Source of the DNA: Megamonas funiformis
GTDB taxonomy: Bacteria > Bacillota > Negativicutes > Selenomonadales > Selenomonadaceae
Length of the DNA stretch: 64,000 nucleotides
Direction of reading: 5' to 3'
NCBI RefSeq assembly: GCF_010669225.1
Contig: NZ_CP048627.1
Coordinates: 2,431,292-2,495,291 of the forward strand
Shown here: positions 1 to 64,000 of the stretch, in pieces
Layout: every line of letters starts with the position of its first letter
How positions within the stretch are numbered: the stretch's first letter is position 1
Notes under the pieces: generated by a model
The model's database searches: none
The model's input: only the letters and a program-made list of their open reading frames with translations
What the model was told of the DNA's origin: nothing
Position numbers and translations under genes: made by a program

Positions 1-1367
1 TTATAAATAGCCTTCACAATATGAGGTTTTAACAATACACCATCATTTGCTATAGCAGACATAGCAGTGATCATCTGAAGTGGTGTTACCGCGATACTTT
101 GCCCAATAGAAGAAGTCGCTACGTCAGAAGCAACCATATCTTTTGGATTGAATAAAATCCCAGATTCTTCACCTGGAAGCTCAATACCTGTACGTTCGCC
201 AAAACCAAATTTACGAGCATAATTCATCAAGCGCTCGCCACCTAATTCCAAACCTAATTGAGCAAAACCTGTATTGATAGAATTTTTTACGACATCAAGG
301 AATGTAACTGTACCAAAGCTATCGCCACTCCAGTTTTGAATAGTTCTACCTGAAACTTCAATAGTTCCTGGATCAACAAAAATATCTGTTGGTGATACTA
401 ATTTTTCCTGAAAACCAGCAGCCGCTACAATAGATTTAAATGTAGAGCCTGGTTCATAGATATCTGATACAGCTCTATTTTTCCAAACATTAGGATCGTA
501 TTTATGGAAATTATTTGGGTCATATGATGGTCGAGATGCCATAGCCAAGATATCGCCATTTTTCGGGTTCATTACTATAGCTGTTACTGATTCAGCACCA
601 TGATCCATCATCGCCTTATCCAAAGCTTTCTCAATGATAAATTGATACTGTGCATTGATAGTCAGCTGGATATTTTTACAATTAGCATCTACAGGTGAAT
701 TTTTCAAAAATACAGAGTCCATAATTGGCCTAGCCAAAGCATCTGTAAAAATAGAAGAAGTTTGTTCTTCACCTTTTATCATACCATCAAATTGTTGCTC
801 AATACCATCTAAACCTTTATCATCTGTACCCACAAAACCGATTACATTGGCAGCTAACATATCATTTGGATAATATCTTTTACTTTCTTGAATAAAACCA
901 AGACAAGCTACATATTCAGGCTTTTCCTTCATTAAATTTTTCAAAGCCTTCGTTTCTTCCGGTTCCATCTGTCTTTTTACCCAGACGAAACCACCACCTT
1001 GAGCGATATCATCTAAAATATCTTTTTCTGTAAGCCCTATCAAAGGAGCTACATCTCTTGCCGTTTGTTCTGGATCTTCTACATGATTAGGGTCAATATA
1101 TAAAGAGCTAACCATTGTACTTATCGCTAGCTCTTTCATTTCCGCATCATAGATAGTACCACGAGGCACATGAAGCACAGATGACTCTTGAACTTGCGAC
1201 TCCAAACGAGATAACATTTCATCTCCACGAACTATTTGCACCCAAGCATATCTAGCCATAACGCCAATAATAAAAACGAGCAATCCTATGAATAAATAAA
1301 TTATATGCATTTGCACTTTATTTACTTTTTTTACTATCTTTTTATTTTGTCCACTATTTTTATCCAT
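1..1367 (-). CDS. Penicillin-binding protein (FtsI/SpoVD class B transpeptidase), C-terminus outside window
   Basis: The protein cross-links peptidoglycan stem peptides outside the cytoplasmic membrane and belongs to the class B, FtsI/SpoVD-like group. About 455 residues are visible. There is a short basic N-terminus, one membrane segment at about residues 22-40, then a dimerisation domain that opens with the typical PRGTIYDAE stretch. The transpeptidase domain follows, with the active-site STFK (near 1-based 425-440) and an SIN triad. The KTG motif and any PASTA domains lie beyond position 1. The ATG at 1365-1367 follows an AAGAAG ribosome site. FtsI (division) and SpoVD (spore cortex) cannot be separated without the missing C-terminus and neighbours. 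Confidence 0.9.
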   Translation of the reverse strand, partial: MDKNSGQNKKIVKKVNKVQMHIIYLFIGLLVFIIGVMARYAWVQIVRGDEMLSRLESQVQESSVLHVPRGTIYDAEMKELAISTMVSSLYIDPNHVEDPEQTARDVAPLIGLTEKDILDDIAQGGGFVWVKRQMEPEETKALKNLMKEKPEYVACLGFIQESKRYYPNDMLAANVIGFVGTDDKGLDGIEQQFDGMIKGEEQTSSIFTDALARPIMDSVFLKNSPVDANCKNIQLTINAQYQFIIEKALDKAMMDHGAESVTAIVMNPKNGDILAMASRPSYDPNNFHKYDPNVWKNRAVSDIYEPGSTFKSIVAAAGFQEKLVSPTDIFVDPGTIEVSGRTIQNWSGDSFGTVTFLDVVKNSINTGFAQLGLELGGERLMNYARKFGFGERTGIELPGEESGILFNPKDMVASDVATSSIGQSIAVTPLQMITAMSAIANDGVLLKPHIVKAIY

Positions 1368-1576
1368 AATCTTCTTAGCCTAAAGACCTACGATAAAATA
1401 CCTCACTTTCCTTAAACATAACTCTAATTATATCAAATTTTACTATAAAGATATATTTCTAACCTTGAATTATCTAAAAAATTATTTCATAGGCAAACAA
1501 TCCATTTAATGATAAAATATTAATTGTATATAAGTATACATATTTACATTTACTAAAATCTATTGAGGTGAGTTTT

Positions 1577-1948
1577 ATGAAAGTAATTAAAACAACTAAT
1601 GCACCTGGTGCTGTAGGACCTTATTCCCAAGCTATCGAAATCGACAATCTTGTTTTCGCTTCTGGTCAAATCGCTTTAGACCCTGCTACTGGCGAAATGG
1701 CTGAAGGTATCGAAGCTCAAGCTCATCAAGCTTTAAAAAATGCTCAAGCAGTAATCAACGCTTCTGGCGCAAAATGGGAAAATGTAATCAAAACAACTGT
1801 ATTCATTACAAATATTGATGATTTTGCTAAAGTAAATGAAATCTATGCCACTTACTTTACACAACCATATCCTGCTCGCTCCTGTGTAGAAGTAAGTAAA
1901 TTACCAAAAGGTGCCTTGATTGAAATAGAAGTAATCGCTAAAAAATAA
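1577..1948 (+). CDS. ridA: RidA family enamine/imine deaminase
   Basis: RidA hydrolyses reactive 2-aminoacrylate-type enamines released by PLP enzymes, protecting PLP-dependent metabolism in the cytoplasm. The 123-residue length is normal for the YjgF/YER057c/UK114 family. Family motifs visible are GPYSQA near the N-terminus, SGQIALDP, and the C-terminal PARSCVEVSKLPKGALIEIE, whose Arg binds the substrate carboxylate. An in-frame GTG at 1568 exists, but AGGTG at 1566-1570 is ideally spaced as a ribosome site for ATG 1577, which also gives the usual family N-terminus. The gene is monocistronic and ends in a bidirectional terminator. Confidence 0.95.
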   Translation: MKVIKTTNAPGAVGPYSQAIEIDNLVFASGQIALDPATGEMAEGIEAQAHQALKNAQAVINASGAKWENVIKTTVFITNIDDFAKVNEIYATYFTQPYPARSCVEVSKLPKGALIEIEVIAKK

Positions 1949-1960
1949 GCTTTAACTTAA

Positions 1961-1994
1961 AAATAGGAATGATACAAAAATATCATTCCTATTT
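1961..1994. terminator. Bidirectional terminator between ridA and the phosphatase gene
   Basis: A 14-bp perfect stem (1961-1974 with 1981-1994, loop 1975-1980) is followed by a T-run on the plus strand and preceded by an A-run. It can serve both convergent genes. Confidence 0.85.
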
Positions 1995-1996
1995 TT

Positions 1997-2464
1997 TTAT
2001 GCCAAATTATATTCTTTTATTAATTTAGCAAGTAACGCTCTACAAGCTTTATCTACATCTTCATAAGTTTCATCAAAATTATCTGTATACCATGGGTCTT
2101 TTACATCACGATTTTCACCGACAAAAGACATCATCTTATATACTTTATGCTCCGTATCTTCACCGATAATATAGCTTAGATTGTGTAAATTATTATTATC
2201 CATCACGATAATATAATCATACATATCATAATCTTGTTTTGTTATCTGCACAGCTTTTCGCTTGCTAAATGGAATATTCATTTCACGAAGTTTTGCTTTT
2301 GTACCATAGTGAGTATCACAGCCAATTTCTTCACGACTTGTGGCTGAAGAATTGATTATAAATTTATCAGCTAAACCCGCTTTTCGCACTAAATCCTTCA
2401 TCACAAATTCAGCCATAGTTGAACGACAGATATTACCATGACATACAAACATTATCTTTATCAA
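1997..2464 (-). CDS. Low-molecular-weight protein tyrosine phosphatase
   Basis: This is a cytoplasmic LMW-PTP that dephosphorylates phosphotyrosine proteins or small phosphoesters. The N-terminal P-loop CHGNICRS (C-x5-R-S, about residues 8-15) carries the nucleophilic Cys and the phosphate-binding Arg. The general-acid Asp lies in DPWYTDNFDETY near residues 123-134. Length (155 aa) is normal. The start is a TTG at 2464 preceded by AGGAG. Starting at the ATG four codons later would remove the conserved first beta strand, so TTG is preferred. No tyrosine kinase or exopolysaccharide genes are adjacent, so its substrate cannot be inferred. Confidence 0.9.
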   Translation of the reverse strand: MIKIMFVCHGNICRSTMAEFVMKDLVRKAGLADKFIINSSATSREEIGCDTHYGTKAKLREMNIPFSKRKAVQITKQDYDMYDYIIVMDNNNLHNLSYIIGEDTEHKVYKMMSFVGENRDVKDPWYTDNFDETYEDVDKACRALLAKLIKEYNLA

Positions 2465-2530
2465 AATATCTCATCTCCTTATAAGCTTTTATATTAAAAC
2501 TATTTTATCATTTTAAAATTATTAAATAAA

Positions 2531-2558
2531 AGAAAAAGCTCTAGTAGGTAGCTAGAGC
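2531..2558 (-). terminator. Terminator of the Ssp-type defence operon
   Basis: On the minus strand a GCTCTAG/CTAGAGC stem (2552-2558 with 2538-2544, loop 2545-2551) runs into TTTTTCTTTT. It lies about 70 bp beyond the last gene of the defence operon and marks its 3' boundary. Confidence 0.75.
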
Positions 2559-2629
2559 CTATTAATTATATTAATTAGAAAATTTTATCACTATAGTATA
2601 CAAAAAATATAAATCTATTGTATGAAAAT

Positions 2630-3163
2630 TCAATCAGATATTTCTTTTAAAAGTTGTTTCTCATCAAATTTTATTTTTAATAAATAAAAATCTTTTATTA
2701 AAGCTTTCATTTTCACAATAACATCATCATCATTTATACAATTTTTAAAATATCGAGAATAAATTTCTTCTATTCCACCATAAAAATATGAATTAAATAT
2801 TTCTATATTCTCTTTCATTTCATTTGCTTTTTCTTCTGCATAATATCCATTTTTAAAAGAAAAAACTCTTTTTATTTTCTCTTCTTTAGATAAATTTAAA
2901 CTATTATCTAGTAAAAGAACCATTTTTAAAATATTTAAACAGTATTCACTATTATTACTGAACATATCTGTAAATATACTTTGAGTTTCCCTTACACTAA
3001 CATCTTTTTCACTTTTTAAATCAAAACACGCACCATATAATGCACATTGTAAATATACATCATATAATCTTCCAAAAACTTTTTTCTCTTTTAGTTCTTT
3101 CATATATTGTGCATGTTTTCCTTTTATAACAGTTTGTTCTTTAAACCAACATATTCTTTCCAT
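2630..3163 (-). CDS. Unknown protein, last gene of the phosphorothioation defence operon
   Basis: The product is a 177-residue soluble protein with no signal peptide or membrane segment. It appears mostly alpha-helical, with charged helices rich in Lys and Glu. The stretch VFGRLYDVYLQCALYG (about residues 28-44) faintly recalls the start of small dnd-system-associated proteins, but I cannot assign a family. It starts 10 bp after the stop of the DndD-like gene, with GAGG eleven bases before its ATG, so it belongs to the same transcript. Position argues for a role with the SMC-like ATPase. It could be an effector subunit, a specificity factor or an immunity partner. No catalytic motif is evident. 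Confidence 0.6.
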   Translation of the reverse strand: MERICWFKEQTVIKGKHAQYMKELKEKKVFGRLYDVYLQCALYGACFDLKSEKDVSVRETQSIFTDMFSNNSEYCLNILKMVLLLDNSLNLSKEEKIKRVFSFKNGYYAEEKANEMKENIEIFNSYFYGGIEEIYSRYFKNCINDDDVIVKMKALIKDFYLLKIKFDEKQLLKEISD

Positions 3164-3173
3164 AATTATTCCT

Positions 3174-5168
3174 CTATAAATTATTTAATTCAATCAATGA
3201 TGTCTTTATTTCTGAATATTTTTCTAGCTTATATTTTCTTCCAATTCTTTTTTCTAAATAAGCTTCTGCATATTTATAATCCTTCTGCATAACAAACATA
3301 ATCACTTGTTCTGCAACATCTGGTAAAACTTTTGAAATCTTCGCCGTATGACCTTCATCTGCATTTGAAAAAGGTGCATCCATTACTAACGGATAAGGCT
3401 CTGATGATAAATCTATAAAATCATCTCCTGCCTTACTAACTATTTTTTCTTTTGCTAAAGATACTAATCCGCCAATAAATGCAAAATTTTTAACCCTATC
3501 TAGTCCCTCTGATTTTCCTGTATCATATTCATTATCTAATACCTTAGTTATTAAATTCACTTTATATTTATCATCAATCTTAACTATTCTTTCGCCAGAA
3601 TAAATTTGATTAAAAATATCATTTACCTTTTTTTCTAATCTTTCTTTTATTTCTTTTGCTTTTTCTTTTTGATTTTCTTCAATCCATTCTAATAAAGCTT
3701 CAGCATAATTTATATATCTATATATTTTTCTATTATGATCAGTTTTACTTATTAATTTTGATTGTTGTTTTTCTAATATTTCTTTACTTTTTTCACATTT
3801 CCCTTTATTTTCTTTTAATATATCTATCTTTTCTTGCAAATATCTTATTTTTGAACGACATTCATCCCTCTCAAATTCATATTTTCGCATATCATCTTTA
3901 TCTCTTATTGTTTTACGTATTTCTTCTATCCTACATATCTTATCTTCAATATTTTTTTGTAACCTTAATCTATTTTCATACTTCTTTTCAAATTCTTCAA
4001 TATTAGCATAAATATTTTTTTCTCTTATTTCTAATTCATATTTAAATTTTTTTATTTCATCATAAAGATTATCTCCTGAAATTTTTTGTATCTCTTTTAA
4101 AATATAATTATACTCTGATGAATCTTTTTTTACAGAATTACCACATATGCATATTCCTCTATCTAATATCTTTCTTAAGATATGTTCCGATAAACCAGAT
4201 ATTCTATCATCTTTTAAATTCAAAGTATTTATATAAGATAAGCTTTCTTTCATTAAAGGTTTTTCAAAGTATGCTTTTGTTAATCTATGAAAATAATTAT
4301 ATATTTCTGTTTTATTTTCTTCTAAATTCTTCTCATTATTTTTAATTTCATTTTCTAATCTTTTTTCATCTTCTTGCATTCTTTTTGTATCTGCATTAGC
4401 ATGAATGATTTTATCTAATTCTTCCTTTCTATTCTCATATTTTTCTTTATTTTTTTTTGTTTCTTTTATCTGTTCATCAATATTTTGTAACTTTAATTCA
4501 TTATCTTGAATTTTTTGTTCTATTTCAGCACTATCTTGTTCATTATCTGTATCTAATTCCTGCTGAAATTTACCTATAACAGAATCTCTTCTATTCTTCG
4601 TTCCTAAGTGTTCTATTGTTTTTGATAATGCCGATAAACCTAATAATCCTTTTACTGCTTCTGTAACATTTTCCTTATGGCTAATACTATTAACACGTTC
4701 TGTATCAAAAAAGAAATATGTAGATAAATCTTTTGGTAAAATATCATTTATCCATGTTTCCGGAGAATCATCTAATGACACTTGATTACCTGTTTCATTT
4801 TTATACCATACTTTTAAAGGAAACTCATTAACTAATACAGTTTTTCCATTAATCTTTTTATATTCTTGCTTTCTAATAATTCCATATTCAGTATTTTCAT
4901 GTATAATAATAATTTCTACACTTACAATGTTTGTTGATCCATTAAGCATTTCTTCACTAAGCTCATAATTTAATAAAAATTTAGGATTATGATCAAAATT
5001 TACTGTTTTATAAAAACACCAACTAAATGCTTGTAATAATGTAGTTTTTCCGTATGTATTATCACCCAAAATAATAGTTACATTTTTTTGCGGATCATAT
5101 GAAAAATTTATATTTATATCTCCTTTAAATTGTCTAAAATTTTTTAATTTAAGAGACTTTATTAACAT
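3174..5168 (-). CDS. DndD-like SMC/Rad50-type ATPase of the phosphorothioation system
   Basis: This 664-residue ABC/SMC-family ATPase is of the kind used by DNA phosphorothioation systems to sense or remodel DNA. The Walker A GDNTYGKTT lies at residues 35-43. The motif FFFDTERV near 152-159 corresponds to the FFFDGE signature of DndD. Two long Lys/Glu-rich coiled-coil arms (about 205-300 and 350-520) flank a CIC pair at residues 340-342, in the place of a Rad50 zinc hook. The ABC Walker B/D-loop region LVMDAPFSNAD is near 594-604. The ATG follows GAGGTGATAAT, which overlaps the stop of the 53-aa gene upstream. In a locus with SspABCD it probably belongs to the restriction half. Which SspF/G/H letter it takes I cannot say from sequence. 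Confidence 0.82.
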   Translation of the reverse strand: MLIKSLKLKNFRQFKGDININFSYDPQKNVTIILGDNTYGKTTLLQAFSWCFYKTVNFDHNPKFLLNYELSEEMLNGSTNIVSVEIIIIHENTEYGIIRKQEYKKINGKTVLVNEFPLKVWYKNETGNQVSLDDSPETWINDILPKDLSTYFFFDTERVNSISHKENVTEAVKGLLGLSALSKTIEHLGTKNRRDSVIGKFQQELDTDNEQDSAEIEQKIQDNELKLQNIDEQIKETKKNKEKYENRKEELDKIIHANADTKRMQEDEKRLENEIKNNEKNLEENKTEIYNYFHRLTKAYFEKPLMKESLSYINTLNLKDDRISGLSEHILRKILDRGICICGNSVKKDSSEYNYILKEIQKISGDNLYDEIKKFKYELEIREKNIYANIEEFEKKYENRLRLQKNIEDKICRIEEIRKTIRDKDDMRKYEFERDECRSKIRYLQEKIDILKENKGKCEKSKEILEKQQSKLISKTDHNRKIYRYINYAEALLEWIEENQKEKAKEIKERLEKKVNDIFNQIYSGERIVKIDDKYKVNLITKVLDNEYDTGKSEGLDRVKNFAFIGGLVSLAKEKIVSKAGDDFIDLSSEPYPLVMDAPFSNADEGHTAKISKVLPDVAEQVIMFVMQKDYKYAEAYLEKRIGRKYKLEKYSEIKTSLIELNNL

Positions 5169-5177
5169 ATTATCACC

Positions 5178-5339
5178 TCATTCATTTACTATATCTATAA
5201 TTGCTCGACGAATATATTCTATCATTTCATTTTTTGTTTTTTTTCTTGTTCTCAAATTTCTTTTTTCTTCAAACAAAACTTTTAATTTTAACTGATTTAA
5301 TTTATTAATATCTACATCTTCCTTATTTTCAAATGACAT
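5178..5339 (-). CDS. 53-aa small protein inside the phosphorothioation operon
   Basis: This short gene encodes 53 residues, starting MSFENKED and ending IIDIVNE. Its ATG overlaps the end of the helicase gene by 11 bp and is preceded by a strong GAGGAGG nine bases upstream. Its stop overlaps the ribosome site of the DndD-like gene, so translation is probably coupled on both sides. It has an acidic N-terminus, a very basic middle (KRNLRTRKKTKNE) and a predicted C-terminal helix (EYIRRAIIDIV). The basic strand plus helix could form a small DNA-binding or ribbon-helix-helix-like unit, but that is inference. Size and position suit the small proteins that accompany DNA-modification systems. It is about half the length of DndE and shows no clear DndE motif. 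Confidence 0.65.
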   Translation of the reverse strand: MSFENKEDVDINKLNQLKLKVLFEEKRNLRTRKKTKNEMIEYIRRAIIDIVNE

Positions 5340-7515
5340 TTTTATCTACCTCCTCTTCATTTAACCTAATATCATATGAAGCTAAAATATCATATATTAA
5401 TTCATCATTAATGTATGGATTTTCTGAAAGATTATTAAAATCTTGCATACGAATAATTTCTCTTTTTACTAAACCTTTCACATTATTAACAATATCATTA
5501 GAGTATATATTTACTTCTTCTAATGATATTGGTAAGGTAATAAAATCATATATTTTAGCAAATTTTTTTCCTTTAAATTTTCTAAGTACTCTTCCTCTTC
5601 TTTGTATATATTCTTTAGGATTCGTACTACTAGCTAATATAAATGCCGTTTCAATACTAGGAATATTTACGCCTTCATCTAAACATCTAATAGCTACTAA
5701 AGCCTGAATAAAATCCCCATCTTCAAAAGCTTTTTTTATATTTTCTCTATCTTTTATTGTTTCTTTAGATGTAAACTGACATACTTTCATATCTAATGTA
5801 TTACCTAATATATTAGTTACTGCATCAATTTGACGCACCTCTTCTGCATCTATAGTATTCTCGTCATAATCAAAATCATTTATGGTTGTCGCTCCACAAT
5901 ACACTAATATATGATTATTATTTTTATAATCTAACATTATTTTCTTTAATTCTATTAACTTATTCTTAGCTCCTGCAACCAATCTAGCTCTCTTTATTAA
6001 TAACATTTTTTCATAATCACTTAACTTAATATATTTTTTATCTTTACTTCTATGTTGATTTATAGATGTTACTAATTTCTTTGTTAACTCAATATAACTA
6101 GATAATTCTGATTCGTCTAAAGTAATTACTATAGGATAATAATAATATGGTGTAAGCATATTATTATTAATAGCTTCTTTTAAAGTGTACTCAATACATT
6201 TTTTTCCAAAATAAGCATATAATCTTTCTGTTCCTTCTATATCACCATGTCTTTCTAATGTGGCAGACAGAGCTAATCTATATGGTATGTTATCAAGTAA
6301 AGCTCTATTTAAATTTTTAGCTCCAAAATTATGAGCTTCATCTATAACTAATAAAATATTTCCCTTTAAAGATTTTATTTGCTTTTGTAAAAAATTGCTA
6401 GAAAATGTTGCATTTGTTGTTACTATACAAAAAAAGTTTAAAAGATTTAAATTATAATTTTTTATAGAAATTTTAACATTATCTTTCCAATTTTTCTGTT
6501 GAGAAGCTGAATAACAAACAATAGGATTTACACCAAATTTTTTTATATCTACAACCCATTGCTCAACTAAATGTTGATAAGGACAAACTATTATAACAGC
6601 TATATTTCTATTAAGATTATTATATATATTTTCAATAGCTGCTAAAGCAGTATATGTTTTACCTGTTCCTGTTGCCATATCAAAAATACCACAGTAATTA
6701 TTCAACTTCCAATTATTAATAGCTTCTTTTTGATAACTATATAACGAAATATCTTTTGGAATTTGTATATCTATTTTTTCATCTCTATTTACATCTTTTA
6801 AATTAATATATTCTTTATCATCTATTTTGAAATCTACTGTTTTTTTCTTATATTTTTCAATTATTAATTTAGAAAGCTTAGGAAACTCTACTACTTTAAT
6901 ATTTTGTTCATTATTATTCCAAATAGATGTAAAAGCTTTTTCTTTTAGAGTTACTCTTTCTACTTCACTTTGCTTCCAGTTACAAAAAACATCTATTGTT
7001 TCATAATTAGCAGACATTGCTGTTGCAGATTCATTCATAGAACCAGAAAAAACTACTTTATTTCCTTCAAAATCTTCTATAATACCCATTTTTTCATGAT
7101 ACATTCCAATAATACCATCTTTTTCCATATAAGCTATTTTTATATCTAAAATATTATCTGAAATTAAATGTGCTAATAAATTTAATCGTTCTAATGAATA
7201 ATAATCTACCGGTTTAGTTGTTATTTGACGTAATAATGCATTTTCTATTATTTTATCTCTTTCATCATATCCTTTTTTTATAGCCATAACATCTTCATCT
7301 GATAAATGCGGAGAAGCAACAATACATATTTTTCCTCCATTTAATACCAAATTAGATATACCTTTTGATATTTCTATTAAAGCAGTCGATGAAAAAAATC
7401 CTACTGCTCTTCTATATATTTTAGCTTCACTTAATAAAGGAATATAAAATTCTGTGATTACATTATCAATTAAAGATCTATATTCTGTTTTTATTACACA
7501 ATCTTTTAAACTCAT
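5329..7515 (-). CDS. PLD-family nuclease fused to SF2 helicase (restriction component)
   Basis: This large effector of about 728 residues has an N-terminal phospholipase-D-like nuclease domain. A single HEK motif (H140-x-K142) is followed by FSGSMNES, like the restriction-type PLD domains that dimerise to form one active site. An SF2 helicase follows, with MATGTGKT (about 281-288), DEAH (about 392), LSATLERHGD and QRRGRVLRK (motif VI). The likely role is ATP-driven translocation and cleavage of invading DNA. ATG 7515 sits 12 bp after the sspA stop. A GTG at 7524 is in frame but has no ribosome site. It lies downstream of sspDBCA in the place where PT-dependent restriction genes are found, and no DUF262-type SspE is present. 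Confidence 0.85.
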   Translation of the reverse strand: MSLKDCVIKTEYRSLIDNVITEFYIPLLSEAKIYRRAVGFFSSTALIEISKGISNLVLNGGKICIVASPHLSDEDVMAIKKGYDERDKIIENALLRQITTKPVDYYSLERLNLLAHLISDNILDIKIAYMEKDGIIGMYHEKMGIIEDFEGNKVVFSGSMNESATAMSANYETIDVFCNWKQSEVERVTLKEKAFTSIWNNNEQNIKVVEFPKLSKLIIEKYKKKTVDFKIDDKEYINLKDVNRDEKIDIQIPKDISLYSYQKEAINNWKLNNYCGIFDMATGTGKTYTALAAIENIYNNLNRNIAVIIVCPYQHLVEQWVVDIKKFGVNPIVCYSASQQKNWKDNVKISIKNYNLNLLNFFCIVTTNATFSSNFLQKQIKSLKGNILLVIDEAHNFGAKNLNRALLDNIPYRLALSATLERHGDIEGTERLYAYFGKKCIEYTLKEAINNNMLTPYYYYPIVITLDESELSSYIELTKKLVTSINQHRSKDKKYIKLSDYEKMLLIKRARLVAGAKNKLIELKKIMLDYKNNNHILVYCGATTINDFDYDENTIDAEEVRQIDAVTNILGNTLDMKVCQFTSKETIKDRENIKKAFEDGDFIQALVAIRCLDEGVNIPSIETAFILASSTNPKEYIQRRGRVLRKFKGKKFAKIYDFITLPISLEEVNIYSNDIVNNVKGLVKREIIRMQDFNNLSENPYINDELIYDILASYDIRLNEEEVDKNVI

Positions 7516-7527
7516 TTTAACCACACT

Positions 7528-8673
7528 CTACATGTTATCTTCTATAACTTCTAAAGCTTTTTCCAGTTCTTCAAAATCTTTATCTGATGTAAAATAATTA
7601 ACACTAAACCTTATAGTTCCAGATGGATAAGTATCCATAAATTGATGTGCTAAAGGAGCACAATGTAAACCTGTTCTAACAGCTATATTAAATTTATTAA
7701 AAATATTACTAGCACTATCACTACTAATTCCATCAATTAAACAAGATACAATTCCAACATATCCAGCTGATTCTCTATTTCCTATAATTTTTATAAACCA
7801 GAATTGCTCTAAAATCTCAATTAATCTTTTTCTTTTTTCTGTTTCTGTTTTAAATAATGTAGATATTCCTTTTTCGTCTATCCAACTTAATGCCGCATTT
7901 AATCCAGCTATTCCCAGGATATTTAATGTTCCAGCTTCAAAATGTTCTGGTAAATTATTTGGCATATCTTGATTAGCAGATTCAAATCCTGTTCCACCAA
8001 AAATAATAGTTGGTATTTGTATATCTGGATTCATAACAAATCCAGATATACCTGTTGGTCCATATAAAGTTTTATGCCCTGCAAATACAGCAAAATCAAA
8101 AATAGATAATCCTACATTACAATCTATTAAACCAGCTGTTTGTGCCATATCTACTAAAGTAATAGCATCATATAATTTAGCAAGTTCAAATATTTTTTCC
8201 ACAGGTGCGATTAGCCCAAAAGAATTACTAGCATGACTAACAATAACAAAATCTGGTGCAATTTTATCAAATTGATATTTTATACGTATTAAATCATATT
8301 CCATATCTTTCGAAACATTTAATGTATGAACTTTTATAACATTTTTCTTTTCATAATAATTTAATACTCTAGTTACTGCATTGTGTTCAAATGGACTAAT
8401 GTATATATTTTTAGCTCCATTTAAAATAACTCCTTGTATGATTAGATTTAATGATATCGTTGCCGTAGGTTCAAATATTACTTGCTTATTAGGACAATGC
8501 AACAAATTTTTTAATTTATTTCTAGTATCTATTATTAAATTATTAGCCTTTTGAGATAAACTATATTGACCTCTTCCAACACTAAATCCATAATTACGAT
8601 AAAAATCATTCATAAAACTATATACTATTTCTGGTTTTGGATACGTTGTTGCTGCATTATCAAAATAAGCCAT
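7528..8673 (-). CDS. sspA: Cysteine desulfurase, sulfur donor for DNA phosphorothioation
   Basis: A PLP-dependent desulfurase that takes sulfur from L-cysteine and forms a persulfide for transfer to the PP-loop sulfurtransferase. The 381-residue protein begins MAYFDNAATTYPKP, typical of fold-type I desulfurases. The PLP lysine is K201 in AGHKTLYGPTG, and the catalytic cysteine is C338 in RTGLHCAP, the compact class-II-like loop rather than the longer IscS loop. A longer in-frame reading exists upstream, but AGGAGG overlapping the sspC stop is well spaced for ATG 8673. The operon position and lack of isc/suf genes nearby support a dedicated DNA-modification role. A general Fe-S or other sulfur-trafficking role remains possible. 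Confidence 0.87.
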   Translation of the reverse strand: MAYFDNAATTYPKPEIVYSFMNDFYRNYGFSVGRGQYSLSQKANNLIIDTRNKLKNLLHCPNKQVIFEPTATISLNLIIQGVILNGAKNIYISPFEHNAVTRVLNYYEKKNVIKVHTLNVSKDMEYDLIRIKYQFDKIAPDFVIVSHASNSFGLIAPVEKIFELAKLYDAITLVDMAQTAGLIDCNVGLSIFDFAVFAGHKTLYGPTGISGFVMNPDIQIPTIIFGGTGFESANQDMPNNLPEHFEAGTLNILGIAGLNAALSWIDEKGISTLFKTETEKRKRLIEILEQFWFIKIIGNRESAGYVGIVSCLIDGISSDSASNIFNKFNIAVRTGLHCAPLAHQFMDTYPSGTIRFSVNYFTSDKDFEELEKALEVIEDNM

Positions 8674-8684
8674 TATAAAACCTC

Positions 8685-11600
8685 CTAACAAAGTTCTTTT
8701 AAAACCTCTATTAAAACTTGTCTTTTTTCTTGCTCTGAAATAGATTGTCCCATAGAATCTATTTCTCCCCAAATGGAATTATATAACAATTTTCCTAAAG
8801 AACCATATTCTACTTTTTCAAATCTTTTTATAATATTATTTCCATCATTATCAATAAAAGTTAATTGATACGAGTTCACATCTCTACTATTTTTTTCTAA
8901 ATTACATTCATCTTTAAATGTATATTCTTCAGCGGTCTTCTTATAAATCTCTAATTGTTCCTTAAAACGAGTAATAGTTTGATAATCCCAATCTTCAATT
9001 CTTAAATCTGTAGCAATTTTAGCTAATTTAGAAATACATTCTGTTTCATCATTTGTTACTTCCTTAAATAATTTCAAACATCGTTCTGTCCCATTTTTAA
9101 ATAACTGCTCATATATTTTAGGATTAAGTGTCTCACACCAATCTTTTATAACTGATGTTAATGATATTTGTTTTATATATTTTTCATTATTTTTTAATAT
9201 ATATTTTTGTTTTACTATATAAATTAATTCATTCTTTAAATCTTCTAAAAGATTATCATAGTAGTTTTTTAAATTAATAACTTTATTAGCTAAATCTCTA
9301 TTAATTTTATTTTCAAAGCCTAATATTAATGGCATCTTTTCAAATAATAATTCATAACTACCTACATTATATTTTAAAATTTTAATAAAAGAAATATATT
9401 GTTTATCTAGTCTTTTACCAGAAGGTAACTCTTTTAATTCTCTTGAATATTTAGGAAGATTTACATACCATCTCTTAATTGCAGATACAAGATAATCATA
9501 AGAATTATTATTTATCTCTTCTTTTACTATAAAAGAAGAAAATGCTTTAGACAAAATTTTTATAAATATTTCTTTATCTTCATTCCAATCAGCATATTGT
9601 AAATAAAATTCTTTTGGTTTGGCATTTATTTGTAATAAAGTATCTGCATTTATATTAACTTGTCCTTTTTGATTTGTAACAATCAAATACTTTTTATATT
9701 CATGAAAAACTATTGATATAAAAATAGGAATTAATCCTTTTCTTAATCCAATATGCATTTTATATGATATTAACTGTTCATATAAATATTCAAAAGAGGT
9801 TTTTCCATTATTTTTAACAAACAATATAAAATCAGAAATAACTTTTAACAAATTAGCTATGTTTTTATCTTTAGGAAACATATTAATTTTAACAATATTA
9901 TTTTCTTTTACTAAGATATTTGTTCTAAGTAATGTACTACGCATTATAGATACTTCTTGTCCATTACCTGTTAGACCTAAATTTTCATCTAATTCATTAT
10001 GAAGTAATGCTGCAATAACTTTATGCCTACTATTATTTGCAATAGATGTTAATTCATTTCTATTAATAGATTCATTATTTATTACAGGTGTTCTAAAATA
10101 CAATTTATCGCATATACTTGACAATAATTCTGTTAAAGTTGCTTTTCTATTTATTTTTTGTTCTTTACCCAAATAAATATACTTAGCAGATAACCTTTCA
10201 GGATGTGTATATTCTAATATATAATCTATTAAAACATCCTTTAAATCTTCATAAATAATATCATATTCTTCAAATAAAACTTTATCATTTATTGCATTAT
10301 CTTTTAATATAGATACAGCATTAAACTCTTTAACTACATTCGTTATATCATTAAAATTTTTCAATAATATAAATATACATCGTTGAGCATTTTTACTAGT
10401 AATAATTATTTTATCTTCAATTTGTTTAATATCATCATTATTATTTAGTATAATAGCATATATTACACCATCTGCCTCTATTAACTCACTTTTAATATTC
10501 CAATCTGTATCATTACTTATCTCACTAGAGTTGATAAATTCAAAAGAAAAAAATCTTACCATCTCTTTATCATCATTATATCGAGATGGATACATGTATT
10601 TATCAAAATTTATGTTATTTAACGTATCTTTTATTAAATTTTTATTAGTTTGTAAAGCTATTTTGTTTTTTATCTGTTCTTTTATATCTATTCCTGAAGA
10701 TTTTTTTAATTGTAGATATTTATTACTTCTTTTTAAATAAATAACATATTCTTTTTCAATTAAATTATCTATAGCTAATTCTATATCTTTTTGATCATAA
10801 TTTATTGAAAAAATATTCATTATCTCATCTTTTGTTGGTTTTAATTTTTCAAACTGCTCTAAAATATACATTAAAGAAATCGTTTTTATTATTTTACTTT
10901 CTAATGATAATTCATTTCCTATTTTATCTAAAATAATACCTGTTAAAATATATACATTATATGTTACCTCAGAATATATTTCTTTTTTTAATAATGGTTC
11001 AAAATAATCAAATATAACATCTGGAGTTATTACATCAAATCTTTCATCATTATATTTATCTAAAAATGATGGCAATGTTGAAATTCCATTTGATGAAAGG
11101 AATGTAAATAAAGTTCGTTCATTCTGAGCAATTCTTTCAGATAATCTAGGCAAAATAAACGTTGATACTGGATGTAAAGGATAAGAAGAATAAATTATTT
11201 TATTTATATCATTTTTCTCTATTTCAGAAAAAATTGCATGAAATTTATATTGATCTATTAAATTCTTAAAATATTTTTTATGTTCATCTTTAAAAATCTT
11301 CCATAATAATTGATCTTTTTTTATAACATTAGCTATAACTTCATAAGTTTGTGAAAAATTATTATTTAAATGGACATGTGTAAATCGTTCAGAAACACCT
11401 CGCCAACCATCAATCTTTTGTTTGGGTAGTTTATCTATATAATTAGATATTTCTTTATGTGAAATTAATATTAAATGTAATTGTTCTTCTCCACTTCTAT
11501 TACATTTTTCTGCAAAATCTTGTAGCATTTTTGTATCACTTACAGATGCTTCCATTATATTGGCTTCTAAAAATTTACTAAATTCATCATAAACAACTAT

Positions 11601-12311
11601 AATACCTGTATAACCTTTTTTCTTAATACCTTTTAATGCACTTTCATATAACTCAACCACATCAAAACCTAAAAAAGGATTAAATGTACTTCCCGCTGTT
11701 AAAGATGGATATATTTTCTCAAAATTTTCATATATACTAATATCAAAATTTTCAAGAGCCTCAATATATTTATTAATAGGCATATCTATCTTTTCTATAA
11801 ATTCATTATAAGTAAATGAAAAATCTTTTTTCCATCTGTCAATAACACTAATAGCAGCTTTATAATTTGTTTCTGGCATTGCATCTAATAAATCATACTC
11901 AGACAAAGTTCTCTGTAAAGCTAACAAAAAAGCTTGTGGTATACTTGTATTACTGCCAGATATTATGACAGGTAATATTTTACTATTTGTATCATAATAA
12001 TTTTTTATATATTTATATCTGTCAGAATTACTTTCTATCTCAGGTAATAATCTTTCAAATAAAGATATATCTTTCTTCATTAGTATTGATAAAATCATCA
12101 ATACTATATGTGATTTACCTTTCCCATAAGCTCCTATTAAAACCCTTGCTCTATCAGTTGAAGTGTTTCTTGTACTTAATAAAATATCTTCTAATAAATC
12201 TAATGCAACTTTTGTTGGTATAAAATTTCTTAATTTATTATCATCATTTAAATCATATGCAATATTAACAGAATACTGAAATCCTGATGCAACCGATATC
12301 ATTTTACTCAT
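8685..12311 (-). CDS. sspC: Large P-loop ATPase of the Ssp phosphorothioation system
   Basis: This 1208-residue cytoplasmic ATPase has an N-terminal P-loop GAYGKGKSH (residues 60-68) and Walker B IIVVYDEF (236-243). The N-terminal third resembles the large ATPases of BREX and phosphorothioation systems. The rest (about 400-1208) is helical and has no motif I recognise. Its ATG follows AGGAGA by seven bases and is 16 bp after sspB. Position between a DUF4007 gene and a cysteine desulfurase, beside a PP-loop gene, identifies it as SspC, thought to drive the modification complex on DNA. Assignment rests mainly on synteny plus the P-loop. Very high A+T and Lys/Ile/Asn use match the other genes of the island. 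Confidence 0.78.
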   Translation of the reverse strand: MSKMISVASGFQYSVNIAYDLNDDNKLRNFIPTKVALDLLEDILLSTRNTSTDRARVLIGAYGKGKSHIVLMILSILMKKDISLFERLLPEIESNSDRYKYIKNYYDTNSKILPVIISGSNTSIPQAFLLALQRTLSEYDLLDAMPETNYKAAISVIDRWKKDFSFTYNEFIEKIDMPINKYIEALENFDISIYENFEKIYPSLTAGSTFNPFLGFDVVELYESALKGIKKKGYTGIIVVYDEFSKFLEANIMEASVSDTKMLQDFAEKCNRSGEEQLHLILISHKEISNYIDKLPKQKIDGWRGVSERFTHVHLNNNFSQTYEVIANVIKKDQLLWKIFKDEHKKYFKNLIDQYKFHAIFSEIEKNDINKIIYSSYPLHPVSTFILPRLSERIAQNERTLFTFLSSNGISTLPSFLDKYNDERFDVITPDVIFDYFEPLLKKEIYSEVTYNVYILTGIILDKIGNELSLESKIIKTISLMYILEQFEKLKPTKDEIMNIFSINYDQKDIELAIDNLIEKEYVIYLKRSNKYLQLKKSSGIDIKEQIKNKIALQTNKNLIKDTLNNINFDKYMYPSRYNDDKEMVRFFSFEFINSSEISNDTDWNIKSELIEADGVIYAIILNNNDDIKQIEDKIIITSKNAQRCIFILLKNFNDITNVVKEFNAVSILKDNAINDKVLFEEYDIIYEDLKDVLIDYILEYTHPERLSAKYIYLGKEQKINRKATLTELLSSICDKLYFRTPVINNESINRNELTSIANNSRHKVIAALLHNELDENLGLTGNGQEVSIMRSTLLRTNILVKENNIVKINMFPKDKNIANLLKVISDFILFVKNNGKTSFEYLYEQLISYKMHIGLRKGLIPIFISIVFHEYKKYLIVTNQKGQVNINADTLLQINAKPKEFYLQYADWNEDKEIFIKILSKAFSSFIVKEEINNNSYDYLVSAIKRWYVNLPKYSRELKELPSGKRLDKQYISFIKILKYNVGSYELLFEKMPLILGFENKINRDLANKVINLKNYYDNLLEDLKNELIYIVKQKYILKNNEKYIKQISLTSVIKDWCETLNPKIYEQLFKNGTERCLKLFKEVTNDETECISKLAKIATDLRIEDWDYQTITRFKEQLEIYKKTAEEYTFKDECNLEKNSRDVNSYQLTFIDNDGNNIIKRFEKVEYGSLGKLLYNSIWGEIDSMGQSISEQEKRQVLIEVLKELC

Positions 12312-12327
12312 CTATAATTCTCCTAGT

Positions 12328-13218
12328 TTATATTTCAATATTTTTATAGTATGTTTCTATACATTCTTGAAAAGTTCTATCATTATTAATACGAATAACA
12401 TCTAACCCTGCTGTTCTAATAATTTTAATTTCTCCTATTTTCTCTACTTTATGCAATAACTCTAATAAACTAATCGAATCTAAATTAAAAATTCTTCCAA
12501 TATTACATGGTGCTATCAATAAATCATTCAAATTAATTTCCCTTTTTCCTTTAGATTGTTCAATAATTATCGCTAATATAATCCATGGATCAAAATCTTT
12601 TATTATTGGTGTAGTTTTTCTATATATCTTTTTCTCTTTATTTAAAATATCAATTAATCCTAATTCACCTAATGGACAATCTATATTATTTTCAGGGGAT
12701 ATTTTACCTGTATGTGTCTTATATCTTGATAAATACGTATTAACAATACATAAAAAATCATCATTTAAGGATCTCAATGCAACAGAAAAATTTTCATCAT
12801 TCATTAAAACAAAATTTTCTAAACTTCTCACAAAATCTTCTTTAGTAAATTCAGACATAAAAAATTCATTAAAGAAAAAATACCATGCTGTTGCATTTTC
12901 TTTATTAGTAGCTAATTTATATTGTAACAAATGTAATGTTCCTAGCTCTTCAATATATCTATCATGAACAAAAACACTTTTTCCTAGCTCTGTAAGTGTC
13001 TGTATACGTTGTCCTGATTTATTTTCTTCTGTTAATCCTACTACTTGCAACCAATATCTTAATGACTTCACCATATTAGCTCCAATACCTAATATATCCA
13101 TAGGATTTTCATTTTTATCTACAAAAACATTAGGTTTTCTATAAACATATTTCATTCCCTTATTAAGCCAACCTTTTCGTATAAAAAAAGTATCATGAGC
13201 TCGAAACTTCATTTTCAT
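12328..13218 (-). CDS. sspB: DUF4007 protein, SspB (DNA-nicking subunit of phosphorothioation)
   Basis: The 296-residue protein opens with the DUF4007 signature: FRAHDTFFIRKGWLNKG (residues 5-21), then LGIGANMVKSLRYWLQ near 43-58. In characterised Ssp systems the DUF4007 protein SspB nicks DNA so that sulfur can be placed in one strand. That role is from family knowledge, and no nuclease triad can be confirmed by eye. The C-terminal part (about 190-296) looks like a winged-helix or other small DNA-contact domain. GGGGGT lies eight bases before ATG 13218. A second ATG two codons later is also possible. The gene is 20 bp after sspD and 16 bp before sspC, as expected for a co-translated modification module. 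Confidence 0.85.
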   Translation of the reverse strand: MKMKFRAHDTFFIRKGWLNKGMKYVYRKPNVFVDKNENPMDILGIGANMVKSLRYWLQVVGLTEENKSGQRIQTLTELGKSVFVHDRYIEELGTLHLLQYKLATNKENATAWYFFFNEFFMSEFTKEDFVRSLENFVLMNDENFSVALRSLNDDFLCIVNTYLSRYKTHTGKISPENNIDCPLGELGLIDILNKEKKIYRKTTPIIKDFDPWIILAIIIEQSKGKREINLNDLLIAPCNIGRIFNLDSISLLELLHKVEKIGEIKIIRTAGLDVIRINNDRTFQECIETYYKNIEI

Positions 13219-13238
13219 AAATTATACCCCCAAATAAT

Positions 13239-14954
13239 TTATTTTGTACGTAAATACTTATCCATCATACATCCACCTTCTAAGTATTTTGCTGTAACAC
13301 ACATTTTACATCTAATACATTTATTAGAATCTATGTTATATGTTCCAGCGATAATAGAAATAGCTCCTGCTTTACATAAAGATTCACATTTTAAACATTT
13401 TCTGCATGCATTAAACTTTCTTACTTGATATTGAATCATACGTTGTAATTTTTCATGATCTGCTACATTCATAGTTTTTATTTTTACAGCATACTCATAT
13501 TTTTCTTCTCCAAAAGGTTGAATGGATATAATTGGTACATTAGTTTTTACATCTAATATTAAAATTTCATTTAATATTTTTTGACCTAAATCTCTAGATA
13601 TTTTTCCTAATGGTGTAAACATCCCTATTAATTCATCATCAAAAGGTTTTACTAATTTATATATTTTAGCATTATCTTCTGTTGTGCAATTTGTAAATTT
13701 TATCTTTACATCATTTGCAGATACTAAACCATTTCCACCTTGTCTAGCTTTCCATTTTCCTGTATCAACATATACTTCTGGATCTGGTTTTCCTATTTTT
13801 CTCGCAAAATCAATAAGAAAATCTCTCCATTTCTTAGACTGTTCTGGCATATATATTTTAGATAAGAATTGTGCCCTTTGTGTATTATTTGGGCAACACC
13901 AACAACCTACACGATCATACCCTAATCTATAGGCATCATTAAAATCAATTTTTTCACTAAAAATATACAACCAAATATCAATATCTTTCCAAAAAAATAT
14001 TGGTGAAGCCACCGTTTGTTGTTGTATTTTAACTGATTCTGCATTATTTTCTACTCTATTATATTTACTTCTACTAACAGATTCTGATTTTCTAACACCA
14101 TAAAACGTTAAAATTTGTTGATTCCTATACAGATTATTAATAATTCTAGTTATTGGTCCTGTTTTAAACATTGAACAACACCATCTCATCATTCTTGCTG
14201 GTGGACCAATATCTGAACATACATTATAAAAATCTTGTTCACGATTTTTAGCAATTTTAAAGATTGACATCATATGTGCCTTTCTATATCTAGATACATA
14301 ATCTTGAGTAAATGGAAATTCTAATGTAGTATCTCCAAAAATATGAACTAATCTAGGATTACTCAAAGCTTTTATTACAATATCTGATGTAACTGTTGAA
14401 TCTTTTCCTCCAGAAAAAGACAATACTATATTTTCTATTTTATATTTACTAGAAACATTTTTTATAAATAAAAAAGCTTCTTCTTTCAAAGCATTTAATC
14501 GTAATATATTAGCTTTAATAAAACGCTCAATGTATTTATCAAAAAATATATAATTATTCTGTTCCATATATTTATCTATTTTTTTTATTACATCATCAAC
14601 ATTTATTTTATTAAATAACTTACTTGGTAAAATAAATGATTTCCCATCAATATAATATCTACTATTAGACGCCCAAACTGATGATTTTATAAATTGATTT
14701 GGTTTTTTCTCCAACAATATTTCTATTAATAAACGTTCTTCTGGAAAAACAGGTCTCAAATCTGCTGACATATATTTTATTTTAGTATTACAAACTGGAC
14801 ATATTCCTTTGTTTGCTTGTGTTTCATCTTGTATTATAGGTATTCTACAATCAGGACACCAATATATTTTAGCTGGAATATCTTCTATTGTCTTAGTATT
14901 ACAAATTGGACAATAATCTTCATTAGTCTCTATATTACATGTTTTACACCACAT
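13239..14954 (-). CDS. sspD: PP-loop (PAPS-reductase-like) sulfurtransferase with Zn ribbons and ferredoxin domain
   Basis: This is the likely sulfur-inserting enzyme of DNA phosphorothioation. It would activate the backbone phosphate with ATP and deliver sulfur from the desulfurase. The 571 residues read as two N-terminal zinc ribbons (CxxC pairs at 3/6, 15/18, 33/36 and 52/55), a PP-loop ATPase domain with SFSGGKDST at 179-187, a Cys-rich GCWCCPNNTQRAQF segment, and a C-terminal 2x[4Fe-4S] ferredoxin-like tail in the last 60 residues (CRKCLKCESLC and CIRCKMC). The PP-loop and WCC/CWCC motifs are those of PAPS reductase/DndC relatives. The first gene of the operon, it starts at ATG 14954 behind AAGGAGGG. 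The Zn-ribbon and Fe-S additions argue against ordinary sulfate assimilation, for which no cys genes are present. Confidence 0.87.
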   Translation of the reverse strand: MWCKTCNIETNEDYCPICNTKTIEDIPAKIYWCPDCRIPIIQDETQANKGICPVCNTKIKYMSADLRPVFPEERLLIEILLEKKPNQFIKSSVWASNSRYYIDGKSFILPSKLFNKINVDDVIKKIDKYMEQNNYIFFDKYIERFIKANILRLNALKEEAFLFIKNVSSKYKIENIVLSFSGGKDSTVTSDIVIKALSNPRLVHIFGDTTLEFPFTQDYVSRYRKAHMMSIFKIAKNREQDFYNVCSDIGPPARMMRWCCSMFKTGPITRIINNLYRNQQILTFYGVRKSESVSRSKYNRVENNAESVKIQQQTVASPIFFWKDIDIWLYIFSEKIDFNDAYRLGYDRVGCWCCPNNTQRAQFLSKIYMPEQSKKWRDFLIDFARKIGKPDPEVYVDTGKWKARQGGNGLVSANDVKIKFTNCTTEDNAKIYKLVKPFDDELIGMFTPLGKISRDLGQKILNEILILDVKTNVPIISIQPFGEEKYEYAVKIKTMNVADHEKLQRMIQYQVRKFNACRKCLKCESLCKAGAISIIAGTYNIDSNKCIRCKMCVTAKYLEGGCMMDKYLRTK

Positions 14955-14992
14955 TCTTTTCCCTCCTTAATATAAAATACCTAAACTATTCT

Positions 14993-14998
14993 ATTATA
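14993..14998 (-). promoter_or_regulatory. Probable -10 element of the ssp operon
   Basis: TATAAT reads on the minus strand 39 bases before the sspD ATG. No convincing -35 lies 16-18 bases upstream, so the promoter is weak or needs an activator. Confidence 0.4.
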
Positions 14999-15031
14999 CA
15001 TTACTTTAAAATGATATAAAATATTAATAAA

Positions 15032-15060
15032 AAAGGATATGACTTTATGCCCTATCCTTT
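15032..15060 (-). terminator. Terminator downstream of kdpE
   Basis: On the minus strand an 8-bp stem AAAGGATA/TATCCTTT (15053-15060 with 15032-15039, 13-base loop) is followed by TTTTTTATT. It lies about 150 bp past kdpE and just upstream of the ssp operon promoter region, separating the two units. Confidence 0.65.
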
Positions 15061-15101
15061 CTTACATATTTTATACTAAAAACAATTTCATTCTAAACTT
15101 T

Positions 15102-15166
15102 TTGCCGTTATCGGCAAGTTATTAACTAAAAATATCAATTATTTTTCAATTTTATTTTGCCGATAA
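15102..15166. repeat. Competing inverted repeats built on TTGCCGATAA
   Basis: TTGCCG-ttat-CGGCAA (15102-15117) forms one short hairpin. TTATCGGCAA (15108-15117) is also exactly complementary to TTGCCGATAA (15157-15166), giving a second, mutually exclusive hairpin with a 39-base loop. The element lies in the kdpE 3' region. Function is unknown; it may be an operator or an mRNA-end structure. Confidence 0.5.
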
Positions 15167-15207
15167 AAATAAAAACCAATTTTAAACTACTATCAATAAT
15201 TATATTA

Positions 15208-15906
15208 TCAATCAAGCTTTAACATACGATAGCCAATCCCTATATGTGTTTGAATATATTCTGGATTAGCTGTATCTATTTCTATTTTCTTACGCAATGT
15301 TGCCATAAATACACGCAAAGAAGCTACATTATTATCCCAAGCATTACCCCATACTTCTCGTGTTATATAAGTATGCGTTAATACTTTGCCTATATTTTTA
15401 GCCAATAAACATAATAATTTATATTCAATCGGTGTTAAATGTAATTCTTTACCTCTACAATATGCACAACCAGATACATAATCTATCTTTAACTCGCCAT
15501 TAACAAATATACTATTTTCCTTATGCGGAGTTTGTACACAATTTATCCTGCGAATAGTAACTCTAAGTCTAGCTAAAAATTCTTCTACAGAAAAAGGCTT
15601 TGTTATATAATCATCTGCCCCAGCATCTAAAGCTTCAATTTTATCTCTATCTTCACATCTAGCACTAATTACAATAATTGGCATATTTGACCACGAACGA
15701 ACTTTTGTTATAATTTCTACCCCATCCATATCAGGAAGCCCCAAATCCAATAGCATAATATCTGGTTGATTTGATACTGCTTCTAATAAAGCCTGTGAGC
15801 CTGTAGTTGCTACGTGAAATTTATAATTTTGCATTTTTAATGTAGTAGATATTAAATTTCTAACTGCTGCATCATCTTCAACAATTAATATCATTGGCTT
15901 ATTCAT
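15208..15906 (-). CDS. kdpE: KdpE response regulator
   Basis: An OmpR/PhoB-family regulator that activates kdp genes when phosphorylated by KdpD under K+ limitation. The 232 residues comprise a receiver domain, with acidic pocket E10/D11/D12, phospho-acceptor D54 in MLLDLGLPD and the conserved Lys in YITKPFS, and a C-terminal winged helix from about residue 130 (LTPIEYKLLCLLA, REVWG, SLRVFMATLRKKIE). The ATG overlaps the end of kdpD, with GAGGAG ten bases upstream inside kdpD, so translation is coupled. Its likely target is the direct repeat upstream of kdpF. It is last in a kdpFABC-DE order. Confidence 0.95.
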   Translation of the reverse strand: MNKPMILIVEDDAAVRNLISTTLKMQNYKFHVATTGSQALLEAVSNQPDIMLLDLGLPDMDGVEIITKVRSWSNMPIIVISARCEDRDKIEALDAGADDYITKPFSVEEFLARLRVTIRRINCVQTPHKENSIFVNGELKIDYVSGCAYCRGKELHLTPIEYKLLCLLAKNIGKVLTHTYITREVWGNAWDNNVASLRVFMATLRKKIEIDTANPEYIQTHIGIGYRMLKLD

Positions 15907-18601
15907 TAAAATTAATCTCCTCTTTTGGTAACGTAAATATAAAAACTGTTCCTTGTGGTTTATTATCTCTTACCTTTATCTCTCCACCATGTGCCATAAT
16001 AATAGATTTACACAAACTAAGACCTATACCAATTCCTCTTCTACTATCAGCTACAGTAGAATTTGCTGTATAAAACATTTCAAAAAGCTTATCTTTTGCT
16101 TCATCACTAATGCCTTGACCATTATCTGCAATAGAAACTTCAATTTTATCACTTTTTATTTTTGCACTAATAGTAATAGTTGAGTCTTTTGGGGTATATT
16201 TTATGGCATTATCTATTATATTTATAAATACTTGTACTAATAAACGTGCGTCAACTTTTACCATCATTATATCTTTTGTTTCTTCAAAAACTATATGATG
16301 ATTTTTTCCTCGACGATATAAATGCTTTAAAGCTTCATTTATAATATCGTCTAATAACTCAGTTTGTAAGTTAATCTTCATCGTCTTATTTTCTATACGC
16401 GTAATAAATAAAATATTCTCTACTAAATTAATCAACCACATTGAATCATCATAAATATTATTATATAATTCCTGTCGTTTAACATCATCTATTTTAGCGC
16501 TATTACTTAATAAAAAGTCAGCATTACCAGAAATACTTGTAAGTGGTGTTCTTAAATCATGCGAAATTGAACGCAACAAATTTGACCTAAGCTGTTCATT
16601 TTTTGCTTGTAAATAAATTTCTTGACGCTTTTTACTATATATTTCTTTTTCTAAAGCTAATGCACATTCACCTAAAATAGATAAGACCAAATTATTTTCA
16701 AATACATCTAAATCCTCATTATCAATAGCTATACCTACGACACCATATACATTATCTTTAGAACGAATTGCCAAATACTGACATTTAGCATTATTTAATG
16801 TACCTGTTTTTACACCTGCTCGTTTATTATTTTTATAAACCCATTGTGCTACAGCTCTTTCATTACTATTTATCAATTGTTCTGTATGAACATCATTTTT
16901 TACATTATAAACAACAGGTGGCAATAAACCTTTTTTATCCGCACTATAATACACTATTGTTTTGTTTAACAATTTTAAAAGTTGATGAGATGTAACTGTT
17001 GCTATAGCTGCATCACTGCCTGCTTGTTGCAATAATTGATTTGTCTCTAATAATATTTTAGTTCGATAAGCTAATTTAGCAGACTGTATAGCTTGTTTTT
17101 TTATTTTATTAGTAAGACCTCCTGTAACAAAAGCTGATACAAACATTACAGAGAACGTAATAATATATACTGGGTCATATGCCGTAAAAGTATATCTAGG
17201 TTCAATAAATAAAAAATCAAATGCTAATACATTCAAAACAGATAATACTACACTATATAATCTCTTCGATGTTTTTAAGGCAGCAATTAATACACCTAAG
17301 ATATATACTGTCATGATATTAGCTTCGCCTAAATTCATTGAATAAAATAACATACCAATCATACTAGTTATTATTAAAATAACTAATATAGTTATAATAT
17401 CTGATGTATTACATATCTCTCTTTCATTTACGGATTTCTTCCAAAAATTTTTATAAAATAAAGCTTTATTATCTGGAATTACATGTATATCTAAATTCGG
17501 TAATTGTTCAATTAATTTATCGGTAAAAGATTTACGCATTAAACGCATAAATCCATTTCTAGCAATACTTCTTCCTATGACTAATTTTGATACACCAGCA
17601 AGTCTTGCAAATTCTGCTATTTGAAACGGTATGTCTTCTCCTACTACCATTTCAATTTTTGCTCCTAATTGCTCTGCTAAATGAATATTTTCCTTCAATC
17701 TTTTTTTATTTTCTAATGAAGTTTTTTCAAAACTTGATGTCTGCACAAATAAAGCTGTAAATTGAGCTTTAAAAGCATTTGCCATTCTTGCCGCTGTACG
17801 AATAATCTTAGAATTTGATGGCGATGATGATAAACATACTAAAATATGTTCATTCGTATAATAATCTTTATTATTTTCATTTTTAACCTTTAAAGATATT
17901 TTATTTACTCTATCAGCCATGCGACGAAGTGCAATTTCTCTAAGCGCTGTTAAATTTTCAACAGTAAAAAAATTCCCCAATGCCCTATCAGCTTGTTCTT
18001 TTTGGTAAATTTTTCCTTCTGATAAACGTGTTACTAAATCCGATGGTTCTATATCTACTAATTCCACTTGCTCAGCTTCATCAAAAATTCTATCTGGTAT
18101 ACGTTCTCTCACAATTATTTTGGTAATTGAAGCCACAATATCATTTAAGCTTTCTATATGTTGTACATTAATTGTTGTATATACATCAATGCCTGCTTTT
18201 AATAATTCTTCAATATCCTGATAACGTTTGATATGACGACAACCATCTGCATTTGTATGTGCTAATTCATCAACCAAAATTAATTGTGGATTTCTTTTTA
18301 TAGCTGCATCTAAATTAAATTCATTTAAAGTTATATCTTTATGATTAATCACTAATGGTGAAATTACTTCTAAACCATTAACTAAAGCTGCAGTTGCTGG
18401 TCTTGCATGAGGTTCTATATAGCCTGCTACTACATCAATTCCTTGCTTTTTGGCTTCATGTGCAGCTTCTAACATAGCATAAGTTTTACCAACACCTGCT
18501 GCATAGCCAAAAAATATTTTTAATTTTCCTCGTTTTGATTCATGCTCTTCTATATGAATTTGTTCCAAAATTTTCTCTGGCGATTTTCGTATAATTGGCA
18601 T
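15899..18601 (-). CDS. kdpD: KdpD sensor histidine kinase
   Basis: A membrane sensor of low K+ or osmotic stress that phosphorylates KdpE. The roughly 900-residue protein is the full-length form. In order it has an N-terminal KdpD domain with GYAAGVGKTYAMLEAA (P-loop) and AGYIEPHARP, a universal-stress-protein domain (about 235-370), a four-segment DUF4118 membrane region (about 400-500), a GAF-like region, HisKA with SISHDLRTPL (His near 680) and a HATPase domain (DNAIKYTP, ADNGQGIS, GIGIGLSL). GGGAGGGG seven bases before ATG 18601 fixes the start. An upstream in-frame reading to 18649 lacks a ribosome site and would cross the palindrome behind kdpC. Confidence 0.95.
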   Translation of the reverse strand: MPIIRKSPEKILEQIHIEEHESKRGKLKIFFGYAAGVGKTYAMLEAAHEAKKQGIDVVAGYIEPHARPATAALVNGLEVISPLVINHKDITLNEFNLDAAIKRNPQLILVDELAHTNADGCRHIKRYQDIEELLKAGIDVYTTINVQHIESLNDIVASITKIIVRERIPDRIFDEAEQVELVDIEPSDLVTRLSEGKIYQKEQADRALGNFFTVENLTALREIALRRMADRVNKISLKVKNENNKDYYTNEHILVCLSSSPSNSKIIRTAARMANAFKAQFTALFVQTSSFEKTSLENKKRLKENIHLAEQLGAKIEMVVGEDIPFQIAEFARLAGVSKLVIGRSIARNGFMRLMRKSFTDKLIEQLPNLDIHVIPDNKALFYKNFWKKSVNEREICNTSDIITILVILIITSMIGMLFYSMNLGEANIMTVYILGVLIAALKTSKRLYSVVLSVLNVLAFDFLFIEPRYTFTAYDPVYIITFSVMFVSAFVTGGLTNKIKKQAIQSAKLAYRTKILLETNQLLQQAGSDAAIATVTSHQLLKLLNKTIVYYSADKKGLLPPVVYNVKNDVHTEQLINSNERAVAQWVYKNNKRAGVKTGTLNNAKCQYLAIRSKDNVYGVVGIAIDNEDLDVFENNLVLSILGECALALEKEIYSKKRQEIYLQAKNEQLRSNLLRSISHDLRTPLTSISGNADFLLSNSAKIDDVKRQELYNNIYDDSMWLINLVENILFITRIENKTMKINLQTELLDDIINEALKHLYRRGKNHHIVFEETKDIMMVKVDARLLVQVFINIIDNAIKYTPKDSTITISAKIKSDKIEVSIADNGQGISDEAKDKLFEMFYTANSTVADSRRGIGIGLSLCKSIIMAHGGEIKVRDNKPQGTVFIFTLPKEEINFNE

Positions 18602-18641
18602 ATAAGCCCCTCCCAATTGCATATATGTTATAAACCAATAT

Positions 18642-18685
18642 ACCTCCACATCAAAATATATTTAATATATATTTGACGTGGAGGT
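18642..18685. repeat. 44-bp imperfect palindrome between kdpC and kdpD
   Basis: ACCTCCAC-x-TCAAA on one side (18642-18655) is mirrored by TTTGA-x-GTGGAGGT (18672-18685), with an A/T-rich palindromic centre, giving an almost 20-bp stem. No T-run follows on the minus strand, so it is not a classical terminator. It may stabilise the upstream kdpFABC mRNA end, reduce read-through into kdpDE, or be an operator. Confidence 0.7.
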
Positions 18686-18700
18686 TATCCCTTTAAAATA

Positions 18701-19291
18701 TTAAATTATCTTATCTAACATTAAATTAACTTTTAAAACATTTACTGTTTCTTCACCAAAGAAGCCTAATACTTTATGATTAGTACATTTATCGATAATA
18801 GCATTTACTTCTTCTTTAGTCATATTATTTTCACGAGCTAATCTTTCTACTTGGTATTTTGCTGCAGCTACAGATATATCTGGATCTAAACCGCTACCAG
18901 AATTAGTAACCAAATCTACAGGAATAGGCTCATTACCTTTTTCTGGATTAGCTTTTCTAATTTTTTCTACACGCTGTGCTATTAATTTTTCATAATCTTC
19001 ACTTGCAGGACTTAAATTTGATGGAGCTGCATATGCTAACTGATTTCCCTCAGTATCTTTATAAGTACTAACATCAATTTTTGTTATACGACCCCACATA
19101 TATCTATCACTTGTATATTGTTGACCTAATAATTCACTACCATATTTTACACCATTTACTTCGATAATTTTGCCGTTTGCAGAGTTTGGAAATAATACCT
19201 GACAAATACCTGTCATTACCATTGTATAAATAAATCCACAAAAAACAGTGAAAGTAATTACTGATAGCAATGCTTTTTTGAAATTATCCAT
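18701..19291 (-). CDS. kdpC: KdpC subunit of the K+-transporting ATPase
   Basis: KdpC stabilises the KdpFABC complex and is anchored in the cytoplasmic membrane with a periplasmic-facing body. The 196-residue length is usual. One N-terminal membrane segment (about 9-31) precedes the family core: SAPSNLSPAS-like AAPSNLSPAS near 88-97, SGSGLDPDIS near 130-139, and AAAKYQVERLARENNM. The ATG follows AAAGGTGAG. It is 16 bp after kdpB in one operon and ends before the palindrome preceding kdpD. Confidence 0.95.
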   Translation of the reverse strand: MDNFKKALLSVITFTVFCGFIYTMVMTGICQVLFPNSANGKIIEVNGVKYGSELLGQQYTSDRYMWGRITKIDVSTYKDTEGNQLAYAAPSNLSPASEDYEKLIAQRVEKIRKANPEKGNEPIPVDLVTNSGSGLDPDISVAAAKYQVERLARENNMTKEEVNAIIDKCTNHKVLGFFGEETVNVLKVNLMLDKII

Positions 19292-19307
19292 TACAAACTC
19301 ACCTTTC

Positions 19308-21374
19308 TTAAACTAGACCTAGACCAACTAATATAACATCAATAATTTTTATACATATAAATGGCACTATAATACCGCCTAAACCATAAATCAAAAGATT
19401 TCTTTTTAACAATTCCCCTGCGGGTACTTCACGATATTTTACACCTTTTAAAGCCAAAGGAATTAATGCCACAATGATAAGTGCATTATAAATTATTGCT
19501 GATAAAACTGCAGATTGAGGACTGTGTAAATTCATGATATTTAATGCCGATAATCCAGGATATAAAGATAAAAATAATGATGGTATTATCGCAAAATATT
19601 TTGCTAAATCATTAGCAATACTAAATGTAGTTAAACTACCACGAGTCATTAACAATTGTTTACCAATGCGAACTACTTCAATTAATTTTGTAGGTGAAGA
19701 ATCTAAATCTACCATGTTACCAGCTTCTTTAGCAGCCTGAGTGCCTGTATTCATTGCTACTGCTACATCTGCTTGAGCAAGTGCTGGAGCATCATTTGTA
19801 CCATCACCAGTCATTGCTACTAAATGACCTTTAGCTTGAAAATCACGTATCATGGCTAATTTACCTTCTGGTGTAGCTTCTGCTAGAAAGTCATCTACAC
19901 CTGCTTCAGCGGCTATAGCTGCTGCTGTTAATGGGTTATCACCTGTAATCATAATAGTTTTAATACCCATTTTACGAAGGTCAGCAAATTTTTCTGCTAC
20001 ACCATCTTTTACAATATCTTTTAAATTAATAACACCTAATATTTTATAATCTTGAGCTACAACCAATGGTGTACCACCTATTTGAGCTACACGTTTCACA
20101 GCTTCCTCACACTGTGCAGAATAAATACCACCATTTTCTATTACATAAGATTTTACTGCATCAGCAGCACCTTTTCTAATTTCATGTCCATCATAATTTA
20201 CACCACTCATTCTAGTTTTAGCAGTGAACGGTATAAATTCCATATGATTTTCCTCAATATTTCTACCACGAATGCCAAATTTTTCTTTAGCCAAAATTAC
20301 AATACTACGACCTTCAGGTGTTTCATCTGCTAAAGAAGATAATTGAGCTGCATTTGCCAAAGTTTTTTCATCAATTCCATCTACAGGAATAAATTCAGAA
20401 GCTTGACGATTTCCAAGTGTTATTGTGCCTGTTTTATCAAGCATTAAAATATCAACATCACCAGCAGCTTCAATAGCACGACCGCTCATTGCTAATACAT
20501 TAGCTTGATTTAATCTACTCATACCAGCTATACCAATAGCTGAAAGCAAAGCACCAATTGTCGTAGGAGCTAAACACACAAGTAAAGCGACTAAAGTTGT
20601 TATTGAAGAAGGATTTTCCATACCTACTTGTTTAGCAGAAAAATCAGAGTAAGTATATAAAGACATTGTTACTAAAATGAAAATAATAGAAAGAGCTATT
20701 AAAAAAATCTGCAAAGCCATTTCATTTGGAGTTTTCTTTCTCGCAGCGCCTTCAACCATAGAAATCATTTTGTCCAAGAAAGATTCGCCACTATCACAAG
20801 TAACACGAACTACAAGCCAATCAGAAGTAACAGTCGTACCACCTGTTACAGCACTACGGTCGCCACCACTTTCTCTAATAACTGGAGCAGATTCACCTGT
20901 TATTGCTGATTCATCAACAGATGCTGCCCCTTCAATTACTTCACCATCAGCAGGAATTTGTCGACCTGCTTTAACAATAACAATGTCTCCTTTTTTTAAT
21001 GAAGAAGATACTACTACCTCATAATTTTCTTTATTATTTACATCATGAAGTTTATACGCTTCTACATCTTTTTTAGCTGCACGAAGTGCATCAGCTTGTG
21101 CCTTGCCCCTGCCTTCAGCAATAGCTTCAGCAAAATTAGCAAAAATACAAGTTAACCATAAAATTATAGCAATTGCTAAAGTATAACCAGATGAAACATC
21201 TTGTACACCACTAAGTGATGCTACCCAAAGTAAAGAAGTCAAAATTGCTGAAATATATACTAATAACATTACAGGGTTTTCAGCTTGCACTTTTGGACTT
21301 AATTTTACAAATGAATCTTTAATAGCTCTTACAACCATTTGATTATCACTGAGAGCTGATTTAGTTTTTATCAT
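19308..21374 (-). CDS. kdpB: KdpB, P-type ATPase subunit of the K+ pump
   Basis: KdpB hydrolyses ATP to drive K+ uptake through KdpA. The protein is about 688 residues. P-type motifs are all present: ITGESAPV in the actuator domain, DKTGTIT with the phosphorylated Asp (near 308), the KGA nucleotide-domain motif, [14 protein letters not shown] and [13 protein letters not shown] in the P domain, with paired membrane helices at both ends. An upstream GTG at 21386 is in frame, but ATG 21374 with GGGGAG upstream gives the normal N-terminus. It is 17 bp after kdpA. Confidence 0.96.
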
Positions 21375-21391
21375 TATTTTTAGCACTCCCC

Positions 21392-23215
21392 TTATGAAAT
21401 CATGCTGAAATATTCAGCAATAGGTCCCAAAGATAACGCTGGGAAAAAGTTTAGCGCACCTACTAAAATTACAATAAATATCAACAAGAACACAAACATT
21501 GCATTACTTGTAGATAAAGTACCTGCGGTAACTGCCACTTTTTTCTTCTGTACTAAACTACCTGCTATAGCTAAAATACCAACAATAGGTAATAAACGTG
21601 CAAAAATCATAGTTAAACCAATACTAGTATTTAAAAATGGTGTATTCGCATTAAAGCCAGCAAATGCAGAACCATTATTGCCACCAGCAGAAGAATAAGC
21701 ATATAACATTTCAGAAAAACCATGAGCTCCTACATTATTTAAACTGTCTGCTACACTAGGCACTATAGCTGCAATGCCACTTGCTACTAAAATACCAATT
21801 GGTGTTGCCAAACATACAAGTACAGCCCATTTCATTTCAAATGGTTCTATTTTTTTACAGAGATATTCTGGTGTACGACCAACCATTAACCCAGCAATGA
21901 ATACTGTTAATATGGCAAACGCTAACATACCATATAAACCACAACCAACACCGCCAAAAATAACTTCTCCTAATTGCATTTGAAGCATTGTAACTAAACC
22001 GCCAAGAGGTGTATAACTATCATGCATAGAGTTTACTGAACCATTTGATGCAGCTGTTGTATAAGCTGCCCAAGTAGAAGATTGAACTATACCAAAACGA
22101 GCTTCTTTACCTTCCATATTTCCTCCAGCTTGATAATCCGTACTAACAATATCTACAGCACCATTTTGAGCAAGCTGTGGTGTACCGTTCTGTTCATTTA
22201 TCGCTATTACTGATAAAAATGCTATCAACATAATATACATAGCTGTAAAAATAGCAATGCCTTGTTTTTTATCTCTTATATTACGACCAAATGTAAAACA
22301 TAATCCTGCTGGAATTAATAATAAAGCAGTGCATTCTATCATATTTGTAAGTGAATTAGGGTTTTCTAATGGATGCGCAGAATTTACACCAAAGAAACCT
22401 CCACCATTTGTACCTAACTGTTTAATAGCAATCTGACTTGCACCAGGTCCCATTGGCACAAATTGTTTTGTAACAATTGTCGCATCTTCTACTTTTTCGC
22501 CATCAACAAATACTACATTATTATTTCTATCAATCGTTGCATTTTCAATAATATTCCCCTCACTATCTACAGCAATAGGTTCAACTAATTGTACTTCTTG
22601 TCCTGGAGATAAATTCTGTACTACACCTTGAGAAGCTAAAGCCATAGTAACTACTACACTTAATGGTAATAAAATATAAATTATAGAACGTGTTAAATCC
22701 ACCCAAAAATTACCAATAGTTTTTGATTTTGCTCTAACAAATGCACGGATTAAAGCGAATAAAACTGCTATACCAGTTGCTGCTGAAACAAAGTTTTGCG
22801 TAGTAAGTCCCATAAATTGAGAAAAATAACTTAATTGTGCTTCACCACTATATGCTTGCCAGTTTGTATTTGTAGCGAAACTTGCTGCTGTATTAAAAGA
22901 TAAGTGCCAACTCATAGCATCAATATTCTGTGGATTAAATGGCAATTTATCCTGAAAACATTGAAAAATATATAAAAAACCTAAACCAATAAAGAAAAAC
23001 CATATTACAGATGATAAATATGTTTTCCAAGTCATTTCTTCATCTTTTTTTACACCTATAATTTTATAAATAAGATTTTCAATCGGTGATAATATTTTAG
23101 ACAAAAATACATGCTCTCCATTCATTACTTTTGCCATATAAGTACCTAATGGAATAGAAAAAATAACAAGTACAATTAAAAATACAAGATATTGTATGAT
23201 GATATCTGCACTCAT
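21392..23215 (-). CDS. kdpA: KdpA, K+-channel-like subunit
   Basis: KdpA binds and conducts K+ and is related to the SKT/Trk channels. It is strongly hydrophobic with about ten membrane helices. Selectivity-filter loops are visible, for example [13 protein letters not shown] near 270-282 and [13 protein letters not shown] near 515-527. At 607 residues it is about 50 longer than the E. coli protein. The extra length is mainly in the loop around 200-250, which is acidic and probably extracytoplasmic. Its ATG overlaps the kdpF stop (TAATG), so the two are translationally coupled. Confidence 0.96.
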
Positions 23216-23304
23216 TATTGTTCATCTCCCTTCATAAGTATGTAAAAATAATAGATAAGCAACAATATAGCGACTACGCCACTTATCCAAATCCAAATTT
23301 CCAT
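23215..23304 (-). CDS. kdpF: KdpF, 29-aa lipid-like subunit of the Kdp pump
   Basis: This very short gene encodes 29 residues: MEIWIWISG, a single hydrophobic helix rich in Val, Leu, Ile and Tyr, then a hydrophilic KGDEQ tail. AAGGAGG lies seven bases before the ATG, and its TAA overlaps the kdpA start. Size, topology and position immediately before kdpA are those of KdpF, which sits at the KdpA/KdpB interface and stabilises the complex. Sequence identity in KdpF is low across phyla, so the call rests on position and topology. Confidence 0.85.
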   Translation of the reverse strand: MEIWIWISGVVAILLLIYYFYILMKGDEQ

Positions 23305-23376
23305 TTTTATTCCTCCTTGCATTTTTATATCTTACTATAGGAAAAATAAAAATAGTGTTATGAAATATAGCTACTA

Positions 23377-23395
23377 TATTAAGATTGTATTAAGA
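23377..23395 (-). promoter_or_regulatory. Probable KdpE-binding direct repeat upstream of kdpF
   Basis: On the minus strand TCTTAATA occurs twice with an 11-bp period (23384-23377 and 23395-23388), about 75 bp before kdpF. OmpR/PhoB-family regulators bind head-to-tail repeats at this spacing. The site lies just downstream of the upstream terminator and before kdpF, as an activator site should. Confidence 0.55.
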
Positions 23396-23400
23396 TAAAA

Positions 23401-23441
23401 AAACTGCACTTTAAAGGCTTTTTACCTTTAAAGTGCAGTTT
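23401..23441 (-). terminator. Strong terminator left from the porin gene
   Basis: A 17-bp perfect stem (23401-23417 with 23425-23441, 7-base loop) is followed on the minus strand by TTTTTTT. It starts 19 bp after the porin remnant stop and insulates the kdp promoter. Confidence 0.85.
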
Positions 23442-23459
23442 TAAATAAAAATTATTTTT

Positions 23460-23585
23460 TTAGAATTTAAATGTTACATTCGCAAGCCATTTATTAGCTG
23501 TTGTGGAATCACTATCTTGATATTCATAGCTGATACCATAAGCAATTTTATCACTTTCTGCTTCAACACCTAATTTATCTAGTAA
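23460..23585 (-). pseudogene. Remnant of an outer-membrane beta-barrel protein (C-terminal end only)
   Basis: About 38-41 codons are left of a larger gene: DKLGVEAESDK, then IAYGISYEYQDSD and KWLANVTFKF followed by TAA. Alternating hydrophobic residues and the terminal Phe are the C-terminal beta-strand signal of outer-membrane porins. In frame, a TAA lies just upstream and no start codon with a ribosome site exists, so nothing complete is encoded. The original terminator (23401-23441) survives. This supports an outer-membrane-bearing host and shows loss of a porin beside kdp. Confidence 0.7.
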
Positions 23586-23607
23586 TTATCTTTAATTTGC
23601 CAATAAA

Positions 23608-23642
23608 AAAATAGTAGATACATTTGTACTTGCTATTTTTAT
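23608..23642 (-). terminator. Probable terminator after niaP
   Basis: On the minus strand an AAATAG...CTATTT stem with a partly paired interior is followed by a run of T, starting about 12 bp beyond the niaP stop. The stem is imperfect. Confidence 0.5.
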
Positions 23643-23653
23643 TTAGACTATAT

Positions 23654-24967
23654 TTAAATATTTTCCAAGTTTTTCTGTTTAGTTTCTACACCTAAAGCAA
23701 ATACTGCTACAGCAATAATGATAAATACACTAGCAAACATATAGAAAACAGTATGCATATCTCTTCCAGCTTCTATCATCATACCTACAACAAATGGAGC
23801 AGCCATACCACCGATACGACCGACACCTGCTGCCCAACCACTGCCCATAGCACGGATAGCTGTCGGATAAAGTTCTGGTGTATAAGTATAAACAACACCC
23901 CATGCACCAAGATTGAAGAAGGACATCACACAGCCCCAGAAGATAATCAATTCTGCACTTTGAGCTTGTCCGAAGAAATAACTTGCTACACCACTCATAC
24001 ATAAGAATAAAGATAATGTATATTTTCTGCCTAATTTATCCACGAGCCATGCTGCACAGAAATATCCAGGAAGCTGAGCAAAGGTAATTAAAAGCACATA
24101 TTCAAAAGTTTTTACAAAGGCAAAACCTTGCTGATAAACGATAGCAGGAAGCCATGTGAAAATTCCATAATAACTATAAACGATACCAAACCATACAATC
24201 CAAAGCATGATTGTTCTTGTTAAATATTTACCAGACCATAAATCTTTTAATTTTGGTTTTTCTGTAGGTGTATCATCAGTTGTTACTTTTAAATCGCCTT
24301 TATATTTAACACCAAGACGCATTTCCAAATCATCTACGATTTTTTGAGCTTCTTCTACTTTGCCTTTAGATAATAAATATCTTACAGATTCAGGCATATG
24401 CAAACGAATGAAAAATACATAGATAGCAGGTAAAGCACCAATGATAAAAGCATAATGCCAACCATAAACAGGAATGAATAAGTAAGCGATACAAGCAGCT
24501 GCTATCCAGCCTACACCCCAAAAACTTTCTAATAAGACGATAAATCTACCGCGTAAATTAGTTGGTGCATATTCAGACATAAGTGTCGCCGCTACTGGAA
24601 GTTCACCGCCTAGACCAAAACCAACGAAGAAGCGGAAAATCAACAAGGATTCATAACTCCATGAAACTGCACAAAGTCCTGTGGCTATACTATATAAAAT
24701 TACTGTTGCAGAAAATACAGCTTTACGACCGAATTTATCAGCGATAGAGCCTGCGATTACTGCCCCTATTGCCATACCAACAAGACCGATAGAGCCGATA
24801 GCCCCCATCTGTCCAGCGGACAAGCCCCATTCTTTACCAAGTACAGGTAATACGAAGGCGATAAGCCCTGTATCCATAGCATCAAATAACCAACCAAGAC
24901 CTGTGATAACTAATAATTTATAATGGAAACTACCTACTGGCAAAGCTTCCAATCTTTGTAATAACAT
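23654..24967 (-). CDS. niaP: Niacin permease NiaP (MFS)
   Basis: This is a major-facilitator transporter for nicotinate/nicotinamide uptake. The 437 residues carry twelve membrane helices in two six-helix halves, with the sugar-porter-type loop motif DKFGRKAV after helix 2 and DKLGRKYT after helix 8. Stretches such as GLGWLFDAMD, GLGGELPVAATLMSE, LLESFWGVGW, LPGYFCAAWL and YTPELYPTAIRAMGSG match what I recall of Bacillus NiaP (YceI). A charged central loop (about 190-240) is longer than usual. It follows nadC by 23 bp at the end of nadABC, so synthesis and salvage uptake share one transcript, which supports the substrate call. Confidence 0.88.
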   Translation of the reverse strand: MLLQRLEALPVGSFHYKLLVITGLGWLFDAMDTGLIAFVLPVLGKEWGLSAGQMGAIGSIGLVGMAIGAVIAGSIADKFGRKAVFSATVILYSIATGLCAVSWSYESLLIFRFFVGFGLGGELPVAATLMSEYAPTNLRGRFIVLLESFWGVGWIAAACIAYLFIPVYGWHYAFIIGALPAIYVFFIRLHMPESVRYLLSKGKVEEAQKIVDDLEMRLGVKYKGDLKVTTDDTPTEKPKLKDLWSGKYLTRTIMLWIVWFGIVYSYYGIFTWLPAIVYQQGFAFVKTFEYVLLITFAQLPGYFCAAWLVDKLGRKYTLSLFLCMSGVASYFFGQAQSAELIIFWGCVMSFFNLGAWGVVYTYTPELYPTAIRAMGSGWAAGVGRIGGMAAPFVVGMMIEAGRDMHTVFYMFASVFIIIAVAVFALGVETKQKNLENI

Positions 24968-24990
24968 TATTTACACTCCTTAATTTATAA

Positions 24991-25842
24991 TCAAATTCTA
25001 TGCAAATGTTTTAACGATAAATCTAAAATTGGTGCTGAATGAGTCAATGCACCGCTAGAAATGAAGTCCACACCGATTTTAGCTAATGCTTGTATATTTT
25101 CTTTAGTTACATTTCCAGAACATTCAGTTTGAGCTTTTCCGTCTATGAGTTTTATGGCTTCTTCCATCATATCTATGCTCATATTGTCAAGCATGATGAT
25201 ATCTGCTCTGGCTTCTAGAGCTTCTTTTACCATATCTAAATTTTCTGTTTCAACTTCTATTTTGCGTACAAATGGAGCATATGCTCTAGCTAATTCTATA
25301 GCTTTTTTTACACTGCCAGCAGCTCCAATATGATTATCTTTTAATAAGATACCATCAGATAGATTATAACGATGATTATTTCCTCCACCTACTGTAACAG
25401 CATATTTTTCAAAAATACGCATATTCGGTGTGGTCTTTCTCGTATCTAATAATTTTGTTTTACTGCCTGCTAATAAATTTACTACTTGATTTGTATATGT
25501 GGCAATTCCACTCATTCTCTGCAAATAGTTTAATGCCACGCGTTCTCCTGACAATAATACTCTGATATCGCCTTTTACTTTGGCAAGTAAATCGCCTTTG
25601 TTTACTTTATCGCCATCTTTAGCCATAAATGTGATTTCGATATCTTTATCTAATAATTCAAAGGTTCTAGCAAATACATTTAAACCTGCTATTACACCTT
25701 CACCTTTGCAGATTAAATCCACTTCACCTAAAACTTTTTCTGGCATAATGGCATTAGTTGTTACATCCTCGCTAGTAATATCTTCTTGCAACGCCATCAA
25801 AATCAATTTATCTGCATTCATTTTCATTGTTATTTCATTCAT
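24991..25842 (-). CDS. nadC: Nicotinate-nucleotide pyrophosphorylase (quinolinate phosphoribosyltransferase)
   Basis: NadC converts quinolinate and PRPP to nicotinate mononucleotide, CO2 and PPi, the third step of de novo NAD synthesis. The 283-residue length is normal. Conserved stretches are SGERVALNYLQRMSGIAT, DTRKTTPNMR (PRPP/quinolinate binding), GGGNNHRYNLSDGILLKDNH, EVETENLD and DIIMLDNM. The ATG overlaps the nadB stop (ATGA), so the two are co-translated. Confidence 0.97.
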   Translation of the reverse strand: MNEITMKMNADKLILMALQEDITSEDVTTNAIMPEKVLGEVDLICKGEGVIAGLNVFARTFELLDKDIEITFMAKDGDKVNKGDLLAKVKGDIRVLLSGERVALNYLQRMSGIATYTNQVVNLLAGSKTKLLDTRKTTPNMRIFEKYAVTVGGGNNHRYNLSDGILLKDNHIGAAGSVKKAIELARAYAPFVRKIEVETENLDMVKEALEARADIIMLDNMSIDMMEEAIKLIDGKAQTECSGNVTKENIQALAKIGVDFISSGALTHSAPILDLSLKHLHRI

Positions 25843-27152
25843 CTTGCACTTCTCACTTTATCCATTTCATTGAAAATAGCTTTTTTATATTCTTGAGCTA
25901 AGATTATTTTTTCTCTATCTATATTTTGTTGTACATTATTTGCTAATTGAGCAAAATCTATATCGTATTTTTTATGTTGTGCATTTTCATCATCATGGAT
26001 TTTATTAACTGCTCTTTTAGCAAAGACCAATCCTTCTAATAATGAATTACTAGCTAATCTATTTGCTCCATGAACTCCATTACAACTTGTTTCACCAACG
26101 GCATATAGATTGTTCATTGTAGTTTTGCTGTATTTATCTACATGGATACCACCCATATAATAATGCTGTGCTGGTACAATCGGTATCCATTGTTTAGTTA
26201 CATCAAAACCTTCTTCAAGACATTTTTCATAGATATGAGGAAAATGATTTAAAATCACATCTTTACCAAGAACTGTCATATCTAACCAAACATAAGGCAT
26301 ATTGTCTTTTGCCATTTGTTTTTTGATTTCTGCTGTCATTAAATCTCTAGGCAAAACTTCATTTGCAAAACGTTTTCCATCTTTGCCATATAATTTTGCT
26401 CCTTCACCTCTTACCGATTCAGATATCAAAAAGCTTCTACCTGGCTTATTTGTATATAATGAAGTTGGATGAATTTGCACATAATCTGGATTTTCAAGTT
26501 TTATATTATGGCGAAGTGCTATCGCTATAGCATCACCTGTCAAATGAGGATAATTTGTGGAATGTTCATATAATCCACCTATACCACCACTAGCTAAAAT
26601 TGTATTATCTGCTTCAATGGTCAAATACTCATCATTTTTATCCTTAGCCAAAATACCAAAACAAGTATTATCTTGTTCAATTAAATCTAACATAGTGACA
26701 TATTCTAAAATATGTACATTAGGTAATTTCTGTACTGCTTTTAATAAATTTCTAGTGATTTCTTTACCTGTGATATCTTCATGAAATAAAATTCTAGCTT
26801 TAGAATGACAACCTTCTCTTGTATAATTTAATTCACCATTTTCTTGTCTAGCAAAATCTACACCATAGCCAATCAATTCATTTATGACTTCACGAGAAGA
26901 ACGTATCATTATATCTACAGACTCTCTTCTATTTTCATAATGACCAGCTTTCAATGTATCTTCCATGAAGCTATTATAATCATTTTCATCCCTTAAGACA
27001 CAAATACCACCTTGTGCTAAGAAAGAATCACTATTTTCTACAGCATCTTTTGTTATCATCAATATATTTTTATCACTAGGACAATGTAGTGCTGCAAATA
27101 AGCCACTAGCACCAGTACCTACAATCAATATATCTGTTTTATAATTTTGCAT
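25839..27152 (-). CDS. nadB: L-aspartate oxidase
   Basis: NadB is an FAD enzyme that oxidises L-aspartate to iminoaspartate, the first step of de novo NAD synthesis. The 437-residue protein starts with the FAD-binding strand TDILIVGTGASGLFAAL (residues 5-21). It contains REGCHSKARILFHEDITGKEI, VLPRDLMTAEI, PAQHYYMGGIHVD and ETSCNGVHGANRLASNSLLEGLV, characteristic of the succinate dehydrogenase/aspartate oxidase family. It is about 100 residues shorter than E. coli NadB because the C-terminal helical domain is reduced. In an anaerobe, fumarate is a likely electron acceptor (inference). Confidence 0.95.
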   Translation of the reverse strand: MQNYKTDILIVGTGASGLFAALHCPSDKNILMITKDAVENSDSFLAQGGICVLRDENDYNSFMEDTLKAGHYENRRESVDIMIRSSREVINELIGYGVDFARQENGELNYTREGCHSKARILFHEDITGKEITRNLLKAVQKLPNVHILEYVTMLDLIEQDNTCFGILAKDKNDEYLTIEADNTILASGGIGGLYEHSTNYPHLTGDAIAIALRHNIKLENPDYVQIHPTSLYTNKPGRSFLISESVRGEGAKLYGKDGKRFANEVLPRDLMTAEIKKQMAKDNMPYVWLDMTVLGKDVILNHFPHIYEKCLEEGFDVTKQWIPIVPAQHYYMGGIHVDKYSKTTMNNLYAVGETSCNGVHGANRLASNSLLEGLVFAKRAVNKIHDDENAQHKKYDIDFAQLANNVQQNIDREKIILAQEYKKAIFNEMDKVRSAR

Positions 27153-27165
27153 ATTTACACCTTCA

Positions 27166-28074
27166 TTATTTTGCTAATTCTAACATTTTTTCAAGTGGTT
27201 TCATCGCTTTGATACTTAACTCTTCATCAACTTCTACCACATATCTTTCATTCACTAAGCTATCTTTAACTTTCGTTAAAGTAACTTTTTTCATGTCATC
27301 ACAATATTGTCTAGGTATTGCTGGCAAAAATAACTTATCTGGATTTTTTTGTTTCAATTCATACATAACACCATTTTCTGTACCAATGATGAACTCTTTT
27401 GCCTCAGAATTAGTGGCAAACTTTATAATTTCTGATGTACTGCCTACAAAATCAGCTAAATTCGTTACTTCTTCACTACACTCTGGATGAACTAAAAACA
27501 ACGCATTTGGATGTGCTCTTTTCGTTTCAATCACTAAATTTACACTTATTTTTCTATGTATTGGACAATAACCATCATTGCAGATAATATTCTTTTCAGG
27601 AACTTTGCTCGCTACATATGCTCCTAAGTTACCATCTGGAATGAAGAAAATATTTTTATTTGATAATTTTTTCACAATCTCAACTGCGTTAGAAGAAGTT
27701 ACACAAACATCAGAGACTGCTTTTAATTCAGCTGTAGAATTTATATAACAAACTACTGCTAAATCTTCGATTTGTTCACGCATTTTTTTTACTTTAGCAA
27801 CACTTGCCATATGTGCCATTGCACAATCTGCATATCTATCTGGCAATAATACTTTCTTTTTAGGATTTAAAATTTTTGCACTTTCACCCATGAAAGATAC
27901 TCCTGCAAATACAATTAAATCAGCACCAATATTTTTCGCAATCTTACTTAAATAAAAAGAATCTCCTATATAATCTGCGACTTCTTGAACATCATCAGGA
28001 ACATAATAATGTGCTAATATCACAGCATTTTTTTCTTTTTTTAATTGCTCTATTTCTTCTTTTAAAGACAACAT
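27166..28074 (-). CDS. nadA: Quinolinate synthase A
   Basis: NadA condenses iminoaspartate with dihydroxyacetone phosphate to quinolinate using a [4Fe-4S] cluster. The roughly 302 residues carry the short-form family motifs: ILAHYYVPDDVQEVADYIGDS near the N-terminus, FAGVSFMGESAKIL, the ligand Cys in DRYADCAMA, HPECSEEV and IGTENGVMY. ATG 28074 follows AGGAG by eight bases. A TTG directly upstream is in frame but less well placed. It is the first gene of nadABC-niaP, divergent from addB. Confidence 0.96.
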   Translation of the reverse strand: MLSLKEEIEQLKKEKNAVILAHYYVPDDVQEVADYIGDSFYLSKIAKNIGADLIVFAGVSFMGESAKILNPKKKVLLPDRYADCAMAHMASVAKVKKMREQIEDLAVVCYINSTAELKAVSDVCVTSSNAVEIVKKLSNKNIFFIPDGNLGAYVASKVPEKNIICNDGYCPIHRKISVNLVIETKRAHPNALFLVHPECSEEVTNLADFVGSTSEIIKFATNSEAKEFIIGTENGVMYELKQKNPDKLFLPAIPRQYCDDMKKVTLTKVKDSLVNERYVVEVDEELSIKAMKPLEKMLELAK

Positions 28075-28128
28075 CAAGATTTCTCCTTCACAGAATATTT
28101 TTTGATATTATACATCAATTATTAACAG

Positions 28129-28140
28129 CTGACAAGACAG
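28129..28140. promoter_or_regulatory. Possible NiaR-type operator upstream of nadA
   Basis: CTGACAAGACAG lies 55 bases before nadA in the divergent nadA/addB region. It differs by one base from TGTCAAGACA, the core I recall for the niacin-responsive repressor NiaR of Firmicutes. One copy only and recalled from memory, so tentative. Confidence 0.3.
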
Positions 28141-28266
28141 TAATATATACAAATATTTTTCACATGTCAATAAGAAGTCGTTTTTACTGCTAAATGAAGC
28201 GGTGATTTTATTCGATTATGATATAATTAAGCCAATATATTTTTGATAAATTTGTGAGGTAATCTT

Positions 28267-31200
28267 ATGTTAGAATTCATCATTGGCAGAGCAGGAAGTG
28301 GTAAAACCACAGCTTGTTTAAATGCCATTAAAGAAAAATTAATCCATTCACCAACAGGGAAACCTCTAGTTATATTATTGCCTGACCATATGACTTTTGC
28401 GATTGAACGTCAATTAGCTTTGGAATTAAAAGATTATGGCGGTTTTACTAGAGCTTATGTCTTAGGCATGAGCAGACTTGCCTATCAAGTATTAATGCGT
28501 TGCGGTGGGATACTCCATCCACATCTCAATGAAATCGGTAAGGAATTATTATTATCTAGAGTTTTAAGTTCTACAAAACTCTCTATCTTAGCCAAGGCTG
28601 CTCGCCAACATCATTTCACAGCTTCTGTATCACAAATCATTGAAGAATTCAAAACTTCTGGTATCAGCGTTACTACTTTGCAAGATATTTTAGCGCTTAT
28701 TGATAATGATTCACTCAAACAAAAATTGAGCGATTTGACTTCTATTTACGCTGGTCTTGATGAACAGATGGCTGGTCGTTATCACGATAGCGAAGATATG
28801 ATGGAACTTGCGATCAAAAAATTACCTGAATGTACATGGCTTCAAGATGCTGAAATCTGGATAGATGGTTTTGATGCTTTCAATCCTCAACATTTTCGCG
28901 TAGTCGAACAATTATTAGCATTAGCCAGTGATATTCATTTAACGTTATGCATCAATAATTTAAATGATATTGAACATGAAGCACCTACTGCTTTATTTCA
29001 TCGCCAATTCAATGTATTTCAACAGATAAATAATATGACTAAAAAATTAGCTATACCTACAAAGATAACTACACTTACAGCAAATCACCGCCATAAACAA
29101 CAAGATTTAGCCTTTATCGAAGAGCAATTATTTAAATTTCCTTTGACGAAAAGAAATTATACTGGCGGTCTTCAAATAGTCGAAGCACCTAACCGCCGTT
29201 TGGAATGTGAAGCTGTCGCCTGTGATATTTTGCGTCTATGTCACGAAGAAAATTATCGCCATTATGATATCGGTATTTTAATCCGCAGTAGTGAAGATTA
29301 TAGCGAATTATTGCAAGCTGTCTTGAATGATTTTAATATTCCTTATTTCAGCGATAGTAAGCGACAAACTGCTCATCATCCTCTAGCTGAATTAATCCGC
29401 TCTAGTCTAGAATCTATTTCTACATGGCAATATGAACCATTATTTCGAGCTTTTAAGACTGATTTCTTCAATGATAAATATTTGCAAACGCTTAAAAATC
29501 TCGAAGAAAATACAGATGAAATAAATTTAAATTTGACAGAACAAAAAGCTATCGCTCGTAAAGCTATTGATAAATTAGAAAATTACGTCTTGGCTTTTGG
29601 TATTCGCGGTCGCAATCGCTGGTGTGAAGAAAGCGATTGGCGTTTTTCTCATCATAAACAGATTGACTCTATGGGTACAGATCTGGAAGAAGAAGCTAAT
29701 TTCACTGCTATAAATCTAACTAGACGCAGTTTAGTCGCTCCTTTAGAAAAATTCTACACTGCTTGCCAAAATTCGCAGACTATCGAAGAATATACGCTTG
29801 CCCTATATGATTTTCTGCTTGATTTACAAATACCGACTCAATTGCAATTATGGGAAAAAATAGCCCAAGAACAAAATGATATTGCCCTTGCCAAAGAACA
29901 TCATCAAATCTGGGATAATATCATTGAATTGATGGATCAATTAGTGCAGACATGTGGCAAAGATTATATCAATCTTGAAAATTATTTAAAATTAATCAAT
30001 GATGGCTTAGATAGTATCCAGATTGCTTTAATACCACCTGGCTATGATTATGTTACACTTGCACCATTTGAGCATAATACTTTAAACAACAAGAAAGCTA
30101 TTTATATTTTAGGTGCTAATGAAAAAATCATGCCTCGCCATAGTAAAACAGAAGGTATCTTAAGTGATGCTGAACGTTTATTGATGGCAAGTCTAGGGCT
30201 GAATATCTCTAGCGGTACAATGGAAGATAATTTTGCCGAAAGATATCTTCTCTACAAAGGCTTTTCCTTAGCTACAGATTATCTTTGGGTATCCTATGCT
30301 CTAGCTGACGGTGAAGGAGCTGGACTGAATAAATCCATCTTGATAACTAGATTGCAAAAGATTTTGCCTAAAGCAAAGTTCACAGCCATTCCTCTAGATA
30401 AAATAATCTCTTATCCAAGTGATTTTACGCTAGAAGAAAATCCTTTAGATAGCTCATTTGCGATAAAGACCATGCAAGTATCTTCAACAAGAAAGACACT
30501 TAGCCATTTGACTTCCGCTCTTCGCCAAGCTCGTGATGGTGAAGATTTAGCGTCATTTTGGCAAGATGTCTATAATTATCTCTTAACTGCTGATGTGCCT
30601 TTATCTACAGCACTACAAAGTATTTTCGCCCAAGCACCAAAACCTGTATTGCCATCTGATTTAGCTAGTAAATTATATACGAAACGCAAAACACTTCGTG
30701 GCAGTGTAACACGCTTTGAACAATTCTTTAATTGCCCATTCAAACATTTTGCTCATTATGCTCTAAATCTACAAGAACGCAAAGAATTTAAATTTGCCGC
30801 TCCAGATTTAGGAATTTTACTCCATGCCATCATGCACCAATTCGGAGAAATCCTCGTGAAGCGACAAATATCATGGCAAGATGTAACTCATGAACAATGT
30901 CAACAAATCTGCAAACAAATCATCAAGACAATTGCTCCTAAATTGCAAAATGAAATTCTCTTAAGCTCCAATCGCTATAGACATCTTTTGCAAAGAATTG
31001 AGCAATTATCCATTGATTCTTTGATGCGTCTAGTGGAATTTGCCAAACACAGTGAATTTTCACCTAAAGCTTTAGAGCAAGATTTCGGTGCTAATAGCTC
31101 CATGCCTCCTTTATTATTCACAGATGAAGATAATCACAAAATAGAAATCATTGGACAGATTGACCGCATTGATTTTAATGATAATTACTATCTAGTCATT

Positions 31201-31839
31201 GACTATAAATCAGGCAATGCTTTTATTAATCTACTACAAGTATATTATGGCTTGAAATTACAGCTTTTGACTTATCTTTTAGTAGCTCAAAATACTACTT
31301 TGCAATTATATAATATGGAAAATGCCATTCCTGCTGGTATTTTATATTGCTTTTTAAAAACACCTGTCATCACAGGTACTAATAAATTATCCGTTCAACA
31401 AATTAAAACAGAAATTGAAAAGAAAATGCGTATGCCAGGCTGGGTACTAGCAGATCCAGAAATCATCAAAAAAATTGATGACTCTTCTAATTTTATCAAA
31501 GTGCGTTTAAATAAAAATCAAGATGATGTCTCCGCTCAAAGTCGTTCCTATGTAAAAACAGCAGAAGAATTCGATTTATTGATGAAACATATCGAAAATA
31601 CTTTAAAAGAAGCTGGCAGTGAAATTTTAAAGGGCAATGCTGATATCGCACCGTATAAATTAAAAGATGAAACGGCTTGCAAATACTGTCCATATATCGC
31701 CATCTGTCGTTTTGATAAATATATCTCCGGCTATAATTATCGAGAGATAAATCAACTCAATGACGAAGAAATCATTGAAAAATTAAAACAGAAAGAAGGA
31801 TTTTCATGCCTTGGTCAGCACAGCAACAACAATCTATAA
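28267..31839 (+). CDS. addB: AddB, helicase-nuclease subunit B of the AddAB recombination complex
   Basis: AddB partners AddA to process double-strand breaks for RecA loading. The 1190 residues include an N-terminal P-loop GRAGSGKTT (7-15), a degenerate helicase core, and a C-terminal RecB-type nuclease with GQIDRIDF and VIDYKSG. The [4Fe-4S] Cys residues sit around the nuclease: FNCPFKHF near 825 and CKYCPYIAIC near 1140. GAGGTAATCTT precedes ATG 28267, and a TATAAT at 28222 is a plausible -10. The 3' end overlaps addA by 34 bp. It lacks any sign of frame damage. Confidence 0.95.
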   Translation: MLEFIIGRAGSGKTTACLNAIKEKLIHSPTGKPLVILLPDHMTFAIERQLALELKDYGGFTRAYVLGMSRLAYQVLMRCGGILHPHLNEIGKELLLSRVLSSTKLSILAKAARQHHFTASVSQIIEEFKTSGISVTTLQDILALIDNDSLKQKLSDLTSIYAGLDEQMAGRYHDSEDMMELAIKKLPECTWLQDAEIWIDGFDAFNPQHFRVVEQLLALASDIHLTLCINNLNDIEHEAPTALFHRQFNVFQQINNMTKKLAIPTKITTLTANHRHKQQDLAFIEEQLFKFPLTKRNYTGGLQIVEAPNRRLECEAVACDILRLCHEENYRHYDIGILIRSSEDYSELLQAVLNDFNIPYFSDSKRQTAHHPLAELIRSSLESISTWQYEPLFRAFKTDFFNDKYLQTLKNLEENTDEINLNLTEQKAIARKAIDKLENYVLAFGIRGRNRWCEESDWRFSHHKQIDSMGTDLEEEANFTAINLTRRSLVAPLEKFYTACQNSQTIEEYTLALYDFLLDLQIPTQLQLWEKIAQEQNDIALAKEHHQIWDNIIELMDQLVQTCGKDYINLENYLKLINDGLDSIQIALIPPGYDYVTLAPFEHNTLNNKKAIYILGANEKIMPRHSKTEGILSDAERLLMASLGLNISSGTMEDNFAERYLLYKGFSLATDYLWVSYALADGEGAGLNKSILITRLQKILPKAKFTAIPLDKIISYPSDFTLEENPLDSSFAIKTMQVSSTRKTLSHLTSALRQARDGEDLASFWQDVYNYLLTADVPLSTALQSIFAQAPKPVLPSDLASKLYTKRKTLRGSVTRFEQFFNCPFKHFAHYALNLQERKEFKFAAPDLGILLHAIMHQFGEILVKRQISWQDVTHEQCQQICKQIIKTIAPKLQNEILLSSNRYRHLLQRIEQLSIDSLMRLVEFAKHSEFSPKALEQDFGANSSMPPLLFTDEDNHKIEIIGQIDRIDFNDNYYLVIDYKSGNAFINLLQVYYGLKLQLLTYLLVAQNTTLQLYNMENAIPAGILYCFLKTPVITGTNKLSVQQIKTEIEKKMRMPGWVLADPEIIKKIDDSSNFIKVRLNKNQDDVSAQSRSYVKTAEEFDLLMKHIENTLKEAGSEILKGNADIAPYKLKDETACKYCPYIAICRFDKYISGYNYREINQLNDEEIIEKLKQKEGFSCLGQHSNNNL

Positions 31840-34800
31840 ATACTTATGATAAAAATATCCTCGTAGCCGCAGCTGCTGGCTCAGGGAAAACTTCTGTATT
31901 AGTAGAGCGTGTAATTCAACGCATTGTGAATAAAACATGCGACATCAATCAAATACTTGTCGTTACTTTCACTAATGCAGCCGCAGCTGAAATGCGTGAA
32001 CGTATAGCCAGTGCCATCACAGAGAAATTATCCGATAAAGATAAAGAGCGTCAACTCGTATTATTAAACGCTTCTTCAATCTCCACACTTCATGCTTTTT
32101 GTCAAAATATCATTCGCCAATATTTCCATCAATTAGGTTTAGATCCTAAATTTCGTCTTGCTAATCCTCAAGAAATTGAATTATTAAAACTCGATGTGCT
32201 TGAAGAACTCTTTGAAACGAATTATGACAAAGATGATAATGAAGACTTTCTAGAATTTACTGACACCTATGGCAATGAACGTGGCGATGATAGCACCTAT
32301 GATATTATCTTAAAACTATATGAATACTCTCGCAGTCAGCCTTTTCCTTTACAATGGCTGAAAGCTCTACCTTCATATTTTCAAATCAATAATGCTGATG
32401 AACTCAATGATTGCCCATGGCTACAGATAATCAAAGACAATGTCAAAGATGGTTTAAATATAGCCATAGACAATAGCCAAAAGATGTATCAATTAGCTAC
32501 AGACTTAAACTTACCACCTTATGCAGATATCGCCAGTGAAGATTTAGCTTTTCTTTATGATTTAAATAACTTAATCGACACTTCATGGCAGGAATTTTTT
32601 AATTTAATCAATGAATTTAAATTTAAAGCTCTGCGAATTTCTAAAAAATTCTCTGTAAATGAAGAAGATAAAGCTACCATCTCCGCTCTTCGTGATGAAA
32701 CTAAGAAAATCATCAAGCAATTAAAAGAGCATTATTTTACGCAAACTATTGAAGATACACTCTCTGATATGCCTCAATTGTATAAACAAGCCAATAGTTT
32801 ATGTAATATAACCATAGAATTTTCTCAAGCTTTTAGTAAAGCTAAAAATGAACGCTCTTTAGTCGATTTTTCCGACCTTGAACATTTCACTTTGAAATTG
32901 CTCACTGAAGAAAATTCTACTGCTGAAAAACTGATACCTTCATCAATCGCCCAGACACTACAAGAAAAATATGTAGAAATCATGGTCGATGAATACCAAG
33001 ATACAAACGGAGTTCAAGAAGCTATTTTAAATCTAATCGCTTCACGCACTAAACCAAATTTATTTTTTGTCGGCGATGTAAAACAAAGCATTTATAAATT
33101 CCGTTTAGCTGAGCCAGAATTATTCTTAGCTAAATATCATCAATATCCTCATGAAGAAGATTGTCTTCGCATTGATTTAGCCCAAAACTTCCGCAGTCGC
33201 AAGGAAATCCTTGATGGTGTCAATTTCATCTTTTCCCAAATCATGACTACAAAAGCTGGAGAATTATCTTATGGTAAAGATGAAGCCTTATACTGCGGTT
33301 TTGATTATCCTCAAAGTGAATTTTTGACTTTAAAATCACCGATTGAATTAACTTTATTGGACAAACAGCAAAAATTAACTTTAACTGATAATGACGATAG
33401 TGATAATGAAGACACTGTACAAGGCTTTCAAGCTGAAGCTAAATATATTGCTCTTCGCATAAAAGAATTGATGAATAAACAGCCCCTTGTCTTTGATAAA
33501 CATACAAAGACTTATCGCCCTATAAAATGGAAAGATATCGTTATCCTACTGCGTTCTGTTCAAGATAAAGCTAAGATATTAGCTGATGTACTTCGCGAAG
33601 ATAATATTCCTGTATATGCCACTATTGAAACGGGATATTTCCAAGAAACAGAAGTTCGCATCATGCTTTCATTATTGCAAATAATCGACAATCCGCAACA
33701 AGATATACCACTGACTGCGATTTTATACTCACCTATATTTAATTTCACCGTTGAAGATTTAGCTCATATCCGCCTCATCAATCCACAATTAAATATGTAT
33801 GAAACTTTATTATTCATGACATCTATTAATGAGCTACAAGAACAATTACTCCCTGTAGATAAAAAAGTATTTGCTAAATTGCAGATTAAAGTAAATGATT
33901 TTCTAACTAAATTGCATTATTGGCGAGATTATGCTCGCAGTCATAGCGTACCTGAATTAATTTGGTTATTGCTCAATGATACAGGATATTATGATTATGT
34001 AGGTGGCTTACCTGAAGGCTCTGTACGCCAAGCAAATTTAAGAGCGCTCTATGATCGAGCTTTCAATTATGAGCAAACTTCTTTCCGCGGTCTTTTCCGC
34101 TTCTTGCGTTTTATCCATAAAATGCAACATATGGGAAATGATTTAGCCGTAGCTAGAAATCTAAGTGATAGTGAAGATGTAGTACGTATCATGAGTATTC
34201 ATAAGAGCAAAGGTCTTGAATTTCCTTTAGTAATTCTTGCTGATATCGGCAAACAATTCAATCTCAAAGATGTTCAAGAAAGTGTTCTCTTTCATAAAAA
34301 ACTCGGCTTAGGTCTTTATGTAAATGATGTCAAACATCACTATCGCTATCAAAATTTATCTCGCCAGGCTATCATTCAACAAATCGTCAAAGAGTATAAA
34401 GCAGAAGAAATGCGTATATTATATGTAGCTATGACTAGAGCTCGTGAAAAACTCATACTCACTGGTACTGTTCGCAATATGGAAAAATTTGCTCAATATG
34501 CTTGTTCTCAATTGCAAACAACGACAAAAACTCTACCTGATTATTTCATCATGCAGGCAAAATCATATTTAGATTGGCTAGCTCCTACTATTGCTCGCCA
34601 TAAAGACGGCTTAGTCTTACGTCAATCAGCTACAAATGAAAGTGCTGTTTTATTAGATGATCCTTCACAATGGCAAATTTCCCTAATCAACTCATTAGAT
34701 GTCACAGATAAAACTATAATTTCCACTGTAAACGAAGATATCATCAATAAAGTAAAAAAATTACAGCCATTGCCAGCTACAAAGCAAAAAGACAATATTG

Positions 34801-35486
34801 ATAAATTATTGAATTGGTCTTATCCTCATCAAGAGGCATTATCCATTCCAGCAAAGTTATCCGTTACTGAAATCAAACAGCAATTTGCTTCAACCGATTA
34901 TGCTCCTCAAGATGATAATGCTCAAACGCTATTTGAGGAAACTAGTTTTAAACGACCACAATTTTTACAAAAACAAACAAAAATGACTGCTACAGAATAC
35001 GGTAGTTTGATGCATACAGTGATGCAACATTTAGATTTCCACGGAGATTTATCCGATAAAGGCATATTAGCCCAACTCCAAAATTTAGCTGATAGAGAAA
35101 TAATCGATAAACAGCATATAAATAAAATCTACCGCAAAAATATCCGTGAATTTTTATTTTCACCGCTAGGCATGCGTATTCAAAAAGCAAAATCACTGCA
35201 AAGAGAATTAGCTTTTAACCGCATGATTAATGCTCAAATTTATTATCCTCAAGCCGAAGATAATGATACTATCTTTATCCAAGGTATTATCGACTTATTA
35301 GTAGAAGAAGATGATGGCTTGATTTTATTGGACTATAAAACAGATAATTGCACACAAACAGAAGCTAAGGCAAAATATGCCATGCAAATAGAACTTTATG
35401 CTCAAGCAGCCAGTGAAATCATGCGAAAACCGATTAAAGAAAAATATCTCTATCTTTTTCATGATGCTAGCTTGATAAAAATGTAG
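31806..35486 (+). CDS. addA: AddA, helicase-nuclease subunit A
   Basis: AddA is the SF1A (UvrD-like) 3'-5' helicase and second nuclease of AddAB. The 1226 residues show Walker A AAAGSGKTSVLVERV (about 17-32), ITVVTFTNAAAAEMRER-type motif Ia, DEYQDTNGVQ (motif II), GDVKQSIYKFR (motif III), a late helicase motif MSIHKSKGLEFPLV, and VAMTRAREKL (motif VI). The C-terminal nuclease has LVEEDDGLILLDYKTDN. It starts inside addB at an ATG behind AAGGA, so expression is coupled. Together with addB it is a full, intact pair, the Firmicute counterpart of RecBCD. Confidence 0.96.
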   Translation: MPWSAQQQQSINTYDKNILVAAAAGSGKTSVLVERVIQRIVNKTCDINQILVVTFTNAAAAEMRERIASAITEKLSDKDKERQLVLLNASSISTLHAFCQNIIRQYFHQLGLDPKFRLANPQEIELLKLDVLEELFETNYDKDDNEDFLEFTDTYGNERGDDSTYDIILKLYEYSRSQPFPLQWLKALPSYFQINNADELNDCPWLQIIKDNVKDGLNIAIDNSQKMYQLATDLNLPPYADIASEDLAFLYDLNNLIDTSWQEFFNLINEFKFKALRISKKFSVNEEDKATISALRDETKKIIKQLKEHYFTQTIEDTLSDMPQLYKQANSLCNITIEFSQAFSKAKNERSLVDFSDLEHFTLKLLTEENSTAEKLIPSSIAQTLQEKYVEIMVDEYQDTNGVQEAILNLIASRTKPNLFFVGDVKQSIYKFRLAEPELFLAKYHQYPHEEDCLRIDLAQNFRSRKEILDGVNFIFSQIMTTKAGELSYGKDEALYCGFDYPQSEFLTLKSPIELTLLDKQQKLTLTDNDDSDNEDTVQGFQAEAKYIALRIKELMNKQPLVFDKHTKTYRPIKWKDIVILLRSVQDKAKILADVLREDNIPVYATIETGYFQETEVRIMLSLLQIIDNPQQDIPLTAILYSPIFNFTVEDLAHIRLINPQLNMYETLLFMTSINELQEQLLPVDKKVFAKLQIKVNDFLTKLHYWRDYARSHSVPELIWLLLNDTGYYDYVGGLPEGSVRQANLRALYDRAFNYEQTSFRGLFRFLRFIHKMQHMGNDLAVARNLSDSEDVVRIMSIHKSKGLEFPLVILADIGKQFNLKDVQESVLFHKKLGLGLYVNDVKHHYRYQNLSRQAIIQQIVKEYKAEEMRILYVAMTRAREKLILTGTVRNMEKFAQYACSQLQTTTKTLPDYFIMQAKSYLDWLAPTIARHKDGLVLRQSATNESAVLLDDPSQWQISLINSLDVTDKTIISTVNEDIINKVKKLQPLPATKQKDNIDKLLNWSYPHQEALSIPAKLSVTEIKQQFASTDYAPQDDNAQTLFEETSFKRPQFLQKQTKMTATEYGSLMHTVMQHLDFHGDLSDKGILAQLQNLADREIIDKQHINKIYRKNIREFLFSPLGMRIQKAKSLQRELAFNRMINAQIYYPQAEDNDTIFIQGIIDLLVEEDDGLILLDYKTDNCTQTEAKAKYAMQIELYAQAASEIMRKPIKEKYLYLFHDASLIKM

Positions 35487-35544
35487 CTTTAGTTATACAA
35501 TTAACTAAATCTAATAACTATAAACATATAAAAGGAGATTTTTA

Positions 35545-36357
35545 ATGTATAAATTAATAGCCCTTGATATGGACGGCACTTTATTTAATTCTGACAAACA
35601 AATCACTGATAGAACAAAAGAAACTTTGGCTCAAGCTAGAGCTTTAGGTGTAAAAATTGTCCTCGCTTCTGGTAGACCACTTGCTGGACTTCAACCACCA
35701 CTTCAAGAATTAGATTTAATTCATGAAGGCGAATATGTTTTAAGCTTCAATGGTGCTTTAATCGTTGATGCAAAAACTGGTGAAGCAGTATCTAAATGTA
35801 TTTTAAAAGGCTCAGATTATAAAAAATTATTTAAATTAGCTCAAGAATTAGGTGTGCATTGCCAAGCCTTCTCTCCTAGTCGTGGCTTAATCACTAACGA
35901 AACTAGCCAATATACAGAACATGAAGCTAGTATCAATCAAATTGATATCAATATCATCAATCCTTTAACAGATATCACAGATGAAGAAGATATCATCAAA
36001 GTTATGTTCATTGATCCACCAGAAATTTTAGATGAAGCTATCGCTAAACTTCCTACATGGATTAAAGAAGATTTCAATGTATTTAAAAGCGCTCCTTTCT
36101 TCTTAGAAATCACTCATAAAGATGTAGATAAAGGTGCTGGATTATTACATCTTGCTGATTATTTAAATATCAAACAATCCGAAACTATGGCATGTGGCGA
36201 CCAAGGCAATGATTACACTATGATTAAAGCTGCCGGTCTTGGCGTTGCTATGGAAAACGGCATTGATAAAGTAAAAGCTATCGCCGATTATGTAACTGAT
36301 ACAAACGATAATGATGGTGTAGCTAAAGCCATTGAAAAATTTGTTTTAAATAAGTAA
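35545..36357 (+). CDS. Cof-type HAD phosphatase
   Basis: This is a cytoplasmic haloacid-dehalogenase hydrolase of the Cof/YbjI group, which dephosphorylates sugar phosphates or cofactor precursors. The 270 residues have motif I DMDGTLFNS (8-16), motif II SGR near 42, a type-IIB cap in the middle, and motifs III/IV ACGDQGNDYTMI near 212-223. AAAGGAG precedes the ATG. It is alone between addA and a strong terminator, so the substrate is not indicated by context. Confidence 0.9.
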   Translation: MYKLIALDMDGTLFNSDKQITDRTKETLAQARALGVKIVLASGRPLAGLQPPLQELDLIHEGEYVLSFNGALIVDAKTGEAVSKCILKGSDYKKLFKLAQELGVHCQAFSPSRGLITNETSQYTEHEASINQIDINIINPLTDITDEEDIIKVMFIDPPEILDEAIAKLPTWIKEDFNVFKSAPFFLEITHKDVDKGAGLLHLADYLNIKQSETMACGDQGNDYTMIKAAGLGVAMENGIDKVKAIADYVTDTNDNDGVAKAIEKFVLNK

Positions 36358-36371
36358 AATAACTCAAAATA

Positions 36372-36416
36372 AATAACCCTCAACAGTTATCAATAAAACA
36401 ACTATTGAGGGTTATT
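36372..36416. terminator. Bidirectional terminator after the Cof phosphatase
   Basis: A 17-bp stem with one mismatch (36372-36388 with 36400-36416) is followed by TTTTTT on the plus strand. It separates two convergent genes. Confidence 0.85.
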
Positions 36417-36447
36417 TTTTATTAATCATTAAATTATAAATTCACAA

Positions 36448-36930
36448 CTATGCTCTACTTGTTAAAATATCCTCATGGGCTCTAGCATATTCCACAATTT
36501 GTATAAAGCGCAATCCACCGATAGAATCACGGCTAACTGTAATCCATGTCAAATACATTGGTGTATCAGTCCAACGGAATTTGTCTTTTTTCGTATAATA
36601 AGATTCATCACCAAAACAAATAGAAGTCTGTTCTATATTCAACTTACATTGAGTGATTGTATAATAATTAAATTCTGAAGACATTGGCACATTATTTATT
36701 TTCTTTTCCTGATAAATAATGATATTCTTATTGATAGAACCGTCTTCGTTTCTTGCATATTTTATGCTATTTGTATCAAAAGCATAATTATAATCTTCTG
36801 CAGGTCCAATATCAAAGGCTTGCCAATTATATGTTTGTGTATTCTTTTCTTCACTTTGAGCGAAAGCTACACAAGTATTTACAATCAATAACATCATCAA
36901 TAAATAAATTACTTTTATTGTTTTATTCAT
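36448..36930 (-). CDS. Small exported protein of unknown function
   Basis: The 160-residue protein begins with a classical signal peptide: basic MNKTIK, a hydrophobic run to about residue 20, and a likely cut after AFA or AFAQS. The mature part is hydrophilic with beta-rich spacing. The pattern W-x-A-F...FDTNSIKYA...IIIYQEKK and a late ITVSRD recall secreted surface-adhesin-E-like domains, in which a residue pair and charged strands repeat. That likeness is weak. Two Cys residues (in TQCKLNIEQTSICF) could form a disulfide outside the cytoplasm. It is monocistronic. Confidence 0.75.
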   Translation of the reverse strand: MNKTIKVIYLLMMLLIVNTCVAFAQSEEKNTQTYNWQAFDIGPAEDYNYAFDTNSIKYARNEDGSINKNIIIYQEKKINNVPMSSEFNYYTITQCKLNIEQTSICFGDESYYTKKDKFRWTDTPMYLTWITVSRDSIGGLRFIQIVEYARAHEDILTSRA

Positions 36931-36982
36931 TAAAAATCACAACCTTTTATTTAAATTTATTAACTTAGAAAAGAGGTATTTT

Positions 36983-37195
36983 ATGGCACCAAAATCAACT
37001 TGGGAAACTTTTACCTTTGTATCTGGCATTGGTTTTCACTTTGTAATCACTATTGGCGTTTGTATTTTCTTGGGGCAAAAAGCTGATATCTACTTTGACT
37101 CTACACCTATTTTCACGTTAATTGGCATCATCTTAGGTGTAATCACCGCTGTTTACACTGCTTATAGAAAAATCAAAGATGTCAATAAATCTTAA
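36983..37195 (+). CDS. AtpZ/AtpI-like small membrane protein
   Basis: The 70-residue product has two membrane helices (about 10-32 and 41-60) joined by a short loop QKADIYFDSTP, and a basic C-terminal tail AYRKIKDVNKS. This is the fold of AtpZ/AtpI proteins, which help assemble the F-type ATPase or carry Mg2+/Ca2+ for it. Here it is not next to atp genes. Instead the pseudouridine synthase follows nine bases later. AGAGG precedes the ATG. The family call is from size, topology and the phrase GIILGVITAVYTAYR. Confidence 0.75.
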   Translation: MAPKSTWETFTFVSGIGFHFVITIGVCIFLGQKADIYFDSTPIFTLIGIILGVITAVYTAYRKIKDVNKS

Positions 37196-37204
37196 GGAGT
37201 ATCT

Positions 37205-38071
37205 ATGATTAAATATATCGTCAAAGCAGATGTCAAAGAGCAATTAGCTAAAGATTACTTAAAACGCCATGAAAATATATCTTCTACATTATGGAAAAAA
37301 ATCAAGCGACAAGATGAATTTTTCGTAAATGGTCAAAAAGTTCGTGCTACACAGGCAATAGTAAAACCAAACGACATCATTGAATACAATCTTCCTGTAA
37401 CTTCCAAAGTAGAAGCTATACAAATACCCTTAAATATTGTCTTTGAAGATGATTATTTCTTAGTCGTGGATAAAATAGCTGGTATGCTCACTCACCCATT
37501 GACATTTGAAAATACTCAAACTCTAGCTAATGGCGTGATGTATCATTTTGCTAAAACTAATCAAAATGTAGGCTGTCATCCACTTTATCGTCTTGATAGA
37601 AATACTTCTGGCCTCGTCGTTTTTGCTAAAATGCCACAATTACAACATCAATTAGCCAATAACCACCAAAAATTTCAAAGATATTACTATGCATTAGTTC
37701 ATGGAAAACTCTCACAAAAAGAAGGGCAGATAAATGCACCTATTGGCAGAAAAAAAGATAGTATCATTCTGCATGAAGTCAATGATGAAGGCAAATATGC
37801 CATCACCAATTATCGCGTAATCAAAGAATTTGAAAATTATTCTTTAATCAAGCTATGGCTAGAAACAGGGCGAACACATCAAATACGTGTGCATATGTCT
37901 TATCTTGGTCATCCATTATTAGGAGATGACCTCTATGGTGGTAAATTAAATTTAATATCTCGCCATGCCCTTCATGCTTATAAATTAAAATTCAATCATC
38001 CTTTTACCCATGAAGAAATTTGTATCTCCAGTCCCATGCCAGATGATATGGCAAAATTAATCATAGATTAG
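37205..38071 (+). CDS. RluA-family 23S rRNA/tRNA pseudouridine synthase
   Basis: The enzyme isomerises uridine to pseudouridine in structured RNA. The 288 residues comprise an N-terminal S4-like RNA-binding segment (about 15-75) and a RluA catalytic domain, with the nucleophilic Asp in [18 protein letters not shown] (near 135-152) and the conserved [22 protein letters not shown]. The site modified (RluA, C or D type) cannot be told from sequence alone. TAAGGAG precedes the ATG. It forms a two-gene unit with the AtpZ-like gene and overlaps the convergent ung by 11 bp at the 3' end. Confidence 0.93.
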
Positions 38072-38735
38072 GGATTTGCCAATTTATAGGTTTTTCCCCC
38101 ACAGCTTCTAAAAAAGCATTTACCTTAGAAAATGGTCTACTGCCGAAAAATCCATTAAATGCAGATAATGGACTTGGATGTGCAGACTCTACGATGAAAT
38201 GTTTCGGATTAGTAATCATTTTTTTCTTTTTGCGAGCAGGTGCTCCCCATAAAATAAAAGCTATAGGTTTTTCACGTTCATTTAAGATTTCAATAATTCT
38301 ATCTGTGAATTTTTCCCAACCCATATTGCAATGAGAATTCGCTTGATGTGCTCTCACTGTAAGTACAGTGTTTAGTAATAATACACCTTGCTGTGTCCAT
38401 GGTTTTAAACAACCATTATTTGGTATTTCACAGCCTAAATCTTCTTTTAACTCTTTGAAAATATTCACAAGTGAAGGTGGAGCTTTTACTCCAGGTTTTA
38501 CAGAAAAACTAAGTCCATGTGCCTGACCATCACCATGATAAGGGTCTTGACCTAAAATCACGACTTTTGTATCATGATAACTTGTGTAATGGAGAGCATT
38601 GAAAATATCATACATGTCTGGAAATATCTGTCTTGTTTTATACTCATCTACTAAAAATTTACGAAGTTCTAAATAATATGGTTTCTTCAATTCTGGATTT
38701 AAAAATTCAGCCCAATCATTATGAAAAATCTCCAT
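38061..38735 (-). CDS. ung: Uracil-DNA glycosylase
   Basis: Family 1 UDG removes uracil from DNA for base-excision repair. The 224-residue length is standard. The water-activating Asp is in [21 protein letters not shown] (about 59-80), the uracil-binding Asn is in LLLNTVLTV, and the DNA-intercalation loop [11 protein letters not shown] is near 184-194. AGAGGTG precedes the ATG. It is convergent with the RluA gene. Confidence 0.97.
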
Positions 38736-38818
38736 AAATTACACCTCTTTCTCATTTAAATATCATTATTTTTATTATACCAAAATATTAACAATAGGAA
38801 AAACAACGGAGGTATGCA

Positions 38819-39434
38819 ATGAGCAATCATTTAAAAGGTATTTTAATGGTATTATCTTCTACTGCGATGTGAGGTCTTGTAGGAATTTTAGTTCAATATT
38901 TGATAAGTAGTGAACATTTCACACGTAAAACATAAACGACCTTCCGGTCTTGAACTCATTTCTATTTTATTCGCTATAACAGGTACATCTTTAATAGTTA
39001 CTAAAGGAGATTTTTCTTCAATTATTCTTTCCCCTATAGCCCTTATGGCTGGTATCACTTCTGCACTTTGTTGTGTATTTTATACACTTCAACCTCGCAA
39101 AGTATTATCTAAATACTCCTCTACAAATGTAATGGGTTGGAGTATGCTCTTTGGTGGAATATTTATTTCTTGTTTTAATAATCCGCTAGATATACCAGGA
39201 GAAATAAATTTATATACATTAAGTGCAATTTTAAGCATGATTTTATTTGGCACTGTATTAGCATTTTGCTTTTACTTAAAAAGCCTTGATTACTTGAGTC
39301 CAACTGAAGCCAGTATCTTAACTGTGGGCGAACCACTTTGTTCTATTATTCTCTCTTTAATCTTCTTAAATGTCACTTTCTCCTCTATCGAACTTATAGG
39401 AGCAGTATTGATTTTAAGTACAGTATTATCTTAG
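38819..39434 (+). pseudogene. EamA-family transporter, broken by a nonsense codon and internal deletion
   Basis: A GGAGG-preceded ATG at 38819 starts MSNHLKGILMVLSSTAM followed by TGA where EamA proteins have a Trp (TGG). The frame then continues GLVGILVQYLISSEHFT. Soon after, at about 38920, sequence jumps to the middle of a second-half EamA domain in another frame (HKRPSGLELISILFAITGT to the end). Roughly 70 residues (about two helices) are missing compared with a 300-residue transporter. The 174-aa reading from 38910 has no ribosome site and lacks half the protein, so it is not counted as a gene. Confidence 0.85.
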
Positions 39435-39441
39435 CTAAAGC

Positions 39442-39473
39442 AAAATAAGAGGCTAATTTTAGCCTCTTATTTT
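39442..39473. terminator. Bidirectional terminator after the EamA pseudogene
   Basis: A 13-bp perfect stem (39442-39454 with 39461-39473) is flanked by A- and T-rich runs, and suits both the pseudogene and the converging DUF454 gene. Confidence 0.85.
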
Positions 39474-39478
39474 TATTT

Positions 39479-39874
39479 TCATCTATATTTTTCTGTTTTT
39501 ATACCCCAAAACAAATAAATAATATGTATTATCCAAACGGTAATCATCACATATTGTACCCAAAAGAATTCAGCTGGCATAAAATAATAACCTATGCTCA
39601 TTATTACTGTTACCATAAAAAACACTTTGAATTTTGCCTTTATACTCATTGTTCGCTTTTGCACAAAATCTGCCAAATGTTTTTTATATAAATCAGTTTG
39701 CCTAAACCATTGATGTAATCTCTGTGAACCTTTAGAAAAACAATATAGAGTTAACAAATAAAAAGGCACTGTTGGTAATAATGGCAATATAATCCCTATA
39801 GTTCCTAATATAAAGCTTATACAACCTAAGCTTATCCAAAAATATCGTATTAGAATTTTATATGATAATTCCAC
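39479..39874 (-). CDS. DUF454 (YbaN-like) inner-membrane protein
   Basis: The protein is about 131 residues with membrane segments at roughly 10-30, 35-50 and a closely spaced pair after 85. The DUF454 signature is clear: GTIGIILPLLPTVPFYLLTLYCFSKGSQRLHQWF, then LYKKHLADFVQKRTMS. Function of the family is not known. A longer reading to 39910 would need a TTG without a ribosome site. GAGG six bases before GTG 39874 makes that the better start. Confidence 0.85.
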   Translation of the reverse strand: MELSYKILIRYFWISLGCISFILGTIGIILPLLPTVPFYLLTLYCFSKGSQRLHQWFRQTDLYKKHLADFVQKRTMSIKAKFKVFFMVTVIMSIGYYFMPAEFFWVQYVMITVWIIHIIYLFWGIKTEKYR

Positions 39875-39957
39875 TTTGCACCTCATTAAATAAATGATAA
39901 CAATTTTCAATAAAATTATATCATAATATACTGGAATTATCTTCTATTATTTAGCAA

Positions 39958-41139
39958 TTATCCTTTAATTGTTTTTCTATTATCGTATTTAAAATAAATC
40001 ATACTTGCCACAGTAGCTATTACAGCTATAATACCTTCAAGATAAAAAGCTATATTTAGACTATATATTTCTGCGATATTGCCAGCTATCATTGGAACTA
40101 TTGTCATTCCCACTGCATAAATAGCCTGATAATATCCCATAGCTGTAGAACGTTTTTCGATAGGAACATTCTTCATTGCTTCTGAAGTACAAAAAGAAAA
40201 AACAATTCCTGTAGATAATCCCGCTAATATTTGAATAGCAATCAATAAATTAGGTGAAAAAATATTAGGTACAGCAAAACAATATATAGCTAAAACGAAT
40301 AAAATAAAAGGTATCCAAAGTGATGAACCTAATCGTCTGGCAAAATTACTTGCTGAAAAATAAGAAGCCAGCACTGCTACAATAATATATACGATAGATA
40401 ATAAACCAATTTGAAATGCACTCGCATTTATTTCATGAGCAATCTGCGTTGTAAAACTCATACAAGTAGCCATTAAGATACCTTGTTGAACTAATGCCAA
40501 TATCGAAAAGAAAATCAATCTTTTATCTGCATAAACTTTTATTAAATCTGATGTTTTCGGTACTATTTTTACTGTCTTTGTCTTTTGCTCTTTAATACCA
40601 AAAGATAATAATATCGCTGGCACACCACTACAGATACTCAATAAACATAAAAAATTCATACCTAAATGATTATAGCTCAAGGTACTTAAAACAAAACCAC
40701 CTAAAACGCCTATATTATTAGCAGCCATGATAAGACCCATTGCTCGCTGTAGATTTTCACAAGTGAAATAACTAGCATATAAAACCATGAAAGAAATCCA
40801 CATAGCTGAAGCAAAACCAGATAATATATTTCCCACTAAAAAACCTGTTTGCGGTTCTAAAATAATACGAAATACCGAAGCTAATGCTGAAGCTGTAACG
40901 CCTAAAATGATAAATAATTTATGACGACCATTTTTATCTGCCATAATGCCAATGGGCATTCTCAATACCATTTGTGAAAAACCATATATGCCTATGATTA
41001 TGCCAATCATACTAGAAGAAACCTGCATAGTTGATAAATATGGTGTTTGAAAAGGCACATATACATATTGAGCAAACCAAAATAGTACAACTATTATCAA
41101 CAACAAATTTTTCTGGTAATTTAATTTACTTTTGTCCAT
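39958..41139 (-). CDS. MFS transporter (drug/sugar efflux type)
   Basis: This is a twelve-helix major-facilitator protein of about 393 residues with loop motif MADKNGRHKLF after helix 2, RMPIGI and GLSTGIVFSFCTSEAM in the second half. Substrate is unknown; the overall pattern is like the YfcJ/SetA or multidrug branches. The start is uncertain. ATG 41139 lies 14 bases from GGAG, and an upstream ATG at 41163 has no good site. It sits alone between pseudogenised transporters, facing away from the DUF454 gene start and downstream of the thiMD terminator. Confidence 0.85.
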   Translation of the reverse strand: MDKSKLNYQKNLLLIIVVLFWFAQYVYVPFQTPYLSTMQVSSSMIGIIIGIYGFSQMVLRMPIGIMADKNGRHKLFIILGVTASALASVFRIILEPQTGFLVGNILSGFASAMWISFMVLYASYFTCENLQRAMGLIMAANNIGVLGGFVLSTLSYNHLGMNFLCLLSICSGVPAILLSFGIKEQKTKTVKIVPKTSDLIKVYADKRLIFFSILALVQQGILMATCMSFTTQIAHEINASAFQIGLLSIVYIIVAVLASYFSASNFARRLGSSLWIPFILFVLAIYCFAVPNIFSPNLLIAIQILAGLSTGIVFSFCTSEAMKNVPIEKRSTAMGYYQAIYAVGMTIVPMIAGNIAEIYSLNIAFYLEGIIAVIATVASMIYFKYDNRKTIKG

Positions 41140-41182
41140 GAAAAATCTTTTTACTCCTTTCATTTTGGATTAAAATTAAAAT

Positions 41183-41211
41183 AAAAATCGCCTTAGATTA
41201 AGGCGATTTTT
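41183..41211 (-). terminator. Terminator after thiD
   Basis: A 13-bp perfect stem (41183-41195 with 41199-41211, 3-base loop) lies five bases after the thiD stop, with a T-run on the minus strand. Confidence 0.85.
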
Positions 41212-41215
41212 TTAT

Positions 41216-42013
41216 TTATAAATTATACATATGATTTAAAGGGCCACTGCCTTTTCCTAAATCTAAATTAGCTTTTAATGCTCCTGTGATATAATCTTTA
41301 GCATTTTTAATACTTGTAACTAAATCATGACCAGCAGCTAAATTAGAAGCAATCGCTGATGATAAAGTGCAGCCTGTACCATGAGTATTTGGATTGTCTA
41401 TGCGTTTACCTTCAAACCAATGAATTTCTCCATGGTCCCAAAGCAAATCATCTGCTGTATCTTCCAAATGACCACCTTTAATTAAAATAGCAGTCGGTAT
41501 CTTTTGCGAAATAGTCTGTGCTGCTTTTATGCAATCTTCTTTTGTCTTGATAGCAAAGCCACATAAAACTTCTGCTTCTGCTAAATTTGGTGTAATCACT
41601 GTAGCTAATGGCAATAATTTTTCAATTAAAGTATTTGCCGCATCTTCTTCCATCAAACGACTACCAGCTGTAGAAACCATTACTGGGTCAGCAACGATAT
41701 TTTTAGCTTTATATTCTACTAATTTATGGGCAATCATTTCAATGATTTCTTTATTTGCCACCATACCGATTTTGACTGCATCAGGATAAATATCCTGGAA
41801 AATACAATCCAATTGTCTGCCAACAAAGTCAGCCCCTGCATCTAAAATGCCGCACACACCAGTTGTATTTTGAGCTGTAAGAGCTGTAATTGCACTCATT
41901 GCATACATTTTATGAGCAGTAATTGTCTTTATATCTGCTTGAATACCTGCTCCACCACTACAATCTGAACCTGCTATTGTCAAAACTTTTTTCATTTCAT
42001 TCATCTCTATCAT
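41216..42013 (-). CDS. thiD: Hydroxymethylpyrimidine (phosphate) kinase
   Basis: ThiD phosphorylates HMP and HMP-P to HMP-PP in thiamine synthesis and salvage. The roughly 260 residues show the ribokinase-fold motifs VLTIAGSDCSGGAGIQADIKT (N-terminus), ADPVMVSTAGSRL, ILIKGGHLEDTADDLL and the anion-hole NPNTHGTGCTLSSAIASNLA. The first ATG (42013) overlaps the thiM stop (ATGA), and two further in-frame ATGs follow within 18 bases, any of which may be used. It is coupled to thiM. Confidence 0.95.
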   Translation of the reverse strand: MIEMNEMKKVLTIAGSDCSGGAGIQADIKTITAHKMYAMSAITALTAQNTTGVCGILDAGADFVGRQLDCIFQDIYPDAVKIGMVANKEIIEMIAHKLVEYKAKNIVADPVMVSTAGSRLMEEDAANTLIEKLLPLATVITPNLAEAEVLCGFAIKTKEDCIKAAQTISQKIPTAILIKGGHLEDTADDLLWDHGEIHWFEGKRIDNPNTHGTGCTLSSAIASNLAAGHDLVTSIKNAKDYITGALKANLDLGKGSGPLNHMYNL

Positions 42014-42831
42014 CTCTTTTCATATTTAGCCATAGCTTCTAACTGTTCACCAGTCATATTATAAATAGCATCGATTAAATAATTTCTAAAGCTAGCATTG
42101 CCATCTAATTCACTCATACGTTTTTGAGCGATTTCGCCTGCTACACCCATAGCACAAAAAGCTGCTACTGTAGCCATTAATTTATTATCTTTATTCGCTG
42201 CTAAATAAGCTGTAGTAAATGCTGATAACATACAACCACTACCTGTGATTTTACTCATGATTTTATGACCATTGTAAATCACATAAGCATCTTTACTATC
42301 AGCCACAATATCAATGACACCACTAATAGCAATAATAGCATCCATATTTTTAGATAATTGCTTAGCAAATTTTACATATTCTGTTAAATTCTCTTCAGTA
42401 ATGCTATCTCTTATATCAGCATCTACACCACGAGTTGAACCACTGCCATTTGCTAAAGTTTTTATTTCAGAAATATTACCGCGGATTACATCAAATTTTA
42501 TATTTTTTACTAATTCAACAGCAGTGCGAGTGCGAAGTTCTGACGCTCCTACACCTACAGGGTCTAATAAAACTGCATGACTTAATCTATTAGCCATCCA
42601 ACCTGCTTTATGCATAGAATTAATTGTTCTTGAATTCAACGTACCAATATTTATATTTAAACCATTACAAATGCTGGTGATTTCTTCTACTTCATTAATA
42701 TCATCAGCCATAATAGGTGATGCTCCACAAGCTAATAAAATATTTGCACAATCATTTACAGTAACATAATTAGTAATATTATGTATTAATGGAGAATTTT
42801 TACGCACATTCTCTAAACATTTTTTCAACAA
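42010..42831 (-). CDS. thiM: Hydroxyethylthiazole kinase
   Basis: ThiM phosphorylates the thiazole alcohol THZ for thiamine salvage. The 273 residues contain SPLIHNITNYVTVNDCANILLACGASPIMA, VLLDPVGVGASELRT, the GNxSE motif RGNISEI and ITGSGCMLSAF. An in-frame extension to 42888 has no ribosome site. GGAGG nine bases before TTG 42831 marks the start. No TPP-riboswitch motif (CTGAGA or the ACC/TGATCTG core) was seen upstream. A thiM-thiD pair without thiC/thiG suggests salvage at this locus. Confidence 0.93.
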   Translation of the reverse strand: MLKKCLENVRKNSPLIHNITNYVTVNDCANILLACGASPIMADDINEVEEITSICNGLNINIGTLNSRTINSMHKAGWMANRLSHAVLLDPVGVGASELRTRTAVELVKNIKFDVIRGNISEIKTLANGSGSTRGVDADIRDSITEENLTEYVKFAKQLSKNMDAIIAISGVIDIVADSKDAYVIYNGHKIMSKITGSGCMLSAFTTAYLAANKDNKLMATVAAFCAMGVAGEIAQKRMSELDGNASFRNYLIDAIYNMTGEQLEAMAKYEKR

Positions 42832-42929
42832 AATAATCAGCCTCCTTTTTATTATTTTCATTCTACAATATTCACAAAATGCCTGCAATGAAAAAGCTTT
42901 TTGTTTAACTTGACTCCATTAAAATTAAC

Positions 42930-43677
42930 TTAATTTACAGATTTAGCTTTTACTAAATTTAAATTAAGTATTAATATTGCCGAAATAATGCATATCATAC
43001 CCAATATCTTCGTTAAATCAAATACTTCTTGAAAAAATATCAATCCCACTATAGCTGATACAATAGGTTCAATCGTAGCTAATATTGAAGCTTTTCCTGC
43101 CTCTAATTTTTTTAGCCCTGTAGTATAGAGTAATAATAGTTACTGCTTCATATTTATCTATTATCATCTTGCTAAAAATGCTATATAACGCATAACCAAA
43201 ACCTGCACCTAAACCCAATAATATAGCCTTGCCACTCAAAGTTACTTCTTGAGAAAATGCTCCTGTAATAAAACATAAACCAATAATAGTTATAAATAAA
43301 GCCAATACTTTTCGCTTATTCAATTTTTCATGAAAAAAGAAAAAAGACATTATCATCACAAATATAGGTGCCATATACAATAAAAGTGCAGGAATTGCCA
43401 CACCGCCAATGACTTCAATCGCTTCAAAATAACAATAATTAAAAAAGATAATACTCAAAATACCTGTACCTAAAAAATAAATTATATCCTTAAATTCAAT
43501 TTTTAATTTACTTCTATCAAAAATACTTAAATAAATAACTAAACATAAAGCTGAAAAGAATCCTCTTATCGCTACACATTGCAACGAATTAAAACCTAAA
43601 TCCTTTAATAAACTGATGAAAATGGCAATAATTCCCCATAAAATGCCCGCACTAGTAATACAAACAACACTATTCAC
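42930..43677 (-). pseudogene. EamA-family transporter with internal deletion and frameshift
   Basis: The N-terminal part (ATG 43677, MNSVVCITSAGILWG) covers the first EamA repeat and most of a second start, to VTIITLY near 43125. The next bases read YTTGLKKLEAGKASIL in another frame, then IEPIVSAIVGLIFFQEVFDL to TAA at 42930, the normal end of an EamA repeat. About 60 residues of the middle of repeat two are missing. In the original frame a junk tail (RAKKIRGRKSF) ends at 43069. The join lies at a shared LY(T) stretch, suggesting deletion between short repeats. Confidence 0.85.
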
Positions 43678-43757
43678 TATATCAACTCCTTTATAAATTC
43701 AAAATTATAAAAGCCTTCTTCTCATTATTTTACCTAAATTACGGATTAAATATCAAA

Positions 43758-43786
43758 TTGACATAATGCTTATACTTGCTTAAAAT
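43758..43786 (+). promoter_or_regulatory. Sigma-70-type promoter of the DeoR/Cof operon
   Basis: TTGACA (43758-43763), a 17-bp spacer and TAAAAT (43781-43786) lie 34 bp before the DeoR-family ATG. Confidence 0.75.
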
Positions 43787-43819
43787 TAACTTAACGAGCT
43801 AAGAAATTGTGGTGATTAT

Positions 43820-44602
43820 ATGTATCAAGAAGAACGTTTATATCAAATCATGAATTTATTACGCAAGAAAAAAAGTCTATCTAAACAAGAAATCATGTCT
43901 ACATTCAATATATCTCGAGATACAGCTAGACGCGATATCATCTGTTTAGTAGAACAAAAAATCGCTTTACGCACACATGGTGGTATCACCTTACCTACAG
44001 TGCAACTTCGTCAAAGCTTCAAAGAACGAGCAAATTTAAAAAACTCCAATAAAGATTTATTAGGCAAAGTAGCTTCATCATATATCAAAAAAAATGCTAT
44101 TTGCTATTTAGATACATCAACAACAGTTCAATATATGTGCAAATACATCAAAGAAAAATCTACTATATATAGTAATTCCATTGACATCATTGAACAATTA
44201 AAAGATAACGCTGCTTTAGATTTACACTTATTAGGTGGCAAACTCAATCCTGTAAATCGCTATTTCTATGGCAGTGAAACATTGGCCACACTTGATAATA
44301 TCCGTTTTGATATCGCCTTTTTAGGTGCTGCTAGCATTACTGAAGATGGATTTTACACCTTTGAAAATGAAGATGCTGCTATCAAACATTTGATTGCCAA
44401 AAATTCTACACTTACTTGTGTACTTGCAGATTCTGGTAAATTTCTGCTACAACCTGCTTATAAATTTGGTAAATTAAGTGATGTAGATATTGTTTTGACT
44501 ACAAAAATGCCACCAAAAGCCATAGTTACAGCATTAGCTAAAGCTAATTGTTCACTATTTTGGGATTTCAATGATAAAGTTAAAGGAGAAAATATTTTAT
44601 GA
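43820..44602 (+). CDS. DeoR-family transcriptional regulator
   Basis: This 260-residue repressor has an N-terminal DeoR helix-turn-helix (about 6-58: LLRKKKSLSKQEIMSTFNISRDTARRDI) and a C-terminal sensor domain of the sugar-phosphate-isomerase type, with LDTSTTVQYM, GGKLNPVNRYFYG and VLADSGKF. The ligand is probably a phosphorylated sugar or polyol. It is followed, with a 4-bp overlap, by a Cof phosphatase, suggesting that regulator and phosphatase respond to the same metabolite. GGTGATTAT precedes the ATG. Confidence 0.92.
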   Translation: MYQEERLYQIMNLLRKKKSLSKQEIMSTFNISRDTARRDIICLVEQKIALRTHGGITLPTVQLRQSFKERANLKNSNKDLLGKVASSYIKKNAICYLDTSTTVQYMCKYIKEKSTIYSNSIDIIEQLKDNAALDLHLLGGKLNPVNRYFYGSETLATLDNIRFDIAFLGAASITEDGFYTFENEDAAIKHLIAKNSTLTCVLADSGKFLLQPAYKFGKLSDVDIVLTTKMPPKAIVTALAKANCSLFWDFNDKVKGENIL

Positions 44603-45393
44603 CTATAAAACTCATTGCCTTAGACATGGATGGTACTTTACTCAATCGACAAAAACTTGTTCCTGAAAAAAATGCTTTAGCCATAAAAAAAGCTATGGAT
44701 AAGGGTATTTATGTAACTATAGCCACTGGTCGTATGCCTGCATCTGCTTCTTATTTTGCTAAACAATTAAATATGAACTGTCCTGTAGTATCTTGTAATG
44801 GTGGTGTTGTTAAAGATTTAAATACAGGAAAAAGCATCTATGAAGCTCATTTTTCTAAAGATACTATAACTGAATTAATATCTATTTGTTATCAAAAAAA
44901 TTGGTATATTCGTTGGTATATTGGCGATACAATTTATGTTCGCTATGTAGATATGGATATGTTCCCTGCTTATAAAACTACAAAAGGATTAAATATAGTA
45001 GAGGTCGGCGAGGATTTTGAAAAATATACAGAAAATGTTACTCAATTAGTTGTTTGTAACTTAAATGGAAAAATCCAAGAAATTCAAGACGAATTAGCCG
45101 ATATATTCAAAGATAGAATTGGTCTACAACAAAATACAGGATATACTATGGATATAACACCTCCTGGCATTGATAAGGCAGTAGGACTAAGTAAATTAGC
45201 TCAATATCTACAAATAGACAAAAGCGAAATCATGGCTTGTGGTGATGGTGATAATGATTTAGCTATGATTGAATATGCCGGTTTAGGTGTTGCTATGGAA
45301 AACGCTATTGATGATGTGAAAAATATTGCTCAATTCATTACTAAAGATTGCGATGAAGATGGTATAGCATACGTTATTGATAAATTTATATAA
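44599..45393 (+). CDS. Cof-type HAD phosphatase coupled to the DeoR regulator
   Basis: A 264-residue HAD IIB hydrolase with motif I DMDGTLLNR (9-17), ATGRMP (motif II), SCNGGVV in the cap entry, a late Lys, and motif III/IV MACGDGDNDLAMI near 213-225. Its start overlaps the regulator stop (ATGA). Likely substrate is a sugar phosphate. It is related to, but distinct from, the copy at 35545. Ends in a strong terminator. Confidence 0.9.
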   Translation: MTIKLIALDMDGTLLNRQKLVPEKNALAIKKAMDKGIYVTIATGRMPASASYFAKQLNMNCPVVSCNGGVVKDLNTGKSIYEAHFSKDTITELISICYQKNWYIRWYIGDTIYVRYVDMDMFPAYKTTKGLNIVEVGEDFEKYTENVTQLVVCNLNGKIQEIQDELADIFKDRIGLQQNTGYTMDITPPGIDKAVGLSKLAQYLQIDKSEIMACGDGDNDLAMIEYAGLGVAMENAIDDVKNIAQFITKDCDEDGIAYVIDKFI

Positions 45394-45394
45394 T

Positions 45395-45424
45395 AAAAAA
45401 GCTTGGCGATAGCCAAGCTTTTTT
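45395..45424. terminator. Bidirectional terminator, Cof gene / DhaR-like gene
   Basis: A 13-bp perfect stem (45395-45407 with 45412-45424, GATA loop) ends in TTTTTT. It overlaps neither stop and serves both convergent genes. Confidence 0.88.
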
Positions 45425-47332
45425 TTATTTTTCCAATCCATATTTTTTAATATAACGATATAAAGTAACACGACTTACACTCAAAAGATTAGATAAACGG
45501 CTTACATTTCCGCCAGCTGCTTTCCATGCTTTGAGGAATATTTCTTTATCTGTTTTCCATTTATTATCTGGTTTTACACTACCCATTAAATTAATATCTG
45601 TAGGATAGATTTCATGTCCACTTGTATTGAAGAATGAATATTCTAATACGCTTTGTAATTGTTTGATATTTCCTGGCCAATCATAAGTTCTCAACACTTC
45701 TAAAGACTCTGGTAATAAAACTTTTGGCTCCATTTGATGTTGTTTAGATAATTCTTCAATTATATTAATAGCTAACATTGGAATATCATCTCTACGAGAA
45801 CGAAGTGATGGCACACGTATAATACTGCGAGAAATTATATTAAATAATTTTTCATCGAATTGACCTTTTTCAGTCAAACGTCTTAAATTTGCATCACTTG
45901 CAGCAATAATGCGTACATCAATACTGCGTTCTAAGCTTTCACCAATACGATGAGTTTTCTTTTCGGATAAAGCTTTAGCTAACATTTTAGCAATAGAGCT
46001 TGGTAATTTTTCGATTTCATCAATAAATAAAGTACCTTTACTTGCTAATTCTAATTTACCTGGATGACTAACATCAGAATCTGTAGCTGCACCAAAGATA
46101 TCTTGTTCCAATAATTCTGGTGTAGAATCTGCACAATTTATAGAAATCAATGGACCTGCCATACGCATACTAGCCATATGAATACCATGAGCTAAACGCT
46201 GTTTACCAATACCAGCTTCACCTTGTAATAAAATATGATTTTTATTGCGAGCTACACGATAAGCGCGTTCTTTCATCTGTACAAAAGCTTTGCTTTCTCC
46301 CACCATAGAAGATAAGCTATATTTTGCTGTATAACCAGAAGCATGAGCTACTAAAGTACGTAAATCTTCAATTGGCATAGATACTGTAACTACACTTTGT
46401 ACATCTTCATCATCTTCAGAATTTTTCAATGGCACAACAGTAGTAATATCTTCATATGTTTTATTATTAGTAATCCATGTAGTTTCACGATTATAGCAAG
46501 AAATACCTTGGAAACCATCATAAATAGGAGTATGTGTATAATTTAATACAATATCTTTTAAATGAGCTGTTTCTTTATTTTCATTTATAGCATTAATAGC
46601 GGATAAACGTTCTTCACCCATGCGATTTGCATAAACGATTTTATCTTCAGACATAATATGATATACAGCAAATGGCGCTGCATCTAAAATAGCTTTTTGA
46701 GCTTTGATATTCAAAGATTGTCTAATATTTAATTCTAAAGCAGTTTTTAATGTAAATAATAATGCTAAAACTACATCTTGAGGAATTTTTTCATATTCCA
46801 TTACAGTTAAAGATACGATATATGTTAATTCCCCATTGACCATAATTGGCACAGAACCACTATTCATTTCATGTAATTCTTCAAGCCAAATTTCTGGGCC
46901 AAATACCCAAAATGGTACTTTATGCTCTTTTACAATATTGCAACTAAGTGTACCTACGTTTTTCGTAGTTAAGCTTACGCCTTCCAATCTATCAATAAGT
47001 CTTGATGTTGGATTGGCATATTTTTTTAGTACAGTACATTCTGAATCCATGATAGTTAAACATAGATTATATTCATGTAAAAAGTCCACAATACTGTCAA
47101 TAAAATTATCTAAATACTCAATAGCATCACTGTGTTTACTTTGTAATTGAGCTAATTCATATGCTGATAATCTAGCAGTTGCTAGAATTTTTTTAGGATT
47201 AACTTGATATTGCTTAGATAATTCCCATGATTCTTTTATCCATGGATGTACATTAGGGTCAGTTATACCTTTATTTATAAAAATTTTGTAATAATTTATT
47301 AATTTTTCTCGATTTCGATGTTCTCTAATCAT
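45425..47332 (-). CDS. DhaR/AcoR-like enhancer-type regulator without the GAFTGA loop
   Basis: This 635-residue AAA+ regulator has an N-terminal GAF-like sensor (about 70-190), a PAS-like segment (about 210-320), an AAA+ domain and a Fis-type helix-turn-helix at the end (GGNVSRLSNLLSVSRVTLYRYIKKYG). The AAA+ core has Walker A GEAGIGKQ and Walker B GTLFIDEIE, plus DVRIIAASDANL. Where true sigma-54 activators carry GAFTGA, this protein reads FGAATDSDVSHPGKLELA. Without that loop it likely works with sigma-70, as TyrR and DhaR do. GAGG lies 12 bases before the ATG. Target genes are not evident locally. Confidence 0.85.
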   Translation of the reverse strand: MIREHRNREKLINYYKIFINKGITDPNVHPWIKESWELSKQYQVNPKKILATARLSAYELAQLQSKHSDAIEYLDNFIDSIVDFLHEYNLCLTIMDSECTVLKKYANPTSRLIDRLEGVSLTTKNVGTLSCNIVKEHKVPFWVFGPEIWLEELHEMNSGSVPIMVNGELTYIVSLTVMEYEKIPQDVVLALLFTLKTALELNIRQSLNIKAQKAILDAAPFAVYHIMSEDKIVYANRMGEERLSAINAINENKETAHLKDIVLNYTHTPIYDGFQGISCYNRETTWITNNKTYEDITTVVPLKNSEDDEDVQSVVTVSMPIEDLRTLVAHASGYTAKYSLSSMVGESKAFVQMKERAYRVARNKNHILLQGEAGIGKQRLAHGIHMASMRMAGPLISINCADSTPELLEQDIFGAATDSDVSHPGKLELASKGTLFIDEIEKLPSSIAKMLAKALSEKKTHRIGESLERSIDVRIIAASDANLRRLTEKGQFDEKLFNIISRSIIRVPSLRSRRDDIPMLAINIIEELSKQHQMEPKVLLPESLEVLRTYDWPGNIKQLQSVLEYSFFNTSGHEIYPTDINLMGSVKPDNKWKTDKEIFLKAWKAAGGNVSRLSNLLSVSRVTLYRYIKKYGLEK

Positions 47333-47475
47333 AATATTTATAAACCTCTATTCTGTAAAGTTTGTCGCCTAAAATCTTTAAGATACTAACTATTTTAACA
47401 AGTGTGTAACAAACTATCAATTATTTTCTAAAAAAATAATAACATTTGTACAAAAAATATTGTTTATTTGTTAAC

Positions 47476-47504
47476 TTGTGAGCTAAAATTATATTTGTTA
47501 TACT
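47476..47504 (+). promoter_or_regulatory. Putative promoter of the small membrane protein gene
   Basis: TTGTGA (47476-47481), 17-bp spacer, TATACT (47499-47504), 37 bp before the ATG at 47542. Confidence 0.5.
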
Positions 47505-47541
47505 TTATTCATAAATTAAAATGTTGAGGATGGTTTTTTCT

Positions 47542-47883
47542 ATGGCTAGAATGAGTAAACGAATTAGTAATAAAATTACTAAAACAAAAGAACAACAAAA
47601 TGCACCTAAAGAACAGAAAAAGTACGGTAAAGATATTTGGTTAATCCTATTAATCGTCATTAACTTCTTATTATTAGTAACTATGTGGGAAAGTTTAATT
47701 TTAGCTCCAATAAGCTTTGCTACTTACTTAGTTTTAGAAATTGCTTTAGTAATTATGTATGCAAATCGTCATGCAAAAGTGTCTGATAATGTTAGAGAAT
47801 GGCTCTATAAGGCACAGATTTTCTTTATGGGTATTATTTTACTTTTATTCTTATATACAGTAGTTGCTTATATATTCGGTTAA
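47542..47883 (+). CDS. Small two-helix membrane protein of unknown function
   Basis: The 113 residues have a strongly basic N-terminus rich in Lys/Gln (about 1-35), then hydrophobic segments at about 38-56, 60-75 and 92-110. No recognised family. The in-frame start at 47521 lacks a site. GAGGATGG upstream of ATG 47542 is well placed. It is transcribed away from the DhaR-like regulator and ends at a perfect 16-bp terminator, so it is a single-gene unit. The regulator next door might control it (inference only). Confidence 0.75.
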   Translation: MARMSKRISNKITKTKEQQNAPKEQKKYGKDIWLILLIVINFLLLVTMWESLILAPISFATYLVLEIALVIMYANRHAKVSDNVREWLYKAQIFFMGIILLLFLYTVVAYIFG

Positions 47884-47899
47884 AATAAAATATAAAACA

Positions 47900-47934
47900 A
47901 AAAGGCTAGTTAGATATAATCTAACTAGCCTTTT
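47900..47934. terminator. Bidirectional terminator, 16-bp stem
   Basis: 47900-47915 pairs perfectly with 47919-47934 around a 3-base loop, followed by TTTTTT. It also lies 12 bases past the rubrerythrin stop on the minus strand. Confidence 0.9.
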
Positions 47935-47945
47935 TTATAACCGAA

Positions 47946-48479
47946 TTAATAATTATTTGCTTTAATTTCAAAGAATGCTTTTGGATGAGCACATACAGGA
48001 CAAATTTCTGGAGCTTCTGTACCTTCATATACATGACCACAGTTTGAACACATCCAAATCATTTTTTCATTGCGTTTGAAAACTTTATCTTCTTGAATAT
48101 TTGCTAATAATAAATTGTAACGAGCATCATGTTCTTGTTCAATTTTAGCAACCATTTCAAAGAGGTTAGCAATGCGAGTGAAACCTTCTTCACGTGCTAC
48201 TTTTGCGAATTCTGGATACATAGAAGTCCATTCTTCATGTTCACCAGCAGCTGCTGCTTTTAAGTTTTCTTCAGTAGTACCAATTTTATCTACTAATTTA
48301 AACCAAATTTTAGCATGTTCTTTTTCATTTGCAGCTGTTTCTTCAAAAATTTTTGCTATCTGAACATATCCATCTTTTTTGGCTTTAGATGCAAAAAAAG
48401 TATATTTATTGCGAGCTTGAGACTCACCTGCAAATGCTGTCCATAAATTTTGCTCTGTTTTACTTCCTTTTAAATCCAT
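47946..48479 (-). CDS. Rubrerythrin
   Basis: A non-haem di-iron peroxidase that reduces H2O2 in anaerobes. The 177 residues comprise an N-terminal ferritin-like four-helix domain, with iron-binding Glu residues in FAGESQARNKY, EETAANEKEHAKIWF and AKIEQEHDARY, and a C-terminal rubredoxin domain with paired Cys in WMCSNCGHVY and EICPVCAHP. GTG 48488 is in frame, but ATG 48479 with AAGGAG nine bases upstream is the better start. It is monocistronic. Confidence 0.96.
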   Translation of the reverse strand: MDLKGSKTEQNLWTAFAGESQARNKYTFFASKAKKDGYVQIAKIFEETAANEKEHAKIWFKLVDKIGTTEENLKAAAAGEHEEWTSMYPEFAKVAREEGFTRIANLFEMVAKIEQEHDARYNLLLANIQEDKVFKRNEKMIWMCSNCGHVYEGTEAPEICPVCAHPKAFFEIKANNY

Positions 48480-48633
48480 AGTATACACTCTCCTTCATGA
48501 ATAAAATCAAAAAAACAATAAACCGAACTAGTAAATAATTATTATTAATTAATATTATATACTATTTTTCTTGATAGTCAAGATATTTTCATATATTTAA
48601 ATATAATTTGTTTTAAAATATATATTGTATACA

Positions 48634-48663
48634 TTTACACATTTACACTTTTTGTTATATAAT
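48634..48663 (+). promoter_or_regulatory. Putative promoter of the kor operon
   Basis: TTTACA (48634-48639), 18-bp spacer, TATAAT (48658-48663), about 100 bp before korD. The rest of 48480-48763 is A/T-rich without a gene. Confidence 0.5.
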
Positions 48664-48763
48664 AGATTTCATAATTGATATTGAATGTATCAAATAATGA
48701 ATTTATTGCTATTAATATTTATGTCAAAATTATGTATATATTTGAGAGTTTGGGAGTGTAGCT

Positions 48764-48961
48764 TTGAAAAATATTATTTACTTGAAAACACAACGTTGCA
48801 AAGGCTGCGGTATTTGTGTAGCTTTTTGTCCCAAAAAAGTTTTGCAATTAGATGTATTAAATCACTGTCAGATTGTCAATGCTGATGCTTGTATAGGTTG
48901 TGGACAATGTGAATTACGTTGCCCAGATTATGCTATTTTTGTAGATAAGGAGGAAAATTAA
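48764..48961 (+). CDS. korD: Ferredoxin subunit (delta) of 2-oxoacid:ferredoxin oxidoreductase
   Basis: The 65-residue ferredoxin-like subunit has two CxxCxxCxxxC clusters: CKGCGICVAFC near 12-22 and CIGCGQCELRC near 43-53, for two [4Fe-4S] centres. It passes electrons between the alpha/beta/gamma core and free ferredoxin. The start is TTG 48764 behind GGGAG. The stop and the korA ATG overlap (TAATG). A reading upstream at 48685 in another frame was rejected as an artefact. Confidence 0.9.
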   Translation: MKNIIYLKTQRCKGCGICVAFCPKKVLQLDVLNHCQIVNADACIGCGQCELRCPDYAIFVDKEEN

Positions 48962-50103
48962 TGATTAAATTAATGCAAGGCAATGAAGCGTGCAGTTATG
49001 GTGCTTTAGCTGCTGGTGTGCGCTTTTTTGCAGGTTATCCAATTACACCATCTACAGAAATCGCTGAAACAATGGCTAAATTATTGCCTAAAATGGGCGG
49101 TAAATTCGTTCAAATGGAAGATGAAATCGCTAGTATGGGTGCTGTTTTAGGCGCTTCTCTTGCTGGTGATAAAGTACTGACAGCCACTTCTGGTCCTGGC
49201 TTTTCTTTAAAACAGGAATTAATCGGTTATGCTTGTGCTGCTGAAATTCCAGTAGTTATTGCCAATGTACAGCGTGTAGGTCCCTCAACTGGCCAACCAA
49301 CATCTCCTGCACAAGGCGATATCATGCAAGCTCGTTGGGGAACACATGGCGATCATTCTATCATTGCGCTTTCTCCATGGAGTGTGCGTGAAACTTTTGA
49401 CGTTACTGTTATGGCGGTAAATTATGCAGAACGCTTCCGTACACCAGTTATTTTATTGATGGATGAAATTGTAGGTCATTTACGTGAAAACATAGATGTT
49501 CCTGAGAAAGACGATATAGAAATTTATCCTCGTCGTCAACCAAAGATGACACCATCACCAGAATATAAAGCCTATACTCCTGACACTGACTTAGTGCCAA
49601 ATATTGCTGACTTTGGTAAAGGATATCACATTCATGTAACTGGTCTTATTCATGATGAAACAGGCTTCCCATCAGGTAGCCCAATGGTTACTAAAGAAGT
49701 CATTGATAGATTGCATAAAAAAATAGATATTGCTCGTGATGAAATTTGTCATTATGAAGCATACAATATGGAAGATGCACAATATGCAATTGTAAGCTAT
49801 GGTGGTACAGCTCGTACAGCGTATGAAGCTATGCTCGAAGCTCGCAAAAAAGGTTATAAAGTCGGCATGGTACGCCTTATCACAATTTGGCCATTTGCCG
49901 ATAAAGTTATTGCAGATTTAGCAGACAAAGTTGATGCTATTTTAGTCCCAGAACTTAACTATGGACAACTTGTACATGAAGTGCAACGTGCAAGTGAAGG
50001 CAAATGCAAAGTAGAATTCTTAGGCAAATATGATACACAGATTTTCACTCCAGCTGAAATTGAAACAGCTATTATTAAAATGTGCGAAGGAGGCAATAAT
50101 TAA
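48961..50103 (+). CDS. korA: 2-oxoglutarate/2-oxoacid:ferredoxin oxidoreductase alpha subunit
   Basis: The alpha subunit of about 380 residues carries the pyrimidine-binding and transketolase-C-like domains. Conserved stretches are GNEACSYGALAAGVRFFAGYPITPSTEIAE, EDEIASMGAVLGASLAG, TATSGPGFSLKQE and PSTGQPTSPAQGD, which is the KorA pattern. It converts 2-oxoglutarate and CoA to succinyl-CoA with reduced ferredoxin in anaerobic metabolism. The VorA/IorA alternatives are possible but the GYPITPSTE/QGD block and the DABC gene order favour Kor. Followed with a one-base overlap by korB. Confidence 0.9.
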   Translation: MIKLMQGNEACSYGALAAGVRFFAGYPITPSTEIAETMAKLLPKMGGKFVQMEDEIASMGAVLGASLAGDKVLTATSGPGFSLKQELIGYACAAEIPVVIANVQRVGPSTGQPTSPAQGDIMQARWGTHGDHSIIALSPWSVRETFDVTVMAVNYAERFRTPVILLMDEIVGHLRENIDVPEKDDIEIYPRRQPKMTPSPEYKAYTPDTDLVPNIADFGKGYHIHVTGLIHDETGFPSGSPMVTKEVIDRLHKKIDIARDEICHYEAYNMEDAQYAIVSYGGTARTAYEAMLEARKKGYKVGMVRLITIWPFADKVIADLADKVDAILVPELNYGQLVHEVQRASEGKCKVEFLGKYDTQIFTPAEIETAIIKMCEGGNN

Positions 50104-50927
50104 TGAAACCTAGAGTTTATGAACAACATTTCCGTCAAAACCGCCTTCCGCATTTATGGTGCCCTGGTTGCGGTAATGGTATTGTAATGAAAGCAATTGT
50201 AGAAGCTATCGTCAAGAAAAATCTCGATCCAGATAAAACAGTAATCGTATCCGGTATTGGTTGCTCTTCACGTGCATCTGGTTATATGGATTTTGATACA
50301 CTTCATACAGCTCATGGTAGAGCTATTCCATTTGCAACAGGTATAAAACTTGCTAGACCAGAGCTTAATGTAATTGTAATCACAGGTGATGGCGATTGCA
50401 TGGCTATCGGTGGCAATCACTTTATTCACGGTGCAAGACGTAATGTAGATTTAACTGTCGTATTATTCAACAACAATATTTACGGTATGACAGGTGGTCA
50501 GGCATCACCTACTACTCCGCTTGATAAAAAAGCGACAACTGCTCCATATGGTTGCGTTGATAATCCATTTGACCCATGCAATTTGGCAGCAGCAGCAGGT
50601 GCTACATATGTGGCAAGAAGCACAGCTTATCATGTACCACATTTGATCAATATGATAGCTGGCGGTATTGAAAATAAAGGCTTCTCCTTAATTGAAGCTA
50701 TAGTACAATGTCCAACAGCTTTCGGTCGTAAAAATAAAATGGCAGATCCTGCACAAATGATGATGTGGATGCGTGATAATGCAGTTATGAAGCCAGCTTT
50801 TGATAAATTAGCTGATGATAAAAAAGTAGGCAAATTCCCAATTGGTCTATTACATCAACATCAATCTATTGATTATGACCATGCCTATGATAAAGTTATT
50901 GAAATAGCTGGAGGTGTTGAAAAATGA
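50103..50927 (+). CDS. korB: 2-oxoacid:ferredoxin oxidoreductase beta subunit (TPP-binding)
   Basis: The 274-residue beta subunit binds thiamine diphosphate: GDGDCMAIGGNHFIHGARRNVDLT is the Mg/TPP motif, and the N-terminal LPHLWCPGCGNGIV and SGIGCSSRASGY carry Cys residues for the cluster. FNNNIYGMTGGQASPTTPLDKKATT is typical of KorB. It starts on the korA stop and is followed by korC with a 4-bp overlap. Confidence 0.93.
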   Translation: MKPRVYEQHFRQNRLPHLWCPGCGNGIVMKAIVEAIVKKNLDPDKTVIVSGIGCSSRASGYMDFDTLHTAHGRAIPFATGIKLARPELNVIVITGDGDCMAIGGNHFIHGARRNVDLTVVLFNNNIYGMTGGQASPTTPLDKKATTAPYGCVDNPFDPCNLAAAAGATYVARSTAYHVPHLINMIAGGIENKGFSLIEAIVQCPTAFGRKNKMADPAQMMMWMRDNAVMKPAFDKLADDKKVGKFPIGLLHQHQSIDYDHAYDKVIEIAGGVEK

Positions 50928-51448
50928 TGAAACAACTCCGTTTATCCGGTTCAGGCGGTCAGGGCGTTATCACAGCAGCAATTATCTTTGCTGAAGCTGC
51001 TGTAAGTGAAGGCAAACAAGCTGTTCAATCTCAATCTTATGGTCCAGAAGCACGTGGTGGTGCTTCTAAAGCGGAAGTAATTATTTCCGATAATCCGATT
51101 TATCATCCTAAAGTTATAAATCCAGATATCGTACTTGCTATGACACAACAAGCAGCTGACAAATATTATGGCGATTTAGACAAAGACAATGGCTTATTAA
51201 TCGTTGATGAAGACCTTGTACCAAATGCACCAGATTTTCCACATATCATTAAAGTGCCAATCACTAAAATGGCTTCTGAAAAACTCGGCAAATTGTTATT
51301 TGCCAATATAGTTGCACTTGGCATCATGGTTAAACTCTCTGGCATTGTTTCGCTTGAAACAGTAAAACAATCTGTGGCACATCGCGTACCACCACATACA
51401 GTTGATAAAAATATGCAGGCATTAGAACTCGGTTACAATGCTGTTTAA
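50924..51448 (+). CDS. korC: 2-oxoacid:ferredoxin oxidoreductase gamma subunit
   Basis: The 174-residue gamma subunit belongs to the POR gamma family: LSGSGGQGVITAAIIFAEAAVSEGKQAVQSQSYGPEARGGASKAEV is the hallmark. It completes a korDABC operon and ends 3 bases before a terminator. Together the four genes make one anaerobic 2-oxoacid decarboxylating complex. Confidence 0.93.
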   Translation: MMKQLRLSGSGGQGVITAAIIFAEAAVSEGKQAVQSQSYGPEARGGASKAEVIISDNPIYHPKVINPDIVLAMTQQAADKYYGDLDKDNGLLIVDEDLVPNAPDFPHIIKVPITKMASEKLGKLLFANIVALGIMVKLSGIVSLETVKQSVAHRVPPHTVDKNMQALELGYNAV

Positions 51449-51451
51449 AAT

Positions 51452-51481
51452 AAAAACTCCCTTTAATTAAAGGGAGTTTTT
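51452..51481. terminator. Bidirectional terminator between korC and trpA
   Basis: A 13-bp stem (51452-51464 with 51469-51481) with T-runs both ways suits korC on plus and trpA on minus. Confidence 0.88.
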
Positions 51482-51504
51482 ATTATTATACAAATTATTT
51501 TTAA

Positions 51505-52281
51505 TTATGCTTTTGAAATAGCTTCTTTCATGGATTTTACATAATCAACTAAATATGGTGTAGCCTCTTTGCCATATTTATCAATAATACGAATAACGGC
51601 ACTGCCTACAATGACACCATCAGCAATTTTAGCTATATCATATGCTTGCTGTGGTGTTGAGATACCAAAACCTACAGCAACTGGTTTATCTGTATATTTA
51701 CGAATAGTATTTACAATACTTTGTATATCTGTTTTTATTTCTTTTCTAACACCTGTTACACCTAAAGAAGATACGCAATAGATAAAACCCTGTGCTTCAT
51801 TAGCTATCATACCTATGCGATTTTCTGAAGTAGGTGCTATCAAAGATATTACTTCTACATCATTTTCATTAGCTTGGGCTAAGATTTCATCTTTTTCTTC
51901 AAAAGGTAAATCAGCCACAATAACGCCACTGATATTGCATTGTTTACATCTAGCAAAAAACTTATCTTTACCATAAACGAATATAGGATTTATATAAGTC
52001 ATAAATACAAGTGGTATATTCACTTTTCCCTTTAAATTTTCAGCCATATCAAAAATATCATTTGTCGTCATATTGCCACTTAAAGCTACTTTACTAGCCG
52101 CTTGAATAACTGTTCCTTCTGCCACTGGGTCAGAAAAAGGTATCCCTATTTCTATCAAATCAGCTCCAGCTTCTGCCATTTTTAGAATAAATTTTTCTGT
52201 AGTTTCTAAATTCGGATAACCTGCCAATACAAAGGGAATAAATGCTTTCTTATTTTTAAATGCTTCTTCTATCTTAATCAT
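51505..52281 (-). CDS. trpA: Tryptophan synthase alpha subunit
   Basis: TrpA cleaves indole-3-glycerol phosphate to indole and glyceraldehyde-3-phosphate. The 258 residues show [40 protein letters not shown] (catalytic Glu), VADLPFEE and the phosphate loop [13 protein letters not shown] with VGSAVIRI. It starts inside the end of trpB (8-bp overlap) and GAGGAG is upstream. Last gene of the operon. Confidence 0.97.
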
Positions 52282-53476
52282 TGATTTTCACTCCTCTATA
52301 TCTCGCCATAGCTGCTACATCTTTATCTCCTCTACCAGATAAGCAAACAATGATGATTTCATCTTTTTTCATTTTCGGTGCAATTTTCATCACTTGTGCT
52401 ATAGCATGAGCACTTTCAATCGCTGGGATAATTCCTTCTGTTCTTGATAAATATTCAAACGCATCAACTGCTTCATCATCTGTAATCGCTACATATTCAG
52501 CTCTACCACTATCGTGTAAATAAGCATGTTCTGGCCCAATACCTGGATAATCTAAGCCTGCTGAAATAGAATATACAGGAGCAATCTGACCATATTTATC
52601 CTGACAAAAATAGGATTTCATACCATGGAAAATACCTTCTGTGCCTTTAGAAATAGTAGCTGCATGTTCTTCTGTATCAAGACCTTTTCCAGCTGCTTCA
52701 CAACCAATCAATCTCACTTGTTTATCAGGAATAAAATTATAAAACATGCCCATAGCATTGCTACCGCCACCAACGCAAGCCATGACTACATCTGGCAATC
52801 TATTTTCCATGTCTAATATCTGTTCACGAGCTTCTCTGCTGATGATAGACTGAAAATCACGCACAATAGTTGGAAATGGATGTGGTCCCATAACAGAACC
52901 TAAAACATAATGTGTATCATCAATTCTTGAAGTCCATTCGCGTAAAGCTTCATTTACTGCATCTTTTAGTGTTCTTGTTCCTTTAGTAACACTATGTACT
53001 TTTGCTCCTAATAATTCCATGCGATAAACATTTAATGCTTGTCGTTTCGTATCTTCTTCGCCCATGAAGATTTCACATTCCATATTCATAAGTGCTGCCA
53101 CTGTTGCTGTAGCTACGCCATGTTGACCTGCACCTGTTTCTGCAATTACACGAGTTTTTCCCATGCGTTTTGCCAATAAAATCTGCCCCAAAACATTATT
53201 GATTTTATGAGAACCTGTATGATTTAAGTCTTCTCGTTTCAAATAAATCTTTGCTCCACCTAAATCATTTGTCATCTTTTCCGCAAAATATAAAAGTGAT
53301 GGTCTACCTGTATATTTTCGCTGTAAATCCTCTAATTCTCTGACAAAATCAGGATCATCTTTATATTTTAAATACGCTTCTTCTAATTGATTTACTGCAT
53401 TCATTAAAGTCTCTGGCATATATTGTCCGCCATATTTACCAAAACGACCTTTTTTATTTATCTTATTCACGTTCAT
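52274..53476 (-). CDS. trpB: Tryptophan synthase beta subunit
   Basis: TrpB condenses indole with serine through PLP. The 400-residue TrpB1-type protein has [13 protein letters not shown] near the start, the PLP Lys in [14 protein letters not shown], the [10 protein letters not shown] loop, [13 protein letters not shown] and [18 protein letters not shown] precedes the ATG and the gap to trpC-F is two bases. Confidence 0.97.
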
Positions 53477-53478
53477 AT

Positions 53479-54876
53479 TTATCCTACCTTTCGCAAAAGT
53501 TCACTTATCGTCTTAACTTCATTTTCATCTTTATGATTATCTTTTTCTATGCCACTACTGATATCTACTATATATGGTTTTGTTGTTCTTATCGCTCTAA
53601 TGATATTTTGCTTATTTATACCACCAGCCAAGATAAATTCACCTGTAAAATCCTTAAGCAAATCCCAATTAAAACTCTTTCCTGTGCCACCAGCACTATC
53701 TTTTACATAAGCATCAAACAAAATCATATCGGCAATACTTTGTTTCGCTCTTTCTATATCAACAATATCTTTTACTTTTATCGCTTGCCAAATCGGCAAA
53801 TCGAGTTTATTTTTCAATGCTTTGATAAATTCATTATCCTCATCACCATGTAATTGAATGATATCTAAAGAAACTTTCTGAGCTATCTCTTCAATTTGTG
53901 CTAATGAAGCATTGACAAAGACACCGACTTTTTTAATTTTTTCATCTAAAATTTTAGCTAAATCACTCGCTGTTTGCATACTTACTTGTCGTTTACTTTC
54001 AGCAAATATAAAACCCACATAATCTGGAGTATATCTATTTATGATAGCTATATCTTCTCTAGTTTTCATGCCACAAAATTTTACTTTAGGGCTTATTTTC
54101 TTTCCATATAATTCCTTAAGTGCTAAGACTTTATCTTTAGCCCTCATAAAAGTTTCACCGATAAGCACGGCTTGCACTTGATGAACTCTTAATTTTTCTA
54201 TATCTTCTTTAGTTTTTATGCCACTTTCAGAAACAAAAATCACATTTTCAGGCACTAAAGACCTTAATTTTAAACTATTTTCTACATCTACAGTGAAATC
54301 TTTTAAATTACGATTATTCACACCGATAATTCTCGCTTGTACTTTCAAGGCTCTTTTTATCTCATTTTCATCATGAGCTTCCACTAAACAGGATAGCCCT
54401 AATTTTTCAGCTAAGGTAAAAAATCTTCTAAGTGTTTCATCATCTAAAATCGCACAAATCAATAAAATCGCTGAAGCTCCTAAAATTTTCGCTTTATAAA
54501 TCTGATATTCATCAATGATAAAATCCTTACATAATACAGGAATACTGACATTTTGAGCTATTTCTTGTAAATATTTATCTTCACCTAAAAAATAATCTGG
54601 CTCTGTGAGTACAGAAATAGCACTTGCTCCTGCTAATTCATATTCTTTAGCGATAGTTAAATAAGGAAAATCCTGAGCTATAATTCCTTTTGATGGTGAT
54701 GCTTTTTTCACTTCACAGATAAAATTTATATCTTGCTTCATCAATGCTTTTTCCAAAGGAAAATCTCTATTTTGAGGCAAAGCTTCTGCTTCTTGTTTTA
54801 GCATAGCTAATGATTTTATCTGTTTTTGTTTAGCTATATTGATTTTTCGTTTCTCTACAATTTCATCTAAAATCAT
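53479..54876 (-). CDS. trpCF: TrpC-TrpF fusion: indole-3-glycerol phosphate synthase and PRA isomerase
   Basis: This 465-residue protein is a two-domain fusion. The N-terminal (about 1-255) IGPS has [40 protein letters not shown] and [10 protein letters not shown]. The C-terminal (about 260-465) PRA isomerase has [36 protein letters not shown] and [12 protein letters not shown]. It performs steps 3 and 4 of tryptophan synthesis in one chain. GAGG precedes the ATG, which lies next to the trpD stop. Confidence 0.96.
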
Positions 54877-55890
54877 TTAACATACCTCATTTGAATATTT
54901 GATAAATCGTTCCATCTGATATTTAGCTTTGCCTGTATCTATCGTATCTTTGGCTATATTGATGCCATCTTGTATAGATAATCCATCTTTTGCTAAATAA
55001 ATACTCATACCAGCATTTAATAATACTGCATTGCGTTTTGCCCCCAAAGTTCCTGCTAAAATATCCCTTGTGATTTGAGCATTTTCATTTTTATCTCCGC
55101 CAACTAATTCAGCTGAATTTGCATATTCCATGCCATAATCTCTAGGGTCTAAAGTATATGTCTTTAATTTTTTATCTTTGATTTCACATACTAAAGTTTT
55201 ATTACAAGCTGTTATCTCATCTAAACCATCATAACCATAGACAACAGCACCTCTTTTTACACCGAGATTAGATAATACTTTCGCTAATGGCTCTACTAAT
55301 TCTTCTTGATAAACGCCCATCAATTGTCGATTAGCATTTGCAGGATTAGCAAGTGGCCCTAAGATATTGAATACTGTTCTAATTCCTAGTTCACGTCTAA
55401 CAGGACTAGCATATTTCATAGAACTATGATACTTCGGAGCGAACATAAAACACATGCCTATTTCATCTAGCATCTTTTCATTCTGCTTAGCATCTAATTC
55501 TAATTTAGTGCCTAAAGCTTCTAAACAATCAGCTGCACCACATTTACTAGATACACTGCGATTGCCATGTTTAGCTACTTTTATACCGCTAGCTGAAATT
55601 ACAAATCCTGCTGTAGTTGAGATATTAAATGTATTTGCTTCGTCTCCACCTGTGCCGACTATTTCAAATAAATCATCTTTATAATCTATGCTTTGAGCTT
55701 TTTCTCTCATGACTTGAGCAAAAGCTGTTATTTCGTCTATCGTTTCGCCCTTTAATCGCAAAGCAGTCAAAAAACTAGCAATTTGAATATTGCTTGCTGT
55801 TCCACTCATAATTTCTTGCATAGAAACTATAGCTTGCTCTGTTGTTAAATCTTGCTTATTACTCAATTGATATATTGCTTGTCTAATCAT
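54877..55890 (-). CDS. trpD: Anthranilate phosphoribosyltransferase
   Basis: TrpD joins anthranilate to PRPP. The 337-residue, single-function form shows DIVGTGGDEANTFNIST (PRPP loop), KHGNRSVSSKCGAADCLEALG, MFAPKYHSSMKYASPVRRELGIRTVFNILGPLANPA and the DEIT motif (GYDGLDEIT). AGAGG precedes the ATG, which overlaps the end of trpG by 8 bp. There is no glutaminase domain; that is a separate trpG. Confidence 0.97.
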   Translation of the reverse strand: MIRQAIYQLSNKQDLTTEQAIVSMQEIMSGTASNIQIASFLTALRLKGETIDEITAFAQVMREKAQSIDYKDDLFEIVGTGGDEANTFNISTTAGFVISASGIKVAKHGNRSVSSKCGAADCLEALGTKLELDAKQNEKMLDEIGMCFMFAPKYHSSMKYASPVRRELGIRTVFNILGPLANPANANRQLMGVYQEELVEPLAKVLSNLGVKRGAVVYGYDGLDEITACNKTLVCEIKDKKLKTYTLDPRDYGMEYANSAELVGGDKNENAQITRDILAGTLGAKRNAVLLNAGMSIYLAKDGLSIQDGINIAKDTIDTGKAKYQMERFIKYSNEVC

Positions 55891-56467
55891 TTTGATTACC
55901 TCTTATATCCAGAAAATTTCGAATTAATTTCTTGCCATTATCACTTAAAATTGATTCAGGATGAAATTGCAATCCATAAATAGGATATCTTCTATGCTCT
56001 ATTGCCATAATTTCACCATCATCAGTAGTTGCTATTATCTTTAAATCTTCGCCTAAAGTTTCTCTTTTAATCGCTAAAGAATGGTATCTTGCTCCCATAA
56101 ATTCTTTATCTATACCCTCAAATAAAGGTGAATTTTCCATTATCTTTAATTTAAAAGCTTTGCCATGAACTACTTCTTTAGCATAACTTACAATACTTTC
56201 AAAAACTTCAGCTATGACTTGATGACCTAAACAAATCCCTAAAATCGGTATCTCACCTTGAAAAGCTTTCACAATTTCACTGCAAATTCCAGCTTCACTA
56301 GGTTTTCCTGGCCCTGGAGATAGCACAATATGACTTGGATTTCGTTTTTTTATCTGCTCTATATTTATTTCATCATTGCGAATGACTTTTATCTCTGTAT
56401 TTATTGAACCGATTAATTGATATAAGTTATACACAAAGCTATCATAATTATCTACTAACAAAATCAT
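55883..56467 (-). CDS. trpG: Anthranilate synthase glutaminase subunit
   Basis: TrpG supplies ammonia to TrpE. The 194-residue class I amidotransferase opens LLVDNYDSFVYNL, has the oxyanion loop SPGPGKPSEAG, the nucleophilic Cys in GICLGHQVIAE, and the C-terminal catalytic His-Glu in LQFHPESILS. The start lies 20 bp inside trpE, behind GGAGG, so stoichiometry is coupled. A dual role as PabA is possible since no pab genes are seen. Confidence 0.95.
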   Translation of the reverse strand: MILLVDNYDSFVYNLYQLIGSINTEIKVIRNDEINIEQIKKRNPSHIVLSPGPGKPSEAGICSEIVKAFQGEIPILGICLGHQVIAEVFESIVSYAKEVVHGKAFKLKIMENSPLFEGIDKEFMGARYHSLAIKRETLGEDLKIIATTDDGEIMAIEHRRYPIYGLQFHPESILSDNGKKLIRNFLDIRGNQND

Positions 56468-57953
56468 ATGTTTCCACCTCCTGTGCTTTTGTGATTGCCT
56501 CTATCATTGATTGGGCTTTATTTATCGTTTCTTGGTATTCATTTTCAGGTATGCTATCTTTGACTATTCCGCCACCTGAACGAACAAATACTTTACCTTG
56601 TTTTGCTACTGCCATTCTTATACCTATGCACATATCCATATTACCTGCAAAATCGATATATCCCACAGCACCACCATAAATACCTCTTGGGCTTTTCTCT
56701 AATTCATGAATGATTTCCATAGCTCGTATTTTTGGCGCACCAGATAATGTTCCTGCTGGCAAAGTAGCTACGATAGCATCTAAAGCATCACAATCATCTT
56801 TGATTTTTCCTTTTACAGTAGTTGTTATATGCATCACATGAGAGAAAAACTCTACTTTATGCATATTTTCTACTGTTACTGAATTGAATTTACTGATTTT
56901 ACCGATATCATTTCTGCCCAAATCCACTAGCATATTATGTTCTGCCAATTCTTTTTCATCACTTAATAATCTTGTTTTTAATAAATCATCTTCTCGTTCA
57001 TCTTTACCTCTTGGCATCGTGCCAGCTATCGGAAAAGTCTTTAATTCTTTATCCTCTAATTTTATCAATGTTTCTGGTGAAGCCCCTGTCAGCTCTATTT
57101 GCTTAGAACTTAGATAAAACATATATGGGGAAGGGTTTATCGTTCTTAATATACGATAAGCATTTAATAAACTTCCTGAAAAATCAGCTTCTATGCGATT
57201 AGAAATGACAGCCTGAAAAATATCGCCTTCTTTGATATAACGCTGTGTCTTTTTCACTACATCTATATATTCATCTTTAGTAAACTCTCGTTTAAAATCA
57301 GATAATAGTTTCCCTGAAGGTATTTCTTTTTCTTTGCCATAGATAATAAGTTTTGCTAATTTTTCTAAATCATCAATGGCTTTAGCATAATTAGCTTTTA
57401 AATTATCAGTTTTTATATTCACAATTAAAATTATCTTTTTCGTATAATGGTCAAAAGCTATTACCTTATCAAATAACATCAAATCTACATCATTGAAAGA
57501 AACTTCATCTTTGTTTACTGTTTCATCTACAAAGTCCAATTTACTTTCTTGATAACGCAGATATTCATAAGCAAAATATCCAACCAATCCGCCAGTAAAC
57601 GACGGTAAATATTCAAATTTAGGGCTTTTATATGCTTTTAAAATCTCTCTAATCTCTGTATTTGGATTATCTGTCTTAATTTCTTCTATTTCATTATTGC
57701 TAGCTTTTTTTATCTTCAATAAATGATTTTTACAACTAATCTCTAAAGAAGGATTAAAACCTAAGAAAGAATATCTGCCCCAATGATGTGTATTCTCCAC
57801 ACTTTCAAATAAATACACATTATCACTGATATTTTTCAAGATTTTCAACACTTTAATCGGTGTTGTAAGGTCAGCAAATATCTCTTTACTCACTGGCACT
57901 ATTTTATATTCTGTTTTTATTGCTTCTAATTCTGCCAGAGTCAGTTTGTACAT
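56448..57953 (-). CDS. trpE: Anthranilate synthase component I
   Basis: TrpE converts chorismate to anthranilate with TrpG. The 501 residues have the regulatory N-terminal domain (LFESVENTHHWGRYSFLGFNP; the Trp feedback LLES-like motif here reads LFESV) and the chorismate-binding C-terminal domain with SNRIEADF, SPSPYMF-like NPSPYMFYL, SPETLIKL, FPIAGTMPRGKDEREDD and GGAVGYIDFAGNMDMCIGIR. GGAGG lies eight bases before the ATG. First gene of trpEGD(CF)BA, downstream of the T-box. Confidence 0.97.
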   Translation of the reverse strand: MYKLTLAELEAIKTEYKIVPVSKEIFADLTTPIKVLKILKNISDNVYLFESVENTHHWGRYSFLGFNPSLEISCKNHLLKIKKASNNEIEEIKTDNPNTEIREILKAYKSPKFEYLPSFTGGLVGYFAYEYLRYQESKLDFVDETVNKDEVSFNDVDLMLFDKVIAFDHYTKKIILIVNIKTDNLKANYAKAIDDLEKLAKLIIYGKEKEIPSGKLLSDFKREFTKDEYIDVVKKTQRYIKEGDIFQAVISNRIEADFSGSLLNAYRILRTINPSPYMFYLSSKQIELTGASPETLIKLEDKELKTFPIAGTMPRGKDEREDDLLKTRLLSDEKELAEHNMLVDLGRNDIGKISKFNSVTVENMHKVEFFSHVMHITTTVKGKIKDDCDALDAIVATLPAGTLSGAPKIRAMEIIHELEKSPRGIYGGAVGYIDFAGNMDMCIGIRMAVAKQGKVFVRSGGGIVKDSIPENEYQETINKAQSMIEAITKAQEVETYDFVSR

Positions 57954-57995
57954 ATTCTAATCCTCCTTTATAAATCTATTTGTAAGCAAATAAAA

Positions 57996-58031
57996 ATACC
58001 CGTCCTTGAAAATAATATCAAGGACGGGTAT
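57996..58031 (-). terminator. Leader terminator of the trp T-box
   Basis: A perfect 14-bp stem (58018-58031 with 57996-58009, 8-base loop) reads on the minus strand into TTTTTATTT, 40 bp before trpE. It is the regulated terminator of the T-box; its 5' arm ending CGTCCTT can pair instead with the T-box AAGG..CG to make the antiterminator. Confidence 0.92.
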
Positions 58032-58329
58032 CTATATTTCTATATAATTAAATCACTAAATTATATATTATACTCTACTCGCGGTACCACCTTGTTTGAG
58101 CAAATGCTCCTCTTTGCAGGATACTAACATATCCCTCACAGTTAACGCTTGTGTCGCGTTGCAGAATACTAAGATTATTTCTAATCTGTTGACTGCACCC
58201 TCAGTGGTCCATTTAATATGCTGCGTACTATAGGCTCTCAGCTCCCCTACTCTCTGTAAGTGCATTTCATATTTTTATCTCCACCTCATAGGTTTCATTA
58301 AGGCAAGTATTAAATTTTTGAATTGATTT
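57996..58329 (-). promoter_or_regulatory. Tryptophan-specific T-box riboswitch (trp leader)
   Basis: The leader RNA of the trp operon binds uncharged tRNA-Trp to prevent termination. On the minus strand it has a Stem I region beginning near 58285, with an AGAGAGTAGGGGAGCTGAGAG stretch and a specifier loop AAATGGACCAC in which TGG (58211-58209) is the Trp codon. A Stem II/III region follows, then the T-box core AAGGTGGTACCGCG (58093-58080) and the terminator at 57996-58031. All expected pieces are in the right order and distances. The 65-codon reading across it is not a gene. Confidence 0.93.
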
Positions 58330-58335
58330 GCTCAT

Positions 58336-58364
58336 ATTATTGCACATCAATTATTTTTTGTCAA
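58336..58364 (-). promoter_or_regulatory. Promoter of the trp operon
   Basis: TTGACA (58364-58359), exactly 17 bp, AATAAT (58341-58336) on the minus strand. Transcription would begin near 58329, giving a 375-base leader before trpE. Confidence 0.8.
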
Positions 58365-58466
58365 TATTAAATTGTAAACTTTACACTATAAAATAAAAGC
58401 AATAACCACCGATATTGTTTTATGGTATAATAATTATACAAATTTTCACCCTGGAGTAAATTAATC

Positions 58467-59576
58467 ATGAATGATGATAAATGGCAACGAACCGTTGCTA
58501 AACGAAGAAGACAACGTCGCATACAAAATATATTTGCTTGTTTTGTAGTTTTATTAGTATTATTAATTTTATCGATTATAGGAGGTTATTACTATTACCA
58601 GCGCACTAATTCTCCTGAATATGCTTTAGAAGAATTGCAAACAGCCTTTGAACATCGTGATATTGACACTATTCATAAATACGTAGATTTAAAAACTTTA
58701 TTACCACCAAATTATAAGATTTTGACTAATGATATATTTATCAATGATAAAATCTATACAGAAAAAGAACATAGTATTTATCAAACCTTCTATGCCCTCA
58801 TTGAACCCATCATTATTGATGGTACAATTCAAAGTATTGATAAATATATTCAAACTGGAAATTGGCAACGTTTCAATTATGATTCTATGCTTAAAGGTCG
58901 TCAATTAGGTATCGATTATACAGAATTAATCAATCGCTCTTTATTATTCAATATAAGCTTCAAAGAAATAAAATCCATAGAAACTATTGATGATAATTCA
59001 GTTATGGCAACGATTTTAGTTGCAGATAAATACACAGATACTAATTTTGATTTAAAATTGAAATTAGTCAAAAATGAAGAAGGCATTTGGCAAGTCAGTG
59101 AAGTTACTAATTATCAAGATTATCTAACTATGATATCTAATCTTTATCACCAAGATATAAATACGTATTTGACTAATACTAAAGCTGATTTGGATAGAAA
59201 TAATGCTCAATTCAAGCAATTACAAAACGAATTTATAGTTTTAGCTGAAAACTTCAAAAATAATCCTTCATCAAGTCAAAGAGCATTGTTAAAATCTTTT
59301 ATTGATAATAAAATAGTGCCAACATATCAAGATTGGTATAATTATCTACAAAGTTATCAAATACCTACAGGCGCTCGCCATTTACATGAATTGCGCATGG
59401 AAAGTACGACATATACTATTCAAGCATGGAAAGCTTATGCTATCGGTATTCAAGATAATAAACCAAAAGATTTAGCTAAGGCTGAACGACTACATCGAAA
59501 AGCTATGGAAACAGAGCAGAAAGTTACTGATACGATTAATAATATGCCTGCTTTATTTATGCCTACAGTTGATTAA
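58467..59576 (+). CDS. Membrane-anchored DUF2939-like protein
   Basis: The 369-residue protein has a very basic N-terminus (RTVAKRRRQRRIQN), one strong membrane segment (about 24-45, ending GGYYYY), and a large extracytoplasmic part. After the anchor it reads SPEYALEELQTAFEHRDIDTIHKYVDLKTLL, a DUF2939-type pattern in which short helices lead to a YVD motif. The C-terminal third (about 230-369) is helical with repeated Gln/Asn and charged residues. Function is unknown. It is likely a cell-envelope protein. TATAAT at 58426 is a possible -10, and the gene ends in its own terminator. Confidence 0.75.
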   Translation: MNDDKWQRTVAKRRRQRRIQNIFACFVVLLVLLILSIIGGYYYYQRTNSPEYALEELQTAFEHRDIDTIHKYVDLKTLLPPNYKILTNDIFINDKIYTEKEHSIYQTFYALIEPIIIDGTIQSIDKYIQTGNWQRFNYDSMLKGRQLGIDYTELINRSLLFNISFKEIKSIETIDDNSVMATILVADKYTDTNFDLKLKLVKNEEGIWQVSEVTNYQDYLTMISNLYHQDINTYLTNTKADLDRNNAQFKQLQNEFIVLAENFKNNPSSSQRALLKSFIDNKIVPTYQDWYNYLQSYQIPTGARHLHELRMESTTYTIQAWKAYAIGIQDNKPKDLAKAERLHRKAMETEQKVTDTINNMPALFMPTVD

Positions 59577-59582
59577 TTTTAT

Positions 59583-59610
59583 ACTTCGCATAAGCGAAGT
59601 AATTTTTTTT
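59583..59610 (+). terminator. Terminator after the DUF2939-like gene
   Basis: A 7-bp GC-containing stem (59583-59589 with 59594-59600, loop ATAA) is followed by AATTTTTTTT. Confidence 0.8.
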
Positions 59611-59626
59611 GGAAAAATTGCATATA

Positions 59627-59657
59627 AAAAAGGAGTACAACAATTTGTACTCCTTTT
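59627..59657 (-). terminator. Terminator after the DUF4446 gene
   Basis: A 13-bp stem (59628-59640 with 59645-59657) lies 20 bases past the DUF4446 stop and runs into TTTTTT on the minus strand. Confidence 0.8.
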
Positions 59658-59676
59658 GTTTTTATCTTTGTCAAAA

Positions 59677-60180
59677 TTATTTAGACATAGCTTCTAATAA
59701 TACTTTGTTTTCTTCTTGAGTCAAAGGATATTTAGAAACACCATTTTCTATAGGTTTTACATATGTGCAAGAATCTTGACGTCCAAAAATAGAAGAGAAT
59801 ATCACACCATTATTTTGATTATCAAGCAAAGCTACAGCATAACTCAAATCGCCACCCATATCAGCAAAAGCACAGAAACGATGTACTGCTACTTTTTGAA
59901 TGGATTTTGTAAATAAAGATTTCATTTCTGCATAATCTGCATCAATTTTATTATTTTTTACTACAAGTTCATTCATTTGAGCAATATTATCAGCTATAAT
60001 ATCCTCTAAACTTTCACCTGTTGCACCATTTACCAATGAATTATAACGTTTTTTAGCTTTGCTTAATTTTACAAGCATCACTATTGATAAAATTATTAAT
60101 AAAACTAATAAGACTACGATTACAGTTAAAATAATTGATAAATTATCTTGAAATATCTGATTTAGCATTGAAAAATCCAT
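59677..60180 (-). CDS. DUF4446 membrane protein
   Basis: The 167-residue protein has one N-terminal membrane helix (about 14-37), a Lys-rich stretch, a short coiled coil (about 60-95) and a conserved C-terminal domain with VAVHRFCAFADMGGDLSYAVALLD and GVIFSSIFGRQDSCTYVKPI. This is DUF4446, usually found next to parB in Firmicutes, as here. Role unknown; membrane location beside a partition gene suggests chromosome or cell-envelope coupling (inference). Confidence 0.88.
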   Translation of the reverse strand: MDFSMLNQIFQDNLSIILTVIVVLLVLLIILSIVMLVKLSKAKKRYNSLVNGATGESLEDIIADNIAQMNELVVKNNKIDADYAEMKSLFTKSIQKVAVHRFCAFADMGGDLSYAVALLDNQNNGVIFSSIFGRQDSCTYVKPIENGVSKYPLTQEENKVLLEAMSK

Positions 60181-60297
60181 AAATATTCCCTCCTAAATTC
60201 TGTTAAAAAAGAATTGATTATTCAATAAAGACTATTCTTTTTAACGTGCAACATTATAGCATTCATGTTTTTATTTGTAAAATCAAAACAGCATTTA

Positions 60298-61131
60298 CTA
60301 AATGTTAAAATCCTTAATAATTCTCGATTTGTTCATCTGAGGACTTTCTTGTTTTTCCATCAATAATTCAACTAATCTAGCTAAATCATCATCATTATAA
60401 AATTCAATCTCTATACGAGATTTCTTTTTACCTTGCTTTATATTTACATTTGTTCCCAATATTTGTTTTAATCGCTCTTGCACATCATTTAAATACATCT
60501 TCGCTTCTTTTACTTGTTCAATCTGCTCGATGACATTATCACCTGCTAAGACTTTTTTGACTAATGCTTCAGCTTTTCTAGCAGATAATTCTCTTTCAAT
60601 TATCAAATTAGCTAATTTTACTTGAAGTTTTTCATCTTCTATCGCTAAAAGCGGTTTTGCCTGCCCCATATTGAGTTTATTATCTTGTAATAAGCACTGT
60701 ACTTCTTTTGCTAAATTCAATAAGCGTACAAAATTTGCTATATGCGAACGACTTTTTCCTACTTTTTGCGCTACTTCTTCTTGTTTTAAATTAAATTTAT
60801 GTAATAACAACTGATATGCATTTGCTTCTTCAATAACATTTAAATTACTGCGTTGGAGATTTTCAATTAAAGCTATTTGTGCTACCTTATCATCATCATA
60901 ATCTTTTAAGATAATTGGCACTTTATCTAATCCTGCCATTTTAGCTGCACGAAGACGTCTTTCTCCTGCAATCAATTCAAATTCATCATTATCATTTATA
61001 CGCACAATTAGAGGCTCAATTATACCATATTCTTTTATCGATTTTGCTAGTTGAGCTAATTGCTCCATATCAAACTCCTTTCTTGGTTGAAATGGGTTTG
61101 GTAAAATTTCATCAATATTTAAAAATTCCAT
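60298..61131 (-). CDS. parB: ParB/Spo0J (or Noc) chromosome-partition protein
   Basis: This CTPase DNA clamp loads at parS and spreads. The 277 residues have the N-terminal ParB domain, with PNPFQPRKEFD, the box GERRLRAAK (about 56-64) and ENLQRSNLNVIEEA, a helix-turn-helix (QEEVAQKVGKSRSHIANFVRLL) near 118-140, and a C-terminal dimerisation domain with IEIEFYNDDDLARLVELL. No parA is within the window upstream, and no parS (TGTTTCACGTGAAACA) was seen. ParB versus Noc cannot be settled here. The DUF4446 gene follows in the same direction. Confidence 0.9.
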   Translation of the reverse strand: MEFLNIDEILPNPFQPRKEFDMEQLAQLAKSIKEYGIIEPLIVRINDNDEFELIAGERRLRAAKMAGLDKVPIILKDYDDDKVAQIALIENLQRSNLNVIEEANAYQLLLHKFNLKQEEVAQKVGKSRSHIANFVRLLNLAKEVQCLLQDNKLNMGQAKPLLAIEDEKLQVKLANLIIERELSARKAEALVKKVLAGDNVIEQIEQVKEAKMYLNDVQERLKQILGTNVNIKQGKKKSRIEIEFYNDDDLARLVELLMEKQESPQMNKSRIIKDFNI

Positions 61132-61319
61132 GTATTTCTCCTTTAAAATATTATAATAATTATTTTAACTTATTACTTTTATAAATTCATTATAATTTAA
61201 AACTATAATCAATCATAAAAAATTAATTTAACTAATAACAGTATAATTATACTAAAATTTATGATAAAATTCTTTTCTAGATATAATTATAAACACAAAA
61301 CATTAAGGGAGATTTTACC

Positions 61320-62021
61320 ATGCCTAAATATAATGCTGCTTTAATGTCCATTGACCCTAGTGAAACTAGACGTTATGCTGGACTCAATAAAGCTCCTAAT
61401 TTCAATAAAAAAACTATTTTAGAAGCATGTCGTGAAGTCTTATATATTTCTGAACCTAAAGGAATTTGGGAAGTATATGACTATGACGCTAAAAATGGCA
61501 TTGTACTTGCAGATAAGCCCTTTAAATTAGAAGGGAAAAAAGTAACTAAACATCTTTGTCGAGCTACAAAAGTTGCCATCATCGCTGTTACAATCGGCGA
61601 AACTGTTGAAGAAGAAATCTCCCGTCGTTTCAAAGATGGAGAATACACGCTAGCTGTTTTGATGGACGCTGCTGCAACTACAGCTGTTGAACATGTTGCT
61701 GATGGTATTGAACAAGCCATTGACCAAAAATTCAATATGCAAGGATTAGTTCGTCGTTGGCGATTTAGCCCAGGATATGGAGATTGGCCTATACAAGCAC
61801 AACCTGAAATGCTCCGCTTAGCTAAAGCTCATGAAATAGGTATTAGCCTAACTTCATCATTAATGCTTACACCGCGAAAATCCGTTACTGCAATCATTGG
61901 ACTTATACCTAAAACACAAGATGTCGAACCTGAAAAACAATCTTGTAAATATTGTCCAAACCCTAATTGCAATTTCCGCATAAAACCATTTGACCCTGAA
62001 TTATTAAATAAAAATTCATGA
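61320..62021 (+). CDS. Stand-alone methionine synthase reactivation domain
   Basis: The 233-residue protein corresponds to the AdoMet-binding activation domain that in E. coli forms the C-terminus of MetH. It reductively remethylates cob(II)alamin so the enzyme can cycle. Motifs visible are RYAGLNKAPNF, VAIIAVTIGETVEEE, the central DAAATTAVEHVADGIE, and RWRFSPGYGDWPI with LTSSLMLTPRKSVTAIIGL. A Cys cluster (CKYCPNPNCNF) ends it, unlike the E. coli domain, and could bind metal. GGGAGA precedes the ATG. It lies 59 bp before metH, as in clostridia and Negativicutes that split the enzyme. Confidence 0.88.
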   Translation: MPKYNAALMSIDPSETRRYAGLNKAPNFNKKTILEACREVLYISEPKGIWEVYDYDAKNGIVLADKPFKLEGKKVTKHLCRATKVAIIAVTIGETVEEEISRRFKDGEYTLAVLMDAAATTAVEHVADGIEQAIDQKFNMQGLVRRWRFSPGYGDWPIQAQPEMLRLAKAHEIGISLTSSLMLTPRKSVTAIIGLIPKTQDVEPEKQSCKYCPNPNCNFRIKPFDPELLNKNS

Positions 62022-62080
62022 TGATAAACAAATACATTTTATCTTTTTTGCTCAATAAAAATTTCTAGGAGGTATCTTCT

Positions 62081-64000
62081 ATGATACATATATTTGATGG
62101 TGCTACTGGCACTATGTTACAAAAATCTGTATTAAAACCAGGAATGTGCCCTGAATTATTAAATATCGAAGCTCCTGAAGCTATCCAAAATGTTCATCGT
62201 GCTTATGTAGAAGCAGGCTCTAATATTGTTGAAACAAATACATTTGGTGCTTCTCGCATCAAATTAAATGAATATAACTTAGGCGATAAAGTAGAAGCAA
62301 TAAATATCGCTGCTGTAAAAAATGCCAAAATCGCCACTGCTGGCAAAGCAAAAGTAGCTGGTTCTATGGGCCCTACTGGTGCTTTTATTGAACCTTTAGG
62401 CGAATTGACTTTCGATGAAGTTTATGAAAATTATTATGAACAAGCTAAAATTTTAGCTGACGCAGGTGTTGATTATATCCTCATCGAAACTTGTATTGAA
62501 ATCCAAGAAATGCGTGCTGCCCTTCTCGCTGCTAAAGATGCTTGCGATTTACCTGTAATCTGTCAATTATCCTTCAGTGAAGATGGCAGAACTGTAACAG
62601 GCACAGACCCACAATCAGCTGCCATTATCTTAGAAGCTATGGGCGCAGATATTATCGGTGCCAACTGCTCTTTAGGCCCTGAACAATTAGTTCCTATCAT
62701 AAAAGAATTAGCCGATAATTGTTCTTGCCCTATCAGTGTACAAGCAAATGCAGGTATGCCACATTTAGAAAATGGTCAAACAATCTTCCCACTCACTCCA
62801 GAAGATATGGCTAAATGGGCACCAAAACTTGTAGAAGCTGGTGCAACTTATATTGGTGGTTGCTGTGGAACAACTCCTGCTCATATCAAAGCTATCAAAG
62901 AAGCTTTAGCTGACGTTTCCGAACCTATCCGCAAAACACCAAATCCTAATCTTGCCCTTGCTAGCCGTTCTAAAACTGTATTTATTGGCAAAGATTTACC
63001 TACAAGATTAATCGGCGAACGTATCAATCCTACTGGTCGTAAAAAATTAGCCGAAGAAATAAAAAATGGTTCATTTATCTCTGTAAAACGTGAAGCTATT
63101 GAACAAACTCAAGCTGGTGCTCAAATCCTTGATGTAAATATGGGTGTTGCTGGAATTGACCAAGCAAAAGCTATGCACAAAGCTATCACTGAAATTTCTC
63201 AACTTGTAAATACACCACTTGCCATTGATACAAGCGATGTCAAAGCATTAGAAGCAGGGTTAAAAGCATATCCTGGTAGAGCACTCATCAATTCTGTAAG
63301 TGCAGAACCTGATAGATTAAAATATTTTATACCATTAGCTAAAAGATATGGTGCTGCAATCTTATGCTTGCCATTATCTGATGAAGGTATCCCTAAAACA
63401 GCTAAAGAACGTCTTGCACTAGCTCAAAAAATAATCGCTGAAGCTAAAGCTCAGGGCTTAAAAGATAACAACTTTTTACTTGACGCGCTTGTAATGACTA
63501 TAGCTGCCGATAAAAATGCTTGTAATGAAGTATTAAACACTTTAAAACTTTATCGCGAACATATTGGTGCTCCTTCCACTATGGGACTTAGCAATATATC
63601 CTTTGGACTTCCAAATCGTCCACTTATCAATAGCACATTCTTCACTATGTGTTTAGCAATGGGATTAGATGCTCCAATCATGAACCCTTATGATGATTCT
63701 ATGCAAAATGCCTTGAGTGCTTCTAATGCTCTTTTAGCTAAAGACCCTAATGGTCGCGATTATAGTCTTAATCATTCCGGTCAAAATATCCCTGTAGCTA
63801 AAGCTAAAAATGCAGTATCTAGCGGTGATATCATTGAAGATATAAAATCTGCTATAATCAGTGGGGAAAAAGAATCCATTGCTCAAATGGTAGAACAAGC
63901 TTTAACTGAAGGACATAAAACAAATGAAATTACAGATAAAGCTTTAAGCGCAGCAATGAATGTCGTTGGCAAAGATTTCGGTGCGAAAAAAATCTTTTTA
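62081..64000 (+). CDS. metH: Cobalamin-dependent methionine synthase, N-terminal part
   Basis: MetH transfers methyl from 5-methyltetrahydrofolate to homocysteine. About 640 residues are visible. There is a homocysteine-binding barrel (start IFDGATGTMLQ, ETNTFGASRIKLNEY, Zn ligands in GANCS and GGCCGTTP), then a pterin-binding domain (IGERINPTGRKK, LDVNMGV, LAIDTSDVKALEAGL, GLSNISFGLP), and a following helical region, probably the cobalamin cap, which runs off the window. TAGGAGG precedes ATG 62081. The separate reactivation gene upstream implies this form ends after the cobalamin domain. Confidence 0.96.
   Translation, partial: MIHIFDGATGTMLQKSVLKPGMCPELLNIEAPEAIQNVHRAYVEAGSNIVETNTFGASRIKLNEYNLGDKVEAINIAAVKNAKIATAGKAKVAGSMGPTGAFIEPLGELTFDEVYENYYEQAKILADAGVDYILIETCIEIQEMRAALLAAKDACDLPVICQLSFSEDGRTVTGTDPQSAAIILEAMGADIIGANCSLGPEQLVPIIKELADNCSCPISVQANAGMPHLENGQTIFPLTPEDMAKWAPKLVEAGATYIGGCCGTTPAHIKAIKEALADVSEPIRKTPNPNLALASRSKTVFIGKDLPTRLIGERINPTGRKKLAEEIKNGSFISVKREAIEQTQAGAQILDVNMGVAGIDQAKAMHKAITEISQLVNTPLAIDTSDVKALEAGLKAYPGRALINSVSAEPDRLKYFIPLAKRYGAAILCLPLSDEGIPKTAKERLALAQKIIAEAKAQGLKDNNFLLDALVMTIAADKNACNEVLNTLKLYREHIGAPSTMGLSNISFGLPNRPLINSTFFTMCLAMGLDAPIMNPYDDSMQNALSASNALLAKDPNGRDYSLNHSGQNIPVAKAKNAVSSGDIIEDIKSAIISGEKESIAQMVEQALTEGHKTNEITDKALSAAMNVVGKDFGAKKIFL

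What the first reader, a model, noticed from the sequence alone, without database searches (positions are those of the whole stretch)
2531..14998. Complete Ssp-type phosphorothioation island with an unusual effector half
Eight tightly packed minus-strand genes read PP-loop sulfurtransferase, DUF4007, large ATPase, cysteine desulfurase, PLD-helicase, 53-aa protein, DndD-like ATPase, 177-aa protein. The first four match SspD, B, C, A. SspE is absent; the rest resembles the described SspABCD-SspFGH layout but has two small genes I cannot place. That makes this the best candidate for a variant defence system. What is seen: motifs and operon structure. What is known: Ssp systems put sulfur in one DNA strand and restrict unmodified phage DNA.
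Basis: partly seen in the sequence, partly recalled or inferred. Interest (0 to 1): 0.85.

Follow-up and report, generated by a model that had tools for sequence, protein, structure and literature searches.

The report
Ssp sulfur-marking genes with Pbe effector
This is a complete eight-gene antiviral operon in which one known gene set that puts sulfur into the DNA backbone (Ssp) is joined to a known effector set (Pbe) that had been described with a different sulfur-marking set (Dnd); the pairing recurs in many anaerobic bacteria.

Summary
The eight-gene minus-strand operon (14954-2630, terminator-like hairpin 2560-2536) is real. Its first four genes are an Ssp-type phosphorothioation module: SspD in a long BrxP-like form with ferredoxin-type cysteines, SspB (DUF4007), SspC, SspA. 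The effector half is not SspFGH but PbeABCD: HKD-nuclease/helicase PbeA, the 53-aa PbeB, CxC ABC-ATPase PbeC and the 177-aa PbeD, whose predicted fold is closest to DndE. The papers I could search pair PbeABCD with Dnd or methylases and SspABCD with SspE or SspFGH; none describes SspABCD-PbeABCD. Yet in an even draw of 398 genomes of the phylum, Pbe is the commonest neighbour of DUF4007 modules (11 of 29; SspF-like genes 6 of 29). Each module is internally congruent, but the two are only weakly congruent with each other (rho 0.22), and one locus pair shares 92% of the modification proteins but 39% of Pbe, with the break just behind sspA: the effector is exchanged as a cassette. That host DNA carries the mark and that Pbe reads it is inferred from relatives, not shown here. 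New variant of a known kind, of moderate interest.

The parts
13239..14954 (-). sspD in its long BrxP-like form, 571 aa: N-terminal Cys pairs, PP-loop SGGKDS, C-terminal ferredoxin-type cysteines
   Evidence: PADLOC BrxP 269 bits, SspD 51 bits; eight C-terminal Cys identical in 57 of 57 complete loci
12328..13218 (-). sspB, DUF4007, 296 aa
   Evidence: PF13182 275 bits; SspB 194 bits; solved SspB 6juf/6lb9 E 1.5e-16
8685..12311 (-). sspC, 1208-aa ATPase
   Evidence: SspC 422 bits, BrxC 151 bits
7528..8673 (-). sspA, cysteine desulfurase, 381 aa from the ATG at 8673
   Evidence: TIGR01977 426 bits over cut-off, SspA 139 and DndA 130 bits; start
5329..7524 (-). pbeA, HKD (PLD-like) nuclease domain fused to SF2 helicase, 731 aa
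   Evidence: PbeA 813 bits; H143, K145, D151, G161, S162, N164, E165 identical in 13 of 13
5178..5339 (-). pbeB, 53 aa, overlaps pbeA by 11 nt
   Evidence: same position and family in 99 of 111 loci; predicted two-helix hairpin, pLDDT 81.8
3174..5168 (-). pbeC, CxC-type ABC ATPase, 664 aa
   Evidence: PbeC 372 bits; C340 and C342 identical in 57 of 57
2630..3163 (-). pbeD, DndE-like DNA-binding protein, 177 aa
   Evidence: model pLDDT 90.4; DndE entries Z 7.7, 6.9, 6.5, next entry 4.2; 22 of 40 relatives match TIGR04062
2536..2560 (-). terminator-like hairpin behind the operon

Best explanation
An Ssp-Pbe phosphorothioation-based antiviral operon. SspA takes sulfur from cysteine, the BrxP-like SspD activates and transfers it, and SspB with SspC find and open short motifs so that host DNA carries sulfur, probably on one strand. 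PbeC and the DndE-like PbeD, with PbeB, scan DNA; where phosphorothioate is missing they load or switch on PbeA, which halts replication of the invading DNA or cuts it. Shown here: gene identities, conserved key residues, operon structure, recurrence of the pairing, exchange of the Pbe set as a cassette. Inferred from studied relatives: that the host DNA is marked, on which strand, and that Pbe depends on the mark. Open: motif, and whether PbeA cuts or only stalls DNA.
For: Profile identities of six of the eight proteins. PbeB by position and family, PbeD by relatives and fold. Key residues conserved across 57 complete loci. The same gene order in 12 of 17 other PbeA loci of the family with SspC beside them, 11 of 22 PbeA genomes in the phylum draw, 66 of the best 80 named loci with Ssp genes near (biased query). 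PbeA and DUF4007 in the same genome in 13 of 398, 1.6 expected. Experiments by others: SspABCD marks DNA and PbeABCD gives PT-dependent protection when paired with DndCDEA (PMC6459918, passages; PMC9239217, passages).
Against: No PT measurement exists for this host. Pbe was studied only with Dnd. Rakesh et al. doubt that PbeABCD is the restriction partner of PT at all (PMC10853773 section 16). The two modules covary only weakly (rho 0.22, p 0.006), which a dedicated protein-protein partnership would not predict. PbeA is also found without Ssp or Dnd neighbours, e.g. beside radical-SAM genes.
Confidence: 0.7

Rival explanations
1. PbeABCD is not the reader of the mark. It is a stand-alone or suicide system (PbeB as a brake that a viral trigger releases) that merely lies beside an Ssp module in a defence hotspot.
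For: Proposed for CxC systems by Rakesh et al.. PbeA also occurs without PT genes nearby. Weak covariation between the modules. Own site is variable between two genomes of the genus.
Against: Strict order sspD-B-C-A-pbeA-B-C-D with gaps of a few nt in many phyla; 13 shared genomes against 1.6 expected, 11 of them adjacent; 49 of 51 Ssp-linked PbeA fall in one branch; archaeal Pbe needed PT.
Confidence: 0.17
2. A reduced type 4 BREX: the BrxP-like gene, DUF4007 and BrxC-like ATPase come from type 4 BREX, and Pbe replaces PglZ and BrxL.
For: ORF1 matches BrxP far better than SspD; ferredoxin-type SspD is shared with type 4 BREX (PMC12839542 section 34).
Against: SspC beats BrxC (422 against 151 bits); PglZ, retained in all taxa of that survey, has no match in the genome; the survey itself reports this SspD form in Ssp systems. 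No tree with named BREX and Ssp proteins was made, so origin is untested.
Confidence: 0.08
3. PbeC and PbeD steer the modification machinery to sites and are not part of an effector.
For: They are the relatives of DndD and DndE, which belong to the Dnd modification complex.
Against: SspC and SspB already fill these roles; in the archaeal study all four pbe genes were needed for defence while DndCDEA made the mark.
Confidence: 0.05

Closest known systems
DndCDEA-PbeABCD of Haloterrigena jeotgali A29 (PMC6459918, passages)
   Same: Effector half: PbeA, small PbeB, PbeC, PbeD in the same order; PT genes upstream
   Different: There the marking module is Dnd (DndC, D, E, A); here it is Ssp (SspD, B, C, A)
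SspABCD-SspE and SspABCD-SspFGH (PMC8092258, sections 5 part 1 and 9)
   Same: Marking half: SspB, SspC, SspD, SspA
   Different: Neither SspE nor SspFGH here; SspD is the long BrxP-like form; effector is PbeABCD
Type 4 BREX (PMC12839542, passages and section 34)
   Same: BrxP-like PAPS reductase with ferredoxin-type domain, DUF4007, BrxC-like ATPase, cysteine desulfurase in 56% of taxa
   Different: No PglZ in the genome and neither PglZ nor BrxL in the operon
CxC ABC ATPase-DndE systems (PMC10853773, passages, sections 16 and 17)
   Same: PbeC has the CxC pair, PbeD a DndE-like fold, with small protein and HKD-SF2 protein
   Different: Described there with DndD modules, methylases or alone; the passages read do not mention an Ssp module beside it

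Membership tests
SspABCD modification module | SspB (DUF4007) | tested here: met
   PF13182 275 bits, SspB 194 bits, solved SspB structures E 1.5e-16
SspABCD modification module | SspC ATPase | tested here: met
   SspC 422 bits, BrxC 151 bits; no PDB sequence match
SspABCD modification module | SspD sulfurtransferase | tested here: met
   PAPS_reductase domain; SspD model 51 bits over part of its length, BrxP 269 bits. The BrxP-like form is reported for a subset of SspD
SspABCD modification module | SspA cysteine desulfurase | tested here: met
   TIGR01977 over cut-off; C371 identical in at least 55 of 57 loci (98%)
SspABCD modification module | single-strand phosphorothioate in host DNA | not testable with these tools
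   needs LC-MS or PT sequencing
PbeABCD | PbeA: HKD nuclease fused to SF2 helicase | tested here: met
   813 bits; HKD-type residues invariant; PLDc_2 itself is under its Pfam cut-off (25.4 against 27)
PbeABCD | PbeB: small protein between PbeA and PbeC | tested here: met
   53 aa in place; family found in 99 of 111 loci; no library model matches it
PbeABCD | PbeC: ABC ATPase with CxC | tested here: met
   372 bits, CxC 57 of 57
PbeABCD | PbeD: DndE cognate | tested here: met
   VIA Z 7.7, 6.9, 6.5 to DndE, next 4.2 (Z under 8 may mean only a common arrangement); Foldseek ranks DndE first but at E 0.37; TIGR04062 in 22 of 40 relatives
PbeABCD | PT-dependent protection against viruses | not testable with these tools
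   needs phage assays
SspFGH | SspF, SspG, SspH genes | tested here: not met
   no such model among the rows shown for the eight proteins; no SspF in genome (no control rang)
SspE | GmrSD-family gene in the operon | tested here: not met
   none among the eight; only GmrSD_N match of the genome is 1.3 Mb away
BREX type 4 | PglZ | tested here: not met
   no match in the genome, controls rang in 2 of 14
BREX type 4 | BrxL | not tested
   no BrxL among the eight proteins; the genome was not searched for it
Dnd modification module | DndC in the genome | tested here: not met
   only the SspD/BrxP-like gene answers, 36.6 bits against a cut-off of 290

The most novel reading that the evidence does not exclude
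Ssp-Pbe is a leading phosphorothioate defence of anaerobic Bacillota and explains part of the 'orphan' sspBCD clusters. Its Pbe set is a swappable reader that recognises the mark itself (perhaps single-strand PT) rather than one marking complex or motif. A Pbe lineage specialised for Ssp exists, with its own conserved two-helix PbeB, which would be the adaptor that decides which kind of mark is read.
Probability: 0.35. Interest if true: 0.65.

Novelty: new variant of a known kind. Interest (0 to 1): 0.5.

Why it matters
The SspFGH paper found 2,211 of 2,678 sspBCD clusters (given as 83.9%) with neither SspFGH nor SspE and asked whether other restriction partners exist (section 9); the Pbe paper left 320 of 553 pbeAC without dndCD nearby. 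In an even draw from one phylum, Pbe is the commonest neighbour of DUF4007 modules (11 of 29), a candidate answer to both. Exchange of the Pbe set at a sharp border supplies natural pairs for asking what Pbe reads: the mark, its strand, its motif or a protein.

Tried and rejected
SspFGH reading: rejected. Type 4 BREX as a filing: rejected, though the SspD form is shared. Close covariation of the two modules: tried, not found. The PADLOC PbeA model matched 150 of 151 genomes and all 14 controls through its helicase part; I followed matches of E 1e-150 or better (19 places, the window's own included; the fragment G094:C282 was not fetched) plus one partial match, G127. phmmer of PbeC and SspC against the PDB gave one coiled-coil match and none. 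Promoter scan uninformative. Viral contigs was not scanned. Supplements, preprints and subscription papers were not seen; the SspABCD-SspE paper and the preprint on type 4 BREX phosphorothioation were seen only as citations.

Rows dropped or set by hand: L049 (G127, partial PbeA) left out of the family count, leaving 17. Seven loci were dropped from the covariation test and trees because their contigs have the same lengths as genome-contig loci (L032, L033, L034, L039, L074, L075, L080). The PbeB model used the longest ORF of each gap; two odd ORFs (L046, L120) and 13 named loci (12 of them with an ORF) were kept out. In the second tree every second Ssp-linked row and most unlabelled rows were thinned. 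My GmrSD model undercounts: Pfam finds a GmrSD in L080 that the model missed. The SspF-like label rests on phmmer with one sequence, 53-87 bits in five of six loci. L116 and L157 are both metagenome assemblies, so a chimeric contig cannot be excluded for that pair. The names HKD, PP-loop and SF2 for motifs, and TraY for 9f11_G, are recalled.

Full report
What is there. Eight intact, closely packed minus-strand ORFs run from 14954 to 2630, followed by a terminator-like hairpin at 2560-2536. sspA most likely starts at the ATG at 8673 behind AGGAGG. GC is 0.20-0.28 across the operon; the kdp-like genes on the right have 0.27-0.30, and sequence further out on both sides 0.30-0.37. In the one other genome seen from the genus (G007) the left neighbours RidA and small phosphatase are kept (90% and 83% protein identity), but an unrelated 867-aa P-loop protein gene stands beside the phosphatase; the right neighbours were not found in that 19.5-kb stretch. 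This fits an acquired island in a variable site (inference).

Marking half. ORF1 matches PADLOC BrxP (269 bits) far better than SspD (51) or DndC (47). It keeps SGGKDS and eight C-terminal cysteines across the 57 complete loci. PMC12839542 (section 34) says that this ferredoxin-type arrangement occurs in type 4 BREX and in a subset of SspD. ORF2 is DUF4007/SspB with solved SspB structures as sequence match, ORF3 SspC, ORF4 a cysteine desulfurase. PglZ, retained in all taxa of that BREX survey, has no match in the genome.

Effector half. ORF5 is PbeA (813 bits) and ORF7 PbeC (372 bits); PbeC has C340 and C342 in 57 of 57 loci, and PbeA keeps its HKD-type residues. ORF8 has only a weak match to TIGR04062, 'DNA phosphorothioation-associated protein 4', but 22 of 40 aligned relatives match that model, best E 2.9e-9. 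Its model (pLDDT 90.4) is closest to three DndE entries (Z 7.7, 6.9, 6.5; next entry 4.2). Z values under 8 may mean only a common arrangement, and Foldseek alone ranks DndE first at E 0.37. ORF6 lies in the PbeA-PbeC gap, 115-195 nt in the loci measured apart from L046, where PbeA is split. A model of it matches 99 of 111 loci (72 built it, 27 did not). None of the 12 misses has SspB or SspC beside it; two loci with a DndD-like neighbour (L168, L170) do match. Its predicted fold is a two-helix hairpin (pLDDT 81.8), whereas PMC10853773 calls this protein rapidly evolving and mostly disordered. The order is that of archaeal PbeABCD, whose PbeB and PbeD have 66 and 152 aa.

How common the pairing is. 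Family: of 17 other PbeA loci examined from 151 genomes, 12 have SspC beside them and 10 have all seven larger genes. Phylum: of 398 genomes drawn evenly, 22 have TIGR04095 at 1e-100 (only 1 over the curated cut-off), 11 of them with SspC beside it. From the other side 29 of the 398 have DUF4007 at 1e-10. Neighbourhoods, sorted by me: Pbe 11, PbeA fragments with GmrSD 1, SspF-like 6, GmrSD only 1, PbeA-like helicase without the nuclease half 2, a second SspB/SspC-like pair 2, no effector recognised 6 (three of these at contig ends, two decayed, and G235, which has Pbe on the same contig about 31 kb away). 13 genomes have both features, 1.6 expected, P 3e-11 (shared ancestry ignored). That scan is biased, because its query came from loci with SspB and SspC. 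Two alphaproteobacterial plasmids carry Pbe beside Ssp genes with a short SspD-like protein (L183, L191). Two scaffolds deposited as phage from human faeces hold all seven larger genes.

Cassette behaviour. Over 57 complete loci pairwise identities correlate at 0.89-0.96 within the marking module, 0.71-0.78 within Pbe, and 0.15-0.26 between them; Mantel rho 0.22, p 0.006, weak but not zero. L116 and L157 share 92% of the marking proteins and 39% of Pbe; DNA identity is 90-93% up to about 100 nt behind sspA and 66% from pbeA on. Of 28 pairs with marking identity of 0.70 or more, 11 have Pbe identity under 0.45 and 17 have 0.60 or more; of 74 pairs with Pbe identity of 0.60 or more, 10 have marking identity under 0.45. 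Exchange is thus frequent, not universal. In the first PbeA tree one branch (SH-aLRT 97) holds all 82 Ssp-linked rows and 15 unlabelled ones, with 4 Dnd- and 7 radical-SAM-linked rows outside. With plasmid rows added, 49 of 51 Ssp-linked rows share one branch (98) free of other labels, and L183 and L191 fall elsewhere on long, unsure branches. Other-label rows are few, and support is SH-aLRT only.

Add-ons. A GmrSD (SspE-family) gene joins the operon in relatives, between sspA and pbeA or behind pbeD: 11 of 17 family loci, 2 of 19 further phylum loci and 9 of 80 named loci by my model, which undercounts. The window has none. L097 carries Pbe next to SspF and SspG, and L135 has relatives of these genes.

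Mechanism. The marking chemistry and the PT dependence of Pbe come from work on other organisms. The archaeal study saw no cleavage of viral DNA; PMC10853773 argues for cleavage from the HKD domain. The sequence cannot decide. Weak covariation argues that Pbe reads the mark or DNA rather than a particular marking complex (inference).

In print or not. Searches: SspFGH, PbeABCD (10 papers; passages seen in 9, PMC9239176 not opened), BREX with phosphorothioat and PAPS reductase, SspB with PbeA, Pbe with Ssp, BREX and phosphorothio, DUF4007 with phosphorothio, DNA phosphorothioat with SspB from 2024. None of the passages seen describes SspABCD with PbeABCD. PMC11662687 names DndCDEA-PbeABCD, SspABCD-SspE and SspABCD-SspFGH. 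Against novelty: PMC7464106 (passages) scored pbeA-D in strains found with either dnd or ssp queries, so its counts may include such pairs unnamed; PADLOC already has models of most parts and a catch-all 'PT_other'; earlier mention in papers not held is possible.

Noticed in passing
L045 11723-12970, L047 13808-14983, L083 13586-15643, L085 3352-4836, L086 4276-6309, L088 5600-6856, L090 12233-13465: Seven PbeA-PbeC loci without Ssp genes carry related genes (one BLAST cluster); L083 and L088 members match Radical_SAM and L088 also B12-binding, L085 and L086 match radical-SAM models weakly, L045 and L047 have no model match, L090 only an unrelated weak one. A possible unknown DNA modification partner of Pbe; one paper search found no description.
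   Followed up: partly
L075 13562-14650, L077 13554-14654, L083 5132-8602: Sigma-70-like (MzaA-like) genes directly beside PbeABCD; plasmid records also annotate sigma-factor-like proteins beside Pbe.
   Followed up: no
L180 14001-25921 (Treponema saccharophilum plasmid pTS1): The same marking module, followed by separate helicase, ATP-binding protein (weakly MzaB-like) and PLD-family genes instead of PbeABCD: a further possible effector.
   Followed up: partly
L202 7711-12021, L207 12948-18341: A second, divergent SspB/SspC-like pair directly beside an Ssp marking module.
   Followed up: no
L178 (MT835506.1), L179 (MT835493.1): Two unverified 'Bacteriophage sp.' scaffolds from human faeces hold the complete Ssp-Pbe operon; phage cargo or host contamination was not decided.
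   Followed up: partly
G000:C1:1091624-1092283 (L171): The host genome has one GmrSD-type gene (597-aa frame) far from the operon; whether it acts with the Ssp marks is unknown.
   Followed up: no
window 15208-23215: Genes that look like kdpE, kdpD and kdpB/kdpA lie directly upstream of the operon (read by eye, not searched); the larger ORFs further on look like housekeeping genes.
   Followed up: no

What the first reader, a model, noticed from the sequence alone, without database searches (positions are those of the whole stretch)
13239..14954. SspD carries two N-terminal Zn ribbons and a C-terminal 2x[4Fe-4S] tail
Cys pairs at 3/6, 15/18, 33/36 and 52/55 and two Cys clusters in the last 60 residues flank the PP-loop (SGGKDST at 181-187). 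DndC-type enzymes usually lack this full set. It implies an extra DNA- or partner-binding module and electron transfer in the sulfur-insertion step.
Basis: partly seen in the sequence, partly recalled or inferred. Interest (0 to 1): 0.6.

Follow-up and report, generated by a model that had tools for sequence, protein, structure and literature searches.

The report
SspD with zinc ribbons and ferredoxin tail
The gene encodes the sulfur-inserting enzyme of a DNA phosphorothioation defence operon and does carry extra metal-binding modules at both ends, but this layout is common in gut anaerobes, is partly published, and is shared by archaeal relatives that have no such DNA-modification genes, so it is a tidy case rather than a surprise.

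Summary
The 571-aa ORF (minus strand) has the four N-terminal CxxC pairs, SGGKDST at 181-187 and two C-terminal Cys clusters as stated. All 23 Cys are nearly invariant in 80 relatives.

It is SspD of an sspD-B-C-A operon followed by pbeA, pbeC and a small ORF. It is BrxP-like, not a canonical SspD. In 398 genomes of its phylum, 20 of 29 with DUF4007 carry this long form; eight of the other nine carry a short SspD without extra modules. A tree makes the long form sister to BREX type-4 BrxP. The ferredoxin tail is shared with BrxP, as published in 2026. One ribbon plus the ferredoxin tail are also matched by the archaeal PRK13795 models, found in two methanogens where DUF4007 and DndD were not detected. 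Only the first ribbon and C423 look specific to this branch.

An extra DNA-binding module is not supported: the ribbons are net negative. Electron supply to sulfur insertion is plausible but untested. Best reading: adenylation by the PP-loop, sulfur activation at a catalytic [4Fe-4S], electrons from the ferredoxin tail, ribbons as docking modules.

The parts
13239..14954 (-). sspD (BrxP-type long SspD), 571 aa
   Evidence: PAPS_reduct E 4.7e-31; PADLOC BrxP 1.7e-80, SspD 4e-14
14901..14948 (-). zinc ribbon 1, residues 3-18 (C3xxC6, C15xxC18)
   Evidence: in 26 of 33 long SspD sampled; absent from BrxP and from the one-ribbon long SspD
14790..14858 (-). zinc ribbon 2, residues 33-55 (C33xxC36, C52xxC55)
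   Evidence: in 33 of 33 long SspD sampled; beta hairpin 28-33/38-43 and strand 60-63 at high pLDDT; matches N-terminus of PRK13795
13887..14432 (-). PP-loop (PAPS reductase-like) domain, residues 175-356
   Evidence: PF01507; fold Z 18.4 to APS reductase 2goy
14394..14414 (-). PP-loop SGGKDST, residues 181-187
14175..14180 (-).
13893..13904 (-). C351xxC354, second half of the catalytic [4Fe-4S] ligand set
13686..13688 (-). C423 in a low-confidence loop; candidate sulfur-carrying or resolving Cys
   Evidence: 32 of 33 long SspD, 0 of 15 BrxP; loop 404-424 pLDDT under 50
13407..13715 (-). alpha+beta domain, about residues 414-516 (described in the literature for BrxP as Mog1p/PsbP-like)
   Evidence: model; weak fold matches only, best Z 5.9
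13374..13406 (-). ferredoxin cluster motif 1, residues 517-527, CxxCxxCxxxC
   Evidence: Foldseek match to Clostridium ferredoxin 9g03_E TMt 0.65
13269..13319 (-). ferredoxin cluster motif 2, residues 546-562, CxxCxxC-x9-C
12328..13218 (-). sspB (DUF4007), 296 aa
   Evidence: E 7.4e-82
8685..12311 (-). sspC ATPase, 1208 aa
   Evidence: E 1.2e-126
7528..8673 (-). sspA cysteine desulfurase (the listed ORF runs to 8772; likely ATG start at 8673)
5329..7524 (-). pbeA, PLD/HKD + SF2 helicase restriction protein
   Evidence: E 4.7e-245
3174..5168 (-). pbeC, DndD-like CxC ABC ATPase
   Evidence: E 1.3e-111
2630..3163 (-). 177-aa ORF, weakly like dnd_assoc_4; recurs after pbeC in two other loci

Best explanation
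This is the sulfur-transfer enzyme (SspD) of an Ssp-type DNA phosphorothioation operon, of the BrxP-like long form: [one or two zinc ribbons]-[PP-loop domain with CC...CxxC]-[alpha+beta domain]-[2x[4Fe-4S] ferredoxin tail]. Most likely working: SspA takes sulfur from cysteine as a persulfide and hands it to SspD (inferred from SspA-SspD pulldown in another species); the intact PP-loop uses ATP to activate the DNA phosphate at a site presented by SspB/SspC (inferred); the [4Fe-4S] cluster on C259/C260/C351/C354 holds or activates the sulfur (ligands supported by conservation, function inferred); the ferredoxin tail supplies the two electrons needed to turn persulfide sulfur into thiophosphate sulfur, in place of the Cys dyad that DndC has and BrxP lacks (inferred); C423 may carry or resolve the sulfur (inferred); the ribbons dock a partner protein rather than DNA (inferred). 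Shown here: identity, module content, conservation, operon context and relationships.
For: PAPS_reduct domain E 4.7e-31 and ferredoxin-type hits at 512-555; BrxP 1.7e-80. All 23 Cys nearly invariant in 80 sequences. In 80 related loci SspB lies beside D in 76 and SspC in 73; the four loci without SspB end too soon downstream of D to show it. All 20 genomes with long SspD in a 398-genome sample also carry SspB (hypergeometric 4e-27). Tree: long SspD one clade (99/96), sister to BrxP (95/82), apart from short SspD and DndC. Fold of the core like APS reductase, Z 18.4; PP-loop thiolases TtuA/NcsA and LarE at Z 12-14. Ferredoxin tail like clostridial ferredoxin, TMt 0.65. PP-loop intact and no ECGxH reductase motif. 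Literature: SspA binds SspD (PMC7188994); BrxP lacks the DndC Cys dyad and has the ferredoxin region instead (PMC12839542); DndC [4Fe-4S] ligands (PMC12193691); brxPCZL synthesises PT (PMC11931770).
Against: No biochemistry of a long SspD was found, and the role of the ferredoxin tail is called unclear by the authors who described it. The same modules are matched by archaeal PRK13795 models in genomes without detected DUF4007 or DndD, so they may be inherited rather than tuned to DNA. PP-loop thiolases with a [4Fe-4S] can work without redox chemistry (title of PDB entry 5mkp). AlphaFold confidence is low in the ferredoxin tail of the full-length model, and metals are not modelled. Short SspD and DndC manage without the tail.
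Confidence: 0.55

Rival explanations
1. The ferredoxin tail and ribbon are inherited from an archaeal-type PP-loop/PAPS-reductase ancestor (PRK13795-like) and serve stability or assembly; sulfur transfer to DNA is redox-neutral at the catalytic [4Fe-4S], as proposed for TtuA/NcsA tRNA thiolases.
For: PRK13795 models match residues 133-554 and, separately, the N-terminal ribbon of relatives (E 4.9e-9 to 4.3e-7), and ring in M. jannaschii and M. acetivorans, where DUF4007 and DndD do not. A methanogen plasmid protein has the PP-loop domain and ferredoxin tail with no phosphorothioation neighbours (L107). TtuA and NcsA appear in the fold list.
Against: Strict conservation of all eight ferredoxin Cys in 49 of 49 long SspD, BrxP and archaeal sequences suggests working clusters. 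A persulfide donor (SspA) delivers sulfur that needs two electrons.
Confidence: 0.28
2. The N-terminal CxxC pairs bind iron as rubredoxin-like centres and belong to the electron path, rather than being structural zinc ribbons.
For: CPxC knuckles are shared by rubredoxins and zinc ribbons (general knowledge); the protein already carries other Fe-S motifs and the hosts are mostly gut anaerobes.
Against: Weak HMM hits of the N-terminus are nearly all to zinc ribbons or zinc fingers, among them DZR, Zn_ribbon_19 and TFIIB-type. Spacing varies and one relative pair carries a ~90-residue insert between the two knuckles (L149, L151), unlike rubredoxin. Ribbon number varies from one to three.
Confidence: 0.12
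3. The protein is a BREX type-4 BrxP and the operon is a BREX system.
For: Best PADLOC model is BrxP, E 1.7e-80; sister clade of BrxP.
Against: No DUF4007 fused at its C-terminus; separate sspB, sspC and sspA; in the window the operon is followed by pbeA, pbeC and a small ORF, none of which is PglZ or BrxL.
Confidence: 0.04
4. It is an ordinary sulfonucleotide (APS/PAPS) reductase making sulfite.
For: Pfam PAPS_reduct; CC...CxxC set as in APS reductases; fold Z 18.4.
Against: Intact ATP-pyrophosphatase PP-loop SGGKDST and no ECGxH motif; 20 of 20 genomes also carry SspB.
Confidence: 0.03

Closest known systems
BREX type-4 BrxP (PAPS-reductase-type enzyme of brxPCZL)
   Same: PP-loop domain with CC...CxxC, alpha+beta domain, two-motif ferredoxin region with a long last spacing; sister clade; also in a phosphorothioation system
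   Different: No N-terminal ribbons, no C423, DUF4007 (SspB) fused at the C-terminus, neighbours PglZ and BrxL
Canonical short SspD (PADLOC SspD model, about 270 aa)
   Same: Works with SspB and SspC; PP-loop SGGKD; RWC and CxxC
   Different: No ribbons, no ferredoxin tail, only three of the four catalytic Cys, gene order B-C-D, separate branch of the tree
DndC
   Same: PP-loop sulfur transfer for DNA phosphorothioation with a [4Fe-4S] cluster
   Different: Uses C146, C273, C280, C283 (PMC12193691); lacks ribbons and ferredoxin tail
Archaeal PRK13795 family (NF010366-NF010369, hypothetical protein)
   Same: N-terminal ribbon, PP-loop domain and ferredoxin region all matched by profile
   Different: More profile positions between ribbon and PP-loop domain than residues here; no DUF4007 or DndD detected in the two control methanogens that carry it; function not tested
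TtuA/NcsA tRNA thiolases
   Same: PP-loop fold with a catalytic [4Fe-4S]; by general knowledge zinc fingers flank the PP-loop
   Different: tRNA substrate, no ferredoxin domain; distant fold match only (Z 12-14)

Membership tests
Ssp phosphorothioation system (SspABCD) | sspB (DUF4007), sspC ATPase and sspA cysteine desulfurase beside sspD | tested here: met
Ssp phosphorothioation system (SspABCD) | SspD of the canonical short family | tested here: not met
   PADLOC SspD 4e-14 against 1.3e-114 for a short SspD; separate clade. It sits in the SspD role but is not of that subfamily
Ssp phosphorothioation system (SspABCD) | phosphorothioate in the host DNA | not testable with these tools
   needs LC-MS or PT-seq of the host
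BREX type 4 | PglZ and BrxL in the operon | tested here: not met
   the other operon genes are SspB, SspC, SspA, PbeA, PbeC and a small ORF
BREX type 4 | BrxP fused to DUF4007 | tested here: not met
   571 aa, DUF4007 is a separate gene
DndC | TIGR03183 above its cut-off | tested here: not met
   40.5 bits against a cut-off of 290.4
APS/PAPS reductase (CysH) | ECGxH catalytic motif | tested here: not met
   also cysH and APS_reductase models far below cut-off
APS/PAPS reductase (CysH) | CC...CxxC [4Fe-4S] ligands (APS type) | tested here: met
2[4Fe-4S] ferredoxin domain | two clusters of four Cys in a ferredoxin fold | tested here: met
   eight Cys in 49 of 49; structural match TMt 0.65; below Pfam gathering scores
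PRK13795 (archaeal) | NF010368 above its 588-bit cut-off | tested here: not met
   213.7 bits, E 3.9e-63

The most novel reading that the evidence does not exclude
Long SspD is a self-contained redox-coupled phosphorothioation enzyme: a built-in ferredoxin feeds electrons to reduce persulfide sulfur at a four-Cys catalytic [4Fe-4S], replacing the thiol dyad of DndC, with C423 as a mobile sulfur carrier and variable ribbons (one to three) setting the partner. Most SspB-bearing genomes sampled in this phylum would then use a sulfur-insertion chemistry different from that of the studied DndC and short SspD enzymes.
Probability: 0.33. Interest if true: 0.6.

Novelty: new member of a known kind. 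Interest (0 to 1): 0.33.

Why it matters
How sulfur replaces oxygen in the DNA backbone is still disputed for DndC. A widespread enzyme branch that carries its own ferredoxin, a full four-Cys catalytic cluster site and an extra conserved loop Cys gives concrete residues to test whether sulfur insertion is redox-coupled. It also exposes an annotation trap: the PADLOC model set gives its best score to BrxP for these SspD proteins although the operon has no other BREX gene.

Tried and rejected
The Yuan et al. paper on BREX type 4 is not held. The alpha+beta domain gave only weak fold matches (best Z 5.9), so the published Mog1p/PsbP-like assignment was neither confirmed nor excluded. Full-length PDB sequence searches found only ferredoxins, hydrogenase and other Fe-S subunits, PAPS/APS reductases and PP-loop enzymes. 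Considered and rejected: chance Cys pairs, BREX membership, ordinary PAPS reductase. Ribbon-for-fusion compensation (ribbons present where SspB is not fused) fits the long SspD and BrxP branches but rests on one event, and short SspD has neither.

Full report
What is there. The finding lies on the minus strand: 13239-14954 is one ORF of 571 aa with an ATG start. The Cys pairs at 3/6, 15/18, 33/36 and 52/55, the SGGKDST at 181-187 and two Cys clusters at 517-527 and 546-562 are exactly as described, and CxxC pairs are far above chance: 9 against 0.87 expected, with a maximum of 6 in 10,000 shuffles. In 80 aligned sequences (the window's and relatives at 61-100% identity) all 23 Cys are conserved in 77 to 80.

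Context. The gene heads a minus-strand set: sspD, sspB (DUF4007, E 7.4e-82), sspC (1.2e-126), sspA (cysteine desulfurase), pbeA (4.7e-245), pbeC (1.3e-111) and a 177-aa ORF. The set has 24.4% GC against 32.4% for the window beyond 15208, and the one same-genus genome in the sample lacks the gene, which suggests acquisition. In 80 loci found by protein search the same order D-B-C-A recurs; SspB is seen in 76 and SspC in 73, and the four loci without SspB end close to the end of D.

Which SspD it is. The PADLOC SspD model fits it poorly (4e-14) and the BrxP model well (1.7e-80), whereas a short SspD from another genome of the phylum scores 1.3e-114 with the SspD model. In 398 genomes of the phylum DUF4007 occurs in 29. 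Twenty of these have the long SspD, and no genome with the long form lacks DUF4007 (hypergeometric 4e-27). Of the other nine, eight carry a short protein of about 270 aa in order B-C-D with only RWC and CxxC; in one of these (L198) the gene is cut by the contig end at 258 codons. The ninth (L203) has two small proteins with an altered PP-loop, SGGAGS and SGGIGS. A maximum-likelihood tree of the PP-loop domain groups all long SspD (99/96), makes them sister to BrxP (95/82) and places short SspD with DndC elsewhere. Several end branches in that tree are long, the archaeal one most of all, so the place of the archaeal protein is not settled.

Where the modules occur. Ribbon 2 (C33, C36, C52, C55) is in 33 of 33 long SspD sampled. 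Ribbon 1 is in 26 of these, a group that is one clade with moderate support (95/64). Neither is in 15 BrxP. The eight ferredoxin Cys are in all 49 long SspD, BrxP and archaeal sequences. C259, C351 and C354 are in all 49, and C260 in 48. C423 is in 32 of 33 long SspD and in none of 15 BrxP. Ribbon number is not fixed: Robinsoniella peoriensis (L036) has three, two Treponema (L083, L112) have one, and two relatives (L149, L151) have one ribbon with about 90 residues or more between its knuckles.

The full protein matches the NCBIfam PRK13795 models over residues 133-554, E 3.9e-63. N-terminal fragments of relatives alone match the extreme N-terminus of the same models: L150 E 4.9e-9 at profile 36-88, L148 4.3e-7 at 9-49, L145 2.9e-7 at 29-74; the window's own fragment gives 0.0012. 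So these models hold one ribbon, the PP-loop domain and the ferredoxin tail. They ring at E <= 1e-90 in Methanocaldococcus jannaschii and Methanosarcina acetivorans, while DUF4007 rings in none of the 14 control genomes, nor does DndD. A Methanobacterium congolense plasmid protein shows the PP-loop domain with ferredoxin tail and no phosphorothioation neighbours, though without ribbons (L107). Others have described methanogen and ANME APS/PAPS reductase homologues with extra 4Fe-4S domains at either end (PMC6286981). The claim that the architecture implies a DNA-modification role therefore does not hold. The first ribbon and C423 are the parts that look specific. The archaeal sequences themselves could not be read, so this step rests on profile positions and control rings.

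Structure. The full-length AlphaFold model (pLDDT 80.8, pTM 0.75) has ribbon 2 at high confidence, ribbon 1 at 72-84, and a low-confidence loop 404-424 that includes C423. The core aligns to APS reductase 2goy at Z 18.4 (201 residues, 3.3 A), and to PP-loop thiolases TtuA, NcsA and LarE at Z 12-14. A model of the C-terminal 172 residues (pLDDT 84.5) matches clostridial ferredoxin in its last part (9g03_E, TMt 0.65, 33% identity over 51 columns). The alpha+beta part has only weak matches; the literature calls it Mog1p/PsbP-like for BrxP.

What is known. [quoted passage not shown] In its main text I found no mention of zinc ribbons on SspD; its supplement was not readable here. Phosphorothioate synthesis by brxPCZL is stated in PMC11931770, and SspA binds SspD in another species (PMC7188994). 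DndC holds its [4Fe-4S] with C146, C273, C280 and C283, from a structure prediction (PMC12193691). By motif position C146 and C280/C283 correspond to C259 and C351/C354 here, with C260 a likely fourth ligand as in APS reductases; this last mapping is inference.

Mechanism. Shown: identity, operon, conservation and relationships. Inferred: SspA gives persulfide sulfur to SspD; the intact PP-loop (SGGKDST, with no ECGxH motif) spends ATP to activate the phosphate; the catalytic [4Fe-4S] holds the sulfur; two electrons from the ferredoxin tail complete the reduction of persulfide sulfur; C423 may shuttle or resolve. The ribbons average a net charge of -2.5 (sd 2.0), which argues against a simple DNA clamp and for a protein partner, but that is weak evidence. 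The main rival is that the tail is an inherited structural or assembly element and that the transfer is redox-neutral.

Verdict. Novelty is modest: a new member of a known kind whose ferredoxin part is published and whose ribbon is shared with archaeal relatives. The testable residue sets are the useful outcome.

Noticed in passing
L203 (G363:C12:97000-114000), 3800-4675 and 9247-10011: An sspB-sspC-pbeA-pbeC locus with two small SspD-like proteins whose PP-loops read SGGAGS and SGGIGS instead of SGGKDS, one on each side of sspBC.
   Followed up: partly
L108 (MT835493.1) 20001-32236 and L109 (MT835506.1) 19989-32170: Two unverified fecal scaffolds deposited as Bacteriophage sp. carry the whole D-B-C-A-pbeA-pbeC-small ORF operon. 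L108 also has an integrase, PcfJ/PcfK-like genes and an anaerobic ribonucleotide reductase, so it looks more like a bacterial mobile element than a phage.
   Followed up: partly
L036, N-terminus of the SspD relative: Robinsoniella peoriensis SspD has three zinc ribbons through duplication of ribbon 1.
   Followed up: yes
L149 and L151, N-terminus: About 90 residues or more are inserted between the two knuckles of the single ribbon in two SspD relatives.
   Followed up: partly
L112 about 9900-11692 (Treponema saccharophilum plasmid pTS1): The long sspD has no annotated gene in the record and no ATG before its single ribbon; the start codon is unclear or the N-terminus is lost.
   Followed up: partly
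L107 4944-6092 (Methanobacterium congolense plasmid II): A 383-aa PP-loop protein with a ferredoxin tail but no phosphorothioation neighbours; function unknown.
   Followed up: partly
window 15208-23215: Genes next to the operon on the same strand look like a Kdp potassium system (response regulator, sensor kinase, KdpC, KdpB, KdpA), at higher GC than the sspD island; names from reading the ORFs, apart from a Pfam check of the response regulator.
   Followed up: no
window 2630-3163: The 177-aa ORF after pbeC has no Pfam or PADLOC match and only a weak hit to dnd_assoc_4, but recurs after pbeC in L108 and L109; its role is open.
   Followed up: partly
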